A stretch of DNA of 64,000 bases, taken from contig NZ_FQZU01000009.1 in assembly GCF_900142135.1 (NCBI RefSeq), positions 1 to 64,000 of the forward strand. Reading direction: 5' to 3'. Each line of letters starts with the position of its first letter. Position 1 is the first letter of the stretch. This DNA is from Desulfatibacillum alkenivorans DSM 16219 (GTDB lineage: Bacteria; Desulfobacterota; Desulfobacteria; Desulfobacterales; Desulfatibacillaceae). The position numbers and the translations under genes are program-made. Below the pieces are notes generated by a model. It had not been told where the DNA came from. It made no database searches and worked only from the letters and a program-made list of their open reading frames with translations. Positions 1 to 64,000 of the stretch are shown here, piece after piece.

Positions 1-176
1 AAAGTTATTGAGTTTTTGAGAGACGTCCCGCTAATCCTGATGGCGACTGCCGATGATGAAGTTAGTCAATTAATCAAAGACGTCCCCAAAAACACAAAAA
101 CACAGGACTGGCGGTTGAGCCTGCTGCCGATGACGATGGAGTTAGTCAAATAATCAAAGACGTCCTCAAAAACACG
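1..176. repeat. Degenerate repeats, left arm of an inverted-repeat region
   Basis: A sequence beginning gttagtcaattaatcaaag and running through gacgtccccaaaaacac occurs at 61-95 and again, slightly changed, at 141-176. A more diverged copy lies at 4-29. The flanking 'ctgccgatga' stretch is also repeated, at about 47-56 and 123-132. The core is the reverse complement of the repeats at 555-620, so the two sets face each other across about 380 bp. I see no transposase gene. This could be the remnant of a non-autonomous element or part of a dispersed repeat family. Confidence 0.6.
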
Positions 177-300
177 TTTGCCCTGGCTTTCAATCTGCCC
201 ATACATTTTTAAAAAAAGAATCCTTACGGACCCCGGCAGCATAAAACAAAGACGCTGCCGCGGCCACCCTACTGACAATGCCGGCGCTTGCCGCGCCCGC

Positions 301-436
301 GTAGGGGCGATCCTTGTGATCGCACAAATTACCGCCGTTGTTGGGGCGAATACAAGATTCGCGCCCTACTGCCTGGGCGAACACAAAATTCATACCCTAC
401 GTAATGCGCCTCTGTAGGGGCGATCCTTGTGATCGC
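301..436. repeat. Pair of 23-bp direct repeats with palindromic sequence between
   Basis: An identical 23-bp unit (gtaggggcgatccttgtgat plus cgc) is present at 301-323 and 414-436. Between them are further hairpin-like motifs of the same flavour at about 342-367 and 373-400, with the form ggggcgaatac...gattcgcgcccta. GTAGGGGCGA-type units are familiar as dispersed intergenic repeats in many bacteria, so this is probably a repeat cluster. It lies inside the gene-free region 1-654, where I find no convincing coding sequence. Confidence 0.6.
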
Positions 437-540
437 CCTGGAGGATGACGGGCGACGGGAGCAATCATTAGCGGATGGAGAGGGCGCCGTCCTACCAAAC
501 GGCGCCTTCTCGCTATCCATGTCCAGGCTGAGTAATAACC

Positions 541-620
541 GTTTTAGGGGACGCGTTTTAGGGGACGTCTTTGCTTAATTGACCGTTTTAGGTTTTAGGG
601 GACGTCTTTGCTTAATTGAC
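541..620. repeat. 29-bp direct repeats, right arm of the inverted-repeat region
   Basis: A 29-bp unit beginning gttttaggggacgtctttgc and ending ttaattgac occurs exactly at 555-583 and 592-620. A truncated first copy lies at 541-553. The reverse complement of the unit closely matches the copies at 61-95 and 141-176, differing by a few bases. The arrangement resembles nested or tandemly inserted copies of one terminal sequence. Confidence 0.65.
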
Positions 621-636
621 TAACTTGGGAATTACG

Positions 637-653
637 TTATTGCGAGGCAATAA
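637..653 (-). terminator. Short hairpin just after dsrN
   Basis: A 7-bp perfect stem (ttattgc/gcaataa) with the 3-nt loop gag lies directly downstream of the dsrN stop codon in the direction of transcription. No U-run follows on the minus strand, so it may be a weak terminator or only a 3'-end stabilising stem. Confidence 0.35.
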
Positions 654-654
654 A

Positions 655-2046
655 TTACTTGTGGCTGTATACCGCGGCCAGGCGGACCAGACCTTCGGCC
701 CATTGGGGGGCGCCTAACGCGTGGATGTGGGTGTAGGTGGCCAGGACGTTTTTGTATATCATGCCGTCCCTGCCGTTATAGAGGCCTCTGCCGCGGACCA
801 TGGAAAAAGCCAGGTCCGACTCCTTGCCGTTGAACTCCAGGACCGAGGAGTAATGGAACTCGTGGCCCTTTAGCTGCGTGCCCGACTCGTAATAGGGATT
901 GGTTCCGTCCACCTTCACCACGGTGTATCCGTGGCCCTGGGGCTTTTTGGAAAGGCCGAACACAATGGGCAATATCCCGGCCATGGGATAGCGCTCTTCC
1001 TCCAGAACCAGTTCCTTTCCCAAAAACATAAGTCCGCCGCACTCCGCATAGATGGGTAGTCCTGCGTCGGCCAGGGCTTTGATTTTATTTCTGCCTGCGC
1101 TGTTGGCGGCCAGCTCCTTGGCATGGGTTTCGGGAAATCCGCCGCCTATGTACAAACCGTCCAATTTGGGTATCGGCTCGCCGGATACCAGGCTGAAGGA
1201 AACCACCTCCGCGCCGGCCTCCTCCAAGGCCTCCAGGTTTTCGGGATAATAAAACTGAAAGGCCGAATCCTGAACCACGCCGATCCGGGGCCTGTACCCG
1301 TCCAGCTGAGGCTTGGGTCTGGCCATGGGCAATTTGTCCGTGCGAGGCACGGCGACCAATGGGCTTCGGGCGATTTGGCGGACCATGTCCAGGTCAAGAT
1401 ACTTGGCGGCGATGTTTCCGGCTGAGTCCACGGACTCATAGGCCCAGTCATGCTCGGCCGTGGGAATGAGCCCCATGTGCCTTTCGGGAAAATCCTCGGA
1501 AGTCAGTTTGGGGATGGCTCCTATCACGGAAATTCCGGTGAATTTCTCGATGTTTTTTCTGAGCTTGGATTCGTGCCTGGCGCCGGCCACGTTGTTCAGG
1601 ACCACCGCGCGTAAATCCACGTCCGGGTCGAAATGGGAGCACCCCATGACCAAAGCGGCCATGGTGCGGGTGCTTTTGGTGCAGTCCACAATCAGGATTA
1701 AGGGAGAAACCAGGAGCTTGGCCAGCTCAGCCGTACTGGTGGATCCGTCCGGATCTATACTGTCGTACAGGCCCCGGTTTCCTTCGATGATGGAAATGCC
1801 GTCTTCTTTGGAGTGGCTGACAAAGGATGCAACGGTGGTGTGGGGATCTACCAGAAAGGCGTCCAGATTGTGGCACGGCTTGCGTGCGGCAAGGGCGAGC
1901 CAACCGGCGTCTATGTAATCCGGTCCCTTTTTAAATGGGATGACATTCTCGCCCGCTTTGGACAAGGCGGCTGAGAGGCCGACGGAAAGTATGGTTTTCC
2001 CAGATCCTCCGCGCAGGCCGGATATTGTGATTCTAGGGAGTACCAT
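655..2046 (-). CDS. dsrN: DsrN, siroheme amidase (cobyrinic acid a,c-diamide synthase family)
   Basis: A 463-aa glutamine-dependent amidotransferase of the CbiA/CobB family. The N-terminus carries a P-loop-like ATP site (GLRGGSGKT, residues 9-17) typical of the dethiobiotin-synthetase-like synthetase domain. The C-terminal half is a class I glutamine amidotransferase with the nucleophile motif AECGGLMFLG near residue 330 and a late THIHALG motif supplying the histidine. In sulfate reducers and sulfur oxidisers a CbiA homologue encoded with dsrAB is called DsrN. It is thought to amidate siroheme to the siroamide cofactor of sulfite reductase. Its place behind dsrA-dsrB-dsrD on the same strand supports that role over cobalamin synthesis, since no other cob/cbi gene is near. 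The start is ATG with a GGGG-type ribosome site at about 2050-2053. Confidence 0.88.
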   Translation of the reverse strand: MVLPRITISGLRGGSGKTILSVGLSAALSKAGENVIPFKKGPDYIDAGWLALAARKPCHNLDAFLVDPHTTVASFVSHSKEDGISIIEGNRGLYDSIDPDGSTSTAELAKLLVSPLILIVDCTKSTRTMAALVMGCSHFDPDVDLRAVVLNNVAGARHESKLRKNIEKFTGISVIGAIPKLTSEDFPERHMGLIPTAEHDWAYESVDSAGNIAAKYLDLDMVRQIARSPLVAVPRTDKLPMARPKPQLDGYRPRIGVVQDSAFQFYYPENLEALEEAGAEVVSFSLVSGEPIPKLDGLYIGGGFPETHAKELAANSAGRNKIKALADAGLPIYAECGGLMFLGKELVLEEERYPMAGILPIVFGLSKKPQGHGYTVVKVDGTNPYYESGTQLKGHEFHYSSVLEFNGKESDLAFSMVRGRGLYNGRDGMIYKNVLATYTHIHALGAPQWAEGLVRLAAVYSHK

Positions 2047-2078
2047 ATTCCCCGCTGAATTCTTTTTAGCGCTTGGGA

Positions 2079-2112
2079 CATGAAAACGGCCTAAGCCTAA
2101 GCCGTTTTCATG
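2079..2112 (-). other. Perfect 12-bp hairpin between dsrD and dsrN
   Basis: Positions 2079-2090 (catgaaaacggc) and 2101-2112 (gccgttttcatg) are exact reverse complements around a 10-nt loop. It sits in the 80-bp space between dsrD and dsrN and lacks a following U-run on the minus strand. It therefore looks more like an RNA-processing or stability element, or a partial attenuator, that could lower dsrN expression relative to dsrABD. Confidence 0.55.
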
Positions 2113-2126
2113 AATATCCCAGTTGA

Positions 2127-2366
2127 TTAATCTTCGTCTTCAGCGTGAGCTTGTTTGCCGACGCCTTTGAGCCCGATCAGGGTGGTGCTTCCGGAAGACC
2201 AGTACTCCAAGGTTCCTTCGGATACCATGGTGTTGACCAGCTTCTTCACCGTACGGGGTTTTTCTTCCGGGAAAAATGCGTAGAAATCTTTCAGATAAAA
2301 CTTGGATTTTCCTTTTTTACCCTTCAATTTCTCGACAATAATGTCTCTGGCTGCAGCTTCGTCCAT
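2127..2366 (-). CDS. dsrD: DsrD, small winged-helix partner of sulfite reductase
   Basis: A 79-aa protein matching DsrD in size, in its Lys-rich N-terminal half (KLKGKKGKSKFYLKDF) and in its place directly after dsrB. DsrD has a winged-helix fold and has been reported as an activator of DsrAB in sulfate-reducing organisms. It marks the reductive type of Dsr system. An AGAGG ribosome site precedes the ATG. A 9-bp hairpin separates it from dsrB, so its transcript level may differ from that of dsrAB. Confidence 0.93.
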   Translation of the reverse strand: MDEAAARDIIVEKLKGKKGKSKFYLKDFYAFFPEEKPRTVKKLVNTMVSEGTLEYWSSGSTTLIGLKGVGKQAHAEDED

Positions 2367-2394
2367 TTTATTACCTCTTTAGTTTTCTCCTGAA

Positions 2395-2416
2395 AGGGCG
2401 GCCCAAAGGCCGCCCT
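2395..2416 (-). other. 9-bp hairpin between dsrB and dsrD
   Basis: agggcggcc (2395-2403) and ggccgccct (2408-2416) form a perfect GC-rich stem with loop caaa. On the minus strand it follows the dsrB stop by about 20 nt and precedes the dsrD ribosome site. There is no U-run after it, so an intercistronic stabiliser or partial terminator is the most likely role. Confidence 0.5.
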
Positions 2417-2438
2417 CCAGGAAAAGTTGTTCAATATT

Positions 2439-3584
2439 TTAGAACTTGAACTGAGAGGTCTGGCGCCACGTGTAGTAGGCCGGATCCCTGAAGTCGTCGA
2501 TCAGGTGATGGGTGAACTCAAGGCCGGTTACGTCGAAGAAACGTTCCCAACCAATGCGCTCGGCCCATTCGCCGAAACGTTCGTACTTGTTGGCGCCAGC
2601 AGCATAGGCTTCCACCATGTTCTTGATGCAGTCGGTCGTGGACTCCCAACGCGGTACTTCGTTGGGCAGGAAGGCGACGACGACCTTGGAGAACTTGGGA
2701 TAGCTGATGCGGTTGGACACCTTGCCGCCGGCCATGATGACGATGCCGTCACCTTCGGTGTCAGCCAGGGGCATGGAGGGGCACATGGTGTAGCAGTTGC
2801 CGCAGAACATGCAGCGTTCCTGCTTAACGGCGACGGAATTCAGTTTCTTGTCGCCGATTTCCACCTTGGTGGGGCGGATGGCTGCCGTGGGGCATGCGGC
2901 CACTGCCAAGGGGATTTCACACATTTTGTCCAGGTATTCATGGTCCAACATGGGCGGCTTGCGATGGTAGCCCAGGATGGCGATGTCAGAGCAGTGCACA
3001 GCGCCGCACATGTTCAGGCAGCAGGCCAGGGACACGCGCAGGTGAGCAGGCAGACGCATGGATTTGAAATCGTCGAACAGAACGTCCATAGCCGCCTTCA
3101 CGGGACCGGATGCGTCGGTCGCGGGAGTGTGGCAGTGGATCCAGCCCTGAGTATGAACGATGTTGGTGATGCCGGCGCCGGTGCCGCCAACGGGGAACTT
3201 GTAGGATCCGCCGGCGAACTTGCGGCTTTCCAGATCGTCGATCAAGGGTTTAACCTTGGCTTCGGCGTCCACCATGAATTCGATGTTGTTACGGGTGGTC
3301 CAACGGACGTAGCCGTCGCAATGTTTATCAGCGATTTCACAGATTTCACGGATGTGGGTAACGCTCATGAGACGGGCGCCGCCGCAGCGAACCGTGTAAA
3401 CTTCGTCTCCGCTTTCAGCCACGTGCTTCAGCACGCCAGCCTGCAGGACTTCATGGTATGCCCATTTGCCCTTGTTGGCCTTGATGACCGGCGGGTAGAA
3501 TTGTTCGTAATGTTTGGGACCAATATCAGTGATCCGGTTCTCCATGGGTTTTTCGGGATTATATCCTGAGGATACAAATGCCAT
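2439..3584 (-). CDS. dsrB: Dissimilatory sulfite reductase beta subunit
   Basis: A 381-aa DsrB. With DsrA it forms the cytoplasmic alpha2beta2 sulfite reductase that carries out the last reductive step of sulfate respiration. Siroheme and [4Fe-4S] ligand cysteines are visible in [12 protein letters not shown] (mid-protein). A ferredoxin-like insertion carries [13 protein letters not shown] place the start at the ATG giving [13 protein letters not shown], because AGGGGG (3594-3599) lies 8-9 nt upstream and this matches the family's usual N-terminus. A GTG three codons earlier (3593) overlaps the ribosome site. The dsrA stop codon overlaps that ribosome site, so the two genes are probably translationally coupled. 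Confidence 0.97.
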
Positions 3585-3596
3585 TATGGTCACCCC

Positions 3597-4910
3597 CTAT
3601 CTCTGATGGTATTTTCTGAATTCATTAACGTCACGCTGCCAGCCGCCGGGAACTTCGTCTTCCTTCCAGAAGATGTAGGGGTTGGAACGAGGTTCTTTGA
3701 CGTGTTGCGGAACAGGATCGATACCGACGGCGTCCAGCATTGCCTGGAAGCCCTGGCGTTTGATCAGTTCGCCCAAACGCTCGCGGTTCTTGCCTTCTTC
3801 CATCCACCAATCCCAGATAGCTTCGATGACTTCGGTGATTTCCTCGTAAGGTTCTTCCACCTTGACGAAGGGAACCAGCAGGGAGCCCATCTGAGCGCCG
3901 TCCAGAATAGGAGCCTTGGCGCCGACCAGAATGGACAGGCCGGTTTCTTTGCCTTTTTTCAGAGCGCGAGGCATGACGTTGATGCAGTGCATGCAGCGGG
4001 TGCACTCTTTGTTGTTGATTTCCAGCTTGCCGTCTTCGTACTTCATGCAGTCGGTGGGGCACAGGTCGATGACTTCCTTTTGGATGTCGAAGGGTCCCCA
4101 GTTGCCGTCTTTATGAGCGCCGGCGTTGGGCGGGAACTCGCCGCCGACGTAAGCGGCGACAGCTTCCTGATCCACTTGGATGTCGTCGCGCCAGGTGCCG
4201 ATGAAGGACATGTCGGAACGAGCGATGGAAGCCACGCAGCAGTTGGGGCAGCCGTCAAACTTGAACTTGAACTTGTACGGGAAAGCCGGGCGGTGCAGTT
4301 CGTCCTGATACTCATTGGTCAGGAAGTGGCACAGAGCCTGGGTGTCGTAGCAAGCATATTCGCAACGGGCTTCGCCGATGCAGTCAGACGGGGTGCGCAG
4401 GTTGGAGCCGGAGCCGCCAAGGTCCTGCCCATGCTTGTGAGTCAGTTCAAAGAAAATTTCCTCGAGCTGCTCGGTGACGGTTCCCAAAAAGACGATGTCG
4501 CCCGTGGAACCGTGCATGTTGGTGATGCCGGAGCCGCGGAATTCCCACAGATCGCAAAGATTGCGGAGCCATTCGGTGTTGTAGAACTTACCGGCGGGCT
4601 GGTTCACGCGGATGGTGTGAAAGTGAGCAACGCCCGGGAACATTTCGGGCTGGTCGCAGTAACGGCCGATAACGCCGCCGCCGTAACCGAAAACGCCGAC
4701 GATTCCGCCGTGTTTCCAGTGAGTCCGGCCATGCTTGTAAGAAAGCTCCAGTACGCCGAGAATGTCTTCGCAGACATCCTGTTTTACCTGAAACTCTACG
4801 TTGTTTGCATTCTTGGCCCGGTTTTCAGCCTCCTGCTTGATGTCGGACACAAAGCTAGGCCAGGGCCCGCTTTCCAGTTGGTCCAACAATGGAGTCTCGT
4901 GTTTTGCCAT
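3597..4910 (-). CDS. dsrA: Dissimilatory sulfite reductase alpha subunit
   Basis: A 437-aa DsrA, full length. The siroheme-[4Fe-4S] ligands show as C177-x5-C183 (CIGEARC) and C221-x3-C225 (CPNCC). An inserted ferredoxin domain follows near residues 280-315 (CPTDC, then CTRCMHC). Basic sulfite-binding residues lie in the conserved N-terminal half. It pairs with DsrB, encoded immediately downstream. A perfect GGAGG (4916-4920) precedes the ATG by 5 nt. Upstream is a 180-bp AT-rich region with a possible promoter and a leader element. The upstream genes run in the same direction, so read-through from them is possible. Confidence 0.97.
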   Translation of the reverse strand: MAKHETPLLDQLESGPWPSFVSDIKQEAENRAKNANNVEFQVKQDVCEDILGVLELSYKHGRTHWKHGGIVGVFGYGGGVIGRYCDQPEMFPGVAHFHTIRVNQPAGKFYNTEWLRNLCDLWEFRGSGITNMHGSTGDIVFLGTVTEQLEEIFFELTHKHGQDLGGSGSNLRTPSDCIGEARCEYACYDTQALCHFLTNEYQDELHRPAFPYKFKFKFDGCPNCCVASIARSDMSFIGTWRDDIQVDQEAVAAYVGGEFPPNAGAHKDGNWGPFDIQKEVIDLCPTDCMKYEDGKLEINNKECTRCMHCINVMPRALKKGKETGLSILVGAKAPILDGAQMGSLLVPFVKVEEPYEEITEVIEAIWDWWMEEGKNRERLGELIKRQGFQAMLDAVGIDPVPQHVKEPRSNPYIFWKEDEVPGGWQRDVNEFRKYHQR

Positions 4911-4958
4911 GTTTACCTCCAGTTAACAGTTAATTGTGTTTATGGGTCATGCTAAATA

Positions 4959-5005
4959 CTATAAGGGCTTTGGCCTGCCCTTAGACGCCAAAAACGTCAC
5001 CTCCT
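4959..5005 (-). promoter_or_regulatory. Possible leader peptide and hairpin upstream of dsrA
   Basis: On the minus strand a near-perfect ribosome site (AGGAGGT, 4999-5005) stands 7 nt before a TTG codon at 4991-4989. This opens a ten-codon frame ending with TAG at 4961-4959 (M/L-ASKGRPKPL). The last codons form a 6-bp stem (aagggc 4963-4968 with gccctt 4977-4982). The dsrA start is about 50 nt further on with its own ribosome site. This could be a translated leader affecting dsrA, or simply a fortuitous purine-rich stretch. Confidence 0.35.
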
Positions 5006-5043
5006 CTCCAAAGTCTTTGTATTTATTATTTATATTTAATTTT

Positions 5044-5072
5044 TTCTAATTCTTATCCTTTTTTAGGTTCAA
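5044..5072 (-). promoter_or_regulatory. Possible sigma-70 promoter for dsrA
   Basis: On the minus strand TTGAAC (5072-5067) is separated by 17 nt from TTAGAA (5049-5044) in an otherwise very AT-rich stretch (5020-5065). The match to consensus is moderate. It would start the dsrABDN transcript about 130 nt before the dsrA ATG. Confidence 0.3.
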
Positions 5073-5099
5073 GTGAAAAATCGTACAAATGGGCAACAT

Positions 5100-6314
5100 T
5101 TATAAAAGCACGGCCCCTTTGTCAACAAAAAACGGGTCTTTTCGGCTTTTGAAAAAAGCCTCCACAAGGGCTTGGGCGTGCTCCCCGCCCCGAGTCAATA
5201 AAAACGGCCGGTCCGGCGACTGGGGGGAACTGGCGGCGACAAGCTGAAAGCAGAGCTCCTCCCAATACTCCCGGGGCATCTCACGGCAAATGCCCAATAA
5301 CGCCGCAGCGAATTCCGGGTCCTGGCCCGCATCCAAGCCGCGCAGGGCGAACCCCTGAAAGGCCCCCCGCAACGTGGGGTATACGCTGGCGCCGTCCGCC
5401 CAGGCAAGGTCCCCCACGCCGTCGATCCGGTCCAGGCGCATGTGCATGGTCAGGTTGACTAGAAAATACAGGGCGGCTTCCAGACGGGTTTCCGGGTCCG
5501 TGTCTCCTTCGGCCTCCAGCATGCCTTGGTATTGCCTCACGGTGATCAGGCGCACGTCCAGGTCGTCCTGCAGGGCTTTCACCACAAAGTCGCCGGCGGC
5601 GTGGTGCCAGGGAAAGATCTGCCTGAAATCGCCCGGGTCATAATAATAAGCCAGGATAGCTGCGGCTTTTTCGTATAACGCCGCGGCCTGGCACGGCTTC
5701 ATGAAAAAATGGCCATGGGCGTTGTCCCAGACCACGATCTCCTGGGCCTGGCTGGCGGGATTGCACGAAAGATGGAACTCGCAATAGCCCTCGTACCACT
5801 GGCAGAAAAAAGCCTCCGCCTCCACCACGCCTCCCTGGCTTAACAGGCAGGGAGCGCGGCCCTTGCCGTAAGCGGCCGGCGTGAAAGAGCGGGAGAATCC
5901 CCTGCCAAGGCTGTCCAGCACCTCAAACTCTCTGGACGCCGCCGCGATGCCTGAATCGGATAAGGCCACATTGGCCGCAATCAGAGCGGTTCCCCTGTCC
6001 GTGACAGCCTCCACCCGCGCGGGGTGGTAAAAAGCGCCGTGCTTCTCGGCGACCACCCGCCATTCACGAACCTGGTCAGCCTGGGCGTCCTCCCCCAACT
6101 GGTGGCGCACACCGGCCAAAGGCAGGGCGAAATGGTTGTCCGAAAGCATTTTTCCCAAGGATTGGAAGTAGCCTCCAAAAGTGACGGAGGCCTCCGCCGG
6201 ACGCTCCCGCCCGCTCCGCTCCATGGGCAACAGGGTCCGGGCGACTTCGTCGTTTAAGGGAAGCTCCCCTCCGGGCATTGCCACATAGTACGAAATGGAA
6301 GGCGTCCGGCTCAT
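5100..6314 (-). CDS. Conserved protein of unknown function, upstream of dsr
   Basis: A 404-aa soluble protein with no signal peptide or clear membrane segment. I do not recognise the family. Two aromatic and histidine-rich motifs stand out in the middle: WDNAHGHFFMKP near residue 198 and IFPWHHAAGDFVVK near residue 235. The second resembles the HGD-type catalytic loop of phosphotransferase-like kinases, but I would not call it one from this alone. Its ATG follows the stop codon of the TPR gene by a single base, so the two are surely co-transcribed and probably coupled. The last of five same-strand genes, it ends just before the dsr leader region. Confidence 0.7.
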   Translation of the reverse strand: MSRTPSISYYVAMPGGELPLNDEVARTLLPMERSGRERPAEASVTFGGYFQSLGKMLSDNHFALPLAGVRHQLGEDAQADQVREWRVVAEKHGAFYHPARVEAVTDRGTALIAANVALSDSGIAAASREFEVLDSLGRGFSRSFTPAAYGKGRAPCLLSQGGVVEAEAFFCQWYEGYCEFHLSCNPASQAQEIVVWDNAHGHFFMKPCQAAALYEKAAAILAYYYDPGDFRQIFPWHHAAGDFVVKALQDDLDVRLITVRQYQGMLEAEGDTDPETRLEAALYFLVNLTMHMRLDRIDGVGDLAWADGASVYPTLRGAFQGFALRGLDAGQDPEFAAALLGICREMPREYWEELCFQLVAASSPQSPDRPFLLTRGGEHAQALVEAFFKSRKDPFFVDKGAVLL

Positions 6315-6315
6315 C

Positions 6316-6945
6316 TTATCTGTGCGCCTTCAATTCTTCAAGAAGCCCGGGATGCACCTCAAACCCCATTTCCAAAGCCTTGTCGCAATGCTCAATGGCC
6401 CGGTCGTATTCTTCCCTTTCCAGATACGCCAAAGCCAGGTTGTTGTGCGCCGGGGCGAAGTTGGGGTTCAGCTCCAATGCCTTTTCCGCGGCGGCGATGC
6501 TTTCCTCCACCAGCCCCTGCGTATAGTACACGCTGGCTAATGTGGTGTAAGCCTGGATGAAATTCTGGTTGTAGTTGATGGCCTTGCGCAGATTCCGCAC
6601 CGCCTCGTCGAAATCGCCTTTTTGAGCCAGGCAAAAGCCGATGTTGGCGAATCCCTCGGCAAAACCCGCCCGCGATTTGATGGACTGCTTGTTCCAATCC
6701 AGACATCCCTCCAAATCCCCGCGGTCCAGGGCGATGCCGCCCAGGGCCACATAGGCTTCCGCCAGGCTGGGGCTGCAGCTGATGGCTTCCTTTAACTCGA
6801 TTTCCGCTTCATTGAACAGCCTTTTGCCAAGCAGGCCCATGGCCAGGTTATAGTGGGACTGGCCGCATTCGGGATTCATGTCCACGGCTTGGCGGTATTC
6901 CGCAATGTATTGATCGATGTTTTCAAACTCTTTATACTTCGCCAT
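6316..6945 (-). CDS. Tetratricopeptide repeat protein
   Basis: A 209-aa protein made almost entirely of about five TPR units. Each shows the usual A/G-Y/F-A-P pattern, for example NPECGQSHYNLAMGLLGK and NPNFAPAHNNLALAYLE. There is no signal peptide, so it is likely a cytoplasmic protein-protein scaffold. An AAGGAG ribosome site precedes the ATG by about 7 nt. It sits between a methyltransferase gene (3-bp gap) and the unknown 404-aa gene (1-bp gap), which suggests a shared complex or process. The partner is not deducible. Confidence 0.85.
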   Translation of the reverse strand: MAKYKEFENIDQYIAEYRQAVDMNPECGQSHYNLAMGLLGKRLFNEAEIELKEAISCSPSLAEAYVALGGIALDRGDLEGCLDWNKQSIKSRAGFAEGFANIGFCLAQKGDFDEAVRNLRKAINYNQNFIQAYTTLASVYYTQGLVEESIAAAEKALELNPNFAPAHNNLALAYLEREEYDRAIEHCDKALEMGFEVHPGLLEELKAHR

Positions 6946-6948
6946 TAG

Positions 6949-7785
6949 TTAACTCCTTATGGTTTTTTGCAAGAATATCATGCAGGCCCATTTGTTTTCG
7001 GACTTTTTGCCTGTGCATTCAAAGCCGTATTCACGGGCTCTTTCTTCCATAGCATCGCTTTCATGCCTTTGTATGCCCGTGACGATCATATGTCCGGGCC
7101 GTGAAATTACCCGGTCAAAAACCGGCATCGCCTCCATTAGGGTGGGCAGCCGAAGATTCGCCAGGATCAAGGAAAAACAGCCCTGTATTTCAGGGATAGG
7201 CGTGTCCGAAACGGACAGCCTATGCTCCATTCCATTGAGTGCGGCGTTCTCCCGGGTGTCGAACACCGCACACGGGTCGATGTCCGTGGCAACGCCTTTG
7301 TCCATGCCCAAACGCAATGCAGCAAGGCCGAGAATTCCGGTTCCTGAGCCGACGTCCAGGACCCATTCCCCCGGCCGAAAACGCGTCCGGCCCTGCGGGG
7401 CTAAAATGTCTTCAATTGCCGCTATCGCCATACGCGTGGTCGGATGCCGGCCCGATCCAAAAGCCGCGCCCAAGCGCATGACAACCTCCGCTTCCCCCGG
7501 CTTCAGCATTGAATTACTGCATAGCGGGGGAATGACAACTATGATCCTGCCCAGGCGAGTCAACCCCATGTAAGACTCGCACACAAACGAAGTGCCCAGT
7601 TCATAAGTGTACATGAGCCGGCCGTCTTCTAAAAGGTCCCGGATGATCCTTCGGATCTCCATGCGGCTTCCCAGTGCAGCCCCGACCGCTTCCTTTTCAA
7701 GCAGAGGCTGGGGGATGCGCACCGCGCGAGCTACGCGCTCCAGGATCCATTGGGGAGCGCCCAGGTCAGTCTGTATGGCCTTCAC
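6949..7785 (-). CDS. PrmA-like protein methyltransferase
   Basis: A 278-aa SAM-dependent methyltransferase close to the ribosomal protein L11 methyltransferase family. Visible signatures are the substrate/SAM region AFGSGRHPTTRMA, motif I VLDVGSGTGILGLAAL, a motif II acidic turn ATDIDPCAV, and ILANLRLPTLM where canonical PrmA has an ANI/NPP-type motif. The N-terminal domain is shorter and less conserved than in typical PrmA, so the substrate may be another protein. The start is GTG with AGGAG (7796-7800) about 10 nt upstream. It overlaps the preceding gene by 20 bp, which implies coupled translation. Confidence 0.8.
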   Translation of the reverse strand: MKAIQTDLGAPQWILERVARAVRIPQPLLEKEAVGAALGSRMEIRRIIRDLLEDGRLMYTYELGTSFVCESYMGLTRLGRIIVVIPPLCSNSMLKPGEAEVVMRLGAAFGSGRHPTTRMAIAAIEDILAPQGRTRFRPGEWVLDVGSGTGILGLAALRLGMDKGVATDIDPCAVFDTRENAALNGMEHRLSVSDTPIPEIQGCFSLILANLRLPTLMEAMPVFDRVISRPGHMIVTGIQRHESDAMEERAREYGFECTGKKSENKWACMIFLQKTIRS

Positions 7786-8119
7786 GCGTTAGAAGCTCCT
7801 GGTACCACACGGCGAACTCAAACATGCCTTTGATGCGTTCTTCTTCGTTCACGATGCCAAGGGCCATTTCCAGGGCGCCTCCGGAATACGAGTTGTTGTG
7901 AACTCCGTCAGGCCGCGTTTGCAAAAACTCCCTGACCAACTGCTGGGTCGTGCGCTTGGATTTATCTTTGCGGATGTCAATGGGATCCTTGGGCTCCTGG
8001 AATGGGTCCCATTGTTCAAATGTCATTTTTTTGAGGACGCCCTTTTTACGCCTTTCGGACATGGCGTTCCAGATGGCGAGTTTGCGTTCCTCTTCCTGTT
8101 CGGGAGTCAGGTTGCTCAT
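7766..8119 (-). CDS. Small conserved protein, unknown function
   Basis: A 117-aa highly charged protein (MSNLTPEQEEERK at the start) with a basic middle (RRKKGVLKKMTFEQW) and no membrane segment. The family is not recognised. A GAAGGAA ribosome site precedes the ATG. It starts 5 bp after the YkgJ gene stops and overlaps the methyltransferase gene downstream, so it belongs to the same transcription unit. It could be an accessory or substrate of the neighbouring methyltransferase, which is inference only. Confidence 0.7.
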   Translation of the reverse strand: MSNLTPEQEEERKLAIWNAMSERRKKGVLKKMTFEQWDPFQEPKDPIDIRKDKSKRTTQQLVREFLQTRPDGVHNNSYSGGALEMALGIVNEEERIKGMFEFAVWYQELLTREGHTD

Positions 8120-8123
8120 GGGC

Positions 8124-8792
8124 TTATTCCTTCTCCTCTTTTTCCTCTTTAATGCCCAGGTACTCCTTGTTGTACTCGGTCAACAAGGCCATGGACAACG
8201 GCACCAGCATGTCCGCCATGCCCACATACTTGGTGGGAATGCTCGCCACAATCTTTTGGCTTAGCTGGTACAGCATGGCGTTCAGGGAGTCCAGATTCAC
8301 CGTGGGGTAGGGCTTGCCTTCTTCAAATCCCGACTCTCCGCAAGTGTGCCCCTTGCCGCCGATGGCCGTGGGAATGCCGTACAAACGGCAGGTGATGGGC
8401 CGCTTGTCGTACAAAATGCACTTTTCGTCGTCGTCCAAAAGAGGGCACCGCACCCGCTCCCAAGCGACGCGGGACAAAATCTCGTCCGTCTGCCTGCCCT
8501 TCTTGGTGGCCTGGTAGGCTTCCTTTTTGATCATATGGATTTTGCGGTCCGCCCGGTCCGCCCTCTCCAGCAGCCGGTCCTTTTCCTTGCCTTCAAAACG
8601 CTTGTTGAAGTGATGATTGATGTACAACGCTTCCACCAAACTCAAGTCAAATAAGGCGTAACAGCAGTCGGAACAACCTGGCTTGCACTTGACGCAGTCG
8701 GAGTGAGCCTCTTCCACGGTCTTGAAGGCTTTGTCCACGCCTTCCACCACTTTTTCATATTCTTCAAATATTTTTGAATGATCCAGTTCCAT
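8124..8792 (-). CDS. YkgJ-family zinc/iron cysteine-cluster protein
   Basis: A 222-aa protein with the cysteine pattern of the YkgJ/CxxCxxCC family. An N-terminal cluster (CVKCKPGCSDCC, near residue 35) is followed by CPLLDDDEKCILYDKRPITCRLYG about 90 residues later. These cysteines are thought to bind a metal or an Fe-S cluster; the family's function is not settled. I chose the ATG giving MELDHSK, because GGAG stands 8 nt upstream. An upstream in-frame start at 8825 has no good ribosome site. First gene of the minus-strand unit that leads into dsr. Confidence 0.85.
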   Translation of the reverse strand: MELDHSKIFEEYEKVVEGVDKAFKTVEEAHSDCVKCKPGCSDCCYALFDLSLVEALYINHHFNKRFEGKEKDRLLERADRADRKIHMIKKEAYQATKKGRQTDEILSRVAWERVRCPLLDDDEKCILYDKRPITCRLYGIPTAIGGKGHTCGESGFEEGKPYPTVNLDSLNAMLYQLSQKIVASIPTKYVGMADMLVPLSMALLTEYNKEYLGIKEEKEEKE

Positions 8793-9267
8793 CGTTGCGA
8801 CTCCATAAATAAGTTGACGGGCCAATCTGATTGGAAGCCCGGTTTCGGCTAAACCGAATTTTTAATTATGCCCGCAATATAACACATCGTCAAGGACTTC
8901 CAAACAGGGGCGGGGCGATTGCCTTGCCCCAAGCCCCCAAACCCCAAGCCGGACCGGAGCCGCAGCGCTTTATGATGGGGGGTTAAGACCTTTCCTCCCC
9001 GCCTGCCCGGGGCGGCCCCGGGCGAAAAAAACGGACAATGCGGTTTAAAGCTCAAAATTTATTTTTACTCAAAAATTTTGAATAATATTTATCTAAACTT
9101 AATTTCGCCCTTACCTATATTTATACCTATATAAACGTTTGACACAAGCCTTCGGGTCTGCTACTCACTGTCCCGTCGCGACTCCCGCGCGCCCTTGAGT
9201 GATAAGTGTTTAGAGCGATCAAGGGAAAAAAAACGCAATTTATCCGACGTGGCGTATTGGTGACCCG
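8793..9267. other. Divergent intergenic region before the ATP synthase F0 operon
   Basis: About 475 bp without a convincing gene. It contains a GC palindrome (gcccgggg 9005-9012 with ccccgggc 9016-9023), an AT-rich stretch with the near-repeat tacctatatttatacctata (9112-9131), and a good -35 box TTGACA (9139-9144). The best -10 is poor: TACTCA (9162-9167), 17 nt away. A second stem (cccttga 9192-9198 with tcaaggg 9219-9225) lies in what would be the leader of the F0 operon. Promoters for both divergent operons must lie here. Confidence 0.5.
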
Positions 9268-9558
9268 GTGGCGAAACTCTTTAATTTCAAAGACAATAAA
9301 CCATGGGCCCAGGATATGACCATTGTCATGCAGTTGGGCCTGACCATGGCCGGCTGCATAGCCTTCTGCTTCTGGGCCGGTTATGAACTGGACAAATGGT
9401 TGGGGACCAGGGGGGTCTTCATCACAATCGGAACCTTGTTGGGAGTGGCTGGCGGAGCGAATGTCTGCTATCGCGCGATAATGGATTTAACCCGGGATTC
9501 CGGGAAAGGGGACGCGGGCGAAAAACCGCCCGAAGACAAACAGGATGGAACAGGTTAA
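9268..9558 (+). CDS. AtpZ/AtpI-like ATP synthase accessory membrane protein
   Basis: A 96-aa protein with two hydrophobic segments (about residues 17-40 and 49-68) and a charged hydrophilic tail. It matches the small AtpZ/AtpI-type proteins found at the front of F-type ATP synthase operons, which help assemble the c-ring or handle cations. The start codon is GTG with no strong ribosome site. The gene overlaps the next by 14 bp. First gene of an operon that codes only for membrane subunits. Confidence 0.75.
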   Translation: MAKLFNFKDNKPWAQDMTIVMQLGLTMAGCIAFCFWAGYELDKWLGTRGVFITIGTLLGVAGGANVCYRAIMDLTRDSGKGDAGEKPPEDKQDGTG

Positions 9559-9919
9559 TGAACTGCGGAGGCGTTATTGCCCCAGGGCGCTGGCTCTGGC
9601 GGTTATGGCAGGCGCCATCCTGATTGTGCTGGACATGAAGCCCATCGGTAAGGGGATCATTCTCGGGACTATATTCAGCATCCTCAATTTTCTCATTATG
9701 AGCCAGGCCTTGCCAATGGCTGTTGTGCAGGGCGGAAAAGGCAGCGTGCTTCGCAGCCTGGGGTCCGTTCTGGTCCGGTTTGTGTTAATGGCCGGGGCCC
9801 TGTTTGTAGGCGCGAAATATGATGCCTATAATTTTTTCGCCGTGGCGGGGGGGCTGTTCGCCGTTCAATTGGTTATTTTGGCGGATCATTTGCTCAAGGC
9901 GCTGCGGAGGCAAATCTGA
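9545..9919 (+). CDS. atpI: ATP synthase subunit I (AtpI-like)
   Basis: A 124-aa membrane protein with four predicted hydrophobic segments, the arrangement of the ATP synthase I chain family. AtpI is not a structural part of the enzyme but assists c-ring assembly, notably in sodium-type synthases. It overlaps the upstream small membrane protein gene by 14 bp. About 95 bp separate it from atpB. Confidence 0.75.
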   Translation: MEQVNELRRRYCPRALALAVMAGAILIVLDMKPIGKGIILGTIFSILNFLIMSQALPMAVVQGGKGSVLRSLGSVLVRFVLMAGALFVGAKYDAYNFFAVAGGLFAVQLVILADHLLKALRRQI

Positions 9920-10013
9920 ATTTTTCAGTGTTGAATTTGGGTGCGGGCCATGATAGGGATGCGCGCCCTTGGGGAAAATTTGACGTAAATAAATAAAGAC
10001 GGGTTTCGAGATT

Positions 10014-10709
10014 ATGGATGAACTTGGGAGAATACATCAGTTGCTTGTGCCGCTGACGGATGGTTATACAATGACCTTCAATTTGGAAGTCATTCTCATG
10101 ACCTGGATCGTCATCGGCATTTTGCTTTTATTCGGGTTCCTGGCCGTGAAAAAGCGCGGCGTGATTCCCAACCCCATGCAGGTGGTGGGCGAGCTTTTCG
10201 TCAAAAATCTGTATGATCTTGCGGACGACGCCTTGGAAGAGGAGTTGGGCAAAAAGTACGGTCCCATGATTTGCGCGCTGTTCCTTTTTCTGTGGATGAG
10301 CAACATGCTGGGCGTTTTGCCGCCCTTGGGCTTCATTCCGGAATTTTCCGAGCCCACCAAAGATTTAAACACGCCGTTGGGGCTGGGCCTTATGGGCTTT
10401 TTCATAGCCCACGCCGCCGGCATCAAGGAAAAGGGCATCAAGGACTACCTCAAGGTGTACATTGAACCCTTCGCCTTCATGCTGCCCCTTAACCTGATCG
10501 GCGAGCTGGCCAAGGTGGTTTCCATCTCCTTCCGTCTGTTCGGCAACATCATGGGCGGCTCCATCATCATCCTGGTGGTTTCCCACCTCACGTACTCCAT
10601 ACTGCTTCCCCCGGCCCTGTTCGGCTTCTTTGGGATCTTTGTGGGCACCATCCAGGCCTTTGTATTCACCATGCTTACTACGGTTTATATTTCTGTCCAG
10701 GTGAAATAG
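10014..10709 (+). CDS. atpB: ATP synthase F0 subunit a
   Basis: A 231-aa subunit a with 5-6 hydrophobic segments. The essential stator arginine lies in the conserved motif SISFRLFGNIMGG (near residue 170), and the C-terminal helix has the usual IQAFVFTMLTTVYIS. It forms the ion half-channels facing the c-ring. The next gene begins 2 bp after the stop, with an AGGTGA ribosome site inside the atpB 3' end, so atpB and the fused c-subunit are probably made in a coupled way. Confidence 0.95.
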   Translation: MDELGRIHQLLVPLTDGYTMTFNLEVILMTWIVIGILLLFGFLAVKKRGVIPNPMQVVGELFVKNLYDLADDALEEELGKKYGPMICALFLFLWMSNMLGVLPPLGFIPEFSEPTKDLNTPLGLGLMGFFIAHAAGIKEKGIKDYLKVYIEPFAFMLPLNLIGELAKVVSISFRLFGNIMGGSIIILVVSHLTYSILLPPALFGFFGIFVGTIQAFVFTMLTTVYISVQVK

Positions 10710-10711
10710 TT

Positions 10712-11689
10712 ATGAATGATATTACGATGTGGGCCGAAGTGGCCGCGTTTGTTGGAGGCGGATTAGCGATGGGCTTTGGGGCCATTGGCGCTGCGGTGGG
10801 AGAGGGATACGCTGCAGCCAGCGCCAACGCCGCCATCTCACGGAATCCCGAAGTAAGCGGAGAGGTTTTCAAGACCATGCTGGTGGGCCAGGCGGTGGCC
10901 GAGTCTGCGGCGATTTTCGCCTTGGTCGTGGCCATGCTGCTGGTTTTTGCCAACGTAGGGGAAAATGCGTCCTGGATGACCGTGACCGTGTTCTTGTCCT
11001 CGGGCCTTTGCATGGGACTGGGCGCCATCGGCTCCGGCGTGGGCTCGGGATTTCCCGCAGGCGCCGCCTGTGAGGGAACCGCGCGTCAGCCGGCAATGGG
11101 CGGGCGGCTGGTGACCAATATGCTCATCGGCTCCGCCGTGTGCCAGACCCCGGCGATTTTCGCCCTGGTGGTCTCCTTTATCCTCATGTTCACCAATTTT
11201 TCCGACAGGCCGGTCAACCCCACATGGGCGGCCATCTTGGGCGCAGGCCTGGCTTCGGGGCTGGGCGCCATCGGCTCCGGCCTTGGCGGCGGCCTTGTGG
11301 CTCAGGCAAGCTGCGAAGGCGTGGCCCGTAAGCCGGAAGCCGCAGGCACCCTGACCAACGTCATGCTTTTGGGCCAGGCGGTCACCCAAACCACGGCCAT
11401 TTACGGCATGCTGGTCTCCTTTATCCTTATGTTCAAAGCCTTCGACCCTGCAGGCACGACCTTGGCGCCGGCCATGGCCCTGCTCTCCGCAGGCATCTGC
11501 ATGGGCATCGGCGCCATCGGGCCGGGCGTAGGGGAAGGCTTTGCAGCACAGAGCGCAGTAGGTTGGATTGCTAGGAACGAAAACGCCACGGCGGAACTGA
11601 CCCGCACCATGCTGGTGGGGCAGGCCGTTGCAGAGTCCACGGGCATTTACGCCCTGGTGGTGGCGTTGGTACTGATATTTGTTGTGTAA
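10712..11689 (+). CDS. Four-hairpin fused ATP synthase c-subunit with two ion sites
   Basis: A 325-aa protein made of four in-frame copies of the c-subunit helical hairpin, about 80 residues each. Each hairpin has the GxGxGxG helix-1 motif, a polar loop, and helix 2. The ion-binding acidic residue of helix 2 is Glu in hairpin 1 (E64, AVAESAAIF) and hairpin 4 (E308, AVAESTGIY). It is Gln in hairpin 2 (Q145, AVCQTPAIF) and hairpin 3 (Q226, AVTQTTAIY). Helix 1 has a second Glu only in hairpins 1 and 4 (E31, E275); the others have Ser112 and Gly193. So the protein should span four c positions but carry two ion sites. Duplicated c-subunits with lost sites are known from V-ATPases and from the mixed rotor of Acetobacterium woodii. 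It is followed at once by a normal single-hairpin c gene. Confidence 0.93.
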   Translation: MNDITMWAEVAAFVGGGLAMGFGAIGAAVGEGYAAASANAAISRNPEVSGEVFKTMLVGQAVAESAAIFALVVAMLLVFANVGENASWMTVTVFLSSGLCMGLGAIGSGVGSGFPAGAACEGTARQPAMGGRLVTNMLIGSAVCQTPAIFALVVSFILMFTNFSDRPVNPTWAAILGAGLASGLGAIGSGLGGGLVAQASCEGVARKPEAAGTLTNVMLLGQAVTQTTAIYGMLVSFILMFKAFDPAGTTLAPAMALLSAGICMGIGAIGPGVGEGFAAQSAVGWIARNENATAELTRTMLVGQAVAESTGIYALVVALVLIFVV

Positions 11690-11722
11690 AAATATTATTT
11701 CTTTTTCTCAGGAGGTAGGCAA

Positions 11723-11971
11723 ATGGCAATCGAAGGTGCAGACATCATCAAAGCAGCAGGTCTTTTGGGCGCAGGTTTATCCATGGGTTTGGGAGCTATC
11801 GGGCCCGGCGTCGGTGAAGGTATGGCGGCGGCCAAGGCTTGTGAAGCCATCGGACGCAACCCCAAGGAAGCCGGTCTGTTGACCCGTACCATGCTGGTCG
11901 GCCAGGCTGTTTCCGAGTCTACGGGCATCTATTCTCTGGTTATCGCGCTCCTTTTGCTCTTTGTGGTCTAA
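11723..11971 (+). CDS. atpE: ATP synthase F0 subunit c, sodium-type two-carboxylate motif
   Basis: An 82-aa two-helix c-subunit. Helix 2 carries V63, E65, S66, T67 and Y70 (AVSESTGIYSL), the ligand set known from sodium-dependent c-rings such as Ilyobacter tartaricus and in the same numbering. Position 32 in helix 1, glutamine in Ilyobacter, is glutamate here (GPGVGEGM). That gives a two-carboxylate site of the type described for Fusobacterium nucleatum. A strong AGGAGGT (11710-11716) precedes the ATG, consistent with high expression. Downstream of the fused c gene and upstream of the two b-type genes. Confidence 0.95.
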   Translation: MAIEGADIIKAAGLLGAGLSMGLGAIGPGVGEGMAAAKACEAIGRNPKEAGLLTRTMLVGQAVSESTGIYSLVIALLLLFVV

Positions 11972-11986
11972 TACGGGGAAGAATTC

Positions 11987-12439
11987 ATGGAAGTTGTCAG
12001 CAATATCGCCTTAATCAGCATCAACGAGACGTTGGTCGTCCAGGTGATCTCTTTCCTGATCTTCCTTTTTATCGCCAAAAAGTTCATTTTTACTCCCCTG
12101 CAGGATTCCATGGGCGAAAGGGACTCCCAAATCAAGGGCGCCCAGGACGATATCGCACAGGTTAAGCAGGAAATGGACGCCATGGCCGCAGAACTTGCCA
12201 AGCACGAGGCGGATGCCAAAAGCAAAGCCTTGTCCTTGAAAAATGAATTGGAAGATGAAGGCAAAAAAGAGGCCCTGGACATCGTGAACGCCGCTCGGAA
12301 AGATATTGAAGGCATGCGCGCAGAAGCCGCCGCTCAGGTGGACGATCAAATTGCGCAGGCGCGCCGGTTCTTTCAGGCTGAGTCCGAGGCGCTAAGCATA
12401 AGCATTATGGAAAGCATGCTGGGCAGAAAGGTTTCTTGA
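11987..12439 (+). CDS. ATP synthase F0 subunit b' (AtpF-like)
   Basis: A 150-aa peripheral-stalk subunit. One N-terminal membrane helix (about residues 13-32, VVQVISFLIFLFIAKKF) is followed by a long charged coiled coil rich in Glu, Lys and Ala. There is no signal peptide. It begins 16 bp after atpE, with GGGGAAG as ribosome site. It pairs with the second b-type protein encoded next, as in bacteria that use b/b' heterodimers. Confidence 0.85.
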   Translation: MEVVSNIALISINETLVVQVISFLIFLFIAKKFIFTPLQDSMGERDSQIKGAQDDIAQVKQEMDAMAAELAKHEADAKSKALSLKNELEDEGKKEALDIVNAARKDIEGMRAEAAAQVDDQIAQARRFFQAESEALSISIMESMLGRKVS

Positions 12440-12499
12440 TCGAAGCCGCCCTCCCGGCCCTTTCAGGTGCAATGAGGATTTGACGGGCTAAACTTATCA

Positions 12500-12554
12500 G
12501 AGTCCGGCGGGCGCTCCCCAATCCCCCATCGGGAGGGTGAGAGCCCGTGGACTC
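12500..12554 (+). other. Long imperfect hairpin in the leader of the second b-subunit gene
   Basis: In the 107-bp gap between the b-type genes, gagtcc (12500-12505) pairs with ggactc (12549-12554). Further inside, cgggc pairs with gcccg and ctccc with gggag. The structure ends about 25 nt before the atpF ATG and about 15 nt before its GGAGAGG ribosome site. It may act as an intercistronic stabiliser or tune translation and subunit ratio. Confidence 0.5.
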
Positions 12555-12579
12555 AGGCCCACGAATATTGGAGAGGCTG

Positions 12580-13146
12580 ATGAAACATTCGGCGCAAAAG
12601 ATCGGGTTGTTCGCAGGCGTGCTGTTCATGTGTTTCGCCGCGAACGCCTTTGCAGCGGAAACTCAGAGTTGGAGACCGACCTACGACTTTGTCATGCGGT
12701 GGGTCAACTTCGCTATCATGGCGTTTTTGTTCTTTAAATTCGCCTGGGGACCCCTTACCCGCTGGCTGCGGGGGCAGGGCGATGAAGTGGCCGCCCAACT
12801 CAAGGATATGGAAGAAAAAAAGCAAGCGATCCTGGAAAAAATGGCCGAAACCAAGGAACAGATCCAACAGCGCTCTCAGTACCTGGAAGAACTTATGGCC
12901 AGAACCACGGAAAACGCCAGGAAGGACAAAGAGCAGATTGTGGAGCAGGCCAAGGCCGAAGGCGCGCAAATGATCCAGGACGCGAAACAACGGGCCGATT
13001 ACCAGATCGCAGCAGCCAGGAAGCAATTCCGGGCGGAGCTTATTGACGAAGCCGTGGAACTGGCGTCCCAAAAACTGCCGGGGATCATTTCCTCTGACGA
13101 CGAAAATAAGATCCAGACGGATTATCTGGAAAAAGCCCTGCAGTAA
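12580..13146 (+). CDS. atpF: ATP synthase F0 subunit b, with N-terminal signal-like segment
   Basis: A 188-aa b subunit. The first ~26 residues look like a cleavable signal peptide (KIGLFAGVLFMCFAANAFA). A second hydrophobic stretch (FVMRWVNFAIMAFLFFKFAW) then forms the membrane helix, followed by a long coiled coil. A b subunit with a signal-like extension is common in Desulfobacterota. I chose the ATG at 12580, 4 nt after GGAGAGG, over the GTG at 12547. It ends the operon: no delta, alpha, gamma, beta or epsilon gene follows. Confidence 0.9.
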   Translation: MKHSAQKIGLFAGVLFMCFAANAFAAETQSWRPTYDFVMRWVNFAIMAFLFFKFAWGPLTRWLRGQGDEVAAQLKDMEEKKQAILEKMAETKEQIQQRSQYLEELMARTTENARKDKEQIVEQAKAEGAQMIQDAKQRADYQIAAARKQFRAELIDEAVELASQKLPGIISSDDENKIQTDYLEKALQ

Positions 13147-13200
13147 GCCGCCCTCCGTAAGGCGGACAGGAAAAGGCATTTCCTGCTGAAAATGCATCCA

Positions 13201-13234
13201 AGGCCTCACCCATGTTTTTGGGCGGGGCCTTTTT
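13201..13234 (+). terminator. Rho-independent terminator of the F0 operon
   Basis: aggcctcaccc (13201-13211) pairs with gggcggggcct (13220-13230) with one mismatch and one wobble around loop atgttttt, and TTTTT follows. A smaller stem (ccgcc/ggcgg) lies just upstream at about 13148-13165. It marks a true end of the operon after atpF. Confidence 0.8.
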
Positions 13235-13245
13235 GCATTCCAACC

Positions 13246-14247
13246 CTACACCACGTCCGTATCCCCCAAGCTCAAACGCCACCTTAACGGATCCAGCCAT
13301 AATTTTGCGCCCCCCCCTTTAAAACGGCCTGCAAGATGGAACACCTTGGGCGCCGCCGCTTTAGGCACAGGGTAAAATCCCAACCGGGAGGCCAATCCAT
13401 TCTTTCCAATGGGAAACAGGGCCGTGAGCATAAAACATCCCCACGAAGCCGCGCGGATCTTGGCGGCTTTTACAGCCTGCTCCGCGGCCTCCGGGCAATC
13501 CAGGGGAAAGCAGTCCACGAGCACGCACACTTTAAGGCCGGAAATCCACTGAACCCGGAGCGTGTAATAGCCCGCCAAACGCCCTGACTTAAACAGCCCG
13601 AAAACCTTGTAGCCAAAGTCAGGCAAATCCAGGTAGCGCCATTGCAAATAGGCTCTATCCCTGACCTGAATGATTCCTTCCAGGGGCCTGTGCGCCTCCC
13701 AAAGATGGTCAAACTGGAGACTGAGCCTTTCCATGGGTGCTTCCTCCCAACCCCGGTCCAGTCTCGGGGATGAGCCGGCCTTAAGCAGCGCGGAAAAAGA
13801 GGTGAATCCAACCCGGGCCAGCAGATCCCCGACGCGGCGCCACCCTAAACTCCCGGTAAATCCGGGCATGGAGTTTTTGTTGGGAAACCCCCAAACCATG
13901 GTTATTCCGTGCTCCGACTCCATATGCGCATAAACCTGCCGCGCAAGGCCCGTAAAGACGCCCTGGCCCTGATACCGGGGATGCACCATGGTGTCGCAGG
14001 AATAGCCGCAAAGGGTCTCTACGCCGTCCACAAGCATTCTAACGGGTATGGCGGCGTACTGGCCTACGATCCTGCCCTGATCCTTAGCAAGTGCGATAAA
14101 GCCCGGTCCGGCCGGGTTATTAAGGAATTGCCATTTCCAGGCGTTGAGCCTGGCGCGCACAGGGTCCACCTGGCCGAAAACCGCCCTTCGAAGAGTCAGG
14201 ATGCCGTGCTCGTCGCCGGCTTTATAAAATTTTGCCTGCCAGGTCAT
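13246..14247 (-). CDS. GNAT-family N-acetyltransferase
   Basis: A 333-aa protein with a GNAT acyl-CoA site in the N-terminal half (VHPRYQGQGVFTGLARQVY, near residues 85-105, carrying the Q/RxxGxG/A-type pyrophosphate loop). The C-terminal half looks like a second, diverged acyltransferase-like fold. The substrate is unknown. An AGAGG ribosome site precedes the ATG. It runs convergent to the F0 operon and heads the same way as the radical SAM gene upstream, so it may be the last gene of that cluster. Confidence 0.8.
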   Translation of the reverse strand: MTWQAKFYKAGDEHGILTLRRAVFGQVDPVRARLNAWKWQFLNNPAGPGFIALAKDQGRIVGQYAAIPVRMLVDGVETLCGYSCDTMVHPRYQGQGVFTGLARQVYAHMESEHGITMVWGFPNKNSMPGFTGSLGWRRVGDLLARVGFTSFSALLKAGSSPRLDRGWEEAPMERLSLQFDHLWEAHRPLEGIIQVRDRAYLQWRYLDLPDFGYKVFGLFKSGRLAGYYTLRVQWISGLKVCVLVDCFPLDCPEAAEQAVKAAKIRAASWGCFMLTALFPIGKNGLASRLGFYPVPKAAAPKVFHLAGRFKGGGAKLWLDPLRWRLSLGDTDVV

Positions 14248-14300
14248 GGGCGCCTCTTGGGTGGTAAAAACCGGCTCGCAAGGGGGTTTTAGGCCAAGTA

Positions 14301-15653
14301 TTACTTAAAAAGCATATTTTGTGAATTTTTTAACATGTCCCCTAACACATTAAAAATCGGCCTCGGCCGCAAATAAAATTTCAAATAGGCCTTGTGCAGC
14401 ATTTTTTTGAGATTTTGCAGGTCATGATCGAAAAAATTGTAATGCGGATACTGATGAGCGGGAAATGTTTCCGGATTCAGGCCGCAATTGCCGGCTAAAA
14501 TCGTGCCGGGAAAGGGCACGATCAAATGAAAAGCGGCGTAATCGGGATCAAGGCTTAAGGCTAACTTAATGGTTGCCTCCATTTCGCAGTCATGTTCGCC
14601 CGGAAAGCCGAAATTCATGAATAGAGCCGTCCTTATCCCGAATAATTTACAAAGCCGGACCGCACGGCGGCAGTCTTTAACCCGAATCCCTTTGCCTGTC
14701 TGCTTTAAAATCCGATCCGTCCCGGCTTCCACGCCGAAATGGATGAGGCTGCACCCGGCCTGAGCCATGGCTTGGGCGACCTCCTCGTCCATGTCGGTAA
14801 CCCTGGTCTGGCAGCACCAGTTCAGGGATAGGCTGCGACTCTGCAGGCCCTGGCAAAATTCGAGGACGAACCTTTTGTTGACGGCAAATTCCAGATCCAT
14901 GAAATAGAGGTTCTTAAGGCCTAACTTTTTAACCGCCCATTCGGTTTCATCCAGAAAACGATCCACGCTTTTTCGGCGAACCCGGCGCCCGTACATTCCC
15001 ATATAGCAGAAATTGCACTTTCCCGGGCAGCCCCGGGAGGCCTCCAGAATCCCGAAGGATTTTCCCATGACGGGAAAATAGTGGTAAGCCTTCATGTCCA
15101 GTAAATGAAAGGCCGGGTAGGGAAGGGCGTCCATATTTGTGATGTACTCCCTGTCCGCCGATTTTTTGAGGCGCCCGTTATCCAACCATGCCAGCCCGGG
15201 AATCTGCTCCAAATCGTCCGGACTTTCAGCGCACGCGATATCCAGCATGGTTTGCTCCGGCTCGCCAAGAATTGCGCCTTTTGCGCGGGATTCCCTTAAA
15301 ATGGCCTCCGGCCGTTCCGTAACGTGGGAGCCCAGGATGAACAGTTTGTCTTTGCTGATAGGTTTTAGCGTATCAAAGAAAAAGCGGATGTCCAGGGACG
15401 GGCACTGCCAGCGGTCGTATGGCGTGGACGTGACGAACACCCTATCGTATTGTTCAGCCAGGATGCCGATTTTTTCCGGCGAACAGGCTTTAACCTGGTT
15501 GTCAATGATGCGCACTTCCAGGCCTCTCTGCTCCATCATGGCGGCGGCCAAAGCAAGGGACAAGGGGGGCCACAGCCTTTTAAACTGACGCTGCTTCTGG
15601 TTTTGTATCCCGGTCCAGTTAGGATTGATCAGCAGGATGCGTCTATGGTCCAT
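14301..15653 (-). CDS. Radical SAM protein with N-terminal B12-binding-like domain
   Basis: A 450-aa protein. Residues 1-130 have a Rossmann-like cobalamin-binding-domain appearance (ILLINPNW at the start, then PPLSLALAAAMMEQRG), though no DxHxxG is seen. The radical SAM core starts at the CPGKCNFCYM motif (CX3CX2C) near residue 205 and continues as the Elp3/MiaB-type barrel. The class is that of the hopanoid and lipid-modifying enzymes (HpnP/HpnJ-like), but I cannot assign a substrate. Its ATG overlaps the stop codon of the YdjC-type deacetylase gene by one base, so the two act in one unit. Confidence 0.85.
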   Translation of the reverse strand: MDHRRILLINPNWTGIQNQKQRQFKRLWPPLSLALAAAMMEQRGLEVRIIDNQVKACSPEKIGILAEQYDRVFVTSTPYDRWQCPSLDIRFFFDTLKPISKDKLFILGSHVTERPEAILRESRAKGAILGEPEQTMLDIACAESPDDLEQIPGLAWLDNGRLKKSADREYITNMDALPYPAFHLLDMKAYHYFPVMGKSFGILEASRGCPGKCNFCYMGMYGRRVRRKSVDRFLDETEWAVKKLGLKNLYFMDLEFAVNKRFVLEFCQGLQSRSLSLNWCCQTRVTDMDEEVAQAMAQAGCSLIHFGVEAGTDRILKQTGKGIRVKDCRRAVRLCKLFGIRTALFMNFGFPGEHDCEMEATIKLALSLDPDYAAFHLIVPFPGTILAGNCGLNPETFPAHQYPHYNFFDHDLQNLKKMLHKAYLKFYLRPRPIFNVLGDMLKNSQNMLFK

Positions 15654-16480
15654 TAGGCAAACTCCCTGAAAGAGCCCACCCTGACCCCTTGTTGATCAAG
15701 AGCCTCCTTAAGGGACGGGTCAGTGCACAGGTCCATGTCGTTTTTCCAGGAGTAGCCCCAATGGGCGTATTTTTCCGCTGTGTAAGCGTCGCCGATCCCG
15801 GGATGAAGCATGATCTCCAGCGTTTTAAGCGAGGAGAAATGCTTCAGGGACGACAGGACCGCTTCCACCGTCATGCGGCCTCCGGCGTTAAGAAACCCCG
15901 TGCAGGGAATGACCGGCAAGTTTTTGGGGATGCGGGGCTTCACGTAAAACATGCTCCATGTATTCAGCATACCCCATTGCAGGCGCCGTTTTAGACCGGC
16001 GCCTTTTTGCATTGGCTCTTTCACCAGGGTGCGCATGAAGGGAATTTTGTATTTTTTTTGAATGTCCAGGCATAGAGGAAATACGCCGGGCAAAAGGTGC
16101 ACGAATTGATGGCTGTCCAAGTGGCTTGGCTTTACGCCTGCGTCAAAAACCTTTTCCACCTGGGCGCATAGCTCTCTTCTGGCATGTTCCGGATCAAATC
16201 TTCCGGTTGCCAGCGCCATGGTCAGGTCTTGGCGGGAAGGCATGCACTCCCCGGGAAAATAACCGGGGCCGGGCAATAGAGGCTTTTCGTCCGTCAGCGT
16301 CAGATGCACCCCAATGTCAAGGCCCTTATGGCAAAAGGCGGATTGCACGGCGTGGTCAAAAGCCTCTCCCGGCGCTATCAAGGAAGCTGCTCCAAGCAGA
16401 CCTTTGGAATAGGCCCGGACAATCCCCTGGTTTACTCCCTGGGTGAGCCCTAAATCGTCTCCGTGAAATATCAAATGCAT
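15653..16480 (-). CDS. YdjC/ChbG-family carbohydrate deacetylase
   Basis: A 275-aa protein of the YdjC (ChbG/HpnK) family, which removes acetyl groups from sugars using a divalent metal. The family's N-terminal metal-binding motif is clear (FHGDDLGLTQGVN), as are GVHLTLTDEKPLLP and the HLDSHQFVHLLP motif near residue 118 that supplies histidine ligands. I place the start at ATG 16480; a TTG seven codons upstream is possible. It is coupled to the downstream radical SAM gene (TAATG overlap). That pairing suggests modification of a lipid-linked sugar or hopanoid, which is inference. Confidence 0.85.
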   Translation of the reverse strand: MHLIFHGDDLGLTQGVNQGIVRAYSKGLLGAASLIAPGEAFDHAVQSAFCHKGLDIGVHLTLTDEKPLLPGPGYFPGECMPSRQDLTMALATGRFDPEHARRELCAQVEKVFDAGVKPSHLDSHQFVHLLPGVFPLCLDIQKKYKIPFMRTLVKEPMQKGAGLKRRLQWGMLNTWSMFYVKPRIPKNLPVIPCTGFLNAGGRMTVEAVLSSLKHFSSLKTLEIMLHPGIGDAYTAEKYAHWGYSWKNDMDLCTDPSLKEALDQQGVRVGSFREFA

Positions 16481-16505
16481 GGCTGCCTGTATGGATTGCA
16501 AAAGG

Positions 16506-16952
16506 CTATTGGGCGAAAAATTCGTATTCCTTGGCCTTTTTCCTGAGCACGCGCTCCAACTCCCCCCGCCTGGATTCCAAACCGGGAATGGCGATTACAT
16601 GCCTGGCGCCGTCCTTCTCTTTTAGAACCAAGGCGAAGTCGTCCTCTTCCCCCTGATACTCTATGGACTCCACAGTACGAAAGCGCACCCGGCGCTTGTC
16701 CTTGGGACCGGTGCGCCACTTGATGGAATCGATGTCCACCAGCAAAGACGGCGCCCTGCGGCGGGTCCGTTCATACAACCAGGCGGTCAAGGCGTATAGG
16801 ATCAGCGGAAAAATCGCAATAAGGGCGAATACGCCGTTTTGAAGGCAGTAGACCAGGCCTAACATAAAAAGCATGGAGTCCACCGTGAACAAAAACAACC
16901 ATAACCCGGGATTGCTGTATACGTGCCTGAACTCAACAACTCGGATTTTCAT
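16506..16952 (-). CDS. Small membrane protein with two TM segments
   Basis: A 148-aa protein with two hydrophobic helices (about residues 17-36 and 41-62), a short basic linker (YERTRRRAP) and a soluble beta-rich C-terminal domain (SIKWRTGPKDKRRVRF... VIAIPGLESRR). The tail resembles a small PH-like domain, but I do not recognise a named family. AGGAGG stands 6 nt before the ATG. It ends about 25 bp before the deacetylase gene and so could be co-transcribed. Confidence 0.65.
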   Translation of the reverse strand: MKIRVVEFRHVYSNPGLWLFLFTVDSMLFMLGLVYCLQNGVFALIAIFPLILYALTAWLYERTRRRAPSLLVDIDSIKWRTGPKDKRRVRFRTVESIEYQGEEDDFALVLKEKDGARHVIAIPGLESRRGELERVLRKKAKEYEFFAQ

Positions 16953-16992
16953 AGCCCGCCTCCTGACGGGGAAGGCCTTCTATATAACCATT

Positions 16993-17613
16993 TCACCCTT
17001 TGTTTAACTCCCAGGAGCGTTTTCCCATTTTTTTTTGCATACCGGCCAGCAAATTGTACAGGCCATGAGGCGCCCTTATCTGCTTGCCGAATATGCTGAC
17101 GGTTATGAACTCGATAACAAACCCGCACTGCTCCTTGGCGTCCATGTACGCAAACTCCACGCGGACCGGTTTGGAAGCTATGCGGCCCCGGACCCATAAA
17201 GGACAGCCGGCCTCCGTCAGCTTTTCGGAGGCTGCATCCACGTCCGGAACCATGAATCCGAGGTGGTGGACGGTCATGCGGCCCAGAGGATCAAGGGCCT
17301 GCCTGTAAAAATTCGACCCTTCTCCAGGTTCCAGCAACTCCAGTTCCGCGCCCTGGTAGCTTGAAATCCCAATCCGCCCCCTAAAATCCCGGTCCTTGCC
17401 GTTTTCCGTCCACATTTGAACAGGGCCGCCGGCGATGAAGAAAGCTTGCAGCCCCTTTTGCTCCAAACGCCTGGAGGCCGCCTCGGCGTCGGCCGTCACA
17501 ACGCCCAACTGGTCAACTGGCCCCAGCCCGGCCTCCTGCAGAAAAGGCCGCCCCAAGGACTGAACGGCTTTGGCAAAATCGTCATGGACGAGAAGATCAT
17601 CCAGGTAAACCAT
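16993..17613 (-). CDS. VOC-superfamily (glyoxalase/dioxygenase-like) protein
   Basis: A 206-aa protein with two paired VOC modules. Their start strands are visible as VDQLGVVTADAEAASRRLE (about residue 33) and VHHLGFMVPDVDAASEKL (about residue 115). The His of VHHLG and the Glu of FVIEFITV are plausible metal ligands. Members include glyoxalase I and methylmalonyl-CoA epimerase; the substrate here is not clear. The start ATG has GGGGGAGGG just upstream. Confidence 0.75.
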   Translation of the reverse strand: MVYLDDLLVHDDFAKAVQSLGRPFLQEAGLGPVDQLGVVTADAEAASRRLEQKGLQAFFIAGGPVQMWTENGKDRDFRGRIGISSYQGAELELLEPGEGSNFYRQALDPLGRMTVHHLGFMVPDVDAASEKLTEAGCPLWVRGRIASKPVRVEFAYMDAKEQCGFVIEFITVSIFGKQIRAPHGLYNLLAGMQKKMGKRSWELNKG

Positions 17614-18030
17614 ACCCTCCCCCGTTACATCTTCACATTGTCAAAAAGATCGTCTGCCTACTTCATACAAGGCTATCCACGGGGGAATCAAGGCAAATTT
17701 CGGAGATAAGAGCATCGCGCGGATAAAATGAGGCGACCCACGCCGAATTTGAGGGAAAAACGGAAAGGGCACTGGGAAGTTGGCGCCTTTTTCAGTGATT
17801 TTTATCCGGTATTTCAGGAATGCGTCCTGAAAAATCGGAAAAGCAGCATACCAAAGTATGCCGACCGGTATAAATATTTGGAAATGTATATTTTTCCGAT
17901 CGTGTAAAACCTTTTGCAAAAAGGCAATAAACGAAAAAAGAGCGAAAGCTCGCTTGCATTTCCGGCCTGCCAAAAAGGGCCAATTTGGGAGGAATCGCCG
18001 CAACGTGCTGATATCAGACAACATGGGGAG
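17614..18030. other. Intergenic region with a long inverted repeat, no gene seen
   Basis: About 415 bp between the VOC gene and the candidate ncRNA. A perfect 9-bp inverted repeat, atcggaaaa (17834-17842) and ttttccgat (17892-17900), encloses an inner stem gcatac/gtatgc (17846-17851 with 17856-17861, loop caaa). Together they make a structured AT-rich segment. Reading frames here show no family resemblance. Confidence 0.4.
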
Positions 18031-18262
18031 ACAAAAAAAGCCGCTCCGGGTCGGAGCGGCTTATTCTCTTTTTGTCCTGAATTTCAGGATTAAAAAGGAG
18101 GGTGACGGGGCGAGGGTCCCTGCAATGTCTTTTCAGGGAGGGTGGAGGGGGGGGTACACTGAAAACACAGTAGCATCTGGACCCTCATCAAACCGGTTGC
18201 CCTGACTGGAGGCCTTGGATCCAGTCGGGTGGGCGGTCGGTTCTTGCCCGCGTCGCCATCTG
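18031..18262 (-). ncRNA. Candidate structured non-coding RNA (~230 nt)
   Basis: No open frame is credible here, yet the minus strand has a good promoter (18297-18269), a foldable body and a strong terminator (18062-18031). Three long-range helices are exact or nearly so. P1 pairs 18246-18257 with 18101-18111 (one mismatch, one bulge). P2 is a hairpin in 18191-18243 whose tip is GACTGGA/TCCAGTC. P3 pairs 18179-18186 with 18112-18119 (8 bp perfect). P1, P2 and P3 meet as a three-way junction. Inside P3 is a small stem (ACTG/CAGT) and a C-rich single strand with CCCTCC/CCACCC motifs, complementary to ribosome binding sites. I cannot match it to 6S, tmRNA, RNase P or SRP RNA. Confidence 0.6.
18038..18062 (-). 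terminator. Strong rho-independent terminator (works both ways)
   Basis: An 11-bp perfect stem (aagccgctccg 18038-18048 with cggagcggctt 18052-18062) with loop ggt. On the minus strand it is followed by a run of seven T, ending the candidate ncRNA. On the plus strand TTATTCTCTTTTT follows, so it may also terminate in that direction. Confidence 0.85.
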
Positions 18263-18268
18263 ACGTCT

Positions 18269-18297
18269 ATAGTAAGCACATTTTATGCCATTTGCAA
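18269..18297 (-). promoter_or_regulatory. Sigma-70 promoter of the candidate ncRNA
   Basis: On the minus strand TTGCAA (18297-18292), a 17-nt spacer and TACTAT (18274-18269) match the consensus well (4/6 and 4/6, ideal spacing). Transcription would start near 18262, right at the base of the P1 helix of the predicted RNA. Confidence 0.6.
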
Positions 18298-18638
18298 CAA
18301 AAAAATATATGAAATATTTCACAAGCTCCTGAGCCCGCATTATAGGCGGATGGATGGAGCCCGGGGCCTCAGCCGGCCCTATGCGCTTACTACCTGCAAA
18401 TCGCTTGATTTTCCAAGGGTGTCAATAATCTACCGTTTTCGTAAAAATTATGACGCCTGTTTTGTAAGCCGGGGGGAGCGCTCCTGAAGCTCGGACGCGC
18501 AGCCTCCCTGTCAAGCGATTGCATAGCAAAAGGCCCATTCAAAAAGAGCAAGGGGCCTTTTGGCAATGACAAAATTGTATTTCCTGGTCTGAAAAACCGA
18601 CACTTTTGTATGCCGGCCGTACTGCATGAACGAAAGAA
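18298..18638. other. Intergenic region with terminator hairpin and inverted repeat
   Basis: No gene is evident. aaaaggccc (18528-18536) and gggcctttt (18553-18561) form a 9-bp stem ending in T's, placed correctly to terminate the minus-strand PxxKW gene. A second inverted repeat, gcaaatcgcttga (18397-18409) and tcaagcgattgc (18511-18522), encloses about 100 bp. A perfect minus-strand TATAAT (18344-18339) lacks a matching -35. Confidence 0.5.
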
Positions 18639-18914
18639 TCAGTGGCCGCCGCGCTTGGAAGCCTTCAACGGGTTGATCTTCACGCCTTCCTTGGTCTCGC
18701 GGGCCACGTGGGTCGCCAGGTTGCAGTTGCCGTTCTTCCATTTAATGCCCGGCTCGGGGCAGGCGGTGCAGTACCAGCCGCTCTCCAACTCCACCACGCG
18801 GGTGCAGCCGGTGCACTGTTCAACAAGCGTAAAGCAGGCCCCGCCGTTGTAGGAGCAGCCTTTTTTGGTCATGAAAGGACATTCTTGGCCTTTTTTGATG
18901 GTGGTGCAAAGCAT
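18639..18914 (-). CDS. PxxKW-family cysteine-rich protein
   Basis: A 91-aa cysteine-rich protein with nine Cys, including CPFMTKKGCSYNGGAC, CTGCTRV and CTACPEPGIKW. The PxxKW motif (PGIKW) defines a small family found mainly in Desulfobacterota and probably binding metal or an Fe-S cluster. The function is unknown. The ATG at 18914 has AGGGGG about 9 nt upstream. An earlier ATG at 18935 would place that ribosome site inside the gene. A terminator hairpin follows at 18528-18561. Confidence 0.85.
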   Translation of the reverse strand: MLCTTIKKGQECPFMTKKGCSYNGGACFTLVEQCTGCTRVVELESGWYCTACPEPGIKWKNGNCNLATHVARETKEGVKINPLKASKRGGH

Positions 18915-19203
18915 AGGTGAAATTCCCCCTTGCATTTAAATTTTGTTTCACCCTATTCATATAGGGCTTTTAACGTAATCGGACAAAAGAAAAGCCAGCT
19001 TTAAGCCAAAAAGCCGGCGACTATTTCATTGGCGCGAAAAAAAAGAGCGCTTCGTACTTCTGCCTGCGCCCTTTTAGCCGCGTAACAAAAGAAGCCTAAT
19101 ATAGAGCCGGCCCGGGCCTGTGTCAAGGAAAAATGAAAGACGGCGTATTTCATCAATAATCGTCAAAAAGCCGTCAGCCTGACAAAGGGCGCCGCCGCCT
19201 GCT

Positions 19204-20031
19204 TCACCCGGACCTTTTGGCCAGATATATCTTAAACCACAATTCTGTATTTTCTGGGGAAAACATCCCGGGGCCGCCTTTCCCTCCGCCGGGGCCGCCC
19301 CCCCTTCCGCCTCCGGGGACGCCAGGGCCGCCGCCCATGGCGTTCAATGCGCCGGGGGGGCCGCCGCCCATGCCGGAACCTCCGCCTTGGGGGGAAGTCA
19401 GCACGCCCATGCCAAGGGGGGCGGCAATTTCACCGCCGCCTAAATGCTGCAGGCTGATGCGCGCTTCGTACACAAACAGGTCGTGGGAGCGTCCGATGCA
19501 AACCCGGATGTCCTCCAGGGCGTCGGCGTCCTCCACCTCCAGCAGGCGCTCCTGATCTTCTTCCGGCCCCAGGATTTGCACCTCGCCCGGCATGAAAGGC
19601 CTATGCTCCCGGCTGCCTATGTCGTTGTTGCGGGGCCGCTCCATGGCGCCTGGCATTCGGTCCAAGCCTCCTTCCGGCCCGTCTTCCATATCCCGGCGGA
19701 CGCCCATGGCGCCCACCGGATAGCGAACGCCGAATTCCTGGTCTTGGCCTCCGTCCAGGTCAAACCATAAAGCCAGGCCCGAACGCATAGCCTGTTGGGC
19801 GAAGCCCCGGTTTCGCGAAGAAACCCGCACGTACAAATAGTGGTCGTTATTGTATGCGCCCACCAAAATCCGGCTGTCTTCGTCGTAATACAAAAGGCAT
19901 TCTTGCCAATCGTCATCCTGGCCGTCAATGGCGAGGCCTCCGTCCAGCCATTTACTGTGAAGCTCAGGCCGGGCGCATCCCGCGCCGCCCATGGCCAGGA
20001 TCAGGCAAAAAAGCAAGCAAGGTTTTTTCAT
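19204..20031 (-). CDS. Lipoprotein with Gly/Pro-rich tail
   Basis: A 275-aa secreted lipoprotein. The N-terminus is a type II signal peptide ending in the lipobox GGAGC (Cys about residue 19). The body begins LDGGLAIDGQDDDWQE, a pattern seen in carbohydrate-binding-module-9-like domains of surface proteins. A low-complexity segment (about residues 205-255) is nearly all Gly, Pro and Met, followed by a short conserved end (TELWFKIYLAKRSG). I chose the internal Met giving MKKPCLLF, because the earlier start would put seven extra residues before the signal peptide. The binding partner is unknown. Confidence 0.7.
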   Translation of the reverse strand: MKKPCLLFCLILAMGGAGCARPELHSKWLDGGLAIDGQDDDWQECLLYYDEDSRILVGAYNNDHYLYVRVSSRNRGFAQQAMRSGLALWFDLDGGQDQEFGVRYPVGAMGVRRDMEDGPEGGLDRMPGAMERPRNNDIGSREHRPFMPGEVQILGPEEDQERLLEVEDADALEDIRVCIGRSHDLFVYEARISLQHLGGGEIAAPLGMGVLTSPQGGGSGMGGGPPGALNAMGGGPGVPGGGRGGGPGGGKGGPGMFSPENTELWFKIYLAKRSG

Positions 20032-20146
20032 GATTGCATATCCGCGAATCAAGGTTTTCGTGAGGCCCGAAAGGGCCGTTTCCGCCTTGATATTGGGTCG
20101 CGGACATGTTGGATGGGGTTACAAACGCGATTAATATTCTTGGGCG

Positions 20147-21700
20147 TCAGGGGAGGCCGGCCAGCTTTTTGAGGATCAGGATGGCTTCCTCCACCCCGGC
20201 CCTTCCATCGCCGTCCATGTCGTATAGGGGAAAATTTCCCACGCCTCTCGCTCCCGCCTGGATTTGCAGGCAGAACAACGCGTCTTTCAAGGTCAGAACC
20301 CCGTCCTGATCCGGATCTCCGGGCCAGGGCGCCGTATAAACGGTGGGGTCGGTTCCGGAAAGAAACTCCTCCACGTTGGTGTATGCGTCGCCGTCCGGGT
20401 TTTCCTGGCTGTCGTCATACATGGGATCCAGGCCGTATGTCACTTCCCAGCCGTCCCACATTTGATCGCCTTCCGAGTCCTTCACATTGGGGTCCGTCAA
20501 ATAACGATATTCTCCGGCGTCGCTCAGGCCGTCCTGGTCCTGATCGCCGGTTCCGTTGGAAACCCCCAGGGCGCCGAAATGCTCCCTTTCATAACTGTCA
20601 AAAAGCCGGTCGTTGTCCGAATCCTCGCTAATGGGCATGTCCAGGAGTACGCTCACGTCTTCCACCCGAACGGTCCGGGTGACGGGAAAGGCCAGCCCTC
20701 CGCCTGTAAAGGTCACGTCATACCTGCCGGAGGCGAGGATGGGCACGGCGAACCCGCCGCTGGGCGGGGTCACTGCATAGTAATTTCCACCCACGGGGGT
20801 GACGGTGACATTGCCGCCGATGCCTTCCCCGGAGTCGTAATAGTCGTTGCCGTTCAAGTCCTCCCAGAGCGTGCCCACCAAAAAGCGGTTGTAGTGGTCT
20901 GCGGGATCCGTGTAGGCCCGGGCGAAGTTTTCCGTCACTACAAGAGGGCCTACATGAGTGCCGGAATCGTTTTCGGGAACCACGGCGATGCCGATGTTGT
21001 ACATGTCGCCGGCTATAAAATTGCCGTAGGAAACCTTGATGGACATGGTGTTGTACCGATGCCCGGGAGGCACTTGCATGCCGCCTTCTCCGTAACCCCA
21101 GTCGATGTTAAATCCCGCATGGCAGTATATTCCGTTTTTGGCGTAGGCGTATACGCTGAGGCCCACCCTGTTCCATACAAAGCCGGAGGCGTCAACCCGG
21201 TCCAACTGCCCGGTATGGGTTTGGTTGTCAATTGAGATCATATACTGGCTGTGCTCATAGGCCGCGCTGTACAAACGATTGTCAAAGGCGCCGGGCGGCT
21301 GGGCGGGCAGGGCGTCAAACTGATCCTGCATCATGTCCAGGTCCACGCTGAAGGCGGAAATGGCGCCTAAAGTATCCGGGTCATCCAGGTTTGCCAGAAA
21401 ATACCCCTCCTGGGAGGGATTGGCTCGGGCGCGGTTCAACAGCCACAACTGCTGCTGTTCCAATCCGTTGGGGTGCTCGTCGTTCGCCGTTTTGTGGTAC
21501 GTCCATTCCACGGCGGCGCCCCTAAAGTCCCTGGGTTCCTCAAAAACCGTGGAAACGCCTTCCCGTTCATATACTGGCGGATTTTCTTCAGGAATTTCAT
21601 TAGCGTACAAGGGGGGAGGGCGCATCGCCAAAAGACTGACGGCCGCTGTCAAAACTATTAGGCTCCATGCTGCTCGGAATAGGTTTTTAGGGCATTCCAT
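20147..21700 (-). CDS. Secreted CAP-domain protein with calcium repeats and dockerin-like end
   Basis: A 517-aa secreted protein. A signal peptide (SLIVLTAAVSLLAM) is followed by a CAP/SCP-like domain (about residues 60-270; LLNRARANPSQEGYF, then YEHSQYMI and NQTHTGQ). A short beta domain comes next. Then come thrombospondin-3-like calcium repeats (SEDSDNDRLFDSYE, GDQDQDGLSDAGEY, DSEGDQMWDGWE). The last ~60 residues form a dockerin-like pair of calcium loops (DPDQDGVLTLKDAL and DMDGDGRAGVEEAI). CAP proteins are extracellular and often lytic or adhesive. The same type of dockerin-like end closes the giant protein at 26788-33108. Confidence 0.8.
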   Translation of the reverse strand: MECPKNLFRAAWSLIVLTAAVSLLAMRPPPLYANEIPEENPPVYEREGVSTVFEEPRDFRGAAVEWTYHKTANDEHPNGLEQQQLWLLNRARANPSQEGYFLANLDDPDTLGAISAFSVDLDMMQDQFDALPAQPPGAFDNRLYSAAYEHSQYMISIDNQTHTGQLDRVDASGFVWNRVGLSVYAYAKNGIYCHAGFNIDWGYGEGGMQVPPGHRYNTMSIKVSYGNFIAGDMYNIGIAVVPENDSGTHVGPLVVTENFARAYTDPADHYNRFLVGTLWEDLNGNDYYDSGEGIGGNVTVTPVGGNYYAVTPPSGGFAVPILASGRYDVTFTGGGLAFPVTRTVRVEDVSVLLDMPISEDSDNDRLFDSYEREHFGALGVSNGTGDQDQDGLSDAGEYRYLTDPNVKDSEGDQMWDGWEVTYGLDPMYDDSQENPDGDAYTNVEEFLSGTDPTVYTAPWPGDPDQDGVLTLKDALFCLQIQAGARGVGNFPLYDMDGDGRAGVEEAILILKKLAGLP

Positions 21701-21770
21701 GGCCACAATATCCTTAAATTAAATACTTAAGAATATTCCAAGCAACATCCGTTCCAATTACATTATTCGC

Positions 21771-23600
21771 TTATTCTTCGGGCCTATGGATCGGAAGCGA
21801 CACCGTAAAGGTGGTCCCCTCCCCGGGAACGCTGGAAACCTTGATGTCGCCTCCGTGGTCCCGGATGAATCCGTAGCACACGGACAGCCCCAGGCCCACG
21901 CCCTGGACGCTGCCCTTGGTGGTGAAAAAGGTGTCGAATATCTTGCTGAGGTTCTCCTCGGGAATGCCCACGCCCGTGTCGGCCAGGTCAATATAAATAA
22001 AATCCCCCTGGGCCCGGCTGGTTATGGTGAAGGTCCCGCCCTCCGGCATGGCGTCCCGCGCGTTGGCGATTACGTTCAAAAACACCTGACGCAATTGATT
22101 CTTGGAGGCCATGACAGGCTCCAGCCCCTCGGCCAGATCGCGGACCACCTTGACGTCGTTTTCCTGCAACTGCCTTTCGTGCAGTAAAAGCAATTCCTCC
22201 AAAATGGTGTTGATGTCCGTGATCTGACGCTCCTCCTGGTCCGGCTTGGAAAAGCTGAGCATCTTCTTCAGCATTTCGGAAATCCGTACGGTCTCGGATA
22301 AAGCCATGTCCAGGATTTTGCGCCGCTTGGAAGTTTCGGGGATTTCCGTCTTCAATAGTTCCAGGGTGTTCATAATGCCGAACAGAGGATTGTTCAGCTC
22401 GTGAGCCAGTTGACTGGTGAGTTTGCCCATGGCGGCCAGCTTCTCCGACTGCAAAAGCTGCTCTTTGACGTTGTTCAACTTTTGCTCCATGCTGGCCCGC
22501 TCCCGCATATCCACCATAATGCCCACGGAAGCCATTTCCCTGCCCTGGGCGTCGTAAATGATCGCCGCCGACATGTTGGCCTCGATGAACTCCCCCTCCC
22601 GGGTTCTGGCGAGCAACGGATACGACCTTACTAAACCGCGGCCTCCATGCTCCCGGGAGCGCATCATTTTCATAACCCTTCTGGCCATGCCTTCCGGGTA
22701 GACGTCCACGATGTTCATGCGTCCGATAACGTCATGGGCCTTGTAGCCCAAAAGCTCCTCAGCCCCCCGGTTCCAGATCAGGATGTTGCCTTTCATGTCC
22801 GCCGCCATAATCGCGTTGGGCGAGCTTTGGATCACCTTGTCGAAAAAGTCGTGAGCCTCCTGGACCTCCCTTTCCATGAGCTTGCGTTGGGACTGGTCCA
22901 CGATTATCCCTTCGTATCCCAGGACCTCGCCGTGATCGTCGTAGCGCACGTGGCCGGCGATAATCACCGAAACCGGCTTGCCGTCCCGGGTTTTGAAATC
23001 CACCGCGTAATTGGAGACCATGCCGGATTTTTCGATCATCTCCATGAACTTGTCCCGGTCTTCGGCGTTCAGGTAGATGTCCCTGGCTATGTCCATGGCC
23101 AGAAACTCTTCCTTGCTGTCGTAATTCAGCATTTTCAGCAAAGCCGGATTGGCGTCCAGAAAATTGCCTTCCTTGGAGCTGACATAGACCCCGCAGGGGA
23201 CCTGATCGAACAGCCTTTCGTAATCCTGCTTGTGGGAGCGGATTTTTCGCTCCTGCTGCTTGGACCGGGTGACGTCCCGGAATATGCTCATTTTGGAGAT
23301 GCTTTGATCCGCGTTGGTAAGAGGCAGTTCAGTGATGCGAAACACCTTGCCCACCCGTTCCAGGTCCATCTCATATTGGACCGTGGCCTGCTCCTCAAAC
23401 ACTTCTTTGGCACGGCACCAGGAGCACGGCGCCTGGGACTGAATAAGCATCTCGTGGCATTTTTTGCCCGTATGGTCCCCGAAAATGCGGATCATGGCTT
23501 CGTTCATAAACTCCACCGTGTAGTCCGCGTTGACCACGTAAATTCCGTCCTGCATAGCGTGTAAAATAGAAATCAAACGAGGAGTCTCCCTGTTTTCCAT
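21771..23600 (-). CDS. Multi-PAS sensor histidine kinase
   Basis: A 609-aa soluble kinase with no membrane segment. Three PAS domains (about residues 10-120, 130-250 and 255-375) are followed by a HisKA region with the phosphorylated His in SQLAHELNNPL (near 400) and a HATPase domain with N, G1 and G2 boxes (NVIANARDAM, DTGVGIPEEN, GVGLGLSVCYG). The first PAS contains a cysteine group (KKCHEMLIQSQAPCSWC) of the kind seen in PAS modules proposed to bind metal or sense redox state. No response regulator is adjacent, so it is an orphan. Start at the ATG preceded by GAGG; a TTG four codons earlier is unlikely. Confidence 0.9.
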   Translation of the reverse strand: MENRETPRLISILHAMQDGIYVVNADYTVEFMNEAMIRIFGDHTGKKCHEMLIQSQAPCSWCRAKEVFEEQATVQYEMDLERVGKVFRITELPLTNADQSISKMSIFRDVTRSKQQERKIRSHKQDYERLFDQVPCGVYVSSKEGNFLDANPALLKMLNYDSKEEFLAMDIARDIYLNAEDRDKFMEMIEKSGMVSNYAVDFKTRDGKPVSVIIAGHVRYDDHGEVLGYEGIIVDQSQRKLMEREVQEAHDFFDKVIQSSPNAIMAADMKGNILIWNRGAEELLGYKAHDVIGRMNIVDVYPEGMARRVMKMMRSREHGGRGLVRSYPLLARTREGEFIEANMSAAIIYDAQGREMASVGIMVDMRERASMEQKLNNVKEQLLQSEKLAAMGKLTSQLAHELNNPLFGIMNTLELLKTEIPETSKRRKILDMALSETVRISEMLKKMLSFSKPDQEERQITDINTILEELLLLHERQLQENDVKVVRDLAEGLEPVMASKNQLRQVFLNVIANARDAMPEGGTFTITSRAQGDFIYIDLADTGVGIPEENLSKIFDTFFTTKGSVQGVGLGLSVCYGFIRDHGGDIKVSSVPGEGTTFTVSLPIHRPEE

Positions 23601-23773
23601 GGCGCACCTCAATCCGGTTAATCTGTTTATTAACAGGATTCCTGATCGCTCCTAAACAAGTCAAGCAAAACCCGGTCCATTCCATTCCGAATTTGCAGTT
23701 TTATCCGAAATAATGATATGGTTTTTTCGCCAATCCCGAAAACCCGAACCACCGGCCTTGGAAGGAATCCGCC

Positions 23774-24904
23774 ATGAAACGCCTGTTTTCTCTGTTTTTT
23801 ACTTTGATATTCGTTCTAACCGCCTATTTATTGTTTTGGCCGGTTCCCGTGGACCCGGCGGCGTGGCAGGCCCCGGAGGATCTGGGCTATACCGGGCCGT
23901 TTTCCGCCAACAACAAACTGGCGGGCCTGGAATACGTGAACATAGGTTCCGGAACCGGACCCGAAGGCGTCGCCGTGGATGCACAGGGCCGCATTTACAC
24001 GGGCACGGCCCAGGGCTGGATTGTGCGCCTGGACAAGGACGGCAAAAATCCCCAAAATTGGGTCAATACCGCAGGCAGGCCCTTGGGTATGGCCTTTTCG
24101 CCCGACGGAAATCTGATAGTCGCCGACGCCATAGAAGGCCTGTTGTCCATCGGGCCGGACGGGCAGGCCGCCGTCCTGGCCAGTAGGGCCCAGGGAGTCC
24201 CCATCGCTTACGCCGACGACCTGGACGTCGCCCGGGACGGAAAAATCTATTTTACCGACGCATCCGTCAAATTCAACCCCTCCACCGTTGGGAATTCCGT
24301 GGACGCCAGCATGCTGGACCTGGTTGAGCACGGCGGAAACGGCCGTTTGCTCATGTACGATCCAAACACAAAAAGGGCCTCCGTGCTGGTCGACGGGCTG
24401 CAGTTCGCCAACGGCGCGGCCGTGTCCCACGACGGCATGTCGGTTTTATTCAACGAGACCGGCGCATACAGGGTCATGCGCTATTGGCTGGAAGGGCGTC
24501 TAAAAGGCCAGGTCACCCCGGTTCTGGAAAACCTTCCGGGTTTCCCGGACAATATCACCCGGGGCATGGACGGCCGCTACTGGGTGGCCCTGGTGGCGCC
24601 CAGGAACGCCTTGCTGGACAAGCTCTCTGACCAGCCCTTTGCGCGGAAAATCATCGTCCGCCTGCCAAAATTCATTCGCCCCAAGGCCGAGCATTACGGT
24701 CATATCTTCGCCATCAACGACCAGGGCAAGGTGCTTGCGGATCTCCAGGACCCGGCCGGCGTATTCCCGGCCAACACCAGCGCCCTGGAAACCCAAACCC
24801 ACATCCTCCTGGGCAGCCTGGAAGCCCCCCACATGGCAAGGTTGGATAAAGGGAGAATACCTGAATTCAGAGAGGAGGGAAGGAGTATAGTCCCTCAGAA
24901 GTGA
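23774..24904 (+). CDS. SMP-30/strictosidine-synthase-like beta-propeller protein
   Basis: A 376-aa protein with one N-terminal membrane anchor or signal segment (LFSLFFTLIFVLTAYLLFW), then a six-bladed propeller of the SMP-30/gluconolactonase/strictosidine-synthase type. Typical blade motifs are GPEGVAVDAQGRIYTG, GRPLGMAFSPDGNLIVAD and YADDLDVARDGKIYFTD. The C-terminal GFPDNITRGMDGRYWVALVAPRN is characteristic of the APMAP/strictosidine-synthase-like branch. The likely activity is hydrolysis of a lactone or ester. An AAGGAA ribosome site precedes the ATG. It converges on the GGDEF gene. Confidence 0.85.
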   Translation: MKRLFSLFFTLIFVLTAYLLFWPVPVDPAAWQAPEDLGYTGPFSANNKLAGLEYVNIGSGTGPEGVAVDAQGRIYTGTAQGWIVRLDKDGKNPQNWVNTAGRPLGMAFSPDGNLIVADAIEGLLSIGPDGQAAVLASRAQGVPIAYADDLDVARDGKIYFTDASVKFNPSTVGNSVDASMLDLVEHGGNGRLLMYDPNTKRASVLVDGLQFANGAAVSHDGMSVLFNETGAYRVMRYWLEGRLKGQVTPVLENLPGFPDNITRGMDGRYWVALVAPRNALLDKLSDQPFARKIIVRLPKFIRPKAEHYGHIFAINDQGKVLADLQDPAGVFPANTSALETQTHILLGSLEAPHMARLDKGRIPEFREEGRSIVPQK

Positions 24905-24919
24905 CTGTGGATGTTTTCG

Positions 24920-26179
24920 CTATTTGGCTTGATCGGAGGCGACCACCGTCCGGTTTCTGCCTTCCTGTTTGGCCCTGTACAAAGCGTCGTCCGCCGTTTT
25001 GACAAGAACGTCGGCTTCATTTCCCACCTCATCTCCGGAAATCATGTCCAGGGACGCCACACCCACGCTGACGGTGACGGGAATGCTTCGGCCGTCCGGG
25101 ATGTTGAATTCCGAGGACTCCACGTTCCGCCGGACTTTCTCTGCAGCCATCCTGGCCTGGGAGACGGTGGACTCCGTCAATATCACCGCAAATTCCTCGC
25201 CGCCCCAGCGGGCTGGCACGTCCGCTTTGCGCACATTGTCTTTTAACAGCGCGGCGAACTGGGTCAGCACCCAGTCCCCAGCCTGATGCCCGTAGTTGTC
25301 ATTAACCTTCTTGAAATGATCGATATCCAGAATCATCAGGCTTATGGGCGAGTTGTAACGCAAAGAGCGAGAGATCTCCTCCTCCAGGCGGGTTTCGAAA
25401 TGCCTGCGGTTATGCAACCGGGTGAGTTCGTCCGTAATGGACATGACTTCGATGGTTTCGTAGGCCGTGGTTAAGCGCCGGGCCAGCCTGGACACAAGAA
25501 ACCAGATCATGCTCAACAGGCTCAGGGAAATGGCTGCGGTCAGGCCGGATGCAATGAGCGTGTTGGCCCGCATTTGGGTATAAATGTCCGTTACGTCCAA
25601 TGCAACGCTGATGCCGCCGCGCACCTCGCCTTTCTTGTAGCCTTGTTTGGCGTGGCATTTCAGGCAGGATGCCTCAACAAATAAAGGCGCCATATACTGA
25701 AAAACCGTTCGCCCGTTTTTTTCGATGGTTTCAAATGACTCCTTCACGCCACTTTCAAAGGAGAGCAGTGCGGCCGTCTCAAAATCATTGGCGTAATTGT
25801 CTGGGTTTAACGGCCTCAGGCTGGTTATATGATACCGAAAATCCTGGGCCTTTTCCGCGAAAACAGAAATTTCTCGCGTCATAAGCGCCGGGTTTTTCAT
25901 GGTGTACACCTTGCCGTCCACGGTGTATATGTCCGGATTCTCCAGGTACGGATTGGACTCGATGCCGGCCGCCTTTTCGACAAAGACCCCGCCGTACTGA
26001 GCGTTCCATCTCCTGGCAAGGACGATGTTCTGGAAGTGGGACCTGGCCGTAACAACTATTTGGTTGTGGATAATCTGGTTGGTTCTGAAGATGAAGCCTA
26101 ATAATATTACCGTCAAAAAAATGACAATAACCAGGCTCAGGTTGATCAGGAAAATTCTCCACACTCTTTGCTTTTTCAT
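24920..26179 (-). CDS. Membrane diguanylate cyclase with haem-binding sensor domain
   Basis: A 419-aa protein. A first TM helix (residues 10-31) leads into a periplasmic domain of the DUF3365/Tll0287-like type. That domain carries one c-type haem site, CLKCH (172-176), after a conserved PLFVEAS. A second TM helix (about 210-232) follows, then a GGDEF domain with an intact GGEEF active site (near residue 320) and an RxxD inhibitory site (RKAD) five residues before it. This implies c-di-GMP synthesis with product inhibition, controlled by a periplasmic haem that could sense redox state or a gas. The ATG lacks a strong ribosome site. Confidence 0.9.
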   Translation of the reverse strand: MKKQRVWRIFLINLSLVIVIFLTVILLGFIFRTNQIIHNQIVVTARSHFQNIVLARRWNAQYGGVFVEKAAGIESNPYLENPDIYTVDGKVYTMKNPALMTREISVFAEKAQDFRYHITSLRPLNPDNYANDFETAALLSFESGVKESFETIEKNGRTVFQYMAPLFVEASCLKCHAKQGYKKGEVRGGISVALDVTDIYTQMRANTLIASGLTAAISLSLLSMIWFLVSRLARRLTTAYETIEVMSITDELTRLHNRRHFETRLEEEISRSLRYNSPISLMILDIDHFKKVNDNYGHQAGDWVLTQFAALLKDNVRKADVPARWGGEEFAVILTESTVSQARMAAEKVRRNVESSEFNIPDGRSIPVTVSVGVASLDMISGDEVGNEADVLVKTADDALYRAKQEGRNRTVVASDQAK

Positions 26180-26787
26180 GCCCGCTATGTCCTTAACCTT
26201 ACGGCTTGTAAATCAATCCGCCGGGGGTCATCTTCTCCGGCTGATAGAGGCGCGCTTAAACGCCGGAGCCGCCTATATCGCCGCCTCGACGTTCAACAAG
26301 GAACAATCAATGCCGGTTGGCCCCGGGTTAATGCTTAAGTTGAGTAAAAGTCCTTGTATTCATGCGACAATTTTTAAGAATGCATGAAGCGTGCAAAAAA
26401 AGGATTTGCGAGCGGTTGCGGCGACACGGCGCCGCTTTATCCGCCAGATAGGAAGCGGCTTTCTCGGGGCGTCCGTCCGCCTGGCTCTATGCCGGCTGCC
26501 AGCCTTTTGAATGCAATGAAATATATCAATCAGTAAAAAATCTTAAATTACGATTTTATATGTATTGTTTGGCAGGAATTTTCCTATGCCGAGGTCAAAT
26601 GTCGCATTTTTATCCCTGCAGGGTTGACTCCCATCCAATAGGCAAATATTCTTCCCAATCATTTTCGGCACAAAAAAATACAGCGATTCAGGCATAAAGC
26701 ATTGTTAAGGACACCCCTCGCCCGCTCGTAATCGCCGTCCACGTCTTTATTCTTTGCCAAGGCTGCCTGAGCCAAAGGAGTAGACCC
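26180..26787. other. Intergenic region upstream of the giant secreted protein
   Basis: About 600 bp without a credible gene. A 7-bp stem (gccgctt 26431-26437 with aagcggc 26453-26459) has further pairing inside it. An AT-rich stretch at 26518-26570 could hold the promoter. I looked for c-di-GMP (GEMM) riboswitch motifs because of the neighbouring GGDEF gene and saw none. Confidence 0.4.
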
Positions 26788-29700
26788 ATGCCGCGCCCTG
26801 GACTTCGACCCTATTCCATGATGAAAATCGCCGTTGTTATCAGCTTTGTCCTATGCCTGTTTTCCGCCTCCGTCCATGCAGAGGGCTGGAGCATTGAGCC
26901 CGCCGGTTCTATTGGCGGCTGGAGAGGAGCCATTGCGAAATCCGGCGACTACGCTTATTTCGCCGAAGGCCAGGCTCTGCGGACGGCGGATCTGACCGGC
27001 GACGCTCCCGAGATTGTGGCCAGCCTCTCCTTATCCGGAGAACCGGCTGCGGTTTTGGCTTCCGGAAATTACGTGTACGTGGCCGGCGTCAACCAGTTCG
27101 TCGTGGTGGATGTTTCCGATCCTTTGTCTCCCGAGGAAGCGGGCTCTTGCGAGGTCCTGAGCGAAGGCCTGGGCAGGGGAGGCGTCTCCATGGACGGGGA
27201 CAGGATATACCTGGCCTTTGACGTTTCGGGCGCGGACTTCACCCTGCAGGTTGTGGATATCAGCACGCCGGACGCCCCCTCCGTCATCACTTCCACCACC
27301 CTGATTCCCGCGGACAGAATTCTGGTTTCCAACAACCTGCTTTACGCAGCCTGCGAGGATACGAACTTCCGGATTTATAACGTGTCCGACCTGGACAATA
27401 TTAGCGAGTTGGGCGCGTACTCGCCCGTATGCCCGGGCTACACCATGGCGAAAAAAGGGAGTTTCATTTACATCAGCTGCGGCTATGAATCCCAGGGAGG
27501 GGTGCAGATAATCGACGTTTCCGACACCGGCGCCCCGTACAAGGAAAATGAATACGCCTATACGGACATGAGAGCCTACGGCGTGGATTTTAACGGGAAT
27601 GTCACCTTTATTGCGGGCAATGACGCCGGCATGGTCGCGGCGGACCTGACCGACCCTGCGGCCCCGGTTTTTCGGGGGCAGTTCGACGAAGGATACGGGA
27701 TAAGCAACCTGATTGTGGACTACCCCTACGCATACCTGATTTCAACCAAGGACCAGGCCCTCACCAAAGTGGCGATTGACGACCTGAGCGATATTACCGC
27801 CAACGGCTCCGGTTTTTCCCCCAGTTACGCCAACGTGCTGATTCTCGACGGAACCACGCTTTTTATGGGAGCGAGCCAAGCCTTATGGGCCTACGACATG
27901 ACGGACCCTGACCTTCCGGTTTTAATCGGGCGTTGGACCGACTACGCAAACATTCAGAAGATGGCCGTGGAAAACGGCAGGCTGTATGGGCTGATCAGCA
28001 ATGACCTTTACGTCCTGGACGTTTCGGACCCTGCTTCGGGCGTGTCATTGCTGGGAACCTACGATCCGGGAACCTACCCCGCCAAAATGGCTGTCTACAA
28101 CGGCGTCGTCTATCTGGTGGAAACCGACGGAGACATGCTGGTAATCAATGCGTCCGCCGCACCAACTTTCTCCGTGGTGCAGGACGCGACCCTGTATGGG
28201 TCGGTTCAGGATTTGTACGTAGACGAGGGCCTTCTCTTATTGGCGGGCGCACCCGGTTCGTCCGGCCAGACCGCCGTTTACGAAATTGACGAAAGCGGCG
28301 CCTTGATCCCGGACGCGGTCATACCAGCCGATTACGGCAACGTTCGGTGCGCTGTGAAAAATGGATGCGTCGCCGTGGCCAGCCACACCGGATACGCCGC
28401 CTCGGGCACGGCGAACGGCTCTTTGGGGCTCTACCGCATCGTCCTGGGCAGCGGAACTGAAATGGACAAAATAGCCATCCCGGGCATGCAGTTTGACGAC
28501 TTGTATGTATCGCCTTTGGAAGGCGAAGATCTTTTGGTTCTCGCCTCGGGGTATTGGGATAACAACGCCCGTAAAAGCACTGGCGACACCACAAACGGAA
28601 CCCACACATTCACCTATGCAAGCGAGACGCAAACCATCACCAAAGAGGACGTCTGCAAATCTCCTTATCCCACCGGCATGACCGTCGTTCCAACGCCTTC
28701 AGGGGGCAGCATGCTCACGACTTGCGACATGTCCTACGGCAATTACACCCAGACAGTTAAGGTGGGCGACGGCCTTTGCTGCCTGACAACCAAAATTCTG
28801 CCCGCTGAGGCGAAACAGGACGGATGCACCGTCACGCCTGCGGAATGGGGCAGGGGGGAGTGCGGAACCGTGGTGACGCTGACTGCTGACGAGGTTTCGC
28901 CATGGAACTTCAAGGAATGGACCGGCGCGGCTTCCGGCTCGAATAGGCAAGAGGACGTTACCGTAAGCGGAGATTGCTCGGAGGCGATCGCCAATTTTGT
29001 CTCGCCCGTCCTGACCCTGGCCGCCGGAGGAGGCAACCCCGGTTACAACGAAGTCTACGGCCAAAACCCGGATAATGAAAAAGAAAAGGTCGCGGCCGTC
29101 ATCAATCTTTCCGTGAATGACGTGGACGACTGGCGCGTTAATTCGGTTTCCTTCACCGCCTCCGGGACAGGCAATGAAAAAGACGACATCGCTGCTGTTA
29201 ATCTGTATCTGGGCGGTGTGGGGGGAAACCTGCTTTCCTCCGGGGCTTACAATGCAGATAACGGCGTGGTTGCTTTAGCCGTCAATCAAGTCATCAACAA
29301 AGGCGAGAGCATCACCCTGACCCTGACCTATCTGTTCAACGAGGACAAATCCTGCCCCTGTAACGATTATTCAACGAGCATCAATGTGTCCCAGGTGAAC
29401 GCCCTGCCCCTGGTTTACCCCAATTACAAAAAAGTCCCGCCCCTTCCCCAAGGGGTTTCCAGCGGCCCCCTTACCATCAAGCCCGGCATTATGGACGTAA
29501 TCGACGGCGACAATCAATATGGCGAGAAAAAAGAGGCTCTGCCCGAGCCTTTTAAACTCCAGGTCACGCGCCAACATCCTGACTGCATTGAAAAAGTTCA
29601 TTGGGAGCTTATGCCGGAAGCCATCGCCAATGGCGCCAAACTCTCCGGCGGGACTTCCATCGACACCCAGGTGGATGCTTCCGGGAATACCGAAACCACC

Positions 29701-32700
29701 CTGACTGTGGGCGAAAAAGTCGGCATGAAAAATCCCTATGTCACCAACGCCTATCTCTACAGCAAAGGCGCCGCTTGCTATTCATCCAGCGCAGGCAAGG
29801 TCTTCACCGCTTACGGCGCCGGCGTGGACGTGGCGCTCACTCCCGAGCATGACGGAACGGAGGGCTCCAGCGTCGTCTCCACCTTTGTTTCGGACATTCC
29901 CGCAACCAATAAGATGACCGTAAAAATCGACATGGCGCCCACCGACTTTGCGGAGGTTCAGCAAGTTAAATACGACATTGGCGGCGCCCTAAAAACCGGA
30001 ACCATGGTCACCCAAAATAAGGAGTATTATGCAACCTACGACATGAAGGACTTCAGCAAGACCGAGCCCTTTGTGGTCACGATAGTCATGGAAAAGGACG
30101 GAAAAACCGTCGAACAGGAGGAAAACTATGAGCTAAAGGCCTTGAAGCTCCCAAGCTGGTTCGGCTTTCTGGAAAGCATCAGCGAGCAAATCAACAAGGA
30201 CTGGAACGCCGGCGACGAATATTACTTCGTTACGTTTGAATACCCCACCAATTTCATCTGGAACGACTATGTCCCCTCCAGCATGGGCTTTTTGGGCGGA
30301 CTGGACTTTGATTTGGGCGTGGAGTTCGTGGGAGAGGCCGACTATTTCATCACGGAAAAGTCCCGGTTCAGCGCCAAATGCAATTCCGAACCCAAGTTCC
30401 TGGGCCAAAAGATCTCTTTAAAGGGCGAACTGGTGGGCAATTTTGACGAGAAGTTCCTGTTCCAGCGCGGGACCGGCAAGATCGAAGCAACCACCACATT
30501 CGACCTGCCGTCCAAAGGCTTTTCCAAAACCTTTGTGGTTTACGCTGTGCCCATCACGGTGTCCGTGGACATCTCCGGCAACGTGGAAATTTACGTCAAC
30601 GGCAACGCGGTCCTGAACAAGAAACTGCAGATTGAGCGGGCCGTGGTCACGCCGGGAACCACCATCACCGGAGATTTGACCTTGTCCCTGGCTGCGGTCC
30701 TGGGCCTTGCCAAGATTTCCGCCACAGGCTCTCCGTCCGTCAACATGGAAATCACTATAAATTATAAAAACTCCGCAGGCGTGGACACAACCTGGGGCGC
30801 GGAAGTCAAAGTGCCCATCAAAATTTGCGGCTCCCTGTTCTGGGGCCTGGCCAGTTCCGAGCTCTATTCCACGGAGCTTGGCCCCTGGTCCTTTAACAAA
30901 GGCCGCAAAGGCCTTTTGGATTACCCCCATCTTACCGTGGACGATATCAGCGTGCCCAGGCTCATGACCACCTCCGGCCTTTCCGCCAATTCCTCCGGCC
31001 GGCGGATCGCCGTCTGGATCGACGACGCTGAACCCGGCGAGGCCGAACCCAACCCGGACGTCTTCTTCCGGTATTTTGACGGAGCAAACTGGACTTCCGC
31101 AGCCCCCCTCATCGGCCTGGACAGCCCCAACAGCGAATGGGAAACCGATCCCCGGGTGGTCTTCATGGACGGGAATTACGCTCTGGCCGCCTGGACCACC
31201 AACGACGGCGATCCCAGCCTGGATAACCTGAACGACATCCTGGCCGCCCAGGATATTGACTACGCCGTATGGAACGGCTCTAACTGGTCCGTCCCCGCAC
31301 GCGTCGTTGACGACGACAACGCGGACGGCTCCGTATCCCTGGCCTACGATCCTATAAACGCCAATGTCCTGGCCGCGTGGGTGCACGACATGGACAATTC
31401 CAACAGCGTCACTTCGCGCACGGACTGGATCATTCAATACTCGGCGTACGACATCGCCGGCGGCGTCTGGCCGGCCCCAGCCGCCATAACGGGAACCGCC
31501 TCCGGCACAGCCGACTTCTGCCCGGCCCTGGCGGCCAATGCAGACGGCCAGGGGCTCCTGGTCTGGTGCCGGGACGACGATGGCCTTTCTTACACGGAAC
31601 TGGATGAAATCACAGACGGCTCAAACGTGGATTACACCAACACGGACGCCAATGTGTATTGGTCCTATTGGGACGGGGCGGGCTTCACGGCAGGCGCGGC
31701 TCTGACGGCCCCGGACTCGGCCACGGAAACCGCCTGCGACGTGTCCTGCGGGCCGGTGGATCTGGTTTATTCCAAGGAGGGAGGGCCGGAAACCTATACC
31801 CTGGCCATTGCTGTCTGGACCTCCAGTACGGCGGACGCCAAGACCCTCCACTACTCCGTGTTTGACTTTGACGCCATGCAATGGGGCGAACCGGGAATCA
31901 TAACCCAAAACACCTCCTACATCGAGGATCCCAAGGTCGTGGTGGATTCCCTGGGCGCAGCCTCAGTCATCTGGCGGGCCGCCGACGGCGTGGAAGGCGA
32001 CCTTTACATGAGCAAGGCCGGCGACCTGACCAATCCCGTTTGGAGCGAGCCGAAAAAAGTCACGGACGACCAATACGTGCAAACCAGCCCCTCCCTGGCC
32101 GTGGGCGCCAACGACGAGGTCGTCGCCTCATTCAACTCCTACGACATGGGCGCAGGCGCTTCCGTATCCGGCGCGGGATTCAGCGGCTCCATGAACGTGG
32201 CTCCGGCAAACCCCGAAACAGCCTCCCTGGCCGGAAACTGGAGCGACGCGGGCCAGGATCTGGATGTGGACGGCCTGTACGAGGCTTTGATTGTGTCCCT
32301 GGATGCGGCCGTCGTTCAGGCGGGCGACTATGAAGTGCGAGCGGATTTGTATTCCGATTACGGCAAGATCACGGATGCCTCCGCCCAATTCACCGCGGCC
32401 TCCGCCCTGACCGAAACCGTGCAACTGGCCTTTGACGGCGCCTACATAGGCGACCAGCAAGTGGACGGCCCCTATTACATACGGAATTTCAGAATTCTGG
32501 ATAACAGTGCATCCTCCGTGCTGGCGGCTTCGGACTCGGCGCCTTACACCACCACGGAATACGCATACACGGACTTCATTTCCGGCCCCTTGTCCCTGGA
32601 TAAGGAGGAATACCTGGGAACCGAAGACGCCATGACCGTCACCCTCATCCGGGCCGCCTTGAACGCCGATTCGGGCGTCGCGGAAACGGCTCAGGTCAAG

Positions 32701-33108
32701 GTGCTCAGCAGCATGGAGCCCAATGGGATCACCGTAGAGTTGAGCGAAACCGGGGCCAACACGGGAATCTTTGCGGGAACCGTCTCCTTCACCCTGGGGC
32801 AGTCCGTCTCGAACCCGCCCGCCATCTACGTGCTGGACCATAGCGTGGTCCAGGCAATCTGGTATGATGAGTCCAATTATCCCTGGAAAGCAACCGGCGT
32901 GTGGACCGCAGACATCCTGCAAGGCGACCTGGATCTGAACGGAGTTTCGGGCATGGCCGACGCCATTACCATCCTGCAGGTTTTAAGCGGGCTGGACCCG
33001 GAATTCGACATCAAGGGGTATACTTCCGCAGAGCCCTGGCTTGGCGAGGAAGAAGCCCTGTCAACCATGGACGCCCTGTATATTCTGCAGACCGTCGCCC
33101 AGGAATAA
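26788..33108 (+). CDS. Giant secreted multidomain surface protein (2106 aa)
   Basis: A signal peptide (AVVISFVLCLFSASVHA) is followed by an LVIVD-type beta-propeller region (about residues 40-520, with repeats such as FVVVDVSDPLSPEE and LYVLDVSDPASG). A bacterial-repeat (InlB B-like) domain ends near 735 (TVTPAEWGRGECG, then FKEWTGAAS). Beta-rich regions of no known family occupy about 740-1390. A second propeller-like region (about 1390-1790) has repeated A-x-W motifs (GRRIAVWIDD, ALAAWTTNDG, VLAAWVHD, SVIWRAADG). The last ~60 residues are dockerin-like (DLDLNGVSGMADAITIL, then STMDALYILQ). It is probably exported to the surface or medium as an adhesin or scaffold. AAAGGAG precedes the ATG and a terminator follows. 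Confidence 0.8.
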   Translation: MPRPGLRPYSMMKIAVVISFVLCLFSASVHAEGWSIEPAGSIGGWRGAIAKSGDYAYFAEGQALRTADLTGDAPEIVASLSLSGEPAAVLASGNYVYVAGVNQFVVVDVSDPLSPEEAGSCEVLSEGLGRGGVSMDGDRIYLAFDVSGADFTLQVVDISTPDAPSVITSTTLIPADRILVSNNLLYAACEDTNFRIYNVSDLDNISELGAYSPVCPGYTMAKKGSFIYISCGYESQGGVQIIDVSDTGAPYKENEYAYTDMRAYGVDFNGNVTFIAGNDAGMVAADLTDPAAPVFRGQFDEGYGISNLIVDYPYAYLISTKDQALTKVAIDDLSDITANGSGFSPSYANVLILDGTTLFMGASQALWAYDMTDPDLPVLIGRWTDYANIQKMAVENGRLYGLISNDLYVLDVSDPASGVSLLGTYDPGTYPAKMAVYNGVVYLVETDGDMLVINASAAPTFSVVQDATLYGSVQDLYVDEGLLLLAGAPGSSGQTAVYEIDESGALIPDAVIPADYGNVRCAVKNGCVAVASHTGYAASGTANGSLGLYRIVLGSGTEMDKIAIPGMQFDDLYVSPLEGEDLLVLASGYWDNNARKSTGDTTNGTHTFTYASETQTITKEDVCKSPYPTGMTVVPTPSGGSMLTTCDMSYGNYTQTVKVGDGLCCLTTKILPAEAKQDGCTVTPAEWGRGECGTVVTLTADEVSPWNFKEWTGAASGSNRQEDVTVSGDCSEAIANFVSPVLTLAAGGGNPGYNEVYGQNPDNEKEKVAAVINLSVNDVDDWRVNSVSFTASGTGNEKDDIAAVNLYLGGVGGNLLSSGAYNADNGVVALAVNQVINKGESITLTLTYLFNEDKSCPCNDYSTSINVSQVNALPLVYPNYKKVPPLPQGVSSGPLTIKPGIMDVIDGDNQYGEKKEALPEPFKLQVTRQHPDCIEKVHWELMPEAIANGAKLSGGTSIDTQVDASGNTETTLTVGEKVGMKNPYVTNAYLYSKGAACYSSSAGKVFTAYGAGVDVALTPEHDGTEGSSVVSTFVSDIPATNKMTVKIDMAPTDFAEVQQVKYDIGGALKTGTMVTQNKEYYATYDMKDFSKTEPFVVTIVMEKDGKTVEQEENYELKALKLPSWFGFLESISEQINKDWNAGDEYYFVTFEYPTNFIWNDYVPSSMGFLGGLDFDLGVEFVGEADYFITEKSRFSAKCNSEPKFLGQKISLKGELVGNFDEKFLFQRGTGKIEATTTFDLPSKGFSKTFVVYAVPITVSVDISGNVEIYVNGNAVLNKKLQIERAVVTPGTTITGDLTLSLAAVLGLAKISATGSPSVNMEITINYKNSAGVDTTWGAEVKVPIKICGSLFWGLASSELYSTELGPWSFNKGRKGLLDYPHLTVDDISVPRLMTTSGLSANSSGRRIAVWIDDAEPGEAEPNPDVFFRYFDGANWTSAAPLIGLDSPNSEWETDPRVVFMDGNYALAAWTTNDGDPSLDNLNDILAAQDIDYAVWNGSNWSVPARVVDDDNADGSVSLAYDPINANVLAAWVHDMDNSNSVTSRTDWIIQYSAYDIAGGVWPAPAAITGTASGTADFCPALAANADGQGLLVWCRDDDGLSYTELDEITDGSNVDYTNTDANVYWSYWDGAGFTAGAALTAPDSATETACDVSCGPVDLVYSKEGGPETYTLAIAVWTSSTADAKTLHYSVFDFDAMQWGEPGIITQNTSYIEDPKVVVDSLGAASVIWRAADGVEGDLYMSKAGDLTNPVWSEPKKVTDDQYVQTSPSLAVGANDEVVASFNSYDMGAGASVSGAGFSGSMNVAPANPETASLAGNWSDAGQDLDVDGLYEALIVSLDAAVVQAGDYEVRADLYSDYGKITDASAQFTAASALTETVQLAFDGAYIGDQQVDGPYYIRNFRILDNSASSVLAASDSAPYTTTEYAYTDFISGPLSLDKEEYLGTEDAMTVTLIRAALNADSGVAETAQVKVLSSMEPNGITVELSETGANTGIFAGTVSFTLGQSVSNPPAIYVLDHSVVQAIWYDESNYPWKATGVWTADILQGDLDLNGVSGMADAITILQVLSGLDPEFDIKGYTSAEPWLGEEEALSTMDALYILQTVAQE

Positions 33109-33117
33109 AAACAAAGG

Positions 33118-33150
33118 AGGGAAGCGCCTTCCACGGCCTTCCCTTCTTTT
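33118..33150 (+). terminator. Terminator of the giant gene
   Basis: agggaag (33118-33124) pairs with cttccct (33138-33144), extended inward by gcc/ggc, with TTCTTTT following. It begins about 10 bp after the stop codon. Confidence 0.7.
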
Positions 33151-33270
33151 GACCACTTTTATGATTCGCGTCTTGCTACTGCCCGTTCCCATGCTTCGCG
33201 TAGGAATGTATGATTAACTATCTGAAACCATAATGTATATTTGTTTGGTCTGGCGGCCCGAATCCCTTGC

Positions 33271-33927
33271 TTAATCACCCTTGAGCTTGGGCTTCCGGGT
33301 GTTGATGCGGGTGTATATGTGCTTGGAGGTATACAGCGCAGCCAGGGGATTGTGCGCCAGCACCCGGTCCTTGACCGCCAGCACGGTCACCGGCGCCTTG
33401 GAATGCTTGATGAACAAGGTGTCGTCCCCTACGCACAAGCCGAGAAGAATGCTCAGGTCCACCCCTTCATGATCCAGAATTTCCGCCTGCCCAATGGGAT
33501 TGCATAAAGGCTGGCGATGGCCGGGAAAGATTTTGTCCTCCTCAGGCAGGTCCACCTCGTCCGAACTCAGCGCCCCGCACATGCAGCAGACCGTGGCGAT
33601 TTCAAAGCCTTCATTCAGCAGATAATTGGCGAACTTTTCGGCCTCCTCGGACAAGCCCACGCAAAAGGCCACGCCGAGCTTCTTGTATCCCTGCAGCCGG
33701 GCGAAGAGCGCGGTTTCCTCCACACGGGTCAGCTTGCCGTAATCCTTCCAGGTTTTGGCTACGTTTTGCGAGGTCGCCTTGTTATCTTCCTTTGCCAACT
33801 CCTCTTTGGAATGGGCGATCTGTTCTTCTCTGTGGAGTGACGGACAAAACTCCGGCGCCTGGCTGAGATCCCCCAAAAAACACCTTTTCCGTCCGCAATA
33901 ACTGCAAAGAACTCCTTTGTCTGACAT
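33271..33927 (-). CDS. DUF1847-family cysteine-rich protein
   Basis: A 218-aa protein matching DUF1847. It has an N-terminal metal-site motif CSYCGRKRC with a nearby CP, and later conserved CVGLSEEA, VCCMCG, GHRQPLCNPIGQAEIL and LGLCVGDDTLFIKHS. The family is found in anaerobes and its function is unknown. The cysteines suggest zinc or an Fe-S cluster. The start is the ATG giving MSDKGVLC, with GGAGG 6 nt upstream. Confidence 0.85.
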   Translation of the reverse strand: MSDKGVLCSYCGRKRCFLGDLSQAPEFCPSLHREEQIAHSKEELAKEDNKATSQNVAKTWKDYGKLTRVEETALFARLQGYKKLGVAFCVGLSEEAEKFANYLLNEGFEIATVCCMCGALSSDEVDLPEEDKIFPGHRQPLCNPIGQAEILDHEGVDLSILLGLCVGDDTLFIKHSKAPVTVLAVKDRVLAHNPLAALYTSKHIYTRINTRKPKLKGD

Positions 33928-34025
33928 TGCCGCCTCCATAATTTGAATTTTTGTCTAAGGCTCGAAAAATCAAGGTTTATAGTTTATAAACATGGTGTTG
34001 AATGGCTATTGAAAAACGGTGAAAA

Positions 34026-34460
34026 AATGCCTGGCCTGCCCGGCTTTTGTTTTGTAAGCGCGCGCAGCGCAGTTTGGATAAGACGCTTCAATATTACACG
34101 AACTCCTCGGAAAAGTACATATAGGCCGGCATTGTCTGATTCGATTAACGAACGTCAGCAACGTTGCGAGGCTTGCTTGGCGTTCAGAAAAGAGCTACGT
34201 GCGACCTTGGCGCAGTGTTTTGTGATTGGCCTGGTTATATTGCTTTTCAGTTCTCTGGCCTTGGATGGGGGCTTTTTTTCAGCCTTATTTTGATATTGAC
34301 GCCGATACACTGGTCAATAATTTTTGTTTTTCGCCGAAGATTCTTTGTGTTTCCCTTTAAGGCCTCAACCCGCGCTGCCTTGCTTTGGCTGTTTTCCTGG
34401 CCTGTTGCGGCGTTGCTCCTTACGGCTATTACGGGAGTCGCCATCTTTTTGCATGGGTAA
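34026..34460 (+). pseudogene. Possible frameshifted small membrane protein gene
   Basis: Two overlapping plus-strand frames seem to make one membrane protein only if joined. The first frame (to 34293) ends in a hydrophobic stretch (CFVIGLVILLFSSLALDGG). The second continues it with two more (FFSLILILTPIHWSIIF and WPVAALLLTAITGVAIF) and ends at 34460. The shift point would be at or near a run of seven T at 34273-34279. No ribosome site is good and no family is recognised, so this may be a decayed gene, slippage at the T-run, or chance. Confidence 0.25.
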
Positions 34461-34593
34461 AGCGGCGACGGCGGAATATAAGAGTATGTCAATGCCTGAA
34501 AAGCAAATCCGGAAGTCTCCCGAACCCCCGGATGAAATCATTTCCTTCATTAAAAAGCAGGACCAAGCCTCCGGCGTGCGGGGGCTGCAATGA
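34453..34593 (+). CDS. Possible 46-aa hydrophilic protein
   Basis: A short frame whose ATG overlaps the end of the preceding hydrophobic frame. It codes for a Lys/Pro-rich peptide (SMPEKQIRKSPEPPDEI, then IISFIKKQDQAS). There is no strong ribosome site and no recognised family. Included because its composition is protein-like and the stretch 33928-34617 otherwise holds nothing firm. Confidence 0.2.
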   Translation: MGKAATAEYKSMSMPEKQIRKSPEPPDEIISFIKKQDQASGVRGLQ

Positions 34594-34617
34594 ATCCCGT
34601 TCTGAAGATGGTTGATT

Positions 34618-35049
34618 TTAAGCGTCCGTATCGTCTTTGGGGGCGGCGGGCATGGGGAACTTGACGAAGTTCACCCCTTCTTTTGCCAGGAGTTCCTCCT
34701 GGGCCTTGGTGCTGGTGCCTCGGATGTTGCGGGGTTCGGAGGCGCCGTAGTGGATTTTCAGGGCCTCATCCGTAAACTTGCTTCCTACATTATCAAAATT
34801 CTTATCTACATATTCAGCTAATTGTTTGATGATTTGCTCTTCGTTCAACTGCGGCGGCGGAGCCTCTTCCCGGTACTGGCTGGAGGAGGTCTTGATTCCA
34901 AAGGTCGAAGGCACGCGCACGGCTTCCGTGGAATCGCAAACCGGACAGCTCACGAGTTTCCTGGACAACTGGTCTTCCAGGGATTCCAGGTCGTCGAACC
35001 ATCCCTCGAAAACGTGCCCGTTAATGCATTGCAGGTCAAAAATAATCAT
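34618..35049 (-). CDS. DUF1178-family protein
   Basis: A 143-aa protein of the DUF1178 family. The N-terminus is characteristic (MIIFDLQCINGHVFEGWF), with a zinc-ribbon-like pair of cysteines (C8 and, later, CPVCDS) and the conserved central region VGSKFTDEALKIHYGASEPRNI. The function is unknown. The start is set at this Met because family members begin here. The frame stays open for 46 codons upstream, but that part has no family resemblance. Confidence 0.88.
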   Translation of the reverse strand: MIIFDLQCINGHVFEGWFDDLESLEDQLSRKLVSCPVCDSTEAVRVPSTFGIKTSSSQYREEAPPPQLNEEQIIKQLAEYVDKNFDNVGSKFTDEALKIHYGASEPRNIRGTSTKAQEELLAKEGVNFVKFPMPAAPKDDTDA

Positions 35050-35272
35050 AGCTGGCAAATTGCTTTGCAAAGGTTGTTCTAAAAAACCATCCATGTTCCC
35101 ATGGCGGCCCTGTTTTAATAATATAACACAGCCCGGCGGGATTTCAACGTTTATATTGACAGATTCGCTAGTTACCCATATCCTCATTGACTTATAAGGC
35201 GGAAAATCCCCGTTGCAGGCCAGCCGAGCCTGATCGGTATCTTTTAATCGCCAATGCTTTGGAGTGAATTTG

Positions 35273-35926
35273 ATGAGACGTTATATTTTGGCTGCCATCC
35301 TGTTAATCTTGTCCGGAACCTCTCTGTCCTTTGCGGACACAATATACATAGGTGATATTACAAAAATAAACATGCGCAGCGGAAAGGGAGTGGACTACCG
35401 GATCATCGCCATGCTGGACACGGGCCAGACCGTGGAGCTTCTGGAGCAATCCGACGGCTGGGCCAAGATTCGGCTTGGCGACGGCAAGGAAGGCTGGGTG
35501 CTGTCCCGGATGCTCACCGACCAGGAGCCTTGCGGCCTCACTCTGGAAAGGACGCAAAAGGAGCTGGCCAATCTTCGGGAGGCCATGGCGGAACTCACCA
35601 CGGAAAACAGCCGGCTGTCCGAGGAAAACGCCCTCCTGGGCCAGGAAAATACCCAAAACAGCCGGACCGCGTCGAATCTTCAAAAGGAATACAACTCTCT
35701 CAAGGCGGAATCCGCAGACTTTTTCACGGTTAAACAGCAGTTGGAAGCTGCACGCCGCGAAACCGAGCGGCAAAAGAATATTGCGGAAAGCGCCGAAGCG
35801 GAGTTAAAGGAACTCAGAAGGGATACCCGCTGGAGATGGTTTCTCTCCGGCGCCGCCGTCCTTTTGACGGGAATCATCCTGGGCGGCGTAAACAGAAAGC
35901 GCAAGTCCGGTTCCCTTTTGCGTTAA
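35273..35926 (+). CDS. SH3-domain, coiled-coil, membrane-anchored protein (YgiM-like)
   Basis: A 217-aa protein with a signal peptide (ILAAILLILSGTSLSFA), then a bacterial SH3 domain (about residues 22-85; KINMRSGKGVDYRIIAMLDTG). A coiled coil follows (about 90-185, rich in Glu, Lys and Ala), then a C-terminal TM helix (WFLSGAAVLLTGIILGG) and a basic tail. This is the architecture of the TIGR04211/YgiM family, whose role is tied to the cell envelope. I chose the ATG at 35273, 8 nt after TTTGGAG, over the GTG at 35264. Confidence 0.85.
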   Translation: MRRYILAAILLILSGTSLSFADTIYIGDITKINMRSGKGVDYRIIAMLDTGQTVELLEQSDGWAKIRLGDGKEGWVLSRMLTDQEPCGLTLERTQKELANLREAMAELTTENSRLSEENALLGQENTQNSRTASNLQKEYNSLKAESADFFTVKQQLEAARRETERQKNIAESAEAELKELRRDTRWRWFLSGAAVLLTGIILGGVNRKRKSGSLLR

Positions 35927-35967
35927 GCCCTAAGAAAGGGCGTTTTTAAATTCAAGGAGCCTAGTGC

Positions 35968-37605
35968 ATGGAATACAATTTTGATTTTCTGGTCATCGGC
36001 AGCGGGGTGGGAGGCTTGACCTTCGCCCTCAAAGCCGCCCAACACGGGAGCGTGGCCGTCATCACAAAAAAGGGCATCACGGACACAAGCACCGAAGCGG
36101 CCCAGGGAGGCGTGGCCTCCGTTTTCAGCAAGTTGGACAGTTTCGACCTCCATATCCAGGACACCCACGCCGCCGGCGACGGCCTGTGCGACGAGGAAGT
36201 GGTGGAAATGGTGGTCAAGGGCGGGCCCGACCGTATTCGCGAATTGATCGACATGGGAGTTCAGTTCAACCTCAAGCAGGAAAAGGAAGGCGAAGGAGAG
36301 CCCGAGCTGAGCCTGGGCCGCGAGGGCGGCCATTCCCGTCAGCGCATCGTCCACGCCCAGGACATGACCGGCCGTGAAATTGAGCGGGTCCTTGTGGAAA
36401 CCGTTCGCGAGAATGACCGCATCACGGTTTTTGAAGACCACATCGCCATCGATCTGGTCACTTATTCCATGCGTATGAAGCGCGGCATTGTAGTTACCTC
36501 CCACGAAGAAGCCTGCTGCGGCGCCTACGTCCTGGACGCCAATACCAACGAGGTTCACACATTCTCCGGCAAGATCACCTTGCTGGCCACCGGCGGCGCG
36601 GGCAAGGTGTATTTGTACACCTCCAACCCGGACATCGCCACCGGCGACGGCATCGCCATGGCTTACCGGGCCGGAGCAAGGGTGGCCAACCTGGAATTCG
36701 TCCAGTTCCATCCCACGTGCATGTATCACCCGGACGCCAAGAACTTCCTCATTTCCGAGGCGGTGCGCGGCGAGGGCGCGGTCCTTTTGGATTCCAAGGG
36801 CAATGCCTTTATGGAGAAATACGACCCTCAAAAAGACCTGGCCTGCCGCGACGTGGTGGCCCGCGCCATTGACACGGAGCTGAAGAAAAGCGGCGATGAC
36901 TCGGTCTATCTGGACATCTCCCACAAGGACGCGGCCTTTGTAAAAGAGCGTTTTCCCAATATTTATGAAAAATGCTATTCCTTTGGGGTGGACATGACCA
37001 AAGAGCCCATCCCGGTCGTGCCTGCAGCCCATTACATGTGCGGCGGCGTGGCCACCGACCTGGACGGCAGAACCGACATCGCCCGCCTTTACGTGGTGGG
37101 GGAAACCGCCTGCACGGGCCTCCACGGCGCCAATCGGCTCGCCAGCAACTCTTTATTGGAGGCTCTGGTTTATGCGGATCGGGCTTCCAAAAGGGCCATA
37201 GCGGAACTGGAATCCGGCGCCCTGGCGCCTTATCCCGAACTTCTCCCCTGGGACGAAGTGGGGACCACGGACAGCGACGAGGCCATTATGGTCACGGCCA
37301 ACTGGGACGAAATCCGCCGTTTCATGTGGAATTACGTGGGCATTGTGCGCTCCAACAAACGCCTGCAGCGCGCCCAGAACCGGGCCGAGAACATCGCCCA
37401 GGAAATCAACGAATATTATTGGGATTTTAAGATCACCTCGGATCTGGTGGAACTGAGGAATCTGGCCCTGGTGGCCAAGCTCGTCATCCGGTGCGCCATG
37501 CGCCGGCAGGAGAGCCGCGGCCTCCATTATAACATCGAGTACCCTGAAAAGAACGACGAACGCTGGAAGAAAAACACGGTTTTGAGACGACCCTTTGTTA
37601 ACTGA
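35968..37605 (+). CDS. nadB: L-aspartate oxidase
   Basis: A 545-aa flavoenzyme that oxidises aspartate to iminoaspartate, the first step of NAD synthesis. In anaerobes fumarate serves as the electron acceptor. The FAD-binding N-terminus (FLVIGSGVGGLTFALKAA) and the family motifs TEAAQGGVA, HDTHAAGDG-like IQDTHAAGDG, EGGHSRQRIVHAQD, FVQFHPTCMY, RGEGAVLLD and ETACTGLHGANRLASNS are all present. AAGGAG is 9 nt before the ATG. nadA and nadC are not in the window. The next gene starts 20 bp after its stop. Confidence 0.95.
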   Translation: MEYNFDFLVIGSGVGGLTFALKAAQHGSVAVITKKGITDTSTEAAQGGVASVFSKLDSFDLHIQDTHAAGDGLCDEEVVEMVVKGGPDRIRELIDMGVQFNLKQEKEGEGEPELSLGREGGHSRQRIVHAQDMTGREIERVLVETVRENDRITVFEDHIAIDLVTYSMRMKRGIVVTSHEEACCGAYVLDANTNEVHTFSGKITLLATGGAGKVYLYTSNPDIATGDGIAMAYRAGARVANLEFVQFHPTCMYHPDAKNFLISEAVRGEGAVLLDSKGNAFMEKYDPQKDLACRDVVARAIDTELKKSGDDSVYLDISHKDAAFVKERFPNIYEKCYSFGVDMTKEPIPVVPAAHYMCGGVATDLDGRTDIARLYVVGETACTGLHGANRLASNSLLEALVYADRASKRAIAELESGALAPYPELLPWDEVGTTDSDEAIMVTANWDEIRRFMWNYVGIVRSNKRLQRAQNRAENIAQEINEYYWDFKITSDLVELRNLALVAKLVIRCAMRRQESRGLHYNIEYPEKNDERWKKNTVLRRPFVN

Positions 37606-37625
37606 TTCCTGAATCGGGAAACTTT

Positions 37626-40445
37626 GTGAGCTTCCGCTTTTTTTTCTTCACAATCAGCCTGTTTTGGTTGGGCGCCGGACTCATGGTGAGCGCCGGCGCC
37701 CTGACCGAGGCCTTGAGGCAGGCTTTCGACCCTTATTCTCCACAATGGTTATGGATTCAGGCGGCATGCCTGTTTTTCCTGATTCCGGGGGCGTTCCTGC
37801 ACGACGCCGTGGTGCGTCCAAGCCTCAGGACCGACGGAAGAGGCCTGGCTGCAGTCTTTTTGGGCGCCGCTCTGGCCGCCTGGGTGCTTCCTTTTCTGCT
37901 CTATTCCCTGGCCGGCGTAAAAGCCTCCTTGATGGCCGGATGCACCGTGTCTGCGGCTTCCGCCGCCGGGCTGTTTATCTTCCGGCCCCCCATTGAAGCA
38001 AAGGCCGCTGCCACTAATGCGGACGTGCCATATTTTGGTATATCATTAAAAACATGGCTTTTTCTGTATGGTTGGATTCTCGCGATTTTCTTTCTTTGCT
38101 CCCTGCGATACTTAAGCCCGCTGTTTGGCGGATATCTTCCGGCCTTGTATATGGCGGTCTCCATGGCATGTCTGGGGCTGGCTCTGGGCGCGATCTTTTT
38201 CGCCTGGAAAGCAACAGAGCGGGGCGCCTCCCCCATCGGCCCCGGGTGGGCCATGCTGCTTTTCGCCCTTTGCGTGGGAGGGATTTTTGCGGCGGGGGAC
38301 GGCCTCGCCGTATTGGCCGCCCTGCTCAGGCCCTTGGGAAGACTGGGGCCGCCGGGAAACGCGGTCGCCTGGACCGCGATCTCCCTGATCATCGTTTTTC
38401 CCCCCTCCGTGACCTTGGGATACAGCCTTTCTGCACTGCCTGCCCTAAGCCCGAAACCTAAACCAAAACTCACGCCTTGGATCGCGGGCGGCCTGTTAGG
38501 CGGCTATCTCTCCTTTTATGTGATTTTCCTTCCCTATTTGGGGACCGTGCACAGCCTGCGAGCCGCGGCTGCTTTAGCCTCAGCCGTGTTTGTCATTTTG
38601 ATTTGGCGCAAGTACAGGACGCCCGGCCGGATTTTCGCCCTTGTCGCCGCCGGCTTGGCCGCCGCGGCTTTGTTTTTCCCTGGCCCCGGCGCTCTCTGGA
38701 AGCACGGCGCCCCAGGCCTGGGCGGCATGGATTTCGAGGGACTATCCAAAAACGAAGCCGTGGACCTGACCAACGGCCTGCGGCGGGGCCTGATTTGGGA
38801 GATGGAGTCTCCCCAGGGCTTTGTGGGCCTGGATATCCGCAGCGGCCAAAGCATTATGCTAAACGGCGCTCCTCGTACTTTTGCGCGGCAGGAGGAATTC
38901 TCCCAGGGCATGCTGGGCTTTTTAGGGCCGATTCTGCACCCGCAAGCTGAGCGCCTGTTGATCGCGGGTTTTTCCAACGGGGCGGCGCCTGCCTGGGCGT
39001 CCCTGCCTTCGTCCGTCAAGGCCATTGACCTGGCTTGCGACGAAGGCAAGATACGCGCTATGGCAAGGCATGTAGGCGGCCTTCCCGAGCAAATCCTGAA
39101 AAATTCTAAAATCAAGATTCTCAACCAGGGGCCTTTGGCGGCGGTGCGCAAGGGATCACAAAAATACGACCTTATCCTATGCGATCCTGCCCAAAATGCG
39201 GTCTCCGGCATGTCCAGGCTGTACACCCCGTCCTATTATCAGGCGGCCGCCCAAAGGATGAACCCGAACGCCCTGTTCATCCAGCATATCCGCCTGAACT
39301 CCTGGGACGCCCGGTCCTTGAGCATTCTTTACGGATCGTTGTCTTCCGCTTTTAACGAAGTCCAAACCTGGATGATCGATCCGCATAATCTTGCCTTGGT
39401 CTGCTCTCAGCAGTCGATCGTCCTGGATGCGGACAACCTGAACCGCCTGATCGCGTTAGAACCCTATAGATCCCGGCTCGCCAAGGCATGGAGCGTCACG
39501 GACGTTGAAGGCCTGCTGGCCCGCTTCATCGCCTCGGACAAACTCGCCGTCTCTGCGGGAGATAAAGCCCTCTCCCGCAACTGGATTTCAACCCGCGATT
39601 TGCCGGCGCTGGAAGCTGCATTTTCCCAAGCCTGGGGCAGACCGTCGGGCCTGGAGATCAACGATCTGTTTGAGGCCGCAGCGTCAATTGCGGCGGACCA
39701 ACCGCTCGTCAGCGGGGCCTCCCTGGATTGGGAAAAGGTCCATCACAACCGGCTGTTGGCCTTCTTTCTTTGCCGTGAGAAAGCGCCCGAATTGCCCGGC
39801 CTTTCCTCCTTAAACGAACGAAAGAGGGAGTCTTATGACGCCCTGTTGGACGGCGATGTTTTTTTATACTACTCCCAACAGGAGAGGCTTTTTAGAGACT
39901 CCCCTTATCCAACGGACATTTTTTCCTCGGGCATGGCCCTGGCCGAATACGGCTCTCCCCTGGCCCAGAAACAGGCGAATCGCCTGAACGGCTTGTGGCC
40001 TGTGGGCGCCCAAATAATCAGGGCGCGTTATCATTGGAAAACCGGCGAGCTGCATAAGCCGGAAAGGGATTTGCTCGACATCCTGGCTGCGCTGCAAACG
40101 GATCGGACCGCCCATCCTTTGGAGCTGTTCTCCGCCCTGGAGCACGCGGCCCAGCTCTCCAAGGAAGGAAAAACTTACGCCAAGCAGATTTTAGATGGTT
40201 TGGAAACGCCTTTCGCCGGCATGGCCTCGGACGAATCCCGCAGGAAGACCATGCTGTACGCCGCGCTGGCCATTGATCAGAACAAAGCCGTTCCTGTGCT
40301 GAAATCCTTTGAGCCATACGTTACCTGGGAGTTGGATTTTCTGGACAATCGCCTGGCCTGCTACGGGTTTGTGGAAGATCCGCTGCAGGATAAAGCCGCC
40401 GCCGACCTGCAAAAATTTAAACATTGGAGCCCCAAAAAACCATGA
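37626..40445 (+). CDS. Membrane spermidine-synthase-like protein, degenerate catalytic site
   Basis: A 939-aa protein. Residues 1-360 form about ten membrane helices. The middle (about 385-640) has the fold order of spermidine synthase: a short SQGMLGFLGPILHP segment, then a SAM-type Rossmann strand LLIAGFSNGAAPAW and KYDLILCDPAQN. The C-terminal ~270 residues look like helical repeats. The usual glycine-rich GGGDG loop reads GFSNGA and the acidic residue after the next strand is not obvious, so catalysis is doubtful. Start codon GTG. The gene's stop overlaps the ATG of a second, similar gene. Confidence 0.75.
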   Translation: MSFRFFFFTISLFWLGAGLMVSAGALTEALRQAFDPYSPQWLWIQAACLFFLIPGAFLHDAVVRPSLRTDGRGLAAVFLGAALAAWVLPFLLYSLAGVKASLMAGCTVSAASAAGLFIFRPPIEAKAAATNADVPYFGISLKTWLFLYGWILAIFFLCSLRYLSPLFGGYLPALYMAVSMACLGLALGAIFFAWKATERGASPIGPGWAMLLFALCVGGIFAAGDGLAVLAALLRPLGRLGPPGNAVAWTAISLIIVFPPSVTLGYSLSALPALSPKPKPKLTPWIAGGLLGGYLSFYVIFLPYLGTVHSLRAAAALASAVFVILIWRKYRTPGRIFALVAAGLAAAALFFPGPGALWKHGAPGLGGMDFEGLSKNEAVDLTNGLRRGLIWEMESPQGFVGLDIRSGQSIMLNGAPRTFARQEEFSQGMLGFLGPILHPQAERLLIAGFSNGAAPAWASLPSSVKAIDLACDEGKIRAMARHVGGLPEQILKNSKIKILNQGPLAAVRKGSQKYDLILCDPAQNAVSGMSRLYTPSYYQAAAQRMNPNALFIQHIRLNSWDARSLSILYGSLSSAFNEVQTWMIDPHNLALVCSQQSIVLDADNLNRLIALEPYRSRLAKAWSVTDVEGLLARFIASDKLAVSAGDKALSRNWISTRDLPALEAAFSQAWGRPSGLEINDLFEAAASIAADQPLVSGASLDWEKVHHNRLLAFFLCREKAPELPGLSSLNERKRESYDALLDGDVFLYYSQQERLFRDSPYPTDIFSSGMALAEYGSPLAQKQANRLNGLWPVGAQIIRARYHWKTGELHKPERDLLDILAALQTDRTAHPLELFSALEHAAQLSKEGKTYAKQILDGLETPFAGMASDESRRKTMLYAALAIDQNKAVPVLKSFEPYVTWELDFLDNRLACYGFVEDPLQDKAAADLQKFKHWSPKKP

Positions 40446-43400
40446 CCATCGACCTGCACAAAACAGCCGGAGCTTCGCCTGATTCCGGCGTGCAAACCGC
40501 CTCTTGGTGGCGGCTGCCCGCAGCTTGCGTCATGTCCGGCCTTATGACGGCCTGCGGCGCCTTTGTGTGCATGGTCCTGTATTTTCAATTTTCCGTCTAC
40601 ATATCCGGCTTTACGGCGTCCGCGATTTTAGCGCCTCCCATGCTGCTGTTTTTTTTAGGCTGGGGCGCCTGGCTGGGCGGACGCCTTGTGCAAAAAAGCT
40701 CCACGCCCATGCTGTTTATGGCCAGGCTTGCCTTGGCGCAATGCGCCTTTGCAGCCCTGGCTTTTTTATGGACCATGCCCATTAAGGCCCTGTATCCCGT
40801 AATCGGAAAAGCCGGGTGGGCCTTTCCCGGCGGCGCAGCCCTGGCCGGCGCTGTGACCGTTGCCCTGGCCGCCGCCCCCTCCGCCATGATGACCGGCGCC
40901 GTGCTTCCCGCTTCCGCGGCCCTGCTGGAGAGAGGCAAACCGCAAAGCAGCCTGCTTTCAGGTATTTGGCTGGCCGGCGCAGCCGTGGGATTGGCTTTGG
41001 GTTTTGGGTTGAATCTCGCCCTCACAGGGCCGGGCTTGTGGATACCGGCCGTCTTTCTTGTCATGACCGCCATTGGCGTCAATAATCTGGCCAGAATGTC
41101 CCCTTTGTCCGAACCCGCACCCCAGGAAGTCCGGCTGCTGGACAGGCGGGGGCTTTTATTGCTGGCGGCGGGGTTGGGCGTTGCACTCATGGGGTGGACC
41201 CTGATTCGGATGATGCAGCCTTTGTCTGCGCTGCCCTTTCCCGCAGGACTGACCGCGCTTTGCTGCCTCCTGCTGGGCGCGGCAGGCGGATGTATTCTGT
41301 TCCGCCTGCGCAGTTCCCAAGGCGCGACCGGCGTGGCAGCGTCTTTGGGCCTCGTGGGGTTTTGGTTGGCCCTGGTTTGGGCCGCCGGGGACAAGCTGGT
41401 CATCCTCTCGGACGCCTTGGGGCTCATCAAGAGCCAGGGCATGACCAATTATTATGCTGTCCAGGCCGCTGTAACGAGCCTTGCCGCTTTTGTTCCCGGA
41501 ATCGCCGCCGGTTATTTAGCATGCGGCCTACAATCTCAAAGGAAAAGCGCGGCCTTGCCGGTTCAAGTAGGCAATGCCGCAGCTTGCCTTGCCATGGGAG
41601 CAGGCCTTGGCCTGCTGATTGCCTCCGGCCTCAGTTATTCGGGCGTATCCATGGTTTCCGTACTCCGGGGCGTCGGCCTTACGGCGATGCTGCTTGCAGC
41701 CGGTTTTTCCGTCATAATTTTTGTAAGAAATCGAGAACCCGCTTCCCCTGCTTTGATCCTTGCTCTTTGCATGGCGTCCCTGGTGATGCTCAGGCAGCCC
41801 GGTCCTTCCACGGTTTGGACCCAGCACGATCCTTTGAAGGAAATCGCCTCCCTTCAAGATCAGGATTTTAATTCCGTCCTGAACGGCATGCGCACCGTGC
41901 GAAGGCAGGTCAAATGGGAGGCGTACAGCCCCAAAGGCGCCACGGCCATCAAGGCCGGGGATGGTTCGGAGTTTGTGGAAAACGGCGCCGCCCGGCTCAA
42001 TCTTCGCTTTGATGCCGCCAGTGAGGTCATGGCCGGGCTGGTTCCGGCCTCGTTGCATCCCAACCCCAAATCCGCCCTGGTTTTGGGGTTGGGTGCAGGG
42101 GGCACGCCCGGCTGGCTGGCCAGAGAGAGCGGAATTCAGGAGATCTTCGTCGCGGAGCAAAACCCTTATAGCCTGGAAATGGCCCGGCTTTGCGCAGCCG
42201 CCAACCTTCAGGTCCTTGAAAATTCCAAGGTGCGCGTTCAAACGGCGGAGTTTGTCCCGTTATTACGTTTTGAGGAAAAACAGTACGACTTGATCGTACA
42301 AAAAGGCCAGGCCGCGCCCCTGGCTTCCAATCCCGGATTGTACACGGCGGAGTTCTTTCAACTGGCAGCCCGCAGGCTCGCCCCCGGAGGCGTCTTCAAC
42401 CTTTCCGTTTCCATCCGGGGCATGGACCCCATCGCCCTCCAATCCATCTACGGCGCTCTGGGGGACGCGTTCCCGCATGTGCACACCTTCCGCCCCCAGC
42501 CCGACGCCCTGTTTCTGGTTTGCTCCAAAGAAGCGCTCTCTTTTAACGAAGACGGACTGCGCGTCAGGTTGGCCGGCGAGCCTTACGCGCCGGCCATGAC
42601 CGCTGTGTGGGGGACGTCCGGCCTGGAAGGCCTGTTCAGCCGCTACCTGGCCGGGCCGGGGTTCAGCCGCATGCTGTCCGGCATGGCGATCTGGCATGGA
42701 ATCACCAGCCGGGACGATCAGCCCCAGGCCTACGCCATCATAGCGGGCGCCCAGGGGCGGACAAACCCCCGGTCCGTCATTGGCATGCAGGACGCGGAAG
42801 AGCGGCAGCATTACCGTAAGCCCTTTTTCGCCCAGGGAAACGTGGATTTGCTCCGGATCAAAATGCAGCAGGTGGAAATGTTCGTCCTGGAGGGTAGCCC
42901 TGACCTTTCGCCGGACCTTTTCTCCTCCAATCTTGAGCCGATTGTCCGGGCCTGCTTGTCCTTTCAACAGAAAAATTATTTAAACTTCCTCGGCCAATGG
43001 AAGGCTTTGGGCATAGAGCCTGAGTCTCCCCTGGAAATCGCCATGAACGCCTACGCCCTGGCCGCCCAAGGGCATGAAAAATCCTTGGATCTGTGTAAAG
43101 CGTTGGATGAAAAATGGCCCGATGCTTCACAGATTATCCGTGCTGAATATTTTTGGAAAACCGGCCAAAACGGACGATCTTTAGAGCATTTGGAACAGGC
43201 TTTTTCAGGCATAAAAACCCATCCCTGGACCTGGCCCGCCGCCCTGCAATGGGGGCTGGATTTGGCAATGGAAATGGCCCGGGAAGATGAAAATGCGGCG
43301 TCGGGGGTGCTGGCCATGACAGCCTCCCCGTTTTGTCTGATGCAAGGAGAGGAACTGCGCCTGCAAACCCGGCTGGCCGCAGCCCAAATGGCGGGCCTCA

Positions 43401-43585
43401 AGGAAACCCTGGCCGCTGTGGACGCATTCGGCCCGTATCATCCCTGGACCCGGGAGTTTTTAAAGCAAAGGCTCATCGCCTATCGCGCTGCCAAGGATCC
43501 GCGTACGCCTCGGGCCCTGGCGGACATGCAGGCCTATCTGTCCAACGACTTGCTTGAATTTTCCGACGCCCTGGTTTACGACTGA
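40442..43585 (+). CDS. Second membrane spermidine-synthase-like protein
   Basis: A 1047-aa paralogue of the preceding gene, with N-terminal membrane helices (about residues 20-460) and a spermidine-synthase-like domain (about 520-720). That domain has a better glycine loop (LVLGLGAGGTPGWLA), a following acidic residue (IFVAEQNPYSLEMA) and YDLIVQKGQAAPLAS, LYTAEFFQLAARRLAPGG. A C-terminal helical-repeat region is shared with its neighbour. Fused membrane/aminopropyltransferase-like proteins are known in bacteria; the product is unknown. It starts at the ATG in the ATGA overlap with the upstream gene, so the pair is likely made together. Confidence 0.75.
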   Translation: MTIDLHKTAGASPDSGVQTASWWRLPAACVMSGLMTACGAFVCMVLYFQFSVYISGFTASAILAPPMLLFFLGWGAWLGGRLVQKSSTPMLFMARLALAQCAFAALAFLWTMPIKALYPVIGKAGWAFPGGAALAGAVTVALAAAPSAMMTGAVLPASAALLERGKPQSSLLSGIWLAGAAVGLALGFGLNLALTGPGLWIPAVFLVMTAIGVNNLARMSPLSEPAPQEVRLLDRRGLLLLAAGLGVALMGWTLIRMMQPLSALPFPAGLTALCCLLLGAAGGCILFRLRSSQGATGVAASLGLVGFWLALVWAAGDKLVILSDALGLIKSQGMTNYYAVQAAVTSLAAFVPGIAAGYLACGLQSQRKSAALPVQVGNAAACLAMGAGLGLLIASGLSYSGVSMVSVLRGVGLTAMLLAAGFSVIIFVRNREPASPALILALCMASLVMLRQPGPSTVWTQHDPLKEIASLQDQDFNSVLNGMRTVRRQVKWEAYSPKGATAIKAGDGSEFVENGAARLNLRFDAASEVMAGLVPASLHPNPKSALVLGLGAGGTPGWLARESGIQEIFVAEQNPYSLEMARLCAAANLQVLENSKVRVQTAEFVPLLRFEEKQYDLIVQKGQAAPLASNPGLYTAEFFQLAARRLAPGGVFNLSVSIRGMDPIALQSIYGALGDAFPHVHTFRPQPDALFLVCSKEALSFNEDGLRVRLAGEPYAPAMTAVWGTSGLEGLFSRYLAGPGFSRMLSGMAIWHGITSRDDQPQAYAIIAGAQGRTNPRSVIGMQDAEERQHYRKPFFAQGNVDLLRIKMQQVEMFVLEGSPDLSPDLFSSNLEPIVRACLSFQQKNYLNFLGQWKALGIEPESPLEIAMNAYALAAQGHEKSLDLCKALDEKWPDASQIIRAEYFWKTGQNGRSLEHLEQAFSGIKTHPWTWPAALQWGLDLAMEMAREDENAASGVLAMTASPFCLMQGEELRLQTRLAAAQMAGLKETLAAVDAFGPYHPWTREFLKQRLIAYRAAKDPRTPRALADMQAYLSNDLLEFSDALVYD

Positions 43586-43646
43586 TCACTATTGTTTTGA
43601 AAATTTGAATCTTATCCGAATTCATTATTTAAAAGGGGGGACTATT

Positions 43647-44594
43647 ATGAGCCAAGCCTACGACTATGTTTGCACCGGCCTTACCATCCTGGACATTTTG
43701 GGCAGGCATATCGCCCAGATTCCGCCGGGAGGCAAAACCGAAATCATTGAGCAAATCCGGATTACCGCCGCCGGGACCGCAGCAGGCCCGGCCGTGATCG
43801 GCGCCAGGTACGGCCTGAAAACCGCCCTGGTGGGCGCTATTGGCAGCGACGACATGGGCTTCATTTTGGAAACCATGCTGAAAAATAACGGCGTGGACGC
43901 CTCCCTGCTCCAGCGCAGGACCGACATGCCCACCGCAGCCACCATGCTGGCCGTGGCCCCGGACGGTCAACGGCCCAATTTTCACGCCATCGGCGCGTCG
44001 GTCATGCTGGAGCTGGATCAGGCCCGTACAGACGCCATTGTCAACAGCCGTTTCGTCCATTGGGGCGGGGTGGGGACCATGCTCATGCTGGACGGCGGTC
44101 CGGGCGCCCAAGTCCTTAAGCAAGCCTCCGAAAACGGCGCGGTGATCACCTGCGACTTCATAACCCCCGGCCCCGGAAGCCTGGACGCCCTCAAGCTGGT
44201 TATGCCTTATGTGGATTATTTCATGCCCAGCCTGGACGAAGCCATGGAAGTCGCCGAGACGTCCAATGCCGACGACACCGCCAAGTTTTATATGGACGCG
44301 GGCGCCAAGGCCTGCATTTTGAAGGACGGCGCCAAAGGCTCGCTGCTTTACGCCAACGGCGGCAAAACCCGCATACCGGCCTTAAAGGTGGACGTGCTGG
44401 ACACCACCGGCTGCGGAGACGCCTATTGCGCGGGATTCGCCGCGGGCCTGGCCCAGGGTTGGGACCCGGAAAAAGCCTGCCGATTCGCCGCGGCCGCCTC
44501 CGCCCTGGTAGCCACAGGCCTGGGCAGCGACGCCGGCGTTACGGACTTTCAGTCCACCCTGGACGCCATGGAAAACCTGGAGACCCTGGATTGA
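43647..44594 (+). CDS. PfkB-family carbohydrate kinase
   Basis: A 315-aa ribokinase-type sugar kinase. Visible are the N-terminal glycine-rich substrate region (ITAAGTAAGPAVIGARYGLKT), a middle KDGAKGSLLYA and the C-terminal catalytic/anion-hole motif DTTGCGDAYCAGFAAGL, in which the Asp of GCGD is the base. The substrate cannot be told from sequence; ribose, adenosine, fructose derivatives or KDG are all possible. The start is the ATG 7 nt after AGGGGGG (43633-43639). Confidence 0.88.
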   Translation: MSQAYDYVCTGLTILDILGRHIAQIPPGGKTEIIEQIRITAAGTAAGPAVIGARYGLKTALVGAIGSDDMGFILETMLKNNGVDASLLQRRTDMPTAATMLAVAPDGQRPNFHAIGASVMLELDQARTDAIVNSRFVHWGGVGTMLMLDGGPGAQVLKQASENGAVITCDFITPGPGSLDALKLVMPYVDYFMPSLDEAMEVAETSNADDTAKFYMDAGAKACILKDGAKGSLLYANGGKTRIPALKVDVLDTTGCGDAYCAGFAAGLAQGWDPEKACRFAAAASALVATGLGSDAGVTDFQSTLDAMENLETLD

Positions 44595-44896
44595 TAACGA
44601 TGAATCCCCGTTTCCGGGAGTGGGTCGCGATGATTGCAAAACGACAGCAATCATCCCGCCGCCGCCCTTCCCGGAAATCTCAAGCGCCCTGGAATTTTCG
44701 TTCACCTCGAAAAATCGTCATCCCGGCAAGGGCGATCCGCTTTTCAGGATCGTCCGCAAGCCGGGCCCCAGTGTCCTTTTGGACTTGCCATGGACCTTGC
44801 TTGAACGCAAGCTGGTATGAGGCGGCGAATGGCGCCAACTGCGGAGTCCATGGCGGCCGCCAAGTAATTAGACTGGGTGCTTCGGGTTATGGGGCC
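44595..44896. repeat. Gene-free stretch with nested palindromes
   Basis: A long composite hairpin has outer arms tttccggga (44611-44619) and tcccggaaa (44669-44677) and inner arms gatgattgc (44629-44637) and gcaatcatc (44647-44655). A second nested palindrome has cccggc (44722-44727) with gccggg (44760-44765) and, inside, cgatcc (44733-44738) with ggatcg (44747-44752). The second resembles the widespread 'GTCATCCCGGC...GCCGGG' interspersed repeats; a related unit is at 54143-54170. The first may also terminate the pfkB transcript. Confidence 0.5.
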
Positions 44897-46831
44897 TCAT
44901 CTCTCCAGCTTTCTCAAGACACGCACCATTTTATGCCTGGAGCGATACTCCTTGATAAGTTGCTGGTGGTAGGCAAGCCATTCCTTTTTCCTGCCCAAAT
45001 CGCCGTATGTTTTCTTGAGCATCAGCAGGAATTCCCCCGCCTTCTGGTAGGCCTGGGAACTTTTTTGCTCAATGTATTCGGTGATTTGGCCCTGAATTAT
45101 TTCAATCGCCAGCTCCGGATGGGATTTTGTTAATGATTCGGCAAGAGAGGCTCCGATCTCCGCACATCCCCCTTTTTTCTCCTTTTGGCAGCGCCTGTAT
45201 TCCCGTATGGCGTCGTCGATGCGATTTTCCTGGACAGCCGTATTAATCAATAAGGAGTAATAGGGAAAGCCGGCTTTCCAGTTTTTGTTTTTTGGCAATA
45301 CAAACCAGGGCTGTGGAAGCCCGCCGTCCTTATTCTCTTCGTAAAGGCTTTGAGGCCTTTTCCCGGTATCCAGGTATTCCAACAAACCCTTTTGCACGGA
45401 AGGCCAAACATTCAACTCCTCCGCCATGCCCCGGATGAATTCATACCCGTCCAAGGCTGGCCTGAAATAGAATTTTTCCACAACCAGGGCCAATGCCTGC
45501 AGTTCGTCTCCTTGCTCTTCCGCAATCGCAGCAAGGCTGTTGAATAGCGACCATGCTGCGGGGTTGGGCGTCTTCATCAGTTTTTTCAAGCCGGCGACAA
45601 TGCAGTTAACGGCTTTTTCCGAATTGCCAGTGCTTTTATGGAAGGCAATCAGATGGGAATAGTTCCCGGTAGCTTGGGCGATGTACTCCAATGCCTTCTC
45701 AAAAATCCCTTTTCCGGCTTTATACCCGGAAATTTCAAGCCATTTCAATAACATGGCTTCCTTGTGCTCACGAACAAAGCCTTTTTCGTTCTTTGAGATC
45801 AGGGCTTTCAGCATTTCTTTAAGCGCGTTGGCTGCGTAGCCCCAGTCTTTCCTGGTGAAATCCCCTTTTTCCAGGACATACTCTTCTTCATCCAGGAGGC
45901 AAAGGGCATCTTCCAGGTACCTGTTGATGATCCAGACCAGCTTCTCCCCTGACGGCATGGATGACTGTATGCAGGCCTTTACGGCGACCTCCATGCAATC
46001 CGCCGTAAGCAGCCTGAAATAATCTCTTTGGTTGTCATCTTCAAAATATACGATTTCGGGGACTCTTTCCCATAGCTGCATGCCTAAATCGACAACCGCG
46101 TCCGCCTGTCCTGATTCCACCAGTTTTTCCATCAATTCCCTTAAGGAAATCAGTTCCCGGGCGACATCATCCGGCTCCCAAAGATCCTCAAGCAAATACA
46201 TGAGTTTGTCCAGTTCACGGTCCAGGGCCTTTTCAATCCGGGCCGGGTTTCCGGACGCCAAATTCATGTGGTCAACGAAATCCTCGTAAATATCCTCGTC
46301 TAAAGAAGCGACTTTCACCACCAGGTCTATGATCTCCTGCTTTTTCATCTTCTTCAGGCTGTTAGCAAAGGAGGCGGGAGGCTCGAACTTTTCCAATTCA
46401 TGGTAAACGCCCGGGACGTCATCCTCAGCTTCGTCGTTCCACTCGTCCTCGTCTTCATAGTCGTCCGGGGAAGAAAAAAGCAATTTGTCCATATCCAGCC
46501 CCTGGATGTCCAGTTGCGGGAGGCTCCGGCCTTCCAGGGCGGCCTCGCGGCAGGTCCATAAAAGAGCCGCGGCGTGTTCGCATGGGACGCCCCTGGGGGA
46601 GCAGGTGCACATCGTCAGGATATCCCCGGTCGGGGCCATCACAATGGAGACCCCATGGGGCTCCCCTTGGGTCAGTACTATGGCGACGGCGCCGCGATTC
46701 TCCACGGTCATCACATCTCTGAGCAGGCTCATTATCTTTCGGGCCTTGCCGGCTTTCTTCTCGCCCGCCCACTTAACCATTTCCTCCCAGGACAGCTTTT
46801 TTAAACCTTCCGTCCAGTCATAGGACTGCAT
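44897..46831 (-). CDS. SWIM zinc-finger protein
   Basis: A 644-aa protein with an N-terminal SWIM finger (CTCSPRGVPCEH, CxCxnCxH, near residue 75-86). An acidic linker follows (SPDDYEDEDEWNDEAEDD), then a long all-helical region of about 500 residues resembling TPR/HEAT-like repeats. SWIM fingers bind DNA or protein partners. This domain order is common in bacterial proteins of unknown role, sometimes paired with helicases or MoxR/VWA genes, none of which is here. Ribosome site AAGGAG. The orphan acyl-CoA-dehydrogenase domain gene lies immediately upstream. Confidence 0.85.
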   Translation of the reverse strand: MQSYDWTEGLKKLSWEEMVKWAGEKKAGKARKIMSLLRDVMTVENRGAVAIVLTQGEPHGVSIVMAPTGDILTMCTCSPRGVPCEHAAALLWTCREAALEGRSLPQLDIQGLDMDKLLFSSPDDYEDEDEWNDEAEDDVPGVYHELEKFEPPASFANSLKKMKKQEIIDLVVKVASLDEDIYEDFVDHMNLASGNPARIEKALDRELDKLMYLLEDLWEPDDVARELISLRELMEKLVESGQADAVVDLGMQLWERVPEIVYFEDDNQRDYFRLLTADCMEVAVKACIQSSMPSGEKLVWIINRYLEDALCLLDEEEYVLEKGDFTRKDWGYAANALKEMLKALISKNEKGFVREHKEAMLLKWLEISGYKAGKGIFEKALEYIAQATGNYSHLIAFHKSTGNSEKAVNCIVAGLKKLMKTPNPAAWSLFNSLAAIAEEQGDELQALALVVEKFYFRPALDGYEFIRGMAEELNVWPSVQKGLLEYLDTGKRPQSLYEENKDGGLPQPWFVLPKNKNWKAGFPYYSLLINTAVQENRIDDAIREYRRCQKEKKGGCAEIGASLAESLTKSHPELAIEIIQGQITEYIEQKSSQAYQKAGEFLLMLKKTYGDLGRKKEWLAYHQQLIKEYRSRHKMVRVLRKLER

Positions 46832-46875
46832 GGACCTTTCTCCTTTTGATGCAAGCGGCGTCAGGTGGACGCCTT

Positions 46876-47220
46876 TTAGTCCTTAAAAAAATCCGGCTGC
46901 ATTTCCACGGTAATGGGGTCCGAACCCGTCAGCCGGGGGGCCAGCGCCCGGGTCTTGGGCGTTTCATACGCGAAAAAGTACCGGAACGCATGGATTTTGC
47001 CAAGGTGGAATTTCTTCTCCGAGGCGGATTTGGCCTTTTTCAGCCCTACCTTAGCGGCCAATGCCTGGACCATCCATTGCCAGGCCGCCGCTGTTACGCC
47101 CATCATTTCCAGAAACAGGGCGGCGTCGGAAAGGAATATCTCCACGCCGCCCTTGCTTGCCGCGTCGATTAAATTAATCAACACGTCCTGAACCCGCTCC
47201 GGGCCTTGATTCAGGCGCAT
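46876..47220 (-). CDS. Orphan acyl-CoA dehydrogenase C-terminal domain
   Basis: A 114-aa protein that matches only the extra C-terminal domain found at the end of some long acyl-CoA dehydrogenases: AALFLEMMGVTAAAWQWM, then FHLGKIHAFRYFFAYE, TPKTRALAPRL and EMQPDFF. The flavin and substrate domains are missing. Upstream is a stop codon next to the ATG and then the divergent radical SAM promoter region, with no trace of the rest. It may be a relic of a longer gene or a stand-alone accessory subunit. No ribosome site is visible. Confidence 0.75.
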   Translation of the reverse strand: MRLNQGPERVQDVLINLIDAASKGGVEIFLSDAALFLEMMGVTAAAWQWMVQALAAKVGLKKAKSASEKKFHLGKIHAFRYFFAYETPKTRALAPRLTGSDPITVEMQPDFFKD

Positions 47221-47362
47221 CTAAAATTGGGTTAATACGCCAGACAAGGATGGGTATGGACGGAGGAATAGGCATGAAATAATCCCCCCTATATGGTATG
47301 TACCTCAAAAGGCTTTTGATTGGCAACCCATGGATGTACGGCCCAAAACAAGGAGGGGGATT

Positions 47363-48607
47363 ATGGAATTTGCACCCATGAACGGTAAGCAGCTTTACGG
47401 GATTCGGCGTCTGGCGGCCAACCTGAAAATCGGCATGCACCCGGAGCTGAAAGGCATGACCATCAAGCAAAAGCTGGCATTGAACCACCTTTCCGGCCAG
47501 AGCAAGCTGACCAAACTGGGCAGCGAATACTATTCCAACACCTTTACGCCTTATTTTCCCTCCCCGGCCTACGACCGGTTTTTGCAGGGGCTTCGATCCA
47601 TTATCAAAAACAAGCCCTGGCCCGTGGTGACCAACTTCGCCGTCACCGCCAAATGCTGCTGCAACTGCTGGCACTGCTCTTTTGCGGACCGCGACAAAAA
47701 GGATAAGCTCACCCTGGACGTCATGAAAAACGCCGTCAAACAGGTGCAGGATCTTGGCGCCAGCGTCATCGGCCTTACCGGCGGCGAGCCCCTCTTGCGC
47801 AAGGACCTGGAGGAGATCATCGCCTCCATTGACGAACGCTCCATGCCCATCATGTTCACCACCGGGTTTGAACTCACCCGGGAGAGGGTGCGGGATTTGA
47901 AAAAGGCGGGGTTGAAAATTCCCGTCATCAGCCTGGATCATTACACGCCGGAAATCCACGACAAAGGCCGAAACCGCAAAGGCATGTTCGACACGGCCCT
48001 CAAAGCCATCGAGTTGTTCAAGTCCGAAGGCTTTTACACGGCGGTCTCCTTTGTGCCCAGCCGGGAGCTTGTGAGCGACCGCAAGGAAATTTTCAAGGTC
48101 ATGCGCTTTTTCAAGCATATCGGCGTTAACGACATGCGCCTGACCTCGCCCATCCTGGCCGGCAAACTGACCGAGCACCCGGACGACCTCCTGACCAAAG
48201 AAAACGTCCAAACCATCTTTGAAATCCAGAAGCAAAGCACCAAAACGCCCGGCCTGCCCGGCGTGTTCGCCTACGATTATTTTGAAAGCAAGCATTTTTA
48301 CGGCTGCGGAGCAGGATACAACTACATGTTCATCGACTCCCAGGGCAACGTGTGCCCGTGCGACTTCACCATGCTGTCCCTGGGCAACATCTTGGAGCGC
48401 CCTTTGGCCGACATCTGGGAGGAAACCAGTAAAAAGTTCCACAAGCCGGGAAACACCTGCTACGCCAATAAAATCGCAGCGGCCATCAAAGCCAAGAACC
48501 CGGAAAAATTCCCCATGAGCCGGGAAGACACCCTGGATATCATCCAAGAATGCCCGCCAGCCTCGCCAGACGAAACCCCCTGGCTGTACGAAAAAATGGG
48601 GGAGTGA
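47363..48607 (+). CDS. Radical SAM/SPASM-domain protein
   Basis: A 414-aa enzyme. The radical SAM cluster motif is CCCNCWHC (CX3CX2C, near residue 98), followed by GLTGGEPLLRKDLEEII. A C-terminal SPASM-type region contains CGAGYNYMFIDSQGNVCPCDF and further cysteines (CYANK, ECPP) that would hold auxiliary Fe-S clusters. Such enzymes modify peptides or proteins, or mature haem (the AhbC/AhbD type used by sulfate reducers). No precursor peptide is seen next to it. Start at the ATG with AGGAGGGGG directly upstream; the ATG at 47330 would place that site inside the gene. Confidence 0.85.
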   Translation: MEFAPMNGKQLYGIRRLAANLKIGMHPELKGMTIKQKLALNHLSGQSKLTKLGSEYYSNTFTPYFPSPAYDRFLQGLRSIIKNKPWPVVTNFAVTAKCCCNCWHCSFADRDKKDKLTLDVMKNAVKQVQDLGASVIGLTGGEPLLRKDLEEIIASIDERSMPIMFTTGFELTRERVRDLKKAGLKIPVISLDHYTPEIHDKGRNRKGMFDTALKAIELFKSEGFYTAVSFVPSRELVSDRKEIFKVMRFFKHIGVNDMRLTSPILAGKLTEHPDDLLTKENVQTIFEIQKQSTKTPGLPGVFAYDYFESKHFYGCGAGYNYMFIDSQGNVCPCDFTMLSLGNILERPLADIWEETSKKFHKPGNTCYANKIAAAIKAKNPEKFPMSREDTLDIIQECPPASPDETPWLYEKMGE

Positions 48608-48638
48608 GCCTTTTTAAGCGCGAGCCGGGTGAGAAAAC

Positions 48639-49103
48639 ATGATGGATTCAGTTCACATTATTGAGACGGCTCCGTCGGAAGCGCCCATGGATTTGCTTCT
48701 TCAGGCGGACCCCTCCGAATCGAAGATCAAAGTCTATTTAAACCGTTCCAGGTGTTTTATCGCAGCCTTGAACGGAGAATCCGTCGGGGCTTGCATTGTG
48801 CAGCCGATTGCACCGGGAGTGCACGAGTTGATGAATATCTCGGTCGCTCCGAGCCATCAAAAAATGGGCATCGGCGGAAAATTGCTGCGGCATGTCATCG
48901 AGTCCATTCGCGACGCAAAGGCTGAGCGGCTGGAAGTCGGAACGGGAACCTTCGGGTATCAACTGGCCTTTTACCAGCGCGAGGGATTCCGGGTGGATTC
49001 CATAGACAAGGATTTCTTCCTGCTGAATTACGAGGAACCCATCTATGAAGACGGGATTCAACTCAAGGACATGCTAAGGCTGGCGATAACGTTTACCAAG
49101 TAA
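48639..49103 (+). CDS. GNAT-family acetyltransferase
   Basis: A 154-aa single-domain GNAT enzyme. Motif A is visible as MNISVAPSHQKMGIGGKLLRHVI (Q/RxxGxG/A pyrophosphate loop: QKMGIGG, near residue 78), with motif B FGYQLAFYQREGF later. It is probably an amine or small-molecule acetyltransferase; the substrate is unknown. The double ATG start has only a weak ribosome site. Confidence 0.85.
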   Translation: MMDSVHIIETAPSEAPMDLLLQADPSESKIKVYLNRSRCFIAALNGESVGACIVQPIAPGVHELMNISVAPSHQKMGIGGKLLRHVIESIRDAKAERLEVGTGTFGYQLAFYQREGFRVDSIDKDFFLLNYEEPIYEDGIQLKDMLRLAITFTK

Positions 49104-49704
49104 TCCCGGTAGAATATAACCATTATCGAGTGACGCGCCCTGTAGGGCGCAGGGCTTGCCCTGCCCGTTTTTTCCCGATTGCTCGGCAATCGTTGTTTCG
49201 GGCGCGGCAAGCAGCGCTCCTACCTGGCGCGACAAGCAGCGCGCCTGCAATGTTTCCGCAACCGGCAGGGGGTGGATTTGCTGTGTAGTTGCAGGCCCCC
49301 GTGCCTGCCAAAACGCGCTTAGCGCGTTGTTCGAAATAGTTTCATGAGTCCAAACAGGTTGAATTTTGTAGGACGCCCGAAAACGGCGCGGTAACGTGGC
49401 TAGCCCCGGCGGAGCAGTATCCTGCCGAGGTCGCAGAGCGGTATGTTGTTCGGCCTTTCAAATAGTGGAATCCAAAAATCCTTTCGCACGCGCCGCCAAT
49501 ACAAAACCAGATGAACACAGGAATTCGATTGACAAAACAAAGGGACCCATTTAAATAGTGGCGTGGTGACATTTCTGGCATAACGATGGGTTCGTGATGC
49601 CAAAATTGATATAATGAAACAAGCGGATTCGCCAAGGCCTTTATTCGTTTTCATAGAAGAAAGCGCGCAAAGGCGCTTTAAGAACAATCCAAGGAGAGGA
49701 TGTC
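49104..49704. repeat. Gene-free region with a cluster of short palindromes
   Basis: About 600 bp. Between 49134 and 49328 there are several tight hairpins: gcgccc/gggcgc (49136-49151, loop tgta), aggg/ccct (49151-49162), cgattgc/gcaatcg (49176-49182 with 49186-49192, loop tcg) and aacgcgc/gcgcgtt (49312-49318 with 49322-49328, loop tta). The motif gacaagcagcgc/gcaagcagcgct is also repeated, near 49206 and 49229. Nothing codes convincingly. The promoter of fdhA should lie at about 49550-49690. Confidence 0.5.
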
Positions 49705-52467
49705 GTGAAACCGAGCTTTATCTTAAACGGAAGGACGGTCTCCTTTGTGAAGGGGCAATCCATCCTGGAAGCGGCGGAGGCGGCCAATGTGCCCATCCCC
49801 TCGCTTTGCCATATGAAGGGGGCTTCCCCCACGGGCAATTGCGGGGTGTGCGTGGTGGACATGAACGGAGAGGAAGTCCTGGCATGCTCCACGCCCGCCA
49901 ACGAGGGAATTGCGGTTCGCACCCAGACTCCCGCCATCGTGGCTTTGCGCAAGGAGCGCATCAAGGAGCTTCTGGACTCGGGCAACCACAATTGCGCCAT
50001 CGGATCGTCCGATAACGGCGATTGGGCCAATTTTCAGCAAAACGTGCAGGCCAGCGACGGCGCAACCGAGCTTTGCCCGGCGTGGGGCGACTGCCGCTTG
50101 CAGGAACTGGCCTACGAGTATCAGGTCACGGGCGGCGGCCATCAGGATTACACGGTCCGGCAATATCCCGAGAAAAAGGACGAGCCCCTGATCATCCGGG
50201 ATTACTCCCGCTGCATCCGTTGCGGACGCTGCGTGGCGGCCTGCAATGAAATCCAGGTGAACCTGGCCATTGACACGGGCTTCCTTGAGGAAGACCCCTT
50301 TTCCAATCCGGACAAGGCGTATCCCGTGGCCAAGGACAACTGCGTATACTGCGGCGAGTGCATCCAGGCCTGTCCGGTGGGCGCCCTGGTGGAAAGAAAA
50401 GCCCGGTATCAGTTCCGTCCCTGGAAAGCGGAGAAAATCCGCACCACCTGTCCTTACTGCGGCGTGGGCTGCCAGCAGATGCTCCACGTGGTGGACGGCA
50501 AGATCGCCAAGGTCACGGGCGTGGAGGAAGGCGCTCCCAACAAGGGCCGCCTGTGCGTCAAGGGGCGCTTCGGATACGACTTCATTTATTCCGACGAACG
50601 TTTGACCAATCCCCTGATCCGAAACAACGACGGGACTTTCCGGGACGCCTCCTGGGACGAGGCCCTGGATCTGGTGGCGAACAAGTTCAAGGAGGCCATC
50701 GACAAGTACGGGCCTGACTCCGTGGCCGGCGTAAGCTGCGCCAGGAGCATCAACGAAGACTCGTACCAGATGATGAAGCTGTTCAGGTCGGTGTTCAAGA
50801 CCAACAACATCGACCATTGTGCACGCACTTGACATGCCCCCACGGTCGCCGGTCTGGCGACAAGTTTTGGATCGGGCGCCATGACAAACTCTTTTGGCGA
50901 GTTCCACAAAGCCAAAATGTTCTTTGTCATTGGCTCTAATATGACAGAGGCCCACCCTGTGGCCTCCACCTTTCTTAAGAACGCCGTGCAAAGCGGGGCC
51001 AGGCTTATCGTGGCCGACCCCAGGGCTCACAAACTGGTGGATTTCGCGGAACTCCACTTGCCTTTGAAGGTGGGCTCGGACATCGCCCTGTTGAACGGGC
51101 TCATGCACGTGCTCATTAAGGAAGAACTGTACGACAAAAAATTTGTGCAATCCTGCACGGTGGACTTTGAAAACCTCAAAGCCCAGGCGGAGAATTATCC
51201 GCCGGAAAAAGCCGCGGAGATCACGGGCATTCCGGCCGAAAAGATCGTGGATGCAGCCCGGCGCCTGGCCTCGGTCAAGCCGGTCATGCTTTGCTACACC
51301 CTGGGCATCACCGAGCATACCTGCGGCAAGAACAACGTCATGTCCGTAGCCAATCTCCAGATGCTTTTGGGCAACATGGGCATGGAGTGCGGCGGCGTGA
51401 ACCCCCTGCGCGGCCAGAACAACGTGCAAGGCGCCTGCGACATGGGCGCACTGCCCAACGTCTACTGCGGATACCAGGCGGTCACCGATCCCAAGGCCAA
51501 GGAGAAGTTCGAAAAGGTCTGGGGCGTGGAAGGCTTGTCCGACAAGGTGGGGCTCATGATTCCCCAGATGATGGACGGCCTGGTGGATAAAAAAGTCCGG
51601 GCCTTTTACATCTTCGGCGAGAACCTGGCCAACACCGAACCGGATATCCGCAAGGTGGAGCACGAACTGGCCTCGGCGGAATTCCTGGTGGTCCAGGACA
51701 TCTTCCGGAACGAGACCACAAGATTCGCCCACGTGATCCTCCCGGGCTGCGCCTGGAGCGAGAACAACGGCACCTTCACCAACAGCGAACGCCGGGTGAA
51801 CCGGGTGCGCAAAGCCAGCGAGCCCCCTGGAATCTCCAAGCCCAACTGGTGGATATTCAAACAGATCGCCAAACGGTTCGGACATGAATGGGAATCCAGC
51901 ACCGGCCAGGAGATCTGGGATAACGAGGTTTCCGCGTTCTCCCCCAACTTCTTCGGCATCCGCTACAACCGGATCGAAGGGGACGGGCTCCAATGGCCCT
52001 GCACGGACGAATGCCACCCCGGAACTTCCTTCCTGCACAAGGAAGGCAAGTTCACCTGCGGCCTGGGCAACTTCCAGTCCGTGGAATGGACGCCCCCGGC
52101 AGAAGTGGAGTGCGAGGAATATCCCCTGGTTCTTTCCACGGGAAGGCGCTTGTACCATTATCACACGCGCACCCAGACGGGGCGCTGCGAAGGCCTGAAC
52201 GACCTTTTGGGCGAGGAAACCGCGGACATCTCCCTGGAAGACGCCGAGAACCTTGGCATCGAGGACAAGGAGTACATCAAGGTCAAGTCCCGCCGCGGAG
52301 AAGTCACGGTGCGCGCCAGGGTGACGCCCGAAGTGCCCAAGGGCATGGTGTGGATGGCCTTCCACTTCAGGGAAGGCAACGCTAACTGGCTGACCAACCC
52401 GGCATTCGACCCCGTGACCCTGACCGCGGAGTACAAGGCCTGCGCCGTGCGCATTGAAAAACAGTAA
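49705..52467 (+). CDS. fdhA: Selenocysteine formate dehydrogenase, alpha subunit with NuoG-like N-terminus
   Basis: A 920-aa molybdenum/tungsten formate dehydrogenase read through an in-frame UGA at 50830-50832. Sec376 lies in the family motif DHCART-U-HAPTVAGLA. N-terminus: a [2Fe-2S] domain (CHMKGASPTGNCGVC), then two [4Fe-4S] sites (CIRCGRCVAAC, CVYCGECIQAC), then the catalytic domain's own cluster (CPYCGVGC). The C-terminal MGD-binding domain has GRRLYHYHTRTQTGRC. The enzyme oxidises formate to CO2 or runs in reverse. No NuoE/F-like or membrane partner is adjacent, so it is probably cytoplasmic with ferredoxin as partner. The start is GTG behind AAGGAGAGG (49691-49699). A SECIS follows the UGA and a terminator follows the gene. 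Confidence 0.95.
50833..50880 (+). promoter_or_regulatory. SECIS element for UGA recoding in fdhA
   Basis: Twelve nt after the UGA, gtcgcc (50845-50850) and ggcgac (50856-50861) form a perfect 6-bp stem around loop ggtct. GGUCU is the same apical motif, with its G and U contacts for SelB, as in the E. coli fdhF SECIS, and the distance from UGA is almost the same. This supports selenocysteine insertion rather than termination. Confidence 0.88.
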
Positions 52468-52530
52468 CGGCGGAAACCTCCGCCTATACAAACAACTTGA
52501 CGATTGATCCCCAATCGGCAGGTCTGCTAA

Positions 52531-52575
52531 AAAAAGCCGGGCGGAGCGAGTTACTTGGCTCCGCCCGGGCTTTTT
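52531..52575. terminator. Bidirectional terminator between fdhA and the facing gene
   Basis: A stem of about 15 bp (aaaaagcc then gggcggagc, paired with gctccgcccgggcttttt, one bulged base) has an A-run on the left and a T-run on the right. It can stop transcription of fdhA on the plus strand and of the 248-aa gene on the minus strand. Confidence 0.88.
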
Positions 52576-52605
52576 AATCACAATGTATTCGGCCAAATAA
52601 CTAAA

Positions 52606-53352
52606 TCATTTTGGGTTGATCCAAAGCTGCTTTTTTATAACCCTTCTGCCTCCCTCAGTTTCAGGGAGTGGTAGCTCGCCTTCACCTTTGAACTCAACCA
52701 CTTCCCCATCTTCATAAGTGATTGTATACCTCCATTTTTGGGGGGCTTCTTCTTCAAATTCCTCATTATTTACCAAGTCTAAGGTTTCCATTTTGATGGC
52801 GGTGTAGCCGGTTTGGTCGTCGTGCCTGAAAATAATTTTGATATTTAGGCCTTTAGCGTTTTGTATTTCTGTTTTTAGCCCGCACTCAGGGTCCGCAAAG
52901 CAGTTATCAAATTTTTTCGCACGGTATCGACTGACAACCATACTTTCTAAAACTTGGAATGTTTCCCTGGCTTTCTCTGCATCCTCATGCTCTATAAATA
53001 TGATCCTTTCAGGGAGATTGCACTCCATTTTGCCGTGTAAGTATTCAGAATTTTGCATGAAAAATATATCTGCTTCGATCCCGATATCTTCCAGATTAGC
53101 CAAACTACTATATTCTGATAAAATCTCCTTTTTGGGGTTCTCTATCAAAACACCGCCTGGATAGGCGTCTTGAATTTCGTACAAGGTCATGGACCAGTCC
53201 AACTCAATCAGGTCTTGGAAGGACATTTTGTGCAGCACAGGTTCGTTCTTTTCTGACAAGTTATCAGCCACAGCGCCTTTGGCGCTCAAACATGGAATTA
53301 TGGCATTGAATAGAAAGGCGAGCAGGATGAAAACTCTAATCAGTCTCTTCAT
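52606..53352 (-). CDS. Secreted protein of unknown function
   Basis: A 248-aa protein with a clear signal peptide (VFILLAFLFNAIIPCLSA) and a mature part that is mildly acidic, with paired Cys (NCFADPEC). The family is not recognised. There is no lipobox and no TM helix after the signal, so it is probably periplasmic. The start is the ATG with AGGAGCT just upstream; 23 further codons upstream lack a ribosome site. Base composition here is more AT-rich than in the neighbours, which with the adjacent toxin pair hints at an acquired segment (52600-54250). Confidence 0.65.
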   Translation of the reverse strand: MKRLIRVFILLAFLFNAIIPCLSAKGAVADNLSEKNEPVLHKMSFQDLIELDWSMTLYEIQDAYPGGVLIENPKKEILSEYSSLANLEDIGIEADIFFMQNSEYLHGKMECNLPERIIFIEHEDAEKARETFQVLESMVVSRYRAKKFDNCFADPECGLKTEIQNAKGLNIKIIFRHDDQTGYTAIKMETLDLVNNEEFEEEAPQKWRYTITYEDGEVVEFKGEGELPLPETEGGRRVIKKQLWINPK

Positions 53353-53392
53353 AGCTCCTTCCTCCAAAAATGGTATAGAATTGAACAACTTG

Positions 53393-53572
53393 CTACTCTT
53401 GATGGGAAAAATCCTCCACAATCTTGCCGTCCCTCATGACAATGACGCCCATGCCTGCCTGGCGGGCCCTTTTGCGGGCCAGTTTGCCTGCACGGATCAG
53501 GGCTGCCTCAGAAGCAGCGATATCAGGATCACGCTTTTTTTGATTGGAAGATTCCTGGTTTTGCTTATCCAT
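53393..53572 (-). CDS. Small partner of the zeta toxin (probable antitoxin)
   Basis: A 59-aa charged protein whose C-terminal part (AGKLARKRARQAGMGVIVMRDGKIVEDF) is the kind of short conserved protein repeatedly found just downstream of zeta-like kinase genes. It has AGGAGG directly before a double ATG and overlaps the toxin gene by 8 bp, so the two are coupled. The role as antitoxin is inferred from position and size. Confidence 0.6.
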   Translation of the reverse strand: MDKQNQESSNQKKRDPDIAASEAALIRAGKLARKRARQAGMGVIVMRDGKIVEDFSHQE

Positions 53573-54101
53573 CATTCCCTCCTTCTGAAAGCATCTTTGG
53601 GTAATTAGCTGAATTATCGTATAAAACCCATGCATCCACAATGGGTTTGTATATTTCTTCAAAGTTTTTCAAGCCAGCGGAAAATCGCCGCCTGACCACC
53701 GGTTCGGGGACGCTGTGGCCGTCTAAAGCTACCCTTATCCTTACCCGTTCAATAGCCAATTCCGGCGTGGGCAAGGACAGGAAGAATAGTTTAACGCTGT
53801 ATCCTGACTTGCGCCACTCAGGAATCAACCTTGCGTAGCCTTTTCCCGCCAGGGCCGTTTCAAAACTGAAGCTCACCCCTTTACGCGCATATTCATGAAT
53901 TTCCTGAAGCATCAAGCGCCCTGCCTTGATAGCGGCTTGCTCGGGAGCAAAGGGCGACAGTCCTGCTGCGATCAGGTCCGCATTGACAAAATTGGGACAG
54001 TCCGCATCCTTGGGCAGAAACTCCTCGGCAAAGGTGGTTTTTCCCGCGCCGTTCGGCCCGGCGATGATGATGATTTTCTTTTCGGGAATAGGATTCGCCA
54101 T
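53565..54101 (-). CDS. Zeta-toxin family ATP/GTP-binding kinase
   Basis: A 178-aa P-loop kinase. The Walker A motif is IIAGPNGAGKTTFAEEFLP (residues 9-27). Then come the zeta-family NADLIAAGLSPF region and a SFSFETALAGKGYARLI stretch, in which ETALAG resembles the catalytic segment, and a late basic RRRFSAGLKNF. Zeta toxins phosphorylate UDP-N-acetylglucosamine or related nucleotides. Chromosomal homologues like this may act in defence or stress. The Met at 54101 is chosen; 16 residues upstream are unlike the family. Confidence 0.8.
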   Translation of the reverse strand: MANPIPEKKIIIIAGPNGAGKTTFAEEFLPKDADCPNFVNADLIAAGLSPFAPEQAAIKAGRLMLQEIHEYARKGVSFSFETALAGKGYARLIPEWRKSGYSVKLFFLSLPTPELAIERVRIRVALDGHSVPEPVVRRRFSAGLKNFEEIYKPIVDAWVLYDNSANYPKMLSEGGNDG

Positions 54102-54142
54102 GAAATTCCAATCGTCCCCAAAACTTATAGTAACCCAATAAG

Positions 54143-54170
54143 TCGTCATCCCCGCAAGCGGGGACCCAGC
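54143..54170. repeat. Interspersed palindromic repeat unit (GTCATCCCCGC type)
   Basis: tccccgc (54149-54155) and gcgggga (54158-54164) form a tight palindrome inside the familiar sequence form gtcatccccgc-aagcggggacccag. This is a common bacterial dispersed repeat. A degenerate relative sits at 44719-44768. Confidence 0.6.
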
Positions 54171-54271
54171 GTCATCTTAATCAAGGCGCCGGCTAAGACA
54201 ATGATAGTCCTGTTTACGCTTCAAAGTTAACCGCTTGAAATAGTATACAAGAACTTCCCCATAAAGCGCAA

Positions 54272-54310
54272 ACGGGAAAAGCCGCCCCTTTTGGGGGAGG
54301 CCTTTCCCGT
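54272..54310 (-). terminator. Terminator of the acyl-CoA dehydrogenase gene
   Basis: acgggaaaagccgcccc pairs imperfectly with gggggaggcctttcccgt around loop tttt, about 45 bp after the stop codon of the minus-strand gene. Only a short T-run follows on the minus strand. Confidence 0.6.
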
Positions 54311-54356
54311 TATCATTTTCCACTTCAAGTTTTTTCGGCCGCGGCTGAAAGAAAAA

Positions 54357-55505
54357 TCAGCACCCGATATACCGGGAGATGACGAGTCTCTGGATTTCGG
54401 ACGTGCCTTCGCCGATGTCCAGCAATTTCTGATCGCGGTAGAAGCGCTCTACATTGTATTCCTTCATAAGGCCGTAACCGCCGTGAATCTGCACGGCGTG
54501 GTTGGCCACCCGGTACATGACCTCGGAGCAGTAGAGCTTGGCCATGGAGGCCAGTTTCTGGAACGGCCTGTGCTGGGACCGGAGCCAGCAAGCCTTATAA
54601 AGAAGGTTGCGGGCGCATTCGATTTCCATGGCGCAGTCCGCCAGTTTAAAGGCGTTGGCCTGGAATTTGGATATGGGCTGGCCAAACTGCTTGCGCTGCT
54701 TGGCGTATTTCAGGGCCAGTTCATAAGCGCCTTGCGCCCCGCCCAGGCCCATGGCGCCGATGGACAGCCTGCCGCCGTCCAGCGTCTTGAGCATTTGTTT
54801 GAATCCGTCACCGGGCTTGCCCAAGACGGCGTCTTCTTTCAGGCGCACGTTGTCGAAATACAATTCAGCCGTGCTGGAAGAACGCCACATGAGCTTTTTA
54901 TGCATGGCCTTGGCCGTAAAGCCGGGAGTACCGTGCTCCAGCAAAAAGCAGGTGGTTTCCGGCCGGCCGTCGGCCCGGGTTCCCGTAACCGCCTGGACCG
55001 TCACGCCCAGGGAGAGTTCGCAGGCCGCGTTGGTGATGAAAATTTTGGACCCGTTCAGGACCCATTCATTGCCGTCCTTAACCGCTGTGGTCTTGGACCC
55101 GCCGGCGTCGGAGCCCGCCTCGGGCTCGGTCAGGCCGAAGCCCCACAGGGCCTCGCCCGTGCACAGCTTGGGCAGGTATTTCTTTTTTTGCTCTTCGCTG
55201 CCGAAATAATTGATGGGGCCGATTCCCAGGGAATTGCCCGCGGCCACCGTAGCGGCCTGGGACCCGTCAATGCGAGCCACCTCTTCCACGGCGATGGCGT
55301 AGGAGATGTAATCCATTTCCTGCCCGCCGTAAACTTCGGGAACGAACATGCCGAACAGGCCGATTTCCCCCATGGCTTTGGTAAGCTCCGGGGAGAACTC
55401 TTCCTTCTCATCCAATTCCAAAGCGACCGGAGCTATTTCCTTTTCGGCGAAGCTCCGCACCGCGTCACGGATCATTTCTTGTTCTTTATTAAGATCAAAG
55501 TCCAC
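54357..55505 (-). CDS. Acyl-CoA dehydrogenase
   Basis: A 382-aa short/medium-chain type acyl-CoA dehydrogenase, complete. FAD and substrate motifs are GLTEPEAGSDAGGS and FITNAACELSL in the middle beta domain. The C-terminal domain has RKQFGQPISKFQ, QIHGGYGLMKEY and LLDIGEGTSEIQR, where the Glu of EGTSE is the expected catalytic base. It is likely to oxidise short acyl-CoAs in fatty-acid or aromatic degradation. The GTG start is fixed by AGGAGG 6 nt upstream; the frame continues upstream without family similarity. An ETF partner is not present. Confidence 0.93.
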   Translation of the reverse strand: MDFDLNKEQEMIRDAVRSFAEKEIAPVALELDEKEEFSPELTKAMGEIGLFGMFVPEVYGGQEMDYISYAIAVEEVARIDGSQAATVAAGNSLGIGPINYFGSEEQKKKYLPKLCTGEALWGFGLTEPEAGSDAGGSKTTAVKDGNEWVLNGSKIFITNAACELSLGVTVQAVTGTRADGRPETTCFLLEHGTPGFTAKAMHKKLMWRSSSTAELYFDNVRLKEDAVLGKPGDGFKQMLKTLDGGRLSIGAMGLGGAQGAYELALKYAKQRKQFGQPISKFQANAFKLADCAMEIECARNLLYKACWLRSQHRPFQKLASMAKLYCSEVMYRVANHAVQIHGGYGLMKEYNVERFYRDQKLLDIGEGTSEIQRLVISRYIGC

Positions 55506-55641
55506 CAGACCCTCCTTTTCAGGTTGACAATGTACCGAGGTCACGACAGAATAACACGTTTGACAGTAACAATCCAAACAAAACAGAATCATGCCGGAAA
55601 AAAGTACAAAACAGAATAAACCACTCAGGTCTGAAAATAAT

Positions 55642-57042
55642 ATGGCTATCAACCAGTTAAAGTCCCTGCCCAAGGTGGATCGCATCCTGGATTCCCTGAT
55701 GGCGGAATCCGGCGGCCCGCCCCGATCCGTGCTCCTCAAAGCGGCCAGAACCGCCATTGAAGACGCCAGGCGCAGCCTGGTCGCGGGCGAGGCCCCTTCC
55801 TGGATCGGCGACAGCCTGGAGCACTCGGTTTTGGAAAGGGCGCGCGCTCTCGCAGCCCTGGATATGCGGGATAACCTAAGGCGGGTTATCAACGGCACGG
55901 GCGTGGTGGTGCACACCAACCTGGGCCGCAGCCTGCTGCCGTCTGTCGTGTGCGACCACATCGTGAATGCGGCCGGGCGCTATTCCAACCTGGAATTCGA
56001 TTTGGAGGCCGGCAAGCGCGGCTCCCGTTTTTCCATTGTGGAAGACCTCTTGTGCGAATTGACGGGCGCCGAAGCAGCCATGGTGGTGAACAACAACGCA
56101 GGCGCCGTGTTTTTAAGCCTCATGGCCCTGGCTAAAGGGCATGAAGTCGTGGTTTCCCGCGGGGAGCTGGTGGAAATCGGCGGATCTTTCCGCATTCCGG
56201 ACGTCATGGCGTCCAGCGGCGCTATCCTCAGGGAAGTGGGAACCACCAACCGCACTCACATGCGCGACTACGAAAGCGCCATCGGCGAAGAGACCGCCAT
56301 GCTCTTGAAGGCCCACACCAGCAACTTCGCCGTGGTCGGATTCACCGCCTCCGTCAGCCTGGAGGAAATCGTGGATCTTGGCAAAAAGCACGACCTGATC
56401 GTCATGGAGGACCTTGGCAGCGGCAGCCTGGTGGATCTCTCTCAATACGGCCTGGCCAAGGAGCCCACGGTCATGGAATCCGTGGCGGCCGGCGCCGACG
56501 TGGTCACCTTTTCCGGCGATAAAATGCTGGGCGGCCCCCAGGCCGGTATCATCGTGGGCAAGGCGGAGTCCGTCAACAAAATCAAGAAGCACCCCGTGGC
56601 CCGGGCTTTACGCATAGACAAGCTGACTTTGGCGGCCCTGGAAACCACCCTGCGGCTGTACCGGGATCCCATCAAGCGCATGGAGGCCGTGCCCACCCTG
56701 CGCATGCTGACCATGGACCCGGAAGTCATCAAGCGAAAAGCCAGGCGCCTGCAGGCCCGCATAAAAAAGCTGGGGATGGACAACCTCTCCGCCAAGGTGA
56801 AAGCCATTGACTCCAAGGTCGGCGGCGGCGCCCTGCCGTTGCAAAACCTGCCCAGCTTCGGCGTAGCTATTTATATTGAAGGCCGCACCGCCAATAGCGT
56901 GGAAAAGGCCATGCGGGAACTGGAGCTTCCCATGGTGGGGCGCATTGAGGACGACGTGTTCACCCTGGATATGCGCACCATCGCAGATGACGAAATACCC
57001 CTGGCGGCCCATGCAGCGGAACTGGTCGCCGGGAGAAGCTAA
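55642..57042 (+). CDS. selA: L-seryl-tRNA(Sec) selenium transferase
   Basis: A 466-aa PLP enzyme that converts seryl-tRNA(Sec) to selenocysteinyl-tRNA using selenophosphate. The PLP lysine is in TFSGDKMLGGPQAGI (Lys294 with this start). The family motifs NGTGVVVHTNLGRSLL, YSNLEFDLEAGKRGSR, VNNNAGAVFL and EVGTTNRTHMRDY are all present. The length agrees with E. coli SelA. An ATG 17 codons upstream (55591) is possible; neither has a strong ribosome site. It serves the Sec formate dehydrogenase encoded about 3 kb away. selB, selC and selD are not in the window. Confidence 0.95.
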   Translation: MAINQLKSLPKVDRILDSLMAESGGPPRSVLLKAARTAIEDARRSLVAGEAPSWIGDSLEHSVLERARALAALDMRDNLRRVINGTGVVVHTNLGRSLLPSVVCDHIVNAAGRYSNLEFDLEAGKRGSRFSIVEDLLCELTGAEAAMVVNNNAGAVFLSLMALAKGHEVVVSRGELVEIGGSFRIPDVMASSGAILREVGTTNRTHMRDYESAIGEETAMLLKAHTSNFAVVGFTASVSLEEIVDLGKKHDLIVMEDLGSGSLVDLSQYGLAKEPTVMESVAAGADVVTFSGDKMLGGPQAGIIVGKAESVNKIKKHPVARALRIDKLTLAALETTLRLYRDPIKRMEAVPTLRMLTMDPEVIKRKARRLQARIKKLGMDNLSAKVKAIDSKVGGGALPLQNLPSFGVAIYIEGRTANSVEKAMRELELPMVGRIEDDVFTLDMRTIADDEIPLAAHAAELVAGRS

Positions 57043-57094
57043 AAAGGCCTGCTTCGCCTTTTGACAAAAATTGACGGCAAAGGAGCATTTGTTT

Positions 57095-58426
57095 TTGGGG
57101 AACCGTAAAAATCGACATCTTACCGAAGCCTTTTTGTTTTCCGAGGCTGTACCGCAACTGGACCACGAAGAGGTCAAAGAAGCCCGGGAAGTCCTGCCCC
57201 CTGAATTGGCGGAGCTATTCCCGGACTTGAAGGCCGGTCAGGCCTTTATTGAGGCCTGCCTGGCTCAGGTCAAGCCTCTCCACGCCTTTGGCGCCGTTTC
57301 CGTCAAGGTGGACGCCTTGGACCCGCCGGAAGGGGAGGAATCCCCGGAATCCCAACTGGAAAAACTGAAAAGCACTGCCCAGGCCATGGAAAAAGCCTGC
57401 GCGGAAAAAGGCTTTTTATGGGGGCTTTTGGGTCGCGGCGTTTTCGCCCTGTGCCTGCCCGAGGGCTCCGATGCGGATTGCCGCGAGATAGGTTTGGCTA
57501 TTCAGGACCGAGTCCGGGAGCATGGCCTGACCACAGTCACCATAGGCGCAGCCGTCTTCCCTACGGCGGATTTCAAAAAGGCGGAAATTTTCGACAACAT
57601 ACTCAAGGCCTTGGACCATGCGGAATTCTTCGGTCCGGACGTGTTTACGGCTTTTGATTCCGTCAGCCTGAACATAAGCGGCGACAAGCTCTATCACGAC
57701 AACGACGTCCAAGGCGCCATCCGGGAGTATGAACGGGCGCTACTGGTGGATTCGGGCGCCGTGAATGTGCACAACAGCCTGGGCGTGTGCTTCGCCGTCC
57801 TGGGCGACTACCCCAAAGCCCTGGATCGGTTTGACATGGCGTCTCAGCTGGACCCCTCGGAGATTATGCCGGTTTATAATACGGGCGTAAGCCATCTCAT
57901 GATGGGGAATCGGGACAAGGCCCTGGAGCTTTTTCTGCAAGCCGGGGAAATCGAGCCCGACCTGTTTGAACTGCTTTTGGAAACCGGCAAGATTTATCTT
58001 TCCAAAGGACGAACGGACAAAGCGCTGGACTATTTGAACAAGGCCGTTGCATCCAACCAGGACGCCTGGACCGGGCATAAGTATCTGGGCGATTGCTATA
58101 TGGAAATGGGAAATCCTTCGGAGGCGGCCAAGGCTTACGCCAACGCCGTAAAATGCAATCCCGAAGAGGCGGAATCCCTGTCCAGCCTGGCTGTCGCCTA
58201 CGACCGGATCGGCGAAAATCCGGAAATCGCTCTTAGCTTTGCCACCCAAAGCATAGAAATCGCCCCGGAAAACGCACTCTGCCAATACAGAATGGCGAGC
58301 ATCCTGGAAAAACGCGGCGAGCTGCACAAGGCGGTCAGGCATTACGAAAAAGCCCTGGCCCAAGGGCATCCGTGCAGGGAATCGGTCATAGACCTCAAGG
58401 ACAAAATAAAGCGGGAATCGGCATGA
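57095..58426 (+). CDS. Degenerate-GGDEF/TPR protein
   Basis: A 443-aa protein. The first ~190 residues have the outline of a GGDEF-type domain (GAVSVKVDAL, LLGRGVFALCLPEG, LTTVTIGAAVFPTADF, ALDHAEFFGPD), but the GGDEF signature itself is missing (GRGVF in its place), so it cannot be a cyclase. The remainder is about six to seven TPR repeats (DVQGAIREYERALLVD, DYPKALDRFDMASQLD, and so on). It is possibly a c-di-GMP or nucleotide-responsive scaffold. The start is TTG at 57095, 9 nt after AAAGGAG. Its stop overlaps the gmhA start (ATGA). Confidence 0.7.
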   Translation: MGNRKNRHLTEAFLFSEAVPQLDHEEVKEAREVLPPELAELFPDLKAGQAFIEACLAQVKPLHAFGAVSVKVDALDPPEGEESPESQLEKLKSTAQAMEKACAEKGFLWGLLGRGVFALCLPEGSDADCREIGLAIQDRVREHGLTTVTIGAAVFPTADFKKAEIFDNILKALDHAEFFGPDVFTAFDSVSLNISGDKLYHDNDVQGAIREYERALLVDSGAVNVHNSLGVCFAVLGDYPKALDRFDMASQLDPSEIMPVYNTGVSHLMMGNRDKALELFLQAGEIEPDLFELLLETGKIYLSKGRTDKALDYLNKAVASNQDAWTGHKYLGDCYMEMGNPSEAAKAYANAVKCNPEEAESLSSLAVAYDRIGENPEIALSFATQSIEIAPENALCQYRMASILEKRGELHKAVRHYEKALAQGHPCRESVIDLKDKIKRESA

Positions 58427-59007
58427 AAAACCTTGTTCTGGACATAGCCAGGGAAAGCACGGCTATTTCGACTGCTTTTTTTAACGAAAACGCGGACCTG
58501 GTGGTCAAAGGCGCGACCATGCTGGCTCAATGCCTGACTTCCGGCGGCAAAATTTTGATTTTCGGCAATGGAGGCTCGGCTGCGGATTCCCAGCATATCG
58601 CCGCGGAATTCGTTAACCGTTTCGAGTTGGAGCGCGCCCCCCTGGCGGCCGTCGCCCTGACTACGGACACCTCCGTGCTTACCAGCATCGGCAACGATTA
58701 CAGCTACGCCCAGGTTTTCACCAAACAGGTGCAGGCTTTGGGCAAGCCCGGAGACATAGCCTGGGGCGTCACCACAAGCGGAACCTCGGCCAATGTCCTG
58801 GCCGCCCTGGACCTAGCCAGGGATGCGGGGCTGCTCACCTTGCTGGAAGCGGGGCAGGGAGGGCTGGCCCATGAGGACAAGTACGACCTGGTTTACAGCG
58901 TGAAGTCCAGGGTCACGGCAAGGGTGCAGGAAACCCATTTGATCCTCGCCCACATCCTGTGCGGCCTGACCGAGCAAATTTTATACCCGGATGGAGGGGA
59001 GGCCTGA
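58423..59007 (+). CDS. gmhA: Sedoheptulose-7-phosphate isomerase
   Basis: A 194-aa SIS-domain isomerase that makes D-glycero-D-manno-heptose-7-phosphate for the lipopolysaccharide core. Clear signatures are FGNGGSAADSQHIAAEFVNRF (residues 47 on), LTTDTSVLTSIGNDYSYAQVF, TTSGTSANVLAAL and a late conserved ARVQETHLILAHILCGLTEQ. It begins in the ATGA overlap with the TPR gene and ends 5 bp before the next start, so this is one operon. Confidence 0.93.
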   Translation: MKNLVLDIARESTAISTAFFNENADLVVKGATMLAQCLTSGGKILIFGNGGSAADSQHIAAEFVNRFELERAPLAAVALTTDTSVLTSIGNDYSYAQVFTKQVQALGKPGDIAWGVTTSGTSANVLAALDLARDAGLLTLLEAGQGGLAHEDKYDLVYSVKSRVTARVQETHLILAHILCGLTEQILYPDGGEA

Positions 59008-59012
59008 TTACG

Positions 59013-59981
59013 GTGGCTAAGCCTTATGAAATAATCGACAACTCCGGCATACAAACCGCGCCCTTGTCGGACAGGAAAAGCAAGGTCAGCCGGGAGGCTT
59101 TCGGCAAGCCCTGGCGCCCCGGCGGGTCGTACTCGAATTTTTTGGACTTCCTGCCTGACTTTTTGGCCGCCTCGGACCTCAAAGCGGTCATAGAGACCGT
59201 TGTCAGGGCCGTGAACAATCAAAAGCCGGTCATGTGGGCCATGGGCGCCCACGTCATCAAGGTCGGGTTGAACCCCATCCTCATCGATCTTATGGAAAAA
59301 GGCGTGATTCGCTCCGTTTCCACCAACGGCGCCGCCATCATTCATGATTCGGAAATCGCCCTGGCGGGCAAGACCTCGGAGTTTGTGGATCAAAGCCTGG
59401 GCAGCGGCGGGTTCGGCATGGCCCGGGAGACGGCGGACTTTTTAAGTAAGGCCATCAAGTCGGCCGAGGCCGAATCAATGGGCTTGGGCCAGGCTGTGGG
59501 CGAGGCGATTTTGGAAGACGCCCTGCCTTACGCTCAGGACAGCATTTTCGCCGCAGGCGCCCGGCTGGGCGTTCCCATGACCGTCCACGTGGCCATGGGC
59601 ACGGATATCATCCATATGCACCCGGATTTCGACCCCAAGGCCGCGGGCGCCGCCACCCACAGGGACTTTCTGGTCTTCGCCAATCTGGTGAGCGGCCTTT
59701 CCCAGGGGGTGTTCCTGAACGTGGGCTCGGCCGTGGTCATGCCCGAGGTCTTTCTAAAGGCCCTTTCCCTGGCCCGGAATTTGGGCAATGAAGTCGGGGG
59801 CTTCACTACGGTGAACATGGATTTCATGCGGCATTACCGGCCAACGGTCAACGTGGTCAACCGCCCCACGGCGGAAGGGGGCAGGGGAATCCACCTGACC
59901 GGGCATCACGAAATCATGGTTCCGCTGCTGGCGGCCGGAGTGCTGGAAGGGCTGGCTGCAGCCAAAGCGGATAAGGAGTAA
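59013..59981 (+). CDS. Conserved protein, deoxyhypusine-synthase-like fold
   Basis: A 322-aa soluble protein. Strings such as VMWAMGAHVIKVGLNPIL, VSTNGAAIIHDSEIALAG and FLNVGSAVVMPEVFLKAL recall the NAD-binding core of deoxyhypusine synthases, but the usual catalytic Lys region and GxGD-type motifs are not identifiable. I therefore treat the function as unknown. It sits in the gmhA operon, so a role in nucleotide-sugar or heptose metabolism is conceivable. Start GTG at 59013, about 10 nt after GGAGGGGAGG; no ATG fits. Confidence 0.6.
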   Translation: MAKPYEIIDNSGIQTAPLSDRKSKVSREAFGKPWRPGGSYSNFLDFLPDFLAASDLKAVIETVVRAVNNQKPVMWAMGAHVIKVGLNPILIDLMEKGVIRSVSTNGAAIIHDSEIALAGKTSEFVDQSLGSGGFGMARETADFLSKAIKSAEAESMGLGQAVGEAILEDALPYAQDSIFAAGARLGVPMTVHVAMGTDIIHMHPDFDPKAAGAATHRDFLVFANLVSGLSQGVFLNVGSAVVMPEVFLKALSLARNLGNEVGGFTTVNMDFMRHYRPTVNVVNRPTAEGGRGIHLTGHHEIMVPLLAAGVLEGLAAAKADKE

Positions 59982-59984
59982 GTT

Positions 59985-60188
59985 GTGCAATGCAGAAATC
60001 ACCCGGACCGCGAGGCTCGGGTCGTTTGCCAGAAAATGAACGTGGGTTATTGCCAGGAATGCCTGGACAATTGCGAGTCGTGCACGGACCCTACCGGCTA
60101 TTGCAAATTCAGGTCCGCCTGCATGACCTGGGAACTGTGCAAAAAAACCGTGAAACAGCGGTTGCGGGAAGAAAAGGAATCCGCCTGA
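59985..60188 (+). CDS. Small cysteine-rich zinc-finger-like protein
   Basis: A 67-aa protein with eight to nine cysteines and a histidine early on (CRNHPDREARVVCQK, then CQECLDNCESC and CKFRSAC). The spacing is like a B-box or RING-type zinc-binding fold. Start GTG behind AAGGAG (59973-59978). It lies between the unknown 322-aa gene and the NifU-like gene, 3 and 13 bp away, and so is co-transcribed. It may accept a metal or Fe-S cluster from the neighbouring scaffold, which is inference. Confidence 0.7.
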   Translation: MQCRNHPDREARVVCQKMNVGYCQECLDNCESCTDPTGYCKFRSACMTWELCKKTVKQRLREEKESA

Positions 60189-60201
60189 TAAGGACAATTC
60201 C

Positions 60202-60630
60202 ATGAAAGATGAACTGGACGCCTGGGCTGACGAGCTCCAGGAGGAAATATACAAGGACGCGGAAGCAGAATACTCCAGGGAAGTCTACGAACGGTGGCGC
60301 AACCCCAAACGCTTCGGCCGCATGGGGGACGCCACGGCCAGCGGAAAGGTGCGCGGCTCCTGCGGCGACTCCATGGAGATATATTTAAAGATTGAAGACG
60401 GGATTGTAATCAATTCCTCTTTTTTTACGGATGGTTGCGGGCCAAGCGTCAGCTCCGGCTCCATGGCGGCGGACCTGGCCATGAAAAAGGGCGTGGAAGC
60501 CCTCACCGATATCACCGGAGAGGTGATCCTGGAAGCGCTTGGAGGTCTGCCGGAGGACTCTCTCCACTGCGCGGGTTTGGCGGCCTCGGCTCTGTCGGAC
60601 GCGGTAGACAGCTATTTTCAGAGGAAATAG
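60202..60630 (+). CDS. NifU/IscU-like Fe-S cluster scaffold protein
   Basis: A 142-aa protein with the IscU-type fold signatures GSCGDSMEIYLKI (first Cys with Asp), FFTDGCGPSVSSGSMAADL (second Cys) and SLHCAGLAASAL (third Cys, HCA). These are the three cluster-ligand cysteines. It builds [2Fe-2S]/[4Fe-4S] clusters for transfer to apoproteins. The N-terminal 20-residue extension is acidic. It ends the selA-gmhA-type operon; the iscS partner is not nearby. Confidence 0.9.
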   Translation: MKDELDAWADELQEEIYKDAEAEYSREVYERWRNPKRFGRMGDATASGKVRGSCGDSMEIYLKIEDGIVINSSFFTDGCGPSVSSGSMAADLAMKKGVEALTDITGEVILEALGGLPEDSLHCAGLAASALSDAVDSYFQRK

Positions 60631-60814
60631 CTTTTATTTTTTGTGATTTTTTGAACAAATGAAAAGCATTATCAAACAAGGGTTTAAAGCGCTTCCTGAA
60701 GAAAATGGTTGAAAGGTTCAGTGCATTATGGTAGGTCGGCAACGTCAATCATCGGGCATTGCGCCCGTCAACTGCACTTTTGTTTTGTGAAGCCGATAAA
60801 AGGAAAAAGCAAAA

Positions 60815-61186
60815 ATGGACAAAAACAAGGAACGCCTTCTCGCCTTGTGCCTGATGGCTGCGTTATTTCTGGTGGGAGCGGTGTGCTATGCAGCCTACAG
60901 TCAGGAAGAGCCCAACAGGATTCTTTTGGACTTCGGAGGGGGGCAAGGCAAGGTTATGTTCGGGCATTACGAGCATTTCGAAGATTTTGACGTCGCATGC
61001 ATCGACTGCCACCACACGGCCGAGGACGAACTGTCCGAAATGCAAAAATGCGGAGACTGCCACCTGAAGTCAATGCCCAAGGGCGATCCTTGCGTGGCCC
61101 GCAAAGACGCCTTCCACAATCAATGCATTGGTTGCCACGAAGACATAGGCATGGATCTGGCCTGCGGCGATTGCCATGTGAAATAG
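60815..61186 (+). CDS. Multihaem cytochrome c, Rnf-associated
   Basis: A 123-aa protein with an N-terminal membrane anchor or signal (LLALCLMAALFLVGAVCYAAY) and four CxxCH haem sites: CIDCH, CGDCH, CIGCH and CGDCH. Separate His residues (HYEHF) could be axial ligands. This is the size and pattern of cytochrome c3/c7-like proteins. It stands 77 bp before rnfC, as multihaem cytochromes do in the rnf clusters of several sulfate reducers. There it is thought to exchange electrons between Rnf and the periplasm. AAAGGA ribosome site. Confidence 0.88.
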   Translation: MDKNKERLLALCLMAALFLVGAVCYAAYSQEEPNRILLDFGGGQGKVMFGHYEHFEDFDVACIDCHHTAEDELSEMQKCGDCHLKSMPKGDPCVARKDAFHNQCIGCHEDIGMDLACGDCHVK

Positions 61187-61263
61187 GCCGGCGGTGCAGA
61201 CTGAATTTCATAATAAGTAACGCATTTGCGCATATATTGTAAAAACCAAAAAGGGTAACACCG

Positions 61264-62532
61264 ATGAAACGAAGATCGTTTTTAGGACTGGTTAAACCAA
61301 CGTTGGAATACACAACGCTGGCGGCCCTGTCTTCAATCCCGCTGAAAAAGGTCCCTGCCTCAAAAACTGCAACGTTCATGGTTCCCGGAACCATGGAAGG
61401 TACAGACCTTTTGGCTCTTAAGGTCGGTGATGAGGTGAAGGCAGGACAAGCATTGGCGCCCATCGCGGATAGCGATGACTACGCCATTTCAACTATCGCC
61501 GGAAAGGTGACGGCCCTGGAGCCTTTTACGGACGCGCATTCCAATGCCTTCATTGCCGTCACCGTGGAAGCGGCTGATGACCAGGAGTGGGCGGATTCCC
61601 TGGGCTCCGACCCGGATTTGGCGGCCGTAGCGGCGAACCTGCAAAACGGCCCGGGGGCTCTTTGCCTCAAGCCCGTTTTGGACCCGGAAACCAACATCAA
61701 CACAATCCTGGTGCTTGGCATGGATCAGGACCTGATGACCACTGCGGTGCAATATGCGGTCAAAACCAGGGGGGCGTATCTGGCCAAGGGGATCGAGACT
61801 CTCAAGAAGATCACGGGCGTTTCCGAAATCATCCTGGTCGTGCCTTCCGATCTGACCGGCAACGTCCAGGGCTGTAAATGCACCATCAAGGAAGTGGGCG
61901 CCTCCTATCCTTCCGCCAATCCCAAACTGGTCATGCACAACATCGTGGGAAAAACCGTTCCGGCTGGCAAGACCCTGGAAGACATGGGCGTCCTCTGCCT
62001 TTCCGCGGAAGCGGTCGCCGCTCTGGGCGAATCCTGCGAGACCGGCAAGCCCTGCGTCAACAAGATCGTGACTCTTGTCGCCAAGGATGGAGAGGCTTTG
62101 AACGTCCAGGTTCCCGTGGGAACGCCTATCCAGGACGTGCTGGACGTCAAGCGCATTGCGCTTAATGACGGGGACAGGCTGATCCTGGGCGGACCCATGA
62201 CCGGCGTTGCAACCTACTCCACTTCTCTGCCGGTTCTTCCCGGCACGGACGCAATCATGGTGCAGGACGGCGCCAAGCTGCCTGAAATCGAAGACGCTTC
62301 TTGCGTCAATTGCGGAGAATGCATCAAGGTCTGCCCCGCCAAAGTGCCTGTCAACATGCTGGTGCGCTTTCTCGAAAACCAACTCTACGTGGATGCAGCC
62401 GAAAAGTACGACCTGCTCTCCTGCGTGGATTGCGGGTTCTGCAGCTTTGTCTGCCCCGCAAGAATACCCATTTATCAGTACATTGGGCTGGCCAAGTTCG
62501 AACTGAGCCGGATGGCCCCGGAGGCGGAATAG
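61264..62532 (+). CDS. rnfC: Rnf complex subunit C
   Basis: A 422-aa peripheral subunit of the ion-translocating ferredoxin:NAD oxidoreductase. Two [4Fe-4S] motifs near the C-terminus, CVNCGECIKVCPAKVP and CVDCGFCSFVCPARIP, are those of RnfC. An NAD/FMN-binding region precedes them, including the DRLILGGPMTG motif. The N-terminus (MKRRSFLGLVKPTL) is shorter than in proteobacterial RnfC. First gene of the rnf group; rnfD follows without a gap. Confidence 0.93.
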   Translation: MKRRSFLGLVKPTLEYTTLAALSSIPLKKVPASKTATFMVPGTMEGTDLLALKVGDEVKAGQALAPIADSDDYAISTIAGKVTALEPFTDAHSNAFIAVTVEAADDQEWADSLGSDPDLAAVAANLQNGPGALCLKPVLDPETNINTILVLGMDQDLMTTAVQYAVKTRGAYLAKGIETLKKITGVSEIILVVPSDLTGNVQGCKCTIKEVGASYPSANPKLVMHNIVGKTVPAGKTLEDMGVLCLSAEAVAALGESCETGKPCVNKIVTLVAKDGEALNVQVPVGTPIQDVLDVKRIALNDGDRLILGGPMTGVATYSTSLPVLPGTDAIMVQDGAKLPEIEDASCVNCGECIKVCPAKVPVNMLVRFLENQLYVDAAEKYDLLSCVDCGFCSFVCPARIPIYQYIGLAKFELSRMAPEAE

Positions 62533-63522
62533 ATGGAAACTAATAAAAAATTTGTGGTATCCTACGCGCCCCATTGCCATAACGGGGACCGGATATCCAA
62601 GAAAAGCTATAACATGATGTTGGCGGCGCTCCCGGCGGTGTTCTTCGGGATACTGCAATACGGCGTCGCAGCCCTTAGCGTGATCTGCCTGTGCGTCTCC
62701 ACCGCCATGGCATGGGAACTGCTTTTCAACCGGATTATGAAGCAGCCCCCCACCATCGGCGACGGAAACGCGGCCCTGACCGGCCTGATTCTTGGCATGC
62801 TCATGCCGCCGGTCGTCCCCTGGTGGGTAATCTTCACCATGACCTTTGTGACGATCCTGCTCGGAAAAGTGGTTTACGGCGGAATGGGCGGCAACCCGTT
62901 CAATCCCGTTGTTCTGGGCTACGCCATAACAAGGCTGTCCTGGGGCGTATTTCTGGATGTGGACGCCTCCCTGGCGCCCGGCTATATTTTCGATTTCAAT
63001 ATGGCCAACCCCATTGTCGCCATTAAATCCGCAGTATGGACCGGCGCCGGCGCGGACGCCGCTGCGGCGTTCCCCCCCCAAGTTCTTCTTTTGGGGCAGC
63101 ATTGCGCATCCATCGGAACCATGTTCGGCCTGGGCCTGATTGTGGGCGGTCTTTATCTGATCGTCCGCGGCTACCTCCGCTGGGAGCTCTGCCTGTCCTA
63201 CCTGGCGGGCGTCATCGTCACCGCGGCCCTGTTCTCCGCATTCGGTCCCGAGGGAAAATACGCAGGCGCCGCTTTCCACGTGCTGACGGGCTTCACCCTC
63301 ATTGCCGCTTTCTTTTTCATGGCCGAAGACTCCTCCACGCCGGTCAACCTCATACCCATGTTGATCTACGGCATTGGCGCCGGGGTGTTGACCGTACTTA
63401 TCAGAAACATCGGAGCATATCCGGACGGCGTGATTTACGCCTTCCTGCTCATGAATATCCTCAACCCCCTGTTGGATAACATCCGGCCCAAGGCGTTGGG
63501 AAAGGTGGTGGAAAATGAATGA
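62533..63522 (+). CDS. rnfD: Rnf complex subunit D
   Basis: A 329-aa membrane protein with nine or ten hydrophobic helices. It has the RnfD/NqrB signatures GDGNAALTGLILGMLMPP, GNPFNPVVLGYAITRLSWG and a C-terminal LMNILNPLLDNIRP. It is the main ion-translocating membrane subunit. In typical RnfD a threonine in an SGAT-like motif binds FMN covalently; I do not find such a motif in the expected stretch before GQHCASIGTMFG. The gene follows rnfC without a gap and overlaps rnfG. Confidence 0.93.
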   Translation: METNKKFVVSYAPHCHNGDRISKKSYNMMLAALPAVFFGILQYGVAALSVICLCVSTAMAWELLFNRIMKQPPTIGDGNAALTGLILGMLMPPVVPWWVIFTMTFVTILLGKVVYGGMGGNPFNPVVLGYAITRLSWGVFLDVDASLAPGYIFDFNMANPIVAIKSAVWTGAGADAAAAFPPQVLLLGQHCASIGTMFGLGLIVGGLYLIVRGYLRWELCLSYLAGVIVTAALFSAFGPEGKYAGAAFHVLTGFTLIAAFFFMAEDSSTPVNLIPMLIYGIGAGVLTVLIRNIGAYPDGVIYAFLLMNILNPLLDNIRPKALGKVVENE

Positions 63523-64000
63523 TATGGTTAAGATGGTGGTGGTCCTCACCTTGCTGGCGGCTGCTTCCGGCTTTCTGCTCTCTTTTGCGGAGCAAAAAAC
63601 GGCCCCTCTCATAGAAATGCAGGTGCTGAACAACGAGCAGTGGCCGACGCTTCAGACTATTTTTAAAGACGCGGACAACCTGGACACCCTGGTGGACCAG
63701 CGTTTCAAGATCGATTTGGGGGACGACGAAAATGTAACGATCTTCCCTGGCGTTTATAATGGAGAACCCAAGGCGGTGGCTTTTGAGGCCAAAAGCACGG
63801 GTTTTGGCGGCCCCCTGGGCGTCATGGTGGCCGTCAACCTGGACACCGACGAGATGGTCGCCATCGGCGTGACCGTCAGTCAGGAAACCCCCGGCTTCGG
63901 CTCCAGAGCCAAGGACGAACCTGATCTGGCCAACCAGTTTAAGGGCTTGGGCTTGTTGCAGTCCTTTTCCGTCAAGGCGGACGGCGGCGACATAGACGCC
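63515..64000 (+). CDS. rnfG: Rnf complex subunit G (incomplete at the window end)
   Basis: The start of an FMN-binding subunit, overlapping the rnfD stop by 8 bp. The N-terminal helix is VVVLTLLAAASGFLLSFA, followed by a periplasmic domain with the family motif TGFGGPLGVMVAVNLD and VSQETPGFGSRA. The SGAT site that attaches FMN would lie beyond 64000. Truncated by the edge of the window, not by a stop codon. Confidence 0.9.
   Translation, partial: MNDMVKMVVVLTLLAAASGFLLSFAEQKTAPLIEMQVLNNEQWPTLQTIFKDADNLDTLVDQRFKIDLGDDENVTIFPGVYNGEPKAVAFEAKSTGFGGPLGVMVAVNLDTDEMVAIGVTVSQETPGFGSRAKDEPDLANQFKGLGLLQSFSVKADGGDIDA

What the first reader, a model, noticed from the sequence alone, without database searches (positions are those of the whole stretch)
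10712..11689. Four-hairpin fused c-subunit with ion-binding Glu in only two hairpins
The translation shows four c-subunit hairpins joined in one protein. The helix-2 carboxylate is Glu in hairpins 1 and 4 (E64, E308) but Gln in hairpins 2 and 3 (Q145, Q226). The helix-1 Glu is also lost in hairpins 2 and 3. A ring containing this protein would take fewer ions per turn than its helix count suggests, changing the ion/ATP ratio. Fused or site-deficient c-subunits are known in V-ATPases and in the Acetobacterium woodii mixed ring; a four-hairpin form with loss in exactly the two inner hairpins is unusual for an F-type synthase.
Basis: partly seen in the sequence, partly recalled or inferred. Interest (0 to 1): 0.85.

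Follow-up and report, generated by a model that had tools for sequence, protein, structure and literature searches.

The report
Fused rotor subunit with missing teeth
A sulfate-reducing bacterium carries a fused four-unit piece of the rotating wheel of its ATP-making machine in which two of the four ion pockets are disabled; relatives carry two- to six-unit versions, most with one to five disabled pockets, which looks like an evolved way to change how many ions one ATP costs.

Summary
Window 10712-11689 encodes a 325-aa fusion of four c-subunit hairpins (helix 2: E64, Q145, Q226, E308; helix 1: E31, S112, G193, E275). It lies in an Fo operon (AtpI, AtpI, a, fused c, single c, b, b') without F1 genes. 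It is no oddity of one genome: I read 100 fused-c genes of 2-6 hairpins from 98 genomes of the phylum. Patterns run from EE and EQ through EQQE and EQQQ to EQQQQQ. Dead positions are lost as whole sites: helix-1 Glu/Gln goes with helix-2 Glu (398 of 401 hairpins), and Thr67/Tyr70 of hairpin i go with Glu65 of hairpin i+1. Both chain ends keep their half-site. Dead hairpins are under purifying selection. The single c has the full Na+ ligand set and a stronger ribosome site. Most fused-c genomes hold two Fo sets but one canonical F1. Best reading: a low-copy member of a mixed Na+ rotor that lowers ions per turn, on an F1 shared with a second Fo. It extends the Acetobacterium-type hybrid rotor. 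Ring composition, coupling ion and F1 sharing are inferred, not shown; one engineered Glu-to-Gln change stops ATP synthesis in a Bacillus PS3 ring, which speaks against easy tolerance.

The parts
9268..9558 (+). AtpI-like gene (PF09527), first gene of the Fo operon
   Evidence: E 2.3e-14
9545..9919 (+). second AtpI-like gene (PF03899, ATP synthase I chain)
   Evidence: E 3.9e-07
10014..10709 (+). atpB, stator subunit a (has the SFRLFGN stretch; Arg assignment from general knowledge)
   Evidence: PF00119 E 9.6e-50; alignment with the second a of the genome
10712..11689 (+). fused four-hairpin subunit c, site pattern E-Q-Q-E
10730..10957 (+). hairpin 1 (aa 7-82): E31/E64 present, partner residues A66/F69 degenerate
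10973..11200 (+). hairpin 2 (aa 88-163): S112/Q145, partner residues P147/F150; no site
11219..11443 (+). hairpin 3 (aa 170-244): G193/Q226, but partner residues T228/Y231 kept for the site of hairpin 4
11462..11686 (+). hairpin 4 (aa 251-325): E275/E308 and partner residues T310/Y313 present
11710..11715 (+). AGGAGG ribosome site of the single c gene (duplex -11.6 kcal/mol; fused gene -3.8)
11723..11971 (+). single-hairpin subunit c with the E32/V63/E65/S66/T67/Y70-type Na+ ligand set
11987..12439 (+). subunit b (stator stalk)
   Evidence: PF00430 E 3.8e-16
12547..13146 (+). second subunit b (b'); no delta or F1 gene follows
   Evidence: PF00430 E 4.3e-15; next gene on the other strand is a GNAT acetyltransferase (13246-14247)

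Best explanation
The gene makes a low-copy (probably about one per ring) member of a mixed Na+-type rotor whose bulk is the single c encoded next to it. In the ring its four hairpins stand side by side in chain order. Na+ sites form between a hairpin that gives Glu32/Glu65 and the hairpin before it, which gives Ser66/Thr67/Tyr70. Both chain ends keep their half-sites and so join normal neighbours; two internal junctions are dead. Each fused subunit therefore removes two ion steps from a turn (one to five in most relatives), lowering the ions per three ATP. A ring of 11 hairpins, a size assumed and not measured, would carry 9 sites, 3.0 ions per ATP instead of 3.67. This Fo (a, fused c, c, b, b') has no F1 of its own and most likely uses the one canonical F1 of the cell, which also serves a second Fo with a different c. 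Shown: the sequence, the family, the coupled loss of site residues, purifying selection, operon context, gene counts. Inferred: presence in the ring, copy number, Na+ coupling, lowered ratio, sharing of F1.
For: Coupled loss: helix-1 Glu/Gln and helix-2 Glu agree in 398 of 401 hairpins (148 both, 250 neither, 3 discordant). Thr67 of hairpin i against Glu65 of hairpin i+1: 43/0/9/249; Tyr70: 46/1/6/248; the same-hairpin comparison shows nothing (p 0.83, 0.59) and the reverse neighbour has the opposite sign. This is the geometry of the solved Na+ site, Glu32/Glu65 of one subunit with Val63/Ser66 of the next (passages of PMC3692424 and PMC2359735). Chain ends: the last hairpin is Ser-Thr-Tyr in 97 of 97, the first hairpin has Glu65 in 99 of 99. 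The printed alignment of A. woodii c1 (4bem_J) follows the same rule: E then S/F in hairpin 1, Q then T/Y in hairpin 2. dN/dS is 0.20 or less in each of 52 hairpins of 12 pairs, dead ones included. Single c: 98 of 99 single segments carry E or Q, E, S, T, Y; the exception is the c of the second Fo, with Leu for Thr67. Ribosome site stronger for the single c in 93 of 95 loci, medians -10.6 and -4.2; subunit a, one copy per enzyme, has median -5.5. Fo/F1: 57 of 64 fused-c genomes have one canonical gamma and 54 of 64 two a subunits after taking off extra N-type-like sets, against 47 and 3 of 52 genomes without fused c. In 7 genomes the F1 genes follow the fused-c Fo directly, and these too hold a second a. 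AlphaFold2 model: pLDDT 84.9, pTM 0.83, eight helices; hairpins 1-2 match A. woodii c1 in its ring, Z 22.1, 1.8 A over 163 residues. Rnf/Nqr pump genes (PF03116): 64 of 64 fused-c genomes, 42 of 52 others.
Against: In a Bacillus PS3 enzyme with a single-chain c10 ring, one E56Q change abolished ATP synthesis (passage of PMC8809890, citing Mitome 2004); two to five Gln in a row should be worse unless subunit a or the Na+ type of site differs. No proteomic, structural or ring-mass evidence. The Fisher values ignore relatedness: on a tree of four-hairpin proteins the hairpin-4 Glu/Gln state changes only twice, both times together with Thr67, Tyr70 and helix 1 on the same branch. Nine of 52 live internal sites lack Thr67 in the partner and six lack Tyr70. 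Ribosome-site strength is weak evidence of stoichiometry, and two loci (L121, L123) show the opposite. Only one of five AlphaFold2 models is near this confidence by much (84.9, 76.7, 59.0, 39.4, 38.7) and the alignment had three sequences. One genome (G057) has the same operon without a fused c, so the subunit is not indispensable to this kind of Fo.
Confidence: 0.62

Rival explanations
1. The ring consists wholly or mainly of fused subunits (for example three EQQE chains, 12 hairpins, 6 sites, 2.0 ions per ATP), giving a V-ATPase-like ion pump, with the single c unused or minor.
For: Three four-hairpin chains would match F1 threefold symmetry (arithmetic); V-ATPases also have one site per two hairpins (known). 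Ends of the fused chain fit each other as well as they fit the single c.
Against: A single c with a complete site was read in 95 of 98 fused-c genomes and has the stronger ribosome site in 93 of 95 loci. EQQQ or EQQQQQ rings would give 0.67-1.33 ions per ATP, needing an implausible ion-motive force for synthesis. G057 keeps the operon with single c alone.
Confidence: 0.08
2. The dead arc is there for structure, not for gear ratio: it fixes ring size, seeds assembly or makes an asymmetric contact for the shared gamma/epsilon foot; the lowered ratio is a side effect.
For: Low copy number suggested by the ribosome site; hairpin number varies from two to six while the chain ends stay fixed; two AtpI-like genes, AtpI being a c-ring assembly helper according to a passage of PMC4154653, precede it.
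Against: A structural arc would not need both Glu32 and Glu65 and the partner Thr/Tyr to go together, junction by junction.
Confidence: 0.13
3. The protein is not a rotor subunit at all (assembly scaffold, regulator, or not made).
For: No protein data; weak ribosome site; one genome lacks it.
Against: dN/dS 0.20 or less; half-sites kept at the chain ends in 97 of 97 and 99 of 99, which only makes sense against ring neighbours; fold match to A. woodii c1 taken from a ring structure.
Confidence: 0.07
4. The Fo does not use the canonical F1: it works with an F1 not recognised here, with an N-type F1, or as an F1-less Na+ leak.
For: In the own genome no F1 gene lies beside either Fo: F1 with b', b and delta is on another contig.
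Against: One gamma only in the own genome and in 57 of 64 fused-c genomes after N-type-like ones are taken off; in 7 genomes F1 genes follow the fused-c Fo.
Confidence: 0.1

Closest known systems
Acetobacterium woodii / Clostridium aceticum hybrid F/V rotor (subunit c1 with c2/c3)
   Same: Fused c gene between atpB and single-c gene(s) in an F-type operon; Glu-to-Gln loss in the fused subunit; first hairpin Glu, last hairpin keeps Thr/Tyr; Na+ motif; said to lower Na+ per ATP (passages of PMC7911925, PMC7793690; printed alignment).
   Different: c1 has two hairpins and one dead site; here four (two to six in relatives) and up to five dead sites in a row. The two c1 hairpins group with each other and with the F. 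nucleatum c in a short-sequence tree, not with the matching hairpins here. Helix-1 Gln is kept in the dead hairpin of c1 but lost here. Here two Fo sets go with one F1.
V/A-type K subunits, M. jannaschii three hairpins, M. kandleri thirteen hairpins
   Same: Several hairpins in one chain; in many, ligands lost after duplication (passage of PMC2359735).
   Different: They belong to V/A-type enzymes; M. kandleri keeps all 13 sites. Here the enzyme is F-type (PF00119, PF00430) and the V-type K models stay under their cut-offs.
Fusobacterium nucleatum two-carboxylate Na+ c-ring
   Same: Glu32, Val63, Glu65, Ser66, Thr67, Tyr70 set in the single c and in live junctions (passages of PMC3692424).
   Different: That ring is eleven identical single hairpins.
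Second Fo of Desulfococcus oleovorans (Koumandou and Kossida 2014)
   Same: A fully duplicated Fo complement without a second F1 in a related sulfate reducer (passages of PMC4154653).
   Different: The passages treat it as species-specific or gained from Thermotogae; the term search found no 'hairpin' or 'fused' in that text.

Membership tests
F-type ATP synthase subunit c (PF00137) | Two-helix hairpins of the family | tested here: met
   Four stretches, 206.2 bits, cut-off 24
F-type ATP synthase subunit c (PF00137) | Helix-2 carboxylate in every hairpin | tested here: not met
   Q145 and Q226
F-type ATP synthase subunit c (PF00137) | Encoded in an F-type Fo operon | tested here: met
   AtpI, a, c, b, b' (order)
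Two-carboxylate Na+ rotor (F. nucleatum type) | Glu32, Val63, Glu65, Ser66, Thr67, Tyr70 | tested here: met
   Met by the single c and by the H3/H4 junction of the fused protein; not by its other two junctions
Two-carboxylate Na+ rotor (F. nucleatum type) | Na+-dependent ATP hydrolysis and Na+ transport | not testable with these tools
   Needs purified enzyme
A. woodii-type hybrid rotor | Fused site-deficient c beside a single c in one F-type operon | tested here: met
   single c read in 95 of 98 fused-c genomes
A. woodii-type hybrid rotor | Fused subunit of two hairpins (V-type c size) | tested here: not met
   Four hairpins here; 3 of 97 untruncated relatives have two
A. woodii-type hybrid rotor | Common origin of the fusion with A. 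woodii c1 | tested here: inconclusive
   c1 hairpins group together (0.90) and with F. nucleatum c (0.98), next to the first hairpins; sequences are short
A. woodii-type hybrid rotor | Fused and single c in one ring | not testable with these tools
   Needs ring mass or structure
V-type K subunit | Reaches curated V-type K models | tested here: not met
   NF004913 95.1 bits, cut-off 211; NF011483 82.8, cut-off 188
N-ATPase | Own operon with F1 genes | tested here: not met
   No F1 gene by the window operon. TIGR03322 scores 183.5 (cut-off 130.85) for the fused protein by summing four repeats, but only 68 for the single c

The most novel reading that the evidence does not exclude
A natural gearbox: one F1 motor is shared by two interchangeable Fo rotors, one with an ordinary c ring and one Na+ rotor whose ion-to-ATP ratio has been tuned lineage by lineage by fusing hairpins and deleting whole inter-hairpin ion sites (none to five), so that a rotor runs across long arcs without any ion step.
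Probability: 0.42. Interest if true: 0.93.

Novelty: new variant of a known kind. Interest (0 to 1): 0.78.

Why it matters
The number of ion sites in the c ring sets the ion cost of ATP and was thought to be changed mainly by ring size (general knowledge). Here a phylum has a graded natural series with none to five dead sites in one chain. That makes open questions testable: how large a gap in the ring the a/c interface tolerates, whether ring symmetry matters, and whether one F1 can serve two Fo motors. It clashes with the laboratory result that one Glu-to-Gln change stops ATP synthesis in Bacillus PS3 (passage of PMC8809890), so it should also show what adaptation allows it. It bears on energy budgets of marine sulfate reducers, where a Na+-pumping Rnf2 is reported to be abundant (passage of PMC11887813).

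Tried and rejected
Pseudogene or drifting repeats: rejected by dN/dS 0.20 or less in 52 hairpins of 12 pairs (a 13th pair was skipped because hairpin numbers differed) and by Gln at the second hairpin of 96 of 97 untruncated proteins (the exception is the two-hairpin EE protein; patterns).

Assembly artefact: rejected by single-contig genomes.

Same-hairpin coupling of Thr67/Tyr70 with Glu65: tested, absent (p 0.83 and 0.59).

Absence elsewhere is therefore not claimed.

Literature: ten searches. (17 papers listed), (none), (6 papers) showed no title or abstract start about F-type c subunits of more than two hairpins; only passages of ten papers were read. Brandt and Mueller 2015 and Matthies 2014 are not held. 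From recall only: the 2015 abstract says twelve anaerobic species encode an Fo-type and a Vo-type c in one operon; some of the present species may be among them.

Corrections to my own counts: one search counted two genomes twice and merged two repeats, so the numbers quoted come; one search used the older rows (duplicates cannot add changes). One search counts were copied by hand from the genome tables, and N-type sets were taken off by the number of gamma hits of 170-212 bits, not by mapping each a subunit; 6 of 64 fused-c genomes showed no gamma, one showed two; 5 showed one a, 4 three, 1 four. Of the 52 genomes without fused c, 5 showed no gamma, 42 one a, 3 two, 7 none. Of 27 phylum genomes with fused c, 26 have one full-length canonical gamma and G338 only a fragment and an N-type-like one; 16 have two a and 11 three, ten of these with a second N-type-like gamma.

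Rows dropped: repeat fetches of one gene (L001, L003-L006, L011, L012, L002, L014-L016 and later duplicates) before counts; three proteins cut by contig ends (L083, L085, L120) from pattern counts. Some 'single c' rows are not operon single c: L013 is the c of the second Fo, and a piece at the start of L084 is probably the last hairpin of a fused gene. No single c was read for G042, G078, G351. Gene order differs in L065 (fused before a) and L075 (fused after b').

Full report
Observation. The ORF 10712-11689 (+) reads without a stop for 325 aa and holds four ATP-synt_C stretches. Helix-2 residues are E64, Q145, Q226, E308; helix-1 residues E31, S112, G193, E275. Upstream lie two AtpI-like genes and atpB, downstream a single-hairpin c (11723-11971) and two b genes; then genes on the other strand. 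No F1 gene is near. The dissimilatory sulfite reductase genes are 4-7 kb away, so the host is a sulfate reducer; a 93% identical homologue lies in a Desulfatibacillum MAG.

Own genome. It has six PF00137 places: four in this gene, the single c, and a c on contig 35; two a subunits; one PF00231 gamma. F1 lies on contig 32 as b', b, delta, alpha, gamma, beta, epsilon; contig 35 holds AtpI-like genes, a and c. So there are two Fo and one F1.

Family. Of 116 order-level genomes 64 hold a fused c; of 395 phylum genomes 42 match at E 1e-30 or better, and each of the 34 of these outside the order, read as loci, has two or more hairpins. Together I read 100 genes from 98 genomes: 70 with four hairpins, 11 with three, 10 with five, 5 with six, 4 with two, three of them cut by contig ends. 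Patterns of the 97 whole ones: EQQQ 36, EQQE 27, EQEE 6, EQQQE 6, EQQQQQ 5, EQQ 5, EQQQQ 4, EQE 4, EQ 2, EQEQ 1, EE 1. Hairpins group by position across families in a tree of 157 segments: first hairpins 31 of 32 in one pure clade (support 0.93), last 29 of 32 (0.86), middle 24 of 28 (0.68); second hairpins are poorly resolved (0.37). The fusion is thus old within the phylum, with middle hairpins multiplied.

How sites are lost. In solved Na+ rings the ion sits between neighbours: Glu32 and Glu65 of one subunit, Val63 and Ser66 of the next, with Thr67 holding a water and Tyr70 bonding Glu65 (passages of PMC3692424, and PMC2359735). If a dead hairpin had merely drifted, only its own Glu would be gone. 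Instead helix-1 Glu/Gln and helix-2 Glu agree in 398 of 401 hairpins, and Thr67 and Tyr70 follow the Glu65 of the next hairpin, not their own (Thr67 43/0/9/249, Tyr70 46/1/6/248; same hairpin p 0.83 and 0.59). The rule appears at four different junctions: H1/H2 in the EE protein, H2/H3 in EQE, H3/H4 in EQQE, H4/H5 in EQQQE (patterns). Relatedness inflates the p values: among four-hairpin proteins I count two changes of hairpin 4, both with joint change of Thr67, Tyr70 and helix 1. Nine live sites lack Thr67 in the partner, six lack Tyr70. A. woodii c1 shows the same signature in the printed alignment. The chain ends never lose their halves: Ser-Thr-Tyr in the last hairpin of 97 of 97, Glu65 in the first of 99 of 99. 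I read this as a chain that must join ring neighbours with working sites while its inner junctions are free to die.

Selection and dose. dN/dS is 0.20 or less in all 52 hairpins of 12 close pairs. The ribosome site of the single c is stronger than that of the fused gene in 93 of 95 loci (medians -10.6 and -4.2 kcal/mol); a, a one-copy subunit, has -5.5, b -5.2, b' -9.5. This points to few fused chains per ring. One genome, G057, has the same gene order without the fused c.

F1 sharing. Among 64 fused-c genomes 57 have one canonical gamma, 54 two a subunits after N-type-like sets are taken off; among 52 genomes without fused c, 47 have one gamma, 42 one a and 3 two (hand count). In the 27 phylum genomes checked all have at least two a and none more than one full canonical gamma. 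In seven genomes F1 genes follow the fused-c Fo, so F1 has been linked to this Fo in some lineages and stands apart from both Fo sets in the window genome. I infer one F1 for two Fo.

Ion. The single c has the full Na+ set; of 99 single segments only the c of the second Fo of the window genome differs, with Leu at 67. Rnf/Nqr genes are present in 64 of 64 fused-c genomes and 42 of 52 others (not corrected for relatedness). Na+ is likely for this Fo; the ion of the other is open.

Structure. AlphaFold2 with three sequences gave eight helices, pLDDT 84.9, pTM 0.83 for the best of five models, the others 76.7 to 38.7. Residues 1-165 match A. woodii c1 with Z 22.1, 1.8 A over 163 residues; V-type c subunits follow at Z 17-19.

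Mechanism and size of effect. With one EQQE chain in an 11-hairpin ring, 9 sites and 3.0 ions per ATP; EQQQ 2.67; EQQQQQ 2.0; these need about 173, 194 and 259 mV at 50 kJ/mol (arithmetic; ring size assumed). A low ratio suits building or living on a steep Na+ gradient; [quoted passage not shown] The strongest counter-evidence is that one E56Q in a single-chain PS3 ring abolished ATP synthesis (passage of PMC8809890).

Known and new. Hybrid rotors with a two-hairpin c1 are known. A second Fo in D. oleovorans was noted in 2014 (PMC4154653). Desulfatiglans MAG authors in 2026 saw two to four atpE copies and could not settle the ion (passage of PMC13343851). I found no account of three- to six-hairpin F-type c subunits, of the junction rule or of the two-Fo/one-F1 pattern as a group trait in the ten searches made (list in Tried and rejected), in a library without most subscription journals.

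Noticed in passing
window 655-4910 (-): Two NIR_SIR proteins (dsrA/dsrB-like) and a CobB/CbiA-type amidotransferase, 4-7 kb from the Fo operon.
   Followed up: no
window 26788-33108 (+): 2106-aa ORF with only LVIVD repeats recognised.
   Followed up: no
window 37626-43585 (+): Two large ORFs (939 and 1053 aa) without a Pfam match at 1e-6, between a FAD_binding_2 flavoprotein and a PfkB kinase.
   Followed up: no
L080 and L052 (genome G010): One genome with two fused-c operons, one five-hairpin (EQQQQ) and one four-hairpin (EQQQ).
   Followed up: partly
L125 (genome G246): Two-hairpin fused c with both sites intact (EE, TT, YY), a possible picture of the state before site loss.
   Followed up: partly
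L087 (genome G057): Same Fo operon with single c but no fused c: a natural absence.
   Followed up: partly
G001:C125, G018:C1:23087, G032:C419 and others: Extra gamma hits of 170-212 bits in 21 genomes of the order sample, probably N-ATPase sets, beside the two Fo and one F1.
   Followed up: no
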